A stretch of DNA of 21,297 nt from a virus: positions 1 to 21,297 of IMG/VR virus record IMGVR_UViG_3300028837_000424. One strand, given 5' to 3'. Position numbers and translations under genes: made by a program. Numbering within the stretch: the stretch's first letter is position 1; every line of letters begins with the position of its first letter. Below, one piece after another: positions 1 through 21,297 of the stretch. The notes under the pieces were generated by a model. It saw nothing but the letters and a program-made list of their open reading frames with translations. It was not told where the DNA came from and made no database searches.

Positions 1-87
1 ATATTGGAAAAAATGTTTGAATAATAGCCCCTCAATCTTACCTATATTATATATATAACATCTTTTTATTTGACTTCCTTGTAATTC

Positions 88-106
88 TTATCTAAGTTAT
101 AGATAA
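88..106 (+). promoter_or_regulatory. Inverted repeat over the start of the first gene (possible operator)
   Basis: Perfect 7-bp arms, TTATCTA (88-94) and TAGATAA (100-106), flank a 5-base spacer. The right arm ends on the A of the ATG start at 106. It could be an operator or an RNA hairpin that masks the start. There is no Shine-Dalgarno sequence upstream of this ATG, so initiation is unusual in any case. The arms are pure AT-rich sequence in an AT-rich leader, so chance is a real alternative. The region 1-87 holds no complete gene: positions 1-24 read as a possible C-terminal tail (ILEKMFE, then stop) of an upstream gene, and 45-60 is a TA-rich run. Confidence 0.25.
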
Positions 107-756
107 TGAATGACAAATTAAATCAAGATAATTTAAAAAATCCTAATCAAGATAATACACCAAAATGTAACAACGGCGCCTCTCTCGACACCGATAAATC
201 ATTACTGAAAAATCCTGAAGACAAAAAGCTACAGGAAGAAGCTATACGCATTGGCATTAAGCCGGATAAGTTCAAGAAACGGATTGATTGGCGAATTGTC
301 CAGATGAAGGTCAGGGAAAAGTTTATTGAACTTCTCGAAAGGGATGAAACTTTAATACCGGATGCATTAACGATTGCCAGGGAATTACAGATCGATTACA
401 GAACCGCAAAGGTACATCTTGAATCAATGCACTTTGAGAATTGCCGTAAAGAATTAAAGCCGTTATCTTTTTTACACATGCAGAATTTATCCAGGTTGGC
501 AAAGGATAAGGGGTCATACGCTGTTGCCGCATCAAAACTGTTTGAACAGATGGTCAATAACTTCTCCGAAACGAATACGCAAATACATTACGAAATGTCA
601 GCGGTGTTGTCCTTGATGGATGATGTCATTGGTGAAATAAACGCAACAGAAATACCGGAAAAGGTTAAGCAGGAATTATTACAGAGAGTTCTTGCCAAGG
701 TTGAAAAATTAAACTTAGATAAAGATAAACCCGATGGTGAAAAGCAAGCTGCGTAA
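106..756 (+). CDS. Putative terminase small subunit
   Basis: This 216-residue protein lies directly upstream of the large terminase and overlaps it by 23 bases, the usual place for the DNA-recognition subunit that selects packaging-start sites. Residues 1-45 are polar and low in complexity, with a NQDN element repeated at 6-9 and 14-17. Residues 84-108 (IPDALTIARELQIDYRTAKV and following) look like a helix-turn-helix, and 175-212 are charged and helical, fitting an oligomerisation segment. The ATG at 106 is the first possible start, since an in-frame TAG lies two codons upstream; no Shine-Dalgarno is present. The function rests on position, length and the HTH, not on a recognised family signature. 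A generic HTH regulator is the alternative. Confidence 0.6.
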   Translation: MNDKLNQDNLKNPNQDNTPKCNNGASLDTDKSLLKNPEDKKLQEEAIRIGIKPDKFKKRIDWRIVQMKVREKFIELLERDETLIPDALTIARELQIDYRTAKVHLESMHFENCRKELKPLSFLHMQNLSRLAKDKGSYAVAASKLFEQMVNNFSETNTQIHYEMSAVLSLMDDVIGEINATEIPEKVKQELLQRVLAKVEKLNLDKDKPDGEKQAA

Positions 757-2302
757 AGGTGACATTGTAAACGCCTGCAGAGACCGGCTTATATCCGGCT
801 TAAGGGACAGTCTTGAAAAATCCTTAACAGATAAACAACTTGAAGAAGAAGAAAACGAAAAAAGCAAAATCCGCGTACTCGCTAAATCAAATCTTTTCTA
901 CCTGGGAAAAAATATACTTGGTTATCGGGAGCTTAATAATACTCATAAACGCTGGAATGATTGGACTAATAAGCATATTGACTTGACCGGTGGTACGCCA
1001 AGTAAAAATTTAATCTTACAGCCAAGGGAAGTTTACAAGACAACGTTTTTCACCATTACTTTATCCATTGCCATTCTTTTAAACAATCCTGAATTATCAA
1101 TTCTCATAGTCAATGATACGCATGAAATTGCAAAGAACATGCTCAAGGAAATTAAATCGCACTTTGAAAAGAATGAGAAGCTGCGTGATCTGTTTGGAAA
1201 TTATGTTTCAACCGATGATTGGAGTAAAGAGTCTATTACTATCAACCGCAAGACAAAGAACATGAAAGAGAAATCTATCTCTGTTGCCGGGATAGGAACC
1301 GCTTTAACTTCAATCCATCCTGACATTATCATTGCTGATGATATTGCAGGGAAGAAAGATAAGGAATCGCAAGCAGGCAGAGACCAAACATTATCTTTCT
1401 TTCAAGACGTATGGGATTTACTTAAAAAGGACAATGGCATATACATAATGCCTGGCACCCGGAAGCATGTGTATGACATTTATAACCACATCAAAGAAGT
1501 TATCAATCCGCACCTGTTAAAAGAAAAACTACAGGGTTTCAACATCATGGAAACATCGGCACACAAAGACGGCGACCCGGACAATGATGCACTTAATTTC
1601 CCGGACATACTTCCTGAAAAGAAATTGAAAGAATTGCGCATTGTTAAAGAGGGACAAGATGGCACTGACTTTGCAACGTACATGGCAGAGTATGAACTTA
1701 GACCCCTTGACCCTAAGACGCAAATCTTTAAAGAGTTTACATTTGAAGATCATCAGCACTTGACGTATGATAAGATTGTTCAATGGACAGACCCGGCGTT
1801 AAAGGAAACAAAAACATCAGACTACTCTGCCATTGTCGTTATCGGTAGAATCAAAGACGGCGAGTTCAAGGGAAAGTTCATGTGTCTCTATGCGTCCATT
1901 GATAAGCGTCCACCGACAAAGTTAATCCAGGATCATAACAGAATTTACAGGGATATATCAGAGGTCAATGACGGAGTTATTTATCATGTTTACATGGAGG
2001 ACAATGGCTTTCAGGCGTTAATGAAAGACGGTGCAATAAGGAAATCTCTTAACGATGGAAAGGCGCCTGTACCTACTAAGGGCAAGGCGAACATGCATGA
2101 TAAGGACAGCCGTATACAATGGCAGGAGCCGTTTATAACAACCGGTGTGTATATGTTTCGCAAAGACTGGAAGAGCGCACCGGAGAATTACAGATTATTG
2201 GTTGAACAATTCCAGAATTATCCGCAGGCAAAGAAAGACGGCCCGGATGCATCACAGGGTGCATTGAAAAGAATAACCAAACGTGGGCCGGGTGTCTGGT
2301 AA
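734..2302 (+). CDS. terL: Terminase large subunit (packaging ATPase and nuclease)
   Basis: This is the motor ATPase and headful or site-specific nuclease that pumps DNA into the prohead through the portal. It has 522 residues, normal for the family. A deviant Walker A (PREVYKTT, 97-104) lacks the usual glycines but keeps Lys-Thr-Thr. Walker B is IIIADD (198-203), its last acid being the likely catalytic carboxylate. The RNase H-like nuclease is shown by D353 in WTDPALKETKTSDYSA, by E422/D423 in YMEDNGFQ, and by D505 in GPDASQG, which is the metal-binding acid pattern expected. The start at 734 lies inside the preceding gene (23-base overlap), pointing to translational coupling. The portal follows 15 bases downstream. 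Confidence 0.93.
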   Translation: MVKSKLRKGDIVNACRDRLISGLRDSLEKSLTDKQLEEEENEKSKIRVLAKSNLFYLGKNILGYRELNNTHKRWNDWTNKHIDLTGGTPSKNLILQPREVYKTTFFTITLSIAILLNNPELSILIVNDTHEIAKNMLKEIKSHFEKNEKLRDLFGNYVSTDDWSKESITINRKTKNMKEKSISVAGIGTALTSIHPDIIIADDIAGKKDKESQAGRDQTLSFFQDVWDLLKKDNGIYIMPGTRKHVYDIYNHIKEVINPHLLKEKLQGFNIMETSAHKDGDPDNDALNFPDILPEKKLKELRIVKEGQDGTDFATYMAEYELRPLDPKTQIFKEFTFEDHQHLTYDKIVQWTDPALKETKTSDYSAIVVIGRIKDGEFKGKFMCLYASIDKRPPTKLIQDHNRIYRDISEVNDGVIYHVYMEDNGFQALMKDGAIRKSLNDGKAPVPTKGKANMHDKDSRIQWQEPFITTGVYMFRKDWKSAPENYRLLVEQFQNYPQAKKDGPDASQGALKRITKRGPGVW

Positions 2303-2317
2303 AAGGAAAATATCAAA

Positions 2318-4540
2318 ATGATAAAACAGTTTCTTGATAAAGTCTTAACCAAATTTGAACCTAAACCTACAGCCGTACAGGTTGTAAGGACTAATCTATA
2401 CCAGGAGAGGGAAATACAGCAGAGGGTAACAAGCATCATTAACAAACAAGTCCCCGTCTTAGTCCAGAGAGCATTATCAAAACGAGACAGCTCTGTTGTT
2501 ATCAATGATGACATGCGAGTACATCGGGAAGCTGAAATCAAAGAGGGACAAGATCAAACAACGTTTTTAAAAGTTTATGAGCAGAATATCTGGACGTATG
2601 CAGCGGTTGACGCTATTGCTAGGAATGGCGCCAAACTTCCTATACGCATATTTGATTTGACAAAGAAGCCCGACAACGATGATGAAGAAGGTAAGCTGAT
2701 AACCGATGGTGAATCGTTTGAATTACTTAATAGTCCTAATCCGTACATGAGTAAATTTAATCTCATTTATGCAACAATAGCTTATCTGCAACTGACAGGC
2801 AACAACTACTGGGAAAAGTCTAGTCCTGATATGCCTGAACAGGTTTATGTTTTAAGGCCGGATTATACAACTGTCCTGACCTCACCACAGGAATTGATAA
2901 CAGGATATGCTTATAATCCAAATGGAGTACAGCAAAAACTTGAAAAAGAAAAAGTGTTTAGGGTCGCATTGTTTCATCCGCGTTCAGAACTGTACGGCAT
3001 GGGGGCAACACAACCGGCAGGTGCGTCTATAATCCTTGATGTCTATACGCGCACCTATGCAAAGAATTTCTTTAAGCAGGGCGGCAACGTAGACTTGTAC
3101 GCACAAGTACCGGGTGATCTTGATAATGAAGAGGCGAAAAGATTAAAGCAAGAACTAAATACTATGTGGGGCGGTGTACAAAATTCACATGAAATCAGGG
3201 TACTTGACCAGGGTACTGAAATAAAACAAATCGGTATCCAGCCGGACAAGACGTTATTGCCGGAACATAAAAAATCCAATATGGAGGAAATACTTACAGC
3301 GTTTAATGTGCCGCCGATTATGGTCGGACTCCCGAATGATACACACTACAACAATGCCAAAGAGCAGAAGATATTCTTTTGGGAAGAAACAATGATGCCA
3401 TTGATGCGGCAGCTTGAAGATGCGTTAAACAAAGAGTTCTATACGCCGTTTGACATGAAGATGAAGTTTGATTTTTCTGATATTGCAGTGCTTCAGGAAG
3501 ATTTAAAATTAAAATCAGAAACAGGAAAGACACTAATTGAATCCGGGCAATGGTCACAGAATGAAGTCAGGAAAGTTATCTGGAACATCAAACCTGCTGA
3601 AGATGAGGCCGCCGATAAACTAATCGTGCCCAAAGGCGGAGGGCAACAACAGGGTATGATGTTTGAAGCACGTTTCGTTAATCCTGAAGATAAAAACAAA
3701 CCAGCGGATAAGCCTAAGAAAAAGGACAAGCCGGGGCCTAGAACATTAAGCAAAAAGGAACTATTAGAAAAACGTCAAAAAGTAATAGCAATGTTTAATT
3801 CATTCTTTCAGTTTGGATTAAAAAAACTTGAGATAATGGCAAAGAAGATAATGAAAATTCAAGAAGATGTCGTTATTAGTTCATTGAATAAATTTAAAAA
3901 GACTTTTAGTTTTATAAAGCAAGATATAGTTAAAGATGCAATTACTGCATTAGATAAAGAAACAAAAAATATTATGAGATTGATGATTAATTCTGAAACC
4001 GCAATAACAAAAAAGTTTATCCAGGATGAATATAAAAGAATAAATAATGAAGTTATTAGTGACCAAGTATTAAAAGAGTTAACTAGCGCAACAAACGATA
4101 GGCTTGAAAAATTAGCGCAAGATTCAGCACGAAGTATTACAACTACAACACAAACAAGAGTTCAAGAACGTCTTGAAGACTTGGTCAGAAAAGACGCATC
4201 AATAAGTGAAATGACTGCAAACATACAACGCGCATTCGATGTTGAAAATAAAGGGACGGCAGTCTGGTCAAGAACGATTGCAAGAACTGAAACATTAAAA
4301 GTTTCCGGTATAACAAAAATCGAAACAATGCAGAAGAGTGGTTTTACTCATATTGAATGGATTTCAGCAGGGCCACCTGATGACAGATCAGATCATTCAT
4401 CGCTTGATGGGCAAATAAAAAAGTTTGGTGAACTATTTCCAACTGCTCATGGTGGTTTAAGATTTCCGGGAGACCCAACAGGTAATGTTGCCGATTTAGT
4501 TAACTGCCGCTGCACTTTTGTAGAGAGTTTAGGTAAGTAA
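2318..4540 (+). CDS. Portal protein with fused C-terminal Mu gpF/SPP1 gp7-like minor head domain
   Basis: This 740-residue protein is far longer than a usual HK97-type portal (about 400-500). Residues to about 450 carry portal hallmarks: SPNPYMSKFNL, LQLTGNNYWEK, FHPRSELYGMGA, FFKQGG, and FNVPPIMVGLPNDTHYNNAKEQ. A Lys/Pro-rich linker (about 455-490) leads to a helical stretch (490-640) and then a MuF-type domain: ARTETLKVSGITKIETM near 655, ISAGPPDDRSDHSSLDGQ, and a terminal NCRC (729-732). The portal forms the ring at the packaging vertex. MuF domains are minor head proteins, also found as platforms for toxins. GC content falls sharply at the linker, from roughly 45-50% to 20-27% in sampled lines, so the two parts probably have different histories. 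The stop overlaps the next ATG (TAATG). Confidence 0.9.
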   Translation: MIKQFLDKVLTKFEPKPTAVQVVRTNLYQEREIQQRVTSIINKQVPVLVQRALSKRDSSVVINDDMRVHREAEIKEGQDQTTFLKVYEQNIWTYAAVDAIARNGAKLPIRIFDLTKKPDNDDEEGKLITDGESFELLNSPNPYMSKFNLIYATIAYLQLTGNNYWEKSSPDMPEQVYVLRPDYTTVLTSPQELITGYAYNPNGVQQKLEKEKVFRVALFHPRSELYGMGATQPAGASIILDVYTRTYAKNFFKQGGNVDLYAQVPGDLDNEEAKRLKQELNTMWGGVQNSHEIRVLDQGTEIKQIGIQPDKTLLPEHKKSNMEEILTAFNVPPIMVGLPNDTHYNNAKEQKIFFWEETMMPLMRQLEDALNKEFYTPFDMKMKFDFSDIAVLQEDLKLKSETGKTLIESGQWSQNEVRKVIWNIKPAEDEAADKLIVPKGGGQQQGMMFEARFVNPEDKNKPADKPKKKDKPGPRTLSKKELLEKRQKVIAMFNSFFQFGLKKLEIMAKKIMKIQEDVVISSLNKFKKTFSFIKQDIVKDAITALDKETKNIMRLMINSETAITKKFIQDEYKRINNEVISDQVLKELTSATNDRLEKLAQDSARSITTTTQTRVQERLEDLVRKDASISEMTANIQRAFDVENKGTAVWSRTIARTETLKVSGITKIETMQKSGFTHIEWISAGPPDDRSDHSSLDGQIKKFGELFPTAHGGLRFPGDPTGNVADLVNCRCTFVESLGK

Positions 4541-4743
4541 TGGAAAAAACAAACTGGAAAGAAATATCAGGGCAAGAATATTACAGTCTCTTTGATAGGG
4601 ATAAACACGAAATAGAAACTCTTGGTGGTTATCCACCGATATCGATTATTCGTAATAAAGATACTAAAAAAGAAGAATTAAAAGTAGTCGAAGATAAGGA
4701 AGCTAAATTTTATAAGGCTGAAAAATGGAAAAGATTAATATAG
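4540..4743 (+). CDS. Small protein of unknown function
   Basis: This 67-residue charged protein starts on the last base of the portal stop codon (TAATG), so it is probably translated by coupling. It contains LGGYPPISIIRNKDTKKEEL and ends in a basic KWKRLI. I recognise no family and see no membrane segment, signal peptide or cysteines. Its composition is as AT-rich as the MuF part of the portal upstream, so the two may have arrived together. Its place between portal and protease suggests a virion or assembly accessory role, but that is inference only. Confidence 0.65.
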   Translation: MEKTNWKEISGQEYYSLFDRDKHEIETLGGYPPISIIRNKDTKKEELKVVEDKEAKFYKAEKWKRLI

Positions 4744-4886
4744 TCGATGCGATTAATAAAGCAAGTGACGCGCTGATTGAGCATAGACAATACTTTGTCA
4801 TGAAAAACGGAACGCAACCAGAGAAGGAAAAGGAAAAAGTGTTGGCTTTAATCATTGGCATAGTTAAAAGAGGAATAGAGAAATGA
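4725..4886 (+). CDS. Small protein of unknown function
   Basis: This 53-residue ORF fills the interval between the preceding small gene and the protease. It overlaps the former by 19 bases and the latter by 4 (ATGA). The product, beginning MEKINIVDAINKASDALIEH, is predicted to be mostly helical, with a charged middle (QPEKEKEKV) and a hydrophobic stretch ALIIGIV (41-47) that is too short to span a membrane. The tight overlaps on both sides are the main evidence that it is expressed. No family is recognised. Confidence 0.6.
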   Translation: MEKINIVDAINKASDALIEHRQYFVMKNGTQPEKEKEKVLALIIGIVKRGIEK

Positions 4887-6613
4887 AAAAGATACGCGGC
4901 CGGGGTATGGGACAGGGGAATGCAGCGCAAAGGGACGGCGGTGCGGATAAATGCGTATGCCCTGAATGCGGACATGAGAAACAACATGATAGGGGTACGC
5001 CTTGCGTAAACGAAGTATGTCCTGAATGCGGATCTAAAATGATTGGAAAAGAAGACAAATCAAAAAACGTAATTAACAAACCGTTTCCAAATGAACATAG
5101 CGGAAGATTAGTTGACCCTAAAAAGTTTGATAAGTTTGCGAGACAAAATGATAAGGGCGGCGCGGGTATTGATTTTATCTTTGGCATTACGTCAGATGAT
5201 AAATCAGTATTACAGGCTATCCGGTTTGACGCTAAGAAATTCACACCGGCAGAAGCAAGAGCCTGGCTTAAGGATCATAATCATACACCCATCCTTTTTG
5301 AAGAGGCCGTTAATAAGGGACTCAAGAAGGAGAAGTTTGAGACATCGGAAGTTGACGATCATAAGCATACGGTTGACCTGGATGAAAAAGGAAACGGCAG
5401 AACATCAATCTTTAATGAACATTTCCATGATGTAGTTGAATTTGATATTAAGGAAAAGGACGGTCATGTCCACAGCATTATCAAGAATAAAGTAAAAAGC
5501 AAAGTTATAAAGTATAGTGACGGTCTATTGATAAAACACTTTAGCATATTGTGTAATGAATATAAACAGCAGAGATTAAAAGATAATATTGAATTGGACA
5601 TTATCAAAGAAGCAAAGGCAGTATATGAAGAAATGCAATCAAGAAAAGACATCCGGCTAAATGAAGATAATCTCAATAGACTATCTCTTGAATTGGTAAA
5701 CATTATCAAAGGTGAAAGAGATGTTAGAACTATTTTCAATAGCAGTACTTTGTATAGCGGTGGCAATAGTACTGTACAAAATAAACACATGGTAGAATTG
5801 AAATTTAAAGTTATAAACAAAAAGGAGTCGGAATTAAAGGGTTTGATGATGCTTGATTTGGGATATGTCATTGACACGAAAAAGGACGGCAATGACGCGG
5901 AGAATATTCACAAGGCCATTGAGATTGAAACACCTGAAATTGACGTTGATGAAAATGATATTGTTACTGTCCTTGCAAAATCAATCGAGCCTTACAAGAT
6001 AGACAAACAATATCATGCAATAATTAAGGACGCTATTGTTAAGGAAGTCAATCAAGGCGAGCAGAAACCAGACAGGGTAAAGTATATCATTAAGCTTGCT
6101 GATGAAAAGAAAATATTAAAAGCAGACAAAACCATTATTGAGGATTTGAAAAAGCTTGGATGGATAGCCGATTCAAATAATACAAATGATGGGGATGTTT
6201 TAATAAATAAAAAAATACCAATCATTAAATCTGAAAGGCTATTGAAAGAAGGCAAAGTCCTGGGCGTTGTCTATGAACCTAATACTATTGACCTCCAAGG
6301 CGATTACGCAACAGCGGAAGAGATAGAGAAAGCGGCACATAAGTTTATGGAGGATCATCAAACCATAAACGAGATGCACCGCAAATCTTTATCCAAGGCC
6401 GATGTTGCAATAATCGAAAGTGGTATTGCCCGCGCTGATTTTGAAGAGGGCGGTCAAACTATTATCACGGGGTCATGGGTATTAGGTGTCAAGGTGAAAT
6501 CGCCAAGGCTTAGAAAGTTAGTAAAAGAAGGAAAGATTAACGCCTTTTCAATGGAAGGTCAGTCAATGAGAGGTAAACCAATACCAGACATTGAATCACA
6601 AGTGAAAGGTTAA
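4883..6613 (+). CDS. XkdF-like capsid maturation serine protease with N-terminal zinc-ribbon-like segment
   Basis: This 576-residue protein seems to be built of several parts. Residues 24-49 carry CVCPECG and VCPECG (Cys 24, 26, 29, 41, 46, 49), a zinc-ribbon-like arrangement. Residues about 70-135 contain IRFDAKKFTPAEARAWLKDH, a segment often seen at the N-terminus of phage prohead proteases. About 205-320 is an AT-rich helical stretch of unknown role. Residues 455-570 match the XkdF-type protease: VLGVVYEPNTIDLQGDYATA, HQTINEMH, and GSWVLGVKVKSP before FSMEGQ. Candidate catalytic residues are His492 or His499 and Ser556. It would clip scaffold and capsid during prohead maturation, and the scaffold-like and major capsid genes follow at once. 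Family function is established; the zinc site is inferred from spacing. Confidence 0.85.
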   Translation: MKKIRGRGMGQGNAAQRDGGADKCVCPECGHEKQHDRGTPCVNEVCPECGSKMIGKEDKSKNVINKPFPNEHSGRLVDPKKFDKFARQNDKGGAGIDFIFGITSDDKSVLQAIRFDAKKFTPAEARAWLKDHNHTPILFEEAVNKGLKKEKFETSEVDDHKHTVDLDEKGNGRTSIFNEHFHDVVEFDIKEKDGHVHSIIKNKVKSKVIKYSDGLLIKHFSILCNEYKQQRLKDNIELDIIKEAKAVYEEMQSRKDIRLNEDNLNRLSLELVNIIKGERDVRTIFNSSTLYSGGNSTVQNKHMVELKFKVINKKESELKGLMMLDLGYVIDTKKDGNDAENIHKAIEIETPEIDVDENDIVTVLAKSIEPYKIDKQYHAIIKDAIVKEVNQGEQKPDRVKYIIKLADEKKILKADKTIIEDLKKLGWIADSNNTNDGDVLINKKIPIIKSERLLKEGKVLGVVYEPNTIDLQGDYATAEEIEKAAHKFMEDHQTINEMHRKSLSKADVAIIESGIARADFEEGGQTIITGSWVLGVKVKSPRLRKLVKEGKINAFSMEGQSMRGKPIPDIESQVKG

Positions 6614-6616
6614 TGT

Positions 6617-7168
6617 ATGGCAAAGAAAAGAAAGTTTGACCGCCTGAACAATCTGGTCAATATGGCAGTTAGTGCCGTTGCCCTAGTTGATGACGGTGCA
6701 AACAATAAAAAAATGTTTTTGTTTAAACGCATGAAAGGAAATACCATGAATGAGAAACTTGCAATTAAACTCTTAAAAGCCTGTGAAACGGAAGATGAGA
6801 GAAACGAAGTCCTTGAAGGCCTTGATGAAGATGTCAGGGGTAAGGTTGAAAAGGCGCTTGAAAGCGAACTGGACGTAAACAAAGCCGGTGCGCGATTCAA
6901 TAAAGATGCCCTTGCTATTCTTAATTCCATGAAGACCGCTATTGACAAGCTGGTTGCAATGGCCGGGCCTGCAAAGAAAGAGGACAAAACAGAAGATGAA
7001 AAGCCTGTCAAGAAAACCGATGACGCTGATAAAGAAATATCCGATGACGACTTTGCCAAAATGGTAAGCGATGAAATCAAATATGAATTGCTTGGTGAAG
7101 AGCGTCCGGCGACATCACCCGCTGATGTACTTGCAAAGGCACTCAAAGACATTGTTGCAGCGAAATAA
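6617..7168 (+). CDS. Putative scaffolding protein
   Basis: This 183-residue protein sits between protease and major capsid protein, the standard scaffold position. Residues 19-39 (SAVALVDDGANNKKMFLFKR) resemble the self-processing N-terminal motif often found in XkdF/scaffold-type proteins. The rest is acidic and strongly helical, with a Lys/Glu/Asp-rich low-complexity part (about 115-160), as expected for a transient core that is proteolysed or expelled. The start used lies 3 bases after the protease stop, with no strong Shine-Dalgarno. An internal ATG at 6747 (MNEKLAIK) follows an AAAGGAAA ribosome-binding-like run and could give a shorter scaffold of about 140 residues, an arrangement known in other phages. 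No direct sequence signature defines the family. Confidence 0.65.
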   Translation: MAKKRKFDRLNNLVNMAVSAVALVDDGANNKKMFLFKRMKGNTMNEKLAIKLLKACETEDERNEVLEGLDEDVRGKVEKALESELDVNKAGARFNKDALAILNSMKTAIDKLVAMAGPAKKEDKTEDEKPVKKTDDADKEISDDDFAKMVSDEIKYELLGEERPATSPADVLAKALKDIVAAK

Positions 7169-7199
7169 TTTTAAACAGTAAACACGAAAGGAAAATAAC

Positions 7200-8462
7200 A
7201 TGGATAAGTTAGAAGCACAAAAACTTATTGGTAAAACAATAAGAGCATTTAAAAAGAGTAATGTCATAAGGGACGGTCAGTTCGCTATCAATAACGAACG
7301 CGGCCTTAACCCGATTGAACTTCACAAGCGAGAGATTGATCCCAATACCAAAGACCATGAAGAAATCAAGATTGTAAAGTTTCAGAACATGTGCGATGAA
7401 CTTCACATCGTTTCAAAGATGTTAAGGGTTCCCGTAAAAGACCTGAAGCTTTATAAACGCTTTGAAGAGTTTATGGAAACATCAGAACTCGGTAAAGCAA
7501 TGACCACGACCAATACGGCCGACTGGGTTCCTGATGGAATGTCCCGGCAGCTTATCGATCTCATACAGATTGATCTTATGATTGCGAAGTTGTTTGGTAT
7601 TACTGTTGTTCCGCAAGGTGTTGAGAGTCTTGACCTTCCTATTAAGACAGGACGGTCAACGGCATATCTTAAATCTGAAGGTTCTGCAATTACTGAATCA
7701 TCAATCTCGGATGGAAAGGTAAATCTCTTGCCTGTTGCCATTGGTGATTATGTGCAGGTGTCCGATGAGCTGACAGAAGATGCGGCAGTTGCTACTATGG
7801 CAGTAGTACGAGAAGATATCGGTAATGTAATGGCACGGGCAATTGACGATGCTATTGTTAATTCTGATACTTCCGTTGTTCATCAGGACAGTGATGTTAC
7901 GCTTGCCAATGACCACAGGAAAGCATGGGATGGTTTAAGAAGGCTTGCAATTGCAAATTCTTATACCAGGTCACTGTCTACTTTTACGTCAAACAAGATT
8001 ACGTCTCTTGTTACGGATATGGGTAAATATGCCGCTGCTTTCAGAAATCTGGTTTTTATATCCGGTGTTAAAGTGCAGGGCAAAACCAAAGACTTGGTTG
8101 ATGCCAATAATAACAGGGTCTTTACAGAGAATGTCAACACTGGCCCTGAATCCCTTAACATTCTTCCCGGTCAGATTGGCAAACTCGGTGCATCACCTTA
8201 TGTCATTACGGAGTTTATGCGGGAAGATTTAAATACTTCCGGTGTATACGACGGCTCTGTGACTAATAACGGTGCGCTTCTTGTTTGTCGCAGGGATTTA
8301 TTTACCAGGGGTATGAAACGGCAGATGAAACTTGAAACTGACAGAAACATTGTGTCCGGTCTTAATCAGATGGTTGCAACTACCCGTCAGGATTTCAAGC
8401 CTCGCGCTGCGATTGCCACTGAGCGGATTGTTAATTACGGTATCGATATTGATATCACTTAA
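7200..8462 (+). CDS. Major capsid protein (HK97 fold)
   Basis: This 420-residue protein is the expected size and follows protease and scaffold. Residues 1-100 are charged and helical (a possible delta-like region). Residues 105-420 show the HK97-type major-capsid pattern: ADWVPDGMSRQLIDLIQ, VESLDLPIKTGRSTAYLKSE, VAIGDYVQVSDELTEDAAVA, ARAIDDAIVNSD, and a C-terminal part with ILPGQIGKLGASPYVITEFM then RDLFTRGMKRQMKLETDRN. It forms the icosahedral shell. An AAAGGAAA motif 6 bases before the ATG is a good Shine-Dalgarno for a highly expressed gene, and a hairpin terminator follows the stop. Whether the N-terminal region is removed by the upstream protease cannot be seen. Confidence 0.93.
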   Translation: MDKLEAQKLIGKTIRAFKKSNVIRDGQFAINNERGLNPIELHKREIDPNTKDHEEIKIVKFQNMCDELHIVSKMLRVPVKDLKLYKRFEEFMETSELGKAMTTTNTADWVPDGMSRQLIDLIQIDLMIAKLFGITVVPQGVESLDLPIKTGRSTAYLKSEGSAITESSISDGKVNLLPVAIGDYVQVSDELTEDAAVATMAVVREDIGNVMARAIDDAIVNSDTSVVHQDSDVTLANDHRKAWDGLRRLAIANSYTRSLSTFTSNKITSLVTDMGKYAAAFRNLVFISGVKVQGKTKDLVDANNNRVFTENVNTGPESLNILPGQIGKLGASPYVITEFMREDLNTSGVYDGSVTNNGALLVCRRDLFTRGMKRQMKLETDRNIVSGLNQMVATTRQDFKPRAAIATERIVNYGIDIDIT

Positions 8463-8484
8463 TGCCCTCCTGTAAGGCTGAAAC

Positions 8485-8519
8485 AAATGCAGGGGTGTTT
8501 AATCCGCATCCCTGCATTT
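8485..8519 (+). terminator. Intrinsic terminator after the major capsid gene
   Basis: A 13-bp stem (8485-8497 with 8507-8519) contains one G-U pair and has a 9-base loop. The arms read AAATGCAGGGGTG and CATCCCTGCATTT. The A/T ends of the arms supply a short U run (TTTT at 8517-8520). It lies 23 bases after the capsid stop, so it probably punctuates the operon and allows partial read-through into the neck and tail genes. Confidence 0.75.
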
Positions 8520-8540
8520 TACTAACTAAGAAAGGACAGT

Positions 8541-8714
8541 ATGAACCTGATAGCCTGTACAATCTTCTTTAACGATACCCCTGATTTATTTGAAAGGTTA
8601 TTGATTTCAATCAGGGATACTGTTGATAAGATTGTATGTGTTGATGGTGCATATAAGGAGTTTTCTCATAACAAACCATATTCCACAGCTGTCTCTCCCC
8701 GGCATTCATTATAA
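8541..8714 (+). pseudogene. 5' fragment of a glycosyltransferase gene (internal deletion)
   Basis: A good Shine-Dalgarno (AAAGGAC) precedes the ATG at 8541. The 57 residues begin like a GT-A glycosyltransferase of the family-2 type found near phage capsid genes: NLIACTIFFNDTPDLFERLL, then VDKIVCVDGAY. The frame then runs out of similarity near residue 49 and stops at 8714. The matching C-terminal part of such an enzyme (GIHYNKKHNVIKDGQGKIL, then HTPELRGTRR) lies in another frame just downstream. The middle, with the DxD metal site, is missing. I infer an internal deletion that also shifted the frame, with the junction at about 8680-8700. Such enzymes are thought to decorate virion proteins or host surfaces, and this one should be inactive. 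Family assignment is from motif memory only. Confidence 0.55.
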
Positions 8715-9090
8715 TAAGAAACATAATGTCATAAAAGACGGCCAGGGGAAGATATTAAATATCCCCATCCATGATAAACCATTATGCGAGAGTGCTAAAA
8801 TTATCCATACTCCTGAATTAAGAGGCACGAGAAGATTAGGACTTGATGGGGAATACATGCGTACACGCAATGAGAATAATATCCCTATACCTGTCAATAC
8901 ATTTATCTCTAATGAAATTACACCTATCGGGTTAAGGTTCAAGGCAACTGGCATTATAAAAAAGTTCACTGGAAATGATCCGGTAACTAATAAAGATATC
9001 ATTGCGGAAAAAGATGACGTTGTTTTTATGTCTAAAGAGTCATCCGAAATATTAATGAATCACTATCAAGGTCAATGGGAATACGCATAA
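8623..9090 (+). CDS. 3' glycosyltransferase remnant joined to a small head-protein-like domain
   Basis: The open frame contains two unlike parts. From about 8697 to 8890 it resembles the C-terminal end of the glycosyltransferase started at 8541 (SLPGIHYNKKHNVI, LRGTRRLGLDGEYMRTRNEN). The last ~60 residues (GLRFKATGIIKKFTGNDPVT, then a stretch ending ILMNHYQGQWEYA) look like a small phage protein with the common ending in which a residue chain closes on YPGQWE-like sequence, often seen near head-tail connector genes. The true start is unsure. TTG at 8623 and ATG at 8644 lack a ribosome site. ATG at 8857 would give 77 residues and exclude most of the remnant. The stop overlaps the next ATG (TAATG). 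Expression of the C-terminal part is plausible; the rest is probably relic. Confidence 0.5.
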   Translation: MIRLYVLMVHIRSFLITNHIPQLSLPGIHYNKKHNVIKDGQGKILNIPIHDKPLCESAKIIHTPELRGTRRLGLDGEYMRTRNENNIPIPVNTFISNEITPIGLRFKATGIIKKFTGNDPVTNKDIIAEKDDVVFMSKESSEILMNHYQGQWEYA

Positions 9091-9284
9091 TGGCAAACGC
9101 TAAAATGATAATTACCCTTAAGAAAGAAAAGTGCATCGAAGATTTTATAGAAATGGTTGCGTTATTAAATGAACTTAATGGTATGATTCCTGATTGGATG
9201 ATAGTAGAATCTAAACCGATTGCCGATAGAATATCAGAAATTATATCCGAATGGGTAACTGTTAAAGATAACAAAGGAAGATAA
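9090..9284 (+). CDS. Small protein of unknown function
   Basis: A 64-residue acidic, helical protein beginning MANAKMIITLKKEKCIEDFI. I chose the ATG at 9090 because it overlaps the previous stop as TAATG, with GGGA 9 bases upstream. An alternative ATG at 9075 adds MGIRI but has its AAGG only 3 bases away. No domain, signal or membrane segment is visible. It lies just before the head-tail connector gene, with a good ribosome site for that gene inside the end of this one (AAAGGAAG). It may be a small virion or assembly protein, but nothing in the sequence decides. Confidence 0.6.
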   Translation: MANAKMIITLKKEKCIEDFIEMVALLNELNGMIPDWMIVESKPIADRISEIISEWVTVKDNKGR

Positions 9285-9286
9285 AG

Positions 9287-9874
9287 ATGTCAATTGGCAC
9301 TCTAGACAGTATCACTACAGCAGACGTAAAAGCATATCATGGTATAACCGGCACGGACAAGGACGGCGTTATAGCCGTTCACTTACCATTGGTTGCCGAT
9401 GAAATACAGAAGTATTGCAAACATGATTTTCTGTCACAGTCAAGGGAAGAGAAACCGTTGATTGAAAAACTTACCGATAGATTCTATTTACACAATAGAC
9501 CTATTGCGTCTATTACATCTATCGTTGAAGGTGGACTTACATTAATTGAAGATGATGACTTTTATGTGGATAAGGGAACCGGTCTTGTTGAAAAGATAAC
9601 AGACTTGAGTGACATTACGCGGGGGCAAACTTCAAAAGGTCATTGGTCAAGGGTAAGAAATGACATTGTAGTGACGTATGTTGGCGGCGTTGATTTGACC
9701 GGAGCGCAAGATGTTGTAAAGGCATTTTATATAATGGTCGGTATCGGCGCAGGATTAATGAAGCGTACCTTTGTTGATAATGAAGGTGTCGAGGCCGTTG
9801 TGTTTATTAATACCGTACCAAAGGACATTAAAACAATATTGGACAGATACGTCCATCGTTGGTATAGCTGGTAA
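9287..9874 (+). CDS. Head-tail connector (HK97 gp6/SPP1 gp15-like adaptor)
   Basis: This protein of 195 residues has the helical N-terminus typical of phage connector adaptors: TTADVKAYHGITGTDKDGVI, then LPLVADEIQKYCKHDF. A beta-rich middle (FYLHNRPIASITSIVEGGLTL) and a GLVEKI ... DIVVTYVGG segment follow, then a C-terminal helical part with VKAFYIMVGIGAGLMKR. Members form the ring that docks under the portal. The Shine-Dalgarno AAAGGAAG lies 6 bases before the ATG, and the next gene starts 8 bases after the stop. Order (portal, capsid, then adaptor and gp10-like neck gene) fits siphophage head-tail joining. I am confident of the family class, less of the exact subfamily. Confidence 0.8.
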   Translation: MSIGTLDSITTADVKAYHGITGTDKDGVIAVHLPLVADEIQKYCKHDFLSQSREEKPLIEKLTDRFYLHNRPIASITSIVEGGLTLIEDDDFYVDKGTGLVEKITDLSDITRGQTSKGHWSRVRNDIVVTYVGGVDLTGAQDVVKAFYIMVGIGAGLMKRTFVDNEGVEAVVFINTVPKDIKTILDRYVHRWYSW

Positions 9875-9882
9875 GGATTATT

Positions 9883-10383
9883 ATGTCATTAGGATTAAAC
9901 GTAACGATTGATAAAAGAGACTTAGCGGAAATAAATCTTTTCGTTAAGAAATTTCCTACTGTTGTTGACCAGGCAACTAAAGCAGCGTCTGCAAAAGGGA
10001 AAGGCTTAATCATACGTTCAACAAAGATAGGAACGGGCAGAACACGACGCGAATGGAAAACAAGAAAGATAGCCATGTTTTCTTATGAAATATTTAATTC
10101 ATTAAAACGTGCATTGTTTCTTGAAACAGGTACGGGATTATTCGGGCCTAATAAGGCAAAGGGAGAGATAAGAGGTAAAAAAATAAGTCCAATTACCGGT
10201 AAGCCTTTTATTTTAAGATGGAAACCAATAAAAGGAAATAAAGTTGGTAAAGATGTCTTTGCGGTTTCTGTTAAAGGCATAAGGGCGCATCCGATGATTA
10301 AACCGAACGTTAAAAAGATTCAAAAGATACTTACAGAGGAAATAAGAAAACGGGTTTTAAATGCATGGAAGAAATTAAAATAA
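9883..10383 (+). CDS. HK97 gp10-like neck/head-closure or tail-completion protein
   Basis: This basic 166-residue protein carries LFLETGTGLFGPNKAKG (about 79-95) and the C-terminal VSVKGIRAHPMIKPNVKKIQ (about 125-145). This pairing of an edge motif with a terminal H-P-x-[I/L]-x-P block is the hallmark of HK97 gp10-type neck proteins. The role is joining the filled head to the tail or closing the head after packaging. An AAGGATT ribosome site precedes the ATG, and the next gene's AAGGAG begins right after this stop. The gene is more AT-rich than the connector gene just before it. Minor tail protein is the alternative label used for the same family. Confidence 0.75.
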   Translation: MSLGLNVTIDKRDLAEINLFVKKFPTVVDQATKAASAKGKGLIIRSTKIGTGRTRREWKTRKIAMFSYEIFNSLKRALFLETGTGLFGPNKAKGEIRGKKISPITGKPFILRWKPIKGNKVGKDVFAVSVKGIRAHPMIKPNVKKIQKILTEEIRKRVLNAWKKLK

Positions 10384-10393
10384 GGAGTAAGAA

Positions 10394-11188
10394 ATGTCTT
10401 CATTAGAATTCTTCAGACCAGATTCACAATTAGCATTATTCTCACCTAGCTTAAAATTAGGTATGGAATTACAGGCGGGTAATGTTTCTAATATGAGTGC
10501 TGCGCAAATATTTGGATATAATGCTAATTTACAAGCATCGGAAACATTATGGGATTATGGCGGAACTAAAACATGGTTTACAGCGGCGAAAACGCTTGGT
10601 ATTTCTTCTGGCAGTGCAAATGATGCAGCAGCGGGTACGGGTGCAATAACAATTATAATCACAGGTGTAAATGCTGCCTATGCTTTAGTAACCGAAACGA
10701 TTACAATGAACGGACAGGCAAAAGTAGAAACAGTAAATCAATATTTGAATCTTCATGAAATGTATGTTGCAACATTTGGTGCAACTGGAAATAATGTTGG
10801 TATTATTTATGCTTATGATACATCCGATGCTATTGTTGCAGGCGTACCCCAAACAGCCACAAAAGTTGCAGGTACAATTGCAGCGGTTAAAGGAAGGTCG
10901 AGGCTTGGTGTTTATACAGTGCCAGCAGGAAAAACAGCATATATGATTTCCAGAACACCGTATTTTTTATTACAGACACTTCAATTTGGGACATTGACGT
11001 TAAGGATAAGACCTTTTGGATTATCTTGGTGGGAATTTCTTTATGGTTATGGAGTAACAATAAATGATGGTAGTGATTTACAAATACCGCCTATCATACC
11101 TGAAAAATCTGATATTGAGTTTCTTGCACAAACATCAGTAGCTTCAGCAGTAACAATTGAATCTGGTTTAATTTTGATAGATGATTAA
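10394..11188 (+). CDS. Putative virion decoration/structural protein
   Basis: This 264-residue protein has a strong Shine-Dalgarno (AAGGAG, 6 bases before ATG), as for an abundant virion component. From about residue 50 it is beta-rich with the pattern ETLWDYGGTKTWFTAA, GISSGSANDAAAGTGAITII, VTETITMNGQAKVETVNQYL and YTVPAGKTAYMISRTPY. The last two motifs recur in uncharacterised structural proteins of environmental tailed phages. There is no signal peptide or coiled coil. It lies right after the neck genes and before the small surface-type genes, so a capsid or neck decoration protein is the best guess. I cannot assign a named family, and its place in the virion is inference. Confidence 0.6.
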   Translation: MSSLEFFRPDSQLALFSPSLKLGMELQAGNVSNMSAAQIFGYNANLQASETLWDYGGTKTWFTAAKTLGISSGSANDAAAGTGAITIIITGVNAAYALVTETITMNGQAKVETVNQYLNLHEMYVATFGATGNNVGIIYAYDTSDAIVAGVPQTATKVAGTIAAVKGRSRLGVYTVPAGKTAYMISRTPYFLLQTLQFGTLTLRIRPFGLSWWEFLYGYGVTINDGSDLQIPPIIPEKSDIEFLAQTSVASAVTIESGLILIDD

Positions 11189-11191
11189 TAA

Positions 11192-11332
11192 ATGACTGAG
11201 AAATTGATTTTCTTGTTTTTGATTTTAAATGGATGTTGTTTGAATAAACAAGTAAAATATTATGATAGCAAGCGTGAAAAGTGTATTGAAGAAAGATGTA
11301 TTGAATGCAGGGATATTAGCAGGATAAAATAA
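11192..11332 (+). CDS. Small Cys-rich lipoprotein-like peptide
   Basis: A 46-residue ORF fits exactly between its neighbours: its ATG lies 3 bases after the previous stop and its TAA directly abuts the next ATG (11333). Residues 5-12 (LIFLFLIL) form a short hydrophobic core and are followed by NGC, a weak lipobox-like site with Cys15 (and Cys16) as possible lipidation residues. The mature part has Cys31, 36 and 39 and many charges. It could be a membrane-anchored phage lipoprotein (for example affecting superinfection) or a secreted peptide; neither is shown. There is no clear ribosome site, so coupling with the preceding gene is likely. The hydrophobic core is short, and Asn at -2 of the lipobox is not typical. 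Confidence 0.5.
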   Translation: MTEKLIFLFLILNGCCLNKQVKYYDSKREKCIEERCIECRDISRIK

Positions 11333-11683
11333 ATGGCAACAATTATAAATAAAAACTTTCATCGTAAAACATTAACCGGTATCAAATCAGGTGATACAAT
11401 TGAAAATTGTAATTGTACGCAACAAAATATTAATACTGATGTTTGTAAAGGACTAAAAAATCTAACTATTAAAAATAGCAATATCAGGAATTGCGTATTT
11501 CCAGTGGATACAAAATTCATTGGATGCAAACCGTATCATGCTGAAATTGTTATTGAACCTGAATTGACACAAGCAGAACTTGCCAATATGGAATTAAAAA
11601 TGATTCAAGAACAATATGGTGAGATTGCAAAAATAGAAGCTAAAAAAGTTTTTAATTTAAAAGATTCAATCGGAGTTATATAA
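11333..11683 (+). CDS. Small Cys/Asn-rich protein, mini beta-helix-like
   Basis: The 116-residue product begins with MATIINKNFHRKTLTGIKSG, followed by ENCNCTQQ, LKNLTIKNSNIRNCVF and KFIGCKP. The alternating hydrophobic and Asn/Cys positions look like two or three coils of a right-handed beta-helix or pentapeptide-like ladder. Five Cys residues occur (26, 28, 38, 54, 65). Residues 75-116 are a charged helix. I recall similar short genes in environmental tailed phages but no function for them. Its ATG follows the preceding stop directly, and its own stop shares a base with the next ATG (TAATG), linking it to the beta-helix protein downstream. A partner or capping role for that protein is possible but only inferred. 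Confidence 0.6.
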   Translation: MATIINKNFHRKTLTGIKSGDTIENCNCTQQNINTDVCKGLKNLTIKNSNIRNCVFPVDTKFIGCKPYHAEIVIEPELTQAELANMELKMIQEQYGEIAKIEAKKVFNLKDSIGVI

Positions 11684-12765
11684 TGGCTGATGTATGGTAT
11701 GACCCAAACGGGTCAAATACAGCCCCTTATGATACGCAAGCAAAAGCAGCAACAAATTTGCAAACGGCTGTTAACACGGCTGGTGGCGCAGCGGGAAATA
11801 ATCTCTATACAGTTGCTAGAGCAGTTGAAACATTAGCGGCGACTATTGATGTTAATGTAGGTAGCGGCGACTTGACAAGCGGTTATATTAATTGGATAGG
11901 GGTAAATACCAGCGGTGTTGATGACGGTACTAGATTTGTAATGGATGGCAATAATGCTGCCACTAATTGCATTTTAATAAATAAAAATTACTGGAAATTT
12001 AAAAATCTTGAATTAAAAAACGCAACAGGAGATGGATTTAATACAGCAGCAACAGGAGATTATCTTACCCTGGAAAACATTTATTCTCATAATAATGGAG
12101 CGAGGGGTTTTGACATGGCCGCCTCTATCCTGTCTACTTTAGATAGATGCAGGGCGGAAAATAATACAGCAGAGGGGATATTATTATGGGCTTATAATAT
12201 CGCTCATTTTTGTACTGCAATAGGAAATGGAGGTCGCGGTTTTTATTTGGATCTTTATGCTCAAATGATCGGCTGTCTTTCTCATAATAATACAACGTCT
12301 CAAATTCTCGCCCGTCAAGGTAGTGCAATATTTAATTGTATAGTTGACGGTTGGAATGGCTCCGCCGCTGCGGGTGTTGGGATAGCCATAAACGCTGTAA
12401 ACATTGCCATTAGGGGTACGCGCATAACAAATAACGCTACTGGAATAAGTTTAACAGGGGCAGATTTTGCAAGTTATGATTTTTGTGGAACTTATGGCAA
12501 TACAGCGGTTTCAAATATCCCGGCCGGTTGTCAATTAATTGACTTGGGTAATAATGTTGCAATGGCAGATGATAAGTATGTAGGCGGTCGCGGTGGTGGT
12601 GGTACGGATAATTTCAATCTTGCGTCTGATGCTGAATTAAGGAATACACAAATTGCGATTGATGCAACAAATAACTTTTACATTGCAGCAGGTTTACCGC
12701 CTATTGCCGGTGCCGGTGGAGGTTTACTTTCCAATAGAGGTATGACAGGAGGAATAAATGGCTAA
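11683..12765 (+). CDS. Right-handed parallel beta-helix protein (spike/decoration-like)
   Basis: This 360-residue protein opens with VWYDPNGSNTAPYDTQAKAA, the typical entry to pectate-lyase-like phage beta-helix proteins. Residues about 80-290 hold repeated coils such as NYWKFKNLELKNATGDGF, LTLENIYSHNNGARGF, LDRCRAENNTAEGI and FCTAIGNGGRGFYL, with asparagine-ladder positions. The tail from about 300 is Gly-rich (GGRGGGGTD and AGAGGG). Such proteins are tailspikes, depolymerases or decoration proteins. No catalytic residues can be assigned by eye. It sits between neck and tail-tube genes rather than at the tail-tip end, which fits a head or neck appendage more than a tailspike. It overlaps the next gene by 8 bases. 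Confidence 0.75.
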   Translation: MADVWYDPNGSNTAPYDTQAKAATNLQTAVNTAGGAAGNNLYTVARAVETLAATIDVNVGSGDLTSGYINWIGVNTSGVDDGTRFVMDGNNAATNCILINKNYWKFKNLELKNATGDGFNTAATGDYLTLENIYSHNNGARGFDMAASILSTLDRCRAENNTAEGILLWAYNIAHFCTAIGNGGRGFYLDLYAQMIGCLSHNNTTSQILARQGSAIFNCIVDGWNGSAAAGVGIAINAVNIAIRGTRITNNATGISLTGADFASYDFCGTYGNTAVSNIPAGCQLIDLGNNVAMADDKYVGGRGGGGTDNFNLASDAELRNTQIAIDATNNFYIAAGLPPIAGAGGGLLSNRGMTGGING

Positions 12766-13018
12766 GTTTTTTTTACAGGGAACGCCGTCAAGCGTTGTCT
12801 TTAATGTTAAGATACTTGATTCGACCGCAACAGATGGAAGGGGCTTAACTGGTTTGGTATTTAATTCCGCTGGTTTGATTATCAGCACTATTAAAATTGG
12901 TGAGGCGACTCCTACTATCTACTCTCAAGCTGGAAATACCATAGAGACAATAGCGACTATTGGGACTTATGTTATACAACGGTTGGCACAAACAACGATA
13001 AGACAGGATATGATTTAA
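12758..13018 (+). pseudogene. 5' part of a broken fibre/decoration gene
   Basis: A strong ribosome site (GGAGG, 6 bases before the ATG) drives an 86-residue frame. Its first ~70 residues read sensibly: FNVKILDSTATDGRGLTGL, AGLIISTIKIGEATPTIYS, NTIETIATIGTY. This is a pattern I associate with N-terminal beta domains of virion proteins in environmental phages. After GTY the frame turns into nonsense-like sequence and stops, while the -1 frame continues with TNNDKTGYDL. The usual middle of such proteins appears missing. I infer a deletion plus frameshift at about 12970-12985. A truncated 86-residue product may still be made. Confidence 0.6.
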
Positions 13019-13398
13019 ACAACGACCAGTCCGGCGTTACGGTTGGTACTGTTAATGCGGCGACTGTTTCGGGTACGGTCACAACGGATTCGGCTTCCCG
13101 GACAGCAAGTAAGGCAGACGTTACAAATCTTGATGTCGCCGTTTCTTCGAGGTCAGTCCTGGCGGCTGGCGCTAAAATGGATTTAATCGATGCACCAAAT
13201 GCGAGCGCAATCACAGCGATACAAAGTGGTTTGGCATTAGCAGCAACATTAGCACAAGTAAAAGGCGCGATTGCCGGGAGAATGGATATTAATGCAGCAG
13301 GTACACAAATTAAAAAATATGACGTTGCCGGTAACTTACTTGTAACTCTTAATAGAAGCGCAACCGCTCCGTTTATATGGACTCCGACATGGGCTTAA
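12904..13398 (+). pseudogene. 3' part of the broken fibre/decoration gene
   Basis: This frame is -1 relative to the 5' part. It is open from 12904, but meaningful similarity begins at about 12976: TTVGTNNDKTGYDLNNDQSG, then VTNLDVAVSSRSVLAAGAKM and LIDAPNASAITAIQSGLA. These belong to a repetitive phage fibre/decoration protein type I recall from environmental phages. The end (TAPFIWTPTWA) is 4 bases before the next ATG. The only ATG is at 13177, without a ribosome site, so independent expression is doubtful. No slippery heptamer of the X XXY YYZ kind was found in the shared interval 12904-13018, so programmed frameshifting is unlikely. Confidence 0.55.
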
Positions 13399-13402
13399 TA
13401 CT

Positions 13403-14197
13403 ATGGCTCTAAATCCTGCAAATAAATTAGCCGTCCCATCGTTAGGTTATGCTAATGATGCAACAAATGGAAGCGCACCTGGCACGCCTAATATCGGAAC
13501 TATCAGGACTATATCTTCAGCCGCGTTGAAATTGGCTTTAGATTTTACAGCAGGTGCAGAATCTTTAAAAATACAACGTTCAACAGATAATATTTCTTTC
13601 TCTGATATACCAGGTGCTGAATTATGGACAGAAAATACTTATGAAGATACCGGGCTTTCCGCAGGGACAACTTATTATTATAGGTATAGCGCAACAAATG
13701 AGTTTGGTACTTCATCCTATTCAAATTCATTCAATGAATCCACAACAGCGACAAATCAGATATTAAGAAACATCTGGACGGAATTTAAAAGCCAGTTGGA
13801 AAATAACAGCACACTTGACACTTACGTTTCAAGCAGATTTTTATTCAGCCGGGAACCTGATATTGAATTTGATAAACAGATACCACATGTTAAGGCATGG
13901 GTTGCGGATAGTGACCCGGAGTTTGACACATTCCCGAAAAGACAGGAAGAGCCTCTTGTAATTACCGGACACGTTAAAGTCAAGGCAAATACGGCGGCAT
14001 TGCTTGAAGATGAAATGTTAAAAGCAAATGAATTAATATCAAATGCGGTCGGCTCTGATTTGACAATCAACGGTACTGGCAGGATTGCAAATATGGTTTT
14101 CAGTTATCGGAATTTGGATAAGTCCGATGGTAGAACAGGTCAATGTAATTTTACCGTGACTATTTTATCAATACGTTTTAAAGCAGGATTCAAATAG
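13403..14197 (+). CDS. Fibronectin type III domain fused to a tail-terminator-like protein
   Basis: This protein of 264 residues has two parts. Residues about 28-116 are a fibronectin type III-like beta-sandwich: SAALKLALDFTAGAESLKIQ, then TGLSAGTTYYYRYSATNEFG, ending SNSFNESTT. Residues about 118-264 start NQILRNIWTEFKSQLENNST and continue IPHVKAWVADSDPEFDTFP and FTVTILSIRFK, with the size, helix-then-sheet order and place (just before the tail tube) of a tail terminator that caps the growing tube and joins it to the head. No Shine-Dalgarno precedes 13403, so translation probably couples to the broken gene upstream. The FN3 part may have been taken from the preceding fibre gene. The tail-terminator call is moderate; FN3 is fairly clear from the YYYRYSATNEFG strand. 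Confidence 0.65.
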   Translation: MALNPANKLAVPSLGYANDATNGSAPGTPNIGTIRTISSAALKLALDFTAGAESLKIQRSTDNISFSDIPGAELWTENTYEDTGLSAGTTYYYRYSATNEFGTSSYSNSFNESTTATNQILRNIWTEFKSQLENNSTLDTYVSSRFLFSREPDIEFDKQIPHVKAWVADSDPEFDTFPKRQEEPLVITGHVKVKANTAALLEDEMLKANELISNAVGSDLTINGTGRIANMVFSYRNLDKSDGRTGQCNFTVTILSIRFKAGFK

Positions 14198-14229
14198 AGA
14201 AATTTAATTAAATAAAAAAGGAGCACAAA

Positions 14230-15186
14230 ATGAGTTCACAAGGAGATTCATCAAACTTAGTTGATGTAGGTATTGCGTTAGGTGCAGGGGCTTTTGGTAC
14301 GGCAGCCGAGTCTTTTACTTTAGGCCTGTTGTGTACTAACTTTGGGACAACAGAGGAATTCGCGCCAGAGCCTGTCAATCAGGTAGGTTCAAGTCTTCAA
14401 ATAAGGAAAACGACAACGCCGCCGATATTCCTTAACCTTTCATTAGGCTTTGCACTTGATGTAGGTGACAATACGTCTGGTAATATCGGCCATTTTTTAC
14501 AATCTATTTTCGGTACGGATACCATCGGCGAATCTCCACCCTATACACATACGTTTACCCGCAATGATACGAGTATACCCACCTGGTTTAATCTCTGGTC
14601 TGATAAAGATATTGATTCAAAGCAGTATAGAGGTTTCAGGGTAAATACCCTTACGTTTTCCATTGATTCAGGTACGGGCGCGGTCACAGTTACGGTCGAG
14701 GGTTTCTATCAGATAGACAGCGAGCTTGCAACGCAGTCCCTTACCTATTCAACCTCTCCCATTCTTACGGCACACAATGCGAGTATATGGACGCTAGGCG
14801 GCTCACCTAATACGAATTTTAACACTTGCGAGATAACGATTACGCGGGACAATCAGAGACATAAGGCCATTTCAAATATACAGACAATAGATAATATCTA
14901 TTCTGCCAACTTTGGGATTGCCGTAAGTCTTGCCGGTTTGGACTTTACATCTGAAACGGAATATGACAAGTACAGGGCAAAGACAGCAACACCATTCAGG
15001 CTGACTCTTACAGATGCAAATTCAAACTACATTGATTTTAACTTTCCGGCAATGATTTACAATAGCTGGACACCTCCGGCCCCATCTGCAAATGCTCTTT
15101 TAAACATTGCCACTACACTTTTTGCAACAGAAGATAATAATGAAGTAGTATTGCAGAATGAAAGGTCAACGGCTTACAGTGCGTAA
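14230..15186 (+). CDS. Major tail tube protein
   Basis: The strong AAAAGGAGC ribosome site before ATG 14230 and the position between tail terminator and chaperone indicate the abundant tube subunit. The product is 318 residues and beta-rich: FTLGLLCTNFGTTEEFAPEP, PIFLNLSLGFALDVGDNTSG, THTFTRNDTSIPTWFNLWSD, YRGFRVNTLTFSIDSGTGAV followed by VEGFY, and a second similar half (HKAISNIQTIDNIYSANFGI). The internal two-part layout is that of phage tail-tube proteins of the larger non-contractile type. There is no sheath gene next to it, which fits a siphovirus. The 32-base leader upstream is AT-rich, but no promoter could be defended. Confidence 0.82.
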   Translation: MSSQGDSSNLVDVGIALGAGAFGTAAESFTLGLLCTNFGTTEEFAPEPVNQVGSSLQIRKTTTPPIFLNLSLGFALDVGDNTSGNIGHFLQSIFGTDTIGESPPYTHTFTRNDTSIPTWFNLWSDKDIDSKQYRGFRVNTLTFSIDSGTGAVTVTVEGFYQIDSELATQSLTYSTSPILTAHNASIWTLGGSPNTNFNTCEITITRDNQRHKAISNIQTIDNIYSANFGIAVSLAGLDFTSETEYDKYRAKTATPFRLTLTDANSNYIDFNFPAMIYNSWTPPAPSANALLNIATTLFATEDNNEVVLQNERSTAYSA

Positions 15187-15227
15187 GAATAATTTAACAA
15201 TGTATTAAAATCAGAAAGGATTACACC

Positions 15228-15479
15228 ATGAACAAAGAGGAAAAAACAAACCAATTATCCAAGTCACAGACAACGGCAAAGGAAGATGAACTTACCGATG
15301 AAGAAGAATACGTTAAGGATTGGCATAAAAAAGATATGATTTCATTTGAAGATTTTGAAAACATTGAAGGAATCCTAAATTATGTATTTATAAGAAGAAA
15401 AAAAGCCTTTGAAAAAAAAACAATAAAGAAAGAAGAAATACAGAAAATATCGGATATTTTGAGAAGTACGTTGGATTAA
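15228..15479 (+). CDS. Tail assembly chaperone, short form (gpG-like)
   Basis: This 83-residue acidic protein lies directly upstream of the tape measure, the fixed place of gpG-like chaperones. Its beginning is MNKEEKTNQLSKSQTTAKED, then EEEYVKDWHKKD, and it ends in RSTLD at 15479. An AGAAAGGATT Shine-Dalgarno sits before the ATG. Most ribosomes would make this form, which coats the tape measure during tail assembly. A nine-A run (15412-15420) near codon 62-64 is the point where a minority of ribosomes would slip to the longer G-T product. The start is certain by spacing, and the gene's low complexity is normal for the family. Confidence 0.82.
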   Translation: MNKEEKTNQLSKSQTTAKEDELTDEEEYVKDWHKKDMISFEDFENIEGILNYVFIRRKKAFEKKTIKKEEIQKISDILRSTLD

Positions 15480-15646
15480 AAAAAACAAAATTAGTAAATA
15501 ATTTAAATGAATTTATTAATATGACGTGGTTGCAAATTGATTGTTTAATAAAAGCACATAATAGATATGAAAAAATGATAGAACAAAAAAGCAAACATGC
15601 TGAATCGACTAATAGATTAAGGAATAAAATAAGACATGGCCGATAA
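15228..15646 (+). CDS. Tail assembly chaperone, frameshifted long form (gpGT-like)
   Basis: A -1 slip in the run 15412-15420 (A AAA AAA in the zero frame) joins 64 residues of G to a 75-residue extension in the -1 frame that ends at 15646, giving about 139 residues. The -1 frame is blocked by TGA at 15410-15412 and opens only at 15413, exactly at the A run. The extension contains IGYFEKYVGLKKTKLVNNLN and WLQIDCLIKAHNRYEKMIEQ, and its end overlaps the tape-measure start by 11 bases. T-like extensions bind the tape measure while the G part coats it. The arrangement G/T-frameshift then tape measure is established in long-tailed phages; the ratio of the two forms cannot be seen. Confidence 0.82.
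15412..15420 (+). promoter_or_regulatory. Slippery A9 run for programmed -1 frameshifting
   Basis: Zero-frame codons read GAA AAA AAA ACA. Slipping back one base on AAA AAA leaves perfect re-pairing (A AAA AAA type). An AT-only inverted repeat lies 23 bases downstream (arms AAAATATC and GATATTTT at 15444-15451 and 15453-15460), which could fold to a weak 7-bp hairpin with a CGG loop. That spacing is longer than the usual 5-9 bases, so a stimulatory role is doubtful. Confidence 0.75.
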
Positions 15647-17555
15647 AGAACTGGGGTTAAGAGTAACGGCAAAAGGAACACAAAGAGCCAAAAAAGGTAT
15701 TGAGGGTGTCCGTGTTTCTATATCAAGATTAAGAAATCAAATGCTTCTCGGTACTCTTGCCGCTGGACTATTAACCGTTGGTTTTAAAAAACTTATTGGA
15801 TTAGCATCTGAACAGGAAAGAGTTGAAAAAAAACTTGCTCAAACAATAAAAAGCACAGGGATGGCAGCAGGCTTTACTTTCGATGAACTTACTAAGATGG
15901 CAAGTGCATTGCAGGACATCACTACTTTTGGTGATGAAGCTATTATTGAATCACAATCATTACTTGCAACATTTACAAATATTGGTAAAGATGTTTTTCC
16001 AGAGGCACTTAAAGCAGTACTTGACGTTTCTGTTGGTATGGGGCAAGATTTAAAATCTTCAGCAATACAACTTGGCAAAGCATTAAACGATCCTATATTG
16101 GGTATATCCGCACTATCAAGAACCGGAATTACATTTAATGATGTCCAGAAAGACATGATAAAGACAATGGTTGATGCGGGTGATACAGCAGGAGCACAAG
16201 CGGTTATATTAGAAGAATTAAATAAACAATTTGGCGGGCAAGCGGAAGCGGCGGCTAAAGGTTTCGGGACTATTGATCAGCTTGGTAATTCTTTGGGCGA
16301 TCTTGGAGAGGTATTAGGACAATCGATAGGGAAATCATCTTTATTTCAAAACGCAATATATTTTCTAAAAAACTCTACTGATGATTTGATTGGTGCGCTT
16401 AGTGAAGCAAGAATAGAAATAGAAGGTTTGACAAGTACAGAAACAGAGCTTGTTAAAATAGAGCGAGAATTAATAAAAAACGGTATTCAGTTAGAAACTA
16501 CTTTAGAAAGGCAAATAGACGCTGGGAAAACAGCAAAAGAAGAGGAGCAACGGCTAATAGTACAAAGAAAAATTGCAGCAGCAGAAGCAAAAGGAGAAGC
16601 TGTTGCGATTTTTGATGTTGTCGGTGCATTTGCTGATGAATCGTTATCGGCTGATGAAAGCTCTAAAAGTCTATTGAAGAGAAGGAAAGAGTTACAAAAA
16701 CAAATAAAAGAAGAAAAAGAACTTGCAAAAGTGGTAAAAGAAAAACCGAAACCGAAACCGAAAGCAAAAGAAGAAGAAAAAGAAAAAGAAGATGACATAG
16801 GAGTTGAACTTGATTTTGAAAAATTCAGAGCAGAAGAAAAGCAAAAGATAATTGATGAACAAAGAAAAAAAGATTTAGAACAACAGCAAATATTTAATGA
16901 ATCAAAAAATGAATTAGCTACAAATCAATTTGATTTAGAAAGACAAAAATTACAAGAAAGTTTCCTTTCAGATTTTGAAATTGTTAAAGGAAATGATGAA
17001 GCAGTTACAGCATTGCGTGAAGCCAGACAAGTTAAAATGAATGAAATAGATAAAAGAGAAACAGATTTCTTTGAAGAACAACAAATGAGAAAAATAGATA
17101 TAGCAAAACAAACCACAGGATTTTTAGCGGATAATCTTAGTCTACTTGCAAGTGAAGTTAAAGAATTTTCAGGAATTGCACAAGTGGCAGCAATTGCAGA
17201 CGCAACAGTTGCAGGCTACGAAGCCGCAATCCATTCTTTTAAATTTGGCGCTAAACTTGGTGGCCCTATTCTTGGCGGTATTTTTTCCGCTATATCATTA
17301 GGTGCAACAGGTGCTTTAATAAGTAAAATCGCAGCAACATCTTTTCAAACATCTGAAGGGATGACAAGAACGGTACCAGGTGCATCAACGGAGCGCGTTT
17401 TAATTCCCGCTCATGGTGGTGAGGAAATAGGCAGGCGAAGCGGTGCAAGTATTAATATAACTGTCAATGGCGCAATAGATCCGGACGCAACAGGTCAGGC
17501 AGTATTCACAGTATTAAATAAATTTATGAAAGTAAACGGAGTATCTTTCGCATGA
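15636..17555 (+). CDS. Tape measure protein
   Basis: The protein has 639 residues and is helix-rich; it sets tail length and is ejected with the DNA. Evidence: a start overlapping the GT-type chaperone, an N-terminal hydrophobic segment (QMLLGTLAAGLLTVGFKKLI, about 35-54), a TMP-type core (LQDITTFGDEAIIESQSLLA, then FPEALKAVLDVSVGMGQDLK and LGKALNDPILGISALSRTGI), a long charged coiled-coil part (270-480) with a Lys/Pro KPKPKPKAK tract near 370, and a second hydrophobic region (GAKLGGPILGGIFSAISLGA, about 535-565). At roughly 0.15 nm per residue, 639 residues predict a tail near 100 nm (rule of thumb). It overlaps the next gene by ATGA. The middle is more AT-rich than the ends. Confidence 0.9.
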   Translation: MADKELGLRVTAKGTQRAKKGIEGVRVSISRLRNQMLLGTLAAGLLTVGFKKLIGLASEQERVEKKLAQTIKSTGMAAGFTFDELTKMASALQDITTFGDEAIIESQSLLATFTNIGKDVFPEALKAVLDVSVGMGQDLKSSAIQLGKALNDPILGISALSRTGITFNDVQKDMIKTMVDAGDTAGAQAVILEELNKQFGGQAEAAAKGFGTIDQLGNSLGDLGEVLGQSIGKSSLFQNAIYFLKNSTDDLIGALSEARIEIEGLTSTETELVKIERELIKNGIQLETTLERQIDAGKTAKEEEQRLIVQRKIAAAEAKGEAVAIFDVVGAFADESLSADESSKSLLKRRKELQKQIKEEKELAKVVKEKPKPKPKAKEEEKEKEDDIGVELDFEKFRAEEKQKIIDEQRKKDLEQQQIFNESKNELATNQFDLERQKLQESFLSDFEIVKGNDEAVTALREARQVKMNEIDKRETDFFEEQQMRKIDIAKQTTGFLADNLSLLASEVKEFSGIAQVAAIADATVAGYEAAIHSFKFGAKLGGPILGGIFSAISLGATGALISKIAATSFQTSEGMTRTVPGASTERVLIPAHGGEEIGRRSGASINITVNGAIDPDATGQAVFTVLNKFMKVNGVSFA

Positions 17556-18469
17556 GTTTTAAAATAGGCTTTATAAATTCAGCAGGCACAGGATTAAAAA
17601 CAATATCCGATGCTGTCAGGATAAATCTTGATGACGATTCGGATGTGAGTTTTAACCGGGGCGGTGCAAGGGATGGGTTTTTTATTGAAGATTCAATGAA
17701 AGCGCAGATTACGCTTGAACTTGATGCTGTCACTCAAGCCGATTTTGGCAACACAATTGCAAAGGTAATGAATAACCGGGCATATCCGCATAAGGTTTAT
17801 ATCCATGAACCGGCAGCAGCAAGCCAGAGAATAAACATTAATAATACAGGCGGCAACGAGGGCAAACAACTTGCTTCTGATTTAGCAGAACCTACTTATG
17901 CAAGTGCAACGGAATTTACAGGCGGTCAGTATACGGCAATACAAAATTTTAGTACGGATGTTACTGTCAGTACAGCGACATTAAAGAACATCCATTACTT
18001 CTATCAGTTTGATTTAAGCACCTGGATTGCAGCTTATGGCGCTGAATATCTAAGACGCTTAACTTTATTTATGCAAGACCCGCGTGTAAAAGAAACAAGT
18101 GGCGCGAATACAAATGATTTGGGCTATATCATTTATGCTTACAATTATACTAATGCTGAATGGGTTGAAATAAAAAGACAGTCTATTACAGTTGATGCAA
18201 CTAATCAACAGTTTGCATCATTAAGACCATTAGAGGGATTCACATCTTTTTCAGACTTCATTGACGGTTCTAGTTTCTGTCAGTTTAAAGTTACTAATGC
18301 ACAGGAAAGAACACCCGGAGCCGTATGGACATTGACACATGAAATCAATTATGTGGAATTAATTGTAAACGGATTTGGAATAAAACAGACAAATGCTTTT
18401 AATGCCAATTGGCGATCCCCGTTTACAGGTGATGGATACGTTCAAACACTTAATTTGCAAGAGCTATAA
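17552..18469 (+). CDS. Putative distal tail protein
   Basis: This 305-residue beta-rich protein starts within the tape-measure stop (ATGA) and sits where siphophages carry the distal tail (Dit) protein, before the hub. Residues 1-85 (GLKTISDAVRINLDDDSDVS, then FGNTIAKVMNNRAYPHKVYI) may be a ring-forming domain. The rest (DLSTWIAAYGAEYLRRLTLF, DLGYIIYAYNYTNAEWVEIK, LTHEINYVELIVNGFG) looks like one or two beta-sandwich, carbohydrate-binding-like folds. No named family can be assigned by eye. The Dit role is inferred from gene order and length. A minor tail protein of another kind remains possible. Confidence 0.55.
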   Translation: MSFKIGFINSAGTGLKTISDAVRINLDDDSDVSFNRGGARDGFFIEDSMKAQITLELDAVTQADFGNTIAKVMNNRAYPHKVYIHEPAAASQRININNTGGNEGKQLASDLAEPTYASATEFTGGQYTAIQNFSTDVTVSTATLKNIHYFYQFDLSTWIAAYGAEYLRRLTLFMQDPRVKETSGANTNDLGYIIYAYNYTNAEWVEIKRQSITVDATNQQFASLRPLEGFTSFSDFIDGSSFCQFKVTNAQERTPGAVWTLTHEINYVELIVNGFGIKQTNAFNANWRSPFTGDGYVQTLNLQEL

Positions 18470-18472
18470 AAT

Positions 18473-20770
18473 ATGCTTGCCTTATCAGATGCCTTTAAGA
18501 AAGTACTATTTGCAAATCAGGTTTTAAATCCATTTGCAAAATTAGTATTTGAGGACACGGCTGATGAACCTGATCACGGTTTAATGTCATTTGATTTGGA
18601 TGTATCTCAATTTATAAACGCATGGGGTAATGTCAAACGTTCAATGTCTTATGATATCGGCAAGTTTTCTCCCGGCGGCCATTCTTTTGAATTGAGCAAT
18701 AATAAAACTGATATAGGTGATTGGCTTTTTACTTTGCGTAAAAAATTCGGTTCTGATTTCTGGATGGACAAAGAGTATTATATCCTTTGGGGTTTTAAAC
18801 AGATACCGGTCACAACATCCATATCGGTTACATTGCCTGTCATTTCCCCTTTAGGTTTTGGGGATGAACCCACGGACATTATCGCAACCCCTGCAACGCT
18901 TGGGTGGGGTGTTCCTCCATCGGGTACGGAATCGCTAACATCGGCAAGGGAAGAAACGGTTGAAATATACCGGGGCGATATTTATACAAAGACAGAGCAA
19001 AGAATGGCCGGTATTGTCAATGTAGGTTCAAAGGACATTACAAAAAGGATTAATGATTTTAAAGTGTGTACGTTAATTCTCGCAAGTGAGATTTTTGATT
19101 ATGGAACATCTACGGATTATAATGATGTTGGCTATCAACAAGTAATAAAATATGGAATACATAAATTAATAACTAATAGTGAAGGAAAGGAAATATCAGA
19201 AAGGAAAAATCCTTTTTCTATAACACTTGGAAATCCAAACTTAGCAAATGCAATAATAATTGGTAGTGGTGATTCAATAGTTCCTTCATATTATCTTTGG
19301 TATTTTCCTTTTATAAATGATATTGACGTTTCTGCTGTAAATTATTCAGGAGGCACTTATAAAGTTTATTATTGGGATTATAGAAGCGGACAAAAAAAAT
19401 GGACACCATTTGATTCTACAAATTTTAATTCAAAAGTTGAGGTTACTAAAATTAGTGGAATAGATGGAATATTTGTAAAAATACTAACCAGCATTCCTGA
19501 TGGATTTACCGGAACATGGAGTGATTATAAATCAGGAGCATCAGCCTGGGCAGATGATAATCCGGATCCAATGATATGTATTGAAACAAAAAGCAACACG
19601 TATATAAACGGTACTTATAATCCAAATCCGGTTTTAATAATTTACGACCTTTTGACTAATAGCAGGTTTATAGGATTTGACTCTGGTATGTTAGACATAT
19701 CTTCTCCCCAAAGAGGAGTATTTGACGGTGTTATTGGTTCAATTTTTTTACAATTACAAACACCGGTCGAGGGTTATTCATTTGATGAAACATTTAATTT
19801 CTTTAATGGTGAAGATGCTGAAATTAATACTGATTATAATAAAGAGATAGGATTGTTAAGAATTGTTGAGGACATTGCAAAAATATGCGGAATGTATTTC
19901 TTTACTGAAAAGAAAAAATCAATATCTGAAGACAGGCGTATACATCTTTTATATAATCGTACAGTCTCACCATGTACAGACGATCCGCCTGCATTGTTGT
20001 CTCTGTCAACAGCCGGTAAATTACAATCATATCAAGTTAATACAAATTCAGATGACCTTAAAGATAAAGTCATTATAACAAACTTTGATTCAGGTATTTC
20101 AACGCCCGATAATTTTGATGTTAAAATACAGGGTACGGGCAATAGAGTTTTACAATTAAGCGCACCTACTAACCCGCCTGTATATTTTTATAATTCAGGG
20201 GCCGCTGCAGATTCAATTGCGCAAAGATTATTAAGTCAACTAAATAAACCGCCTGAAATTATCAATACTGACCTAGACGCATCCGGACTTGTTGTCGAAC
20301 TTGGCGACTATGTTAAATTACATGAACATAAAATTAATGAAACGATAATAGCGCAAATATTTAACAGTGGCTTTGCTGTCAACGGTACGGGTACGGGTCT
20401 TGTTGCGAAACGATATACAGATTTATATGGCCCGGAAGAAAGCAATCCTTTTAAGAAATGGGCTTTTGTCGGTTGCGCTTATGTCGATGACGATCAGATA
20501 GGCGGTAATGGCGCGGATGCAAGTATTGAGCTAAACGGTACTGTTGTCACATTGGCAAGCGGAGAAACAATTGATTCAAACATTGCAATACCGGGAATGG
20601 CTATAACCCTTGACGGCGACAACGCGACATTTGAACATTTTAGATTGAAACAAATATTAACGACAATAACTTTTGAAATAGAAGAATCGTTAGAGGGCGG
20701 GGGCGACATAGCGAGTATCGCACATGCTAACGTCACATGGTCAATAGGAAATAGTTATCACGTTTATTAA
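18473..20770 (+). CDS. Baseplate hub/tail tip protein
   Basis: This 765-residue protein follows the Dit-position gene and probably forms the trimeric hub that closes the tube. The N-terminus (LNPFAKLVFEDTADEP, and NVKRSMSYDIGKFSPGGHSF) and segment VEIYRGDIYTKTEQRMAGIV (about 162-181) resemble hub beta domains. Later LLRIVEDIAKICGMYFF (about 462-478) and DSIAQRLLSQLNKPPEIINT, then LVVELGDYVKL are typical of hub C-terminal parts. No lytic or peptidase motif was seen, unlike many Tal proteins. A central part (about 182-502, bases 19020-19980) is clearly more AT-rich than both flanks. The start at 18473 is only 3 bases after the stop and has no clear Shine-Dalgarno. Confidence 0.75.
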   Translation: MLALSDAFKKVLFANQVLNPFAKLVFEDTADEPDHGLMSFDLDVSQFINAWGNVKRSMSYDIGKFSPGGHSFELSNNKTDIGDWLFTLRKKFGSDFWMDKEYYILWGFKQIPVTTSISVTLPVISPLGFGDEPTDIIATPATLGWGVPPSGTESLTSAREETVEIYRGDIYTKTEQRMAGIVNVGSKDITKRINDFKVCTLILASEIFDYGTSTDYNDVGYQQVIKYGIHKLITNSEGKEISERKNPFSITLGNPNLANAIIIGSGDSIVPSYYLWYFPFINDIDVSAVNYSGGTYKVYYWDYRSGQKKWTPFDSTNFNSKVEVTKISGIDGIFVKILTSIPDGFTGTWSDYKSGASAWADDNPDPMICIETKSNTYINGTYNPNPVLIIYDLLTNSRFIGFDSGMLDISSPQRGVFDGVIGSIFLQLQTPVEGYSFDETFNFFNGEDAEINTDYNKEIGLLRIVEDIAKICGMYFFTEKKKSISEDRRIHLLYNRTVSPCTDDPPALLSLSTAGKLQSYQVNTNSDDLKDKVIITNFDSGISTPDNFDVKIQGTGNRVLQLSAPTNPPVYFYNSGAAADSIAQRLLSQLNKPPEIINTDLDASGLVVELGDYVKLHEHKINETIIAQIFNSGFAVNGTGTGLVAKRYTDLYGPEESNPFKKWAFVGCAYVDDDQIGGNGADASIELNGTVVTLASGETIDSNIAIPGMAITLDGDNATFEHFRLKQILTTITFEIEESLEGGGDIASIAHANVTWSIGNSYHVY

Positions 20771-20781
20771 AGGATTAAATT

Positions 20782-21297
20782 ATGGCAATAGCTAACCAGA
20801 CAATCAATAGCGGCGACCAAGTTACAAGGACAATGCAGCAGAATTTAAATGACGACGCAAATAATACCGCTGATAACATTAATCCTCAATATATGTTTCC
20901 TATATTGAATATGGATTCATTCATAATAAACCAAGGAAACGTAATAGGAATTACAACATCAACCTGGTATAATAATCCTCCGGCGCTTGCCTATGGTTCG
21001 TATACGCCAGAATCGGGCAGTGTATATTTAGCTGTTGTAGGTACTAATGATGTAAAAAGAGTTGCTAATACAATAGAATTTATACGCGGAGCTGTTGCTA
21101 CTATTGACGCAACCATTGCAGTAAAAGCGACAATAAACGGAGGGGGCTTTGTTGCGGCAGACTTACAAATTGAATATGAAATATTTGAAGTTTCATCAAC
21201 AGGCGTAGTAACGTCAAAAGTCGGAGCAGCAACTCAAAATCTCACTGTGGGAGGGGTTTGGACATCTTATACTTTGTATACAGGGCAAAGCATAACT
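20782..21297 (+). CDS. Tail tip/fibre protein, N-terminal part (runs off window)
   Basis: The ATG at 20782 is preceded by AAAGGATT, a fair ribosome site, and 11 bases separate it from the hub stop. The open frame gives 172 residues to the window edge with no stop. The start MAIANQTINSGDQVTRTMQQ looks like a short helical attachment peptide to the hub. After it, INGGGFVAADLQIEYEIFEV and GGVWTSYTLYTGQSIT suggest a beta-sandwich (jelly-roll-like) domain, as in receptor-binding or baseplate-fibre proteins. The receptor-binding guess comes from position and fold impression only. The length of the complete gene cannot be known. Confidence 0.7.
   Translation, partial: MAIANQTINSGDQVTRTMQQNLNDDANNTADNINPQYMFPILNMDSFIINQGNVIGITTSTWYNNPPALAYGSYTPESGSVYLAVVGTNDVKRVANTIEFIRGAVATIDATIAVKATINGGGFVAADLQIEYEIFEVSSTGVVTSKVGAATQNLTVGGVWTSYTLYTGQSIT

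Follow-up and report, generated by a model that had tools for sequence, protein, structure and literature searches.

The G and GT tail assembly chaperones are the standard phage example of conserved ribosomal frameshifting, and annotation tools detect them by searching for ribosomal slippery motifs. In lambda, the genes run in the order tail tube, G, T, tape measure; the T frame is -1 and overlaps into the tape-measure region. A -1 ribosomal frameshift is the established mechanism by which lambda GT is made (PMC5009743). It takes place at GGGAAAG, with downstream structure.

Two products can also be obtained from one gene by slippage of RNA polymerase. Runs of nine A or T are sites of efficient slippage by the bacterial enzyme, for example in Thermus thermophilus dnaX (PMC5009743), where an A9 run gives two products with no need of a ribosomal stimulator, in a type of gene for which other organisms rely on ribosomal frameshifting. 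Slippage in Shigella spa13 and mxiE yields C-terminally extended products within an operon for the assembly of a nanomachine (PMC5009743). Among IS elements, A9 transcriptional slippage and ribosomal slipping are exchanged within one type of gene (PMC1088944). The published mark of purposeful slippage is a run of nine whose length is conserved among homologues (PMC1088944). For phages, one paper briefly raises the possibility of transcriptional slippage for the tape-measure protein of a prophage (PMC6095929). In a literature consisting mostly of papers outside subscription, we found no earlier report of it in a phage tail chaperone; its novelty there is not certain.

Here we analyze a tail chaperone locus that shares features with each of these systems. 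It lies in a 21,297-nt stretch of viral DNA (IMG/VR record IMGVR_UViG_3300028837_000424), referred to as the window. The gene order, the -1 T frame, the overlap into the tape-measure region, and the presumed roles of the products are those of lambda G/GT. Unlike lambda, the window has nine A's in place of GGGAAAG, no downstream structure, and a G protein of only 83 aa, extending just 19 codons past the slip site; among its A9 relatives, the +1 frame is used as well. It shares with dnaX the A9 run, the two (here predicted) products of one gene, and the absence of a requirement for a ribosomal stimulator. Slippage in dnaX leads to the shorter product, whereas slippage in the window would lead to the longer one. 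The latter outcome matches the two Shigella genes, although these serve cellular type III secretion and encode unrelated proteins. The IS elements differ in that their product is a transposase and not a tail assembly protein.

Organization of the locus

The original prediction described a tail chaperone with a -1 frameshift at a run of nine A's. Rechecking of the ORFs and of the sequence bore out every coordinate that it gave, and the features are collected in Table 1. As had been claimed, the -1 frame is closed by a TGA and opens exactly at the A9 run. It then remains open to the TAA at 15644-15646, for a total of 77 codons of which 75 follow the slip, and extends 11 bases into the tape-measure ORF. 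In the G frame the run is read as GAA AAA AAA ACA, and the third frame is closed at 15424. GT would share with G its first 62 codons. No other plus-strand gene is present between 15480 and 15635, an interval that a gene finder limited to a single frame would leave empty, as anticipated.

Table 1. Features of the G/GT locus, numbered from the first letter of the window
Feature	Position	Strand	Basis
Tail tube (major tail) protein gene, 5' of G	14230..15186	+	PF18906 Phage_tube_2, 36.7 bits (cut-off 27)
RBS of gene G, AAAGGA, 7 nt 5' of ATG	15215..15220	+	Sequence
Gene G, short tail assembly chaperone, 83 aa	15228..15479	+	ORF, position, positive codon usage
In-phase A7 heptamer A_AAA_AAA, predicted unproductive ribosomal slip site, 5' of the -1 TGA	15398..15404	+	Sequence
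TGA closing the -1 frame immediately 5' of A9	15410..15412	+	Reading frames
A9 run, proposed slip site, containing in-phase A_AAA_AAA (15413-15419)	15412..15420	+	Member of the A9 class
T extension, -1 frame, 75 codons plus TAA; predicted GT of about 139 aa	15419..15646	+	Open frame, codon usage, relatives
Tape-measure protein gene, 11-base overlap with the end of T	15636..17555	+	PF06791 TMP_2; phrog_27166, E = 7e-47

Under a Markov model of the region, 77 open codons were obtained in 0.05% of trials and 55 open codons in 0.5%. A -1 open frame of such length is unlikely to occur by chance. Codon usage was scored for the portion of T beyond the G stop codon, with the usage of the window itself as reference. 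This segment scored above 99.8% of wrong-frame segments of the same length and below 99% of in-frame segments.

No A9 run other than the proposed slip site occurs in the 21.3 kb of the window. A second in-phase heptamer, the A7 run located 14 nt upstream, is read as AGA AAA AAA GCC in the G frame. A -1 slip at that position reads AGC CTT TGA, reaching a stop after two codons. The hairpin 3' of the A9 run, described as weak in the original prediction, proved negligible (dG of -1.9 kcal/mol over 60-70 nt), with a downstream-structure z-score of about 0 to +0.8. Scans for Rfam families, tRNAs, and terminators gave no match at the slip site. With its sole A9 run, its lack of structure, and an upstream in-phase A7 that ends in a stop, the window belongs to the A9 class of loci delineated below.

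Two further features of the window were observed. An A8 run at 15478-15485, which is part of the T frame, starts within the stop codon of G. Positions 11683-12765, located between the genes for head and tail, encode a 360-aa Asn/Gly-rich protein that resembles a right-handed beta-helix, as judged by eye only.

Relatives of the locus and their slip sites

Related loci were collected using the conserved N-terminal domain of the tape-measure protein as query. This yielded 80 viral and 80 genome loci, with 80 more viral loci added later. All of them are members of a single tape-measure superfamily and share common descent. In 149 of 202 unique loci, a G ORF leads into a -1 T frame that ends at the start of the tape measure. 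Some relatives (e.g. Rhodobacter phage RcRhea and Gordonia phage Malibo) are annotated as G/GT. Given this prevalence and these annotations, the layout of the window is ordinary. Assignment of the locus to the G/GT organization was thereby upheld, with overlapping frames situated between the tube and tape-measure genes and the second frame in -1.

Profile and family searches gave no family match for either G or T of the window, and the GT protein had no homologue among viral contigs and phages. There was no near DNA match to the window in phages. A pattern search with exact gaps revealed no other strains with a different A-run length, and the tail-tube and distal tail proteins gave no usable relatives as search anchors. 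The window G was weakly similar to the G of one relative, L012, including an EYVKDW motif (E = 0.005-0.009 in a small set). The latter G weakly matched a tail assembly chaperone family (phrog_313, E = 0.012). A contig from another metagenome (IMGVR_UViG_3300008516_000022, positions 1-10877; L003) encodes a portal protein identical to that of the window. This contig ends near window position 12312, 5' of the slip site.

Slip sites among the related loci formed two populations, one of ordinary heptamers and one of exactly nine A's. The heptamer population comprised GGGAAAN, A6 or A7 followed by C or G, CCCTTTA, and T6 or T7. Classical heptamers with downstream structure accounted for about half of the related loci. 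The A9 class was common to unrelated G families. One A9 locus, L128, comes from a cultured bacterium, Pleionea sediminis. A separate subgroup (L188, L189, L202, L204, and L148) carries A8 followed by GC, with a TAG stop two codons on, a fixed phase, and a -1 T. This A8 subgroup is intermediate between the heptamer and A9 classes.

Enrichment of A9 runs upstream of the tape-measure gene

We counted A runs in the first 159 unique loci, comparing the 500 nt 5' of the tape-measure gene with the remainder of each locus. In the upstream stretches (79.5 kb), runs of A6, A7, A8, A9, A10, and A11 occurred 92, 24, 10, 19, 1, and 1 times, respectively. Elsewhere in the same loci (871.5 kb), the corresponding counts were 441, 133, 34, 7, 0, and 0. 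Enrichment was thus two- to threefold for A6-A8 and about thirtyfold for A9 (p = 1.5e-17 for runs of at least nine A's). The loci peaked at nine A's, with ten and eleven being rare. No T9 class was present in this first sample.

The A9 idea came from the first sample, and its prediction was written down before the second sample of 43 new unique loci. The A9 excess recurred. Upstream of the tape measure (21.5 kb), A8, A9, and A10 runs numbered 7, 10, and 1, compared to 14 A8 and 4 A9 runs in the rest of the loci (158.6 kb). Comparison of gene ends, a control which allows for lysine-rich protein ends, placed A9 at 27 of 166 G-gene ends versus 0 of 760 other gene ends.

Codon phase and direction of the shift

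For runs that contain a productive heptamer in phase, we tallied length against codon phase. Counts in phases 0/1/2 were 0/0/18 for A6, 0/11/2 for A7, 2/7/0 for A8, and 10/7/7 for A9. The phase distribution of A9 differed from that of A6-A7 (p = 2.6e-4). The A6 runs (phase 2 only) and A7 runs (mostly phase 1) sit where a tandem tRNA slip needs them, while A9 is free of phase. For example, the homologues L060 and L076 both keep the A9 run and differ in its phase. The A9 loci in phase 0 are uninformative, since nine A's are there also the minimum for A_AAA_AAA.

The direction of the shift was compared within one homologous family of 29 unique loci, in which both G and T were recognized by profile searches. 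In the 20 members without A9 (GGGAAAN, A6, A7, and A8), T was in the -1 frame in every case (20/20). Among the members with A9, T was in -1 at five loci (L112, L211, L212, L223, and L235) and in +1 at four (L196, L201, L208, and L245). The difference in direction between A9 and non-A9 members gave a Fisher p of 0.005 across the 29 loci, with a test conceived after seeing the data. Only homology-based calls enter this evidence, an open-frame heuristic having mis-called some +1 loci. L115 and L143 had been assigned to +1 by the heuristic, and the homology-based call puts both in -1. Between +1 pairs, T differed mostly at third codon positions, and protein identity was 56-80%. This pattern of divergence argues that the +1 frames are real coding frames and not sequencing slips. 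A +1 frame is out of reach for a -1 heptamer but becomes accessible if the run loses one A or gains two.

Downstream RNA structure

Heptamer and A9 sites were further distinguished by the structure of the RNA that follows them. From 3 to 53 nt downstream, the mean z-score was about -2 for heptamer sites and about 0 for A9 sites (n = 80 and 30, respectively; p about 3e-7). The mean of about -2 for heptamer sites was obtained under either kind of shuffle. The difference persisted when A9 sites were compared with A6-A8 sites alone (p about 5e-5). It was significant for stretches that started at 3 or 5 nt and ended at 45, 53, or 63 nt and was not significant over the 0-70 nt directly after the site, such that its effect size varies with the stretch chosen.

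A cultured Vibrio phage, L010, was an exception within the A9 class. Its A9 run is in the A_AAA_AAG phase and is accompanied by a strong hairpin (z about -3.6), and the A9 loci may therefore be mixed. In L010 and a second cultured Vibrio phage, L252, the A9 at the junction is conserved at 75% DNA identity. Annotation of these phages treats G and T as two separate hypothetical proteins only.

Model for synthesis of GT

Our data suggest that the A9 class, comprising the window and about one sixth of related phages, uses transcriptional slippage instead of a ribosomal slip. For the window itself, we favor a G/GT pair whose GT is made by RNA polymerase slippage at A9, and consider this reading of the sequence somewhat probable. 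In this model, most transcripts would retain nine A's and encode G. A minority would gain one A as RNA polymerase copies the run, with the extra base arising when the nascent RNA shifts back by one position on the homopolymer and pairs again. When translated in the usual way, these mRNAs would join the 62 codons of G to the 75-codon T and yield GT. If G and GT act as in lambda, G would coat the tape measure, and the T portion of GT would recruit the tail-tube protein.

RNA polymerase slippage is favored because slipping appears length-specific, free of phase, and two-way, properties which a -1 heptamer does not predict. A homopolymer of at least nine A's lies at the frame junction of the window. 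The A9 class keeps its run length whatever the codon phase, and in one family, other than that of the window, either frame is reached from one run. RNA polymerase of E. coli makes insertions about threefold more often than deletions (PMC6260861). The excess of -1 loci, which require the addition of one A, over +1 loci is in line with this insertion bias. Other observations point away from slippage. The in-phase A_AAA_AAA within the A9 run is usable as a ribosomal site, and the frameshift heptamers reported by GeneTack include A_AAA_AAA (PMC3711429). E. coli RNA polymerase also slips more on T than on A (PMC6260861), and the missing T9 class counts against slippage. The cost of encoding Phe-Phe-Phe could be a reason for its absence.

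Alternative explanations

A programmed -1 ribosomal frameshift, with two lysyl-tRNAs slipping together on A_AAA_AAA at 15413-15419 aided by weak or no stimulators, is possible but doubtful. It is the established route to GT in lambda (PMC5009743), and the classical heptamers with structure in about half of the related loci are consistent with it. In the window, the heptamer is in phase within the overlap, and T is in the -1 frame. The minimum of nine A's for a pure-A heptamer in phase 0 could cover 10 of the 24 A9 loci. Some proven bacterial frameshift sites likewise have no established stimulator (PMC4066793), so the missing downstream structure is not fatal to ribosomal frameshifting. However, this mechanism leaves unexplained the peak at exactly nine A's for phases 1 and 2, the homologues with T in +1 at their A9 runs, and the absence of downstream structure. 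Ribosomal slipping on A_AAA_AAA would, moreover, be partly wasted in the window, because ribosomes slipping at the equal in-phase A7 upstream would run into the TGA at 15410. Only the A9 run lies at the threshold for the polymerase.

These results bear on the original prediction in two ways. The pure-A heptamer that it named is present. The lambda-like ribosomal -1 shift that it implied, with a different stimulator, is not the best fit, since the A9 class is specific in length, independent of phase, without downstream structure, and associated with either frame in one homologous family. The ribosomal mechanism is probably wrong for the A9 class, while the G/GT layout itself is known.

Ribosomes might instead slide along the A run in both directions, without a tandem tRNA slip. 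Sliding leads out of frame in E. coli and would permit both -1 and +1 products, but in that species it is slight on A9 or A10 and robust only on A11 (PMC4363877). The loci peak at nine and rarely carry ten or eleven, which makes sliding improbable. It is very improbable that T is a separate small gene read without a frameshift from the in-frame ATG at 15521 (41 codons). No Shine-Dalgarno sequence is found 5' of this ATG, the open frame begins exactly at the slip site, and G and T overlap at the slip site in relatives. Long A runs are error-prone and mutable, but a homopolymer sequencing or assembly error, or a phase-variable run at the DNA level with G and T truly in one frame, is scarcely credible given that some 30 independent contigs and genomes with G and T intact have an A9 of constant length in this position, among them four Vibrio phages checked, one of which is only 75% identical.

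Implications for tailed phages

We think it rather likely that a sizeable share of tailed phages (about 16%, from 27 of 166 G ends) makes GT by RNA polymerase slippage at a strict A9 run. Homologous genes would then have switched repeatedly between the two mechanisms, and T would have been freed to occupy either the -1 or the +1 frame. If this is true, the ratio of G to GT in A9 phages would be set by the polymerase of the host (or of the phage) and not by the ribosome. Predictions of reading frame, including the +1 cases, would have to change. These loci would also form a natural series that records many switches of a single gene between two mechanisms of recoding.
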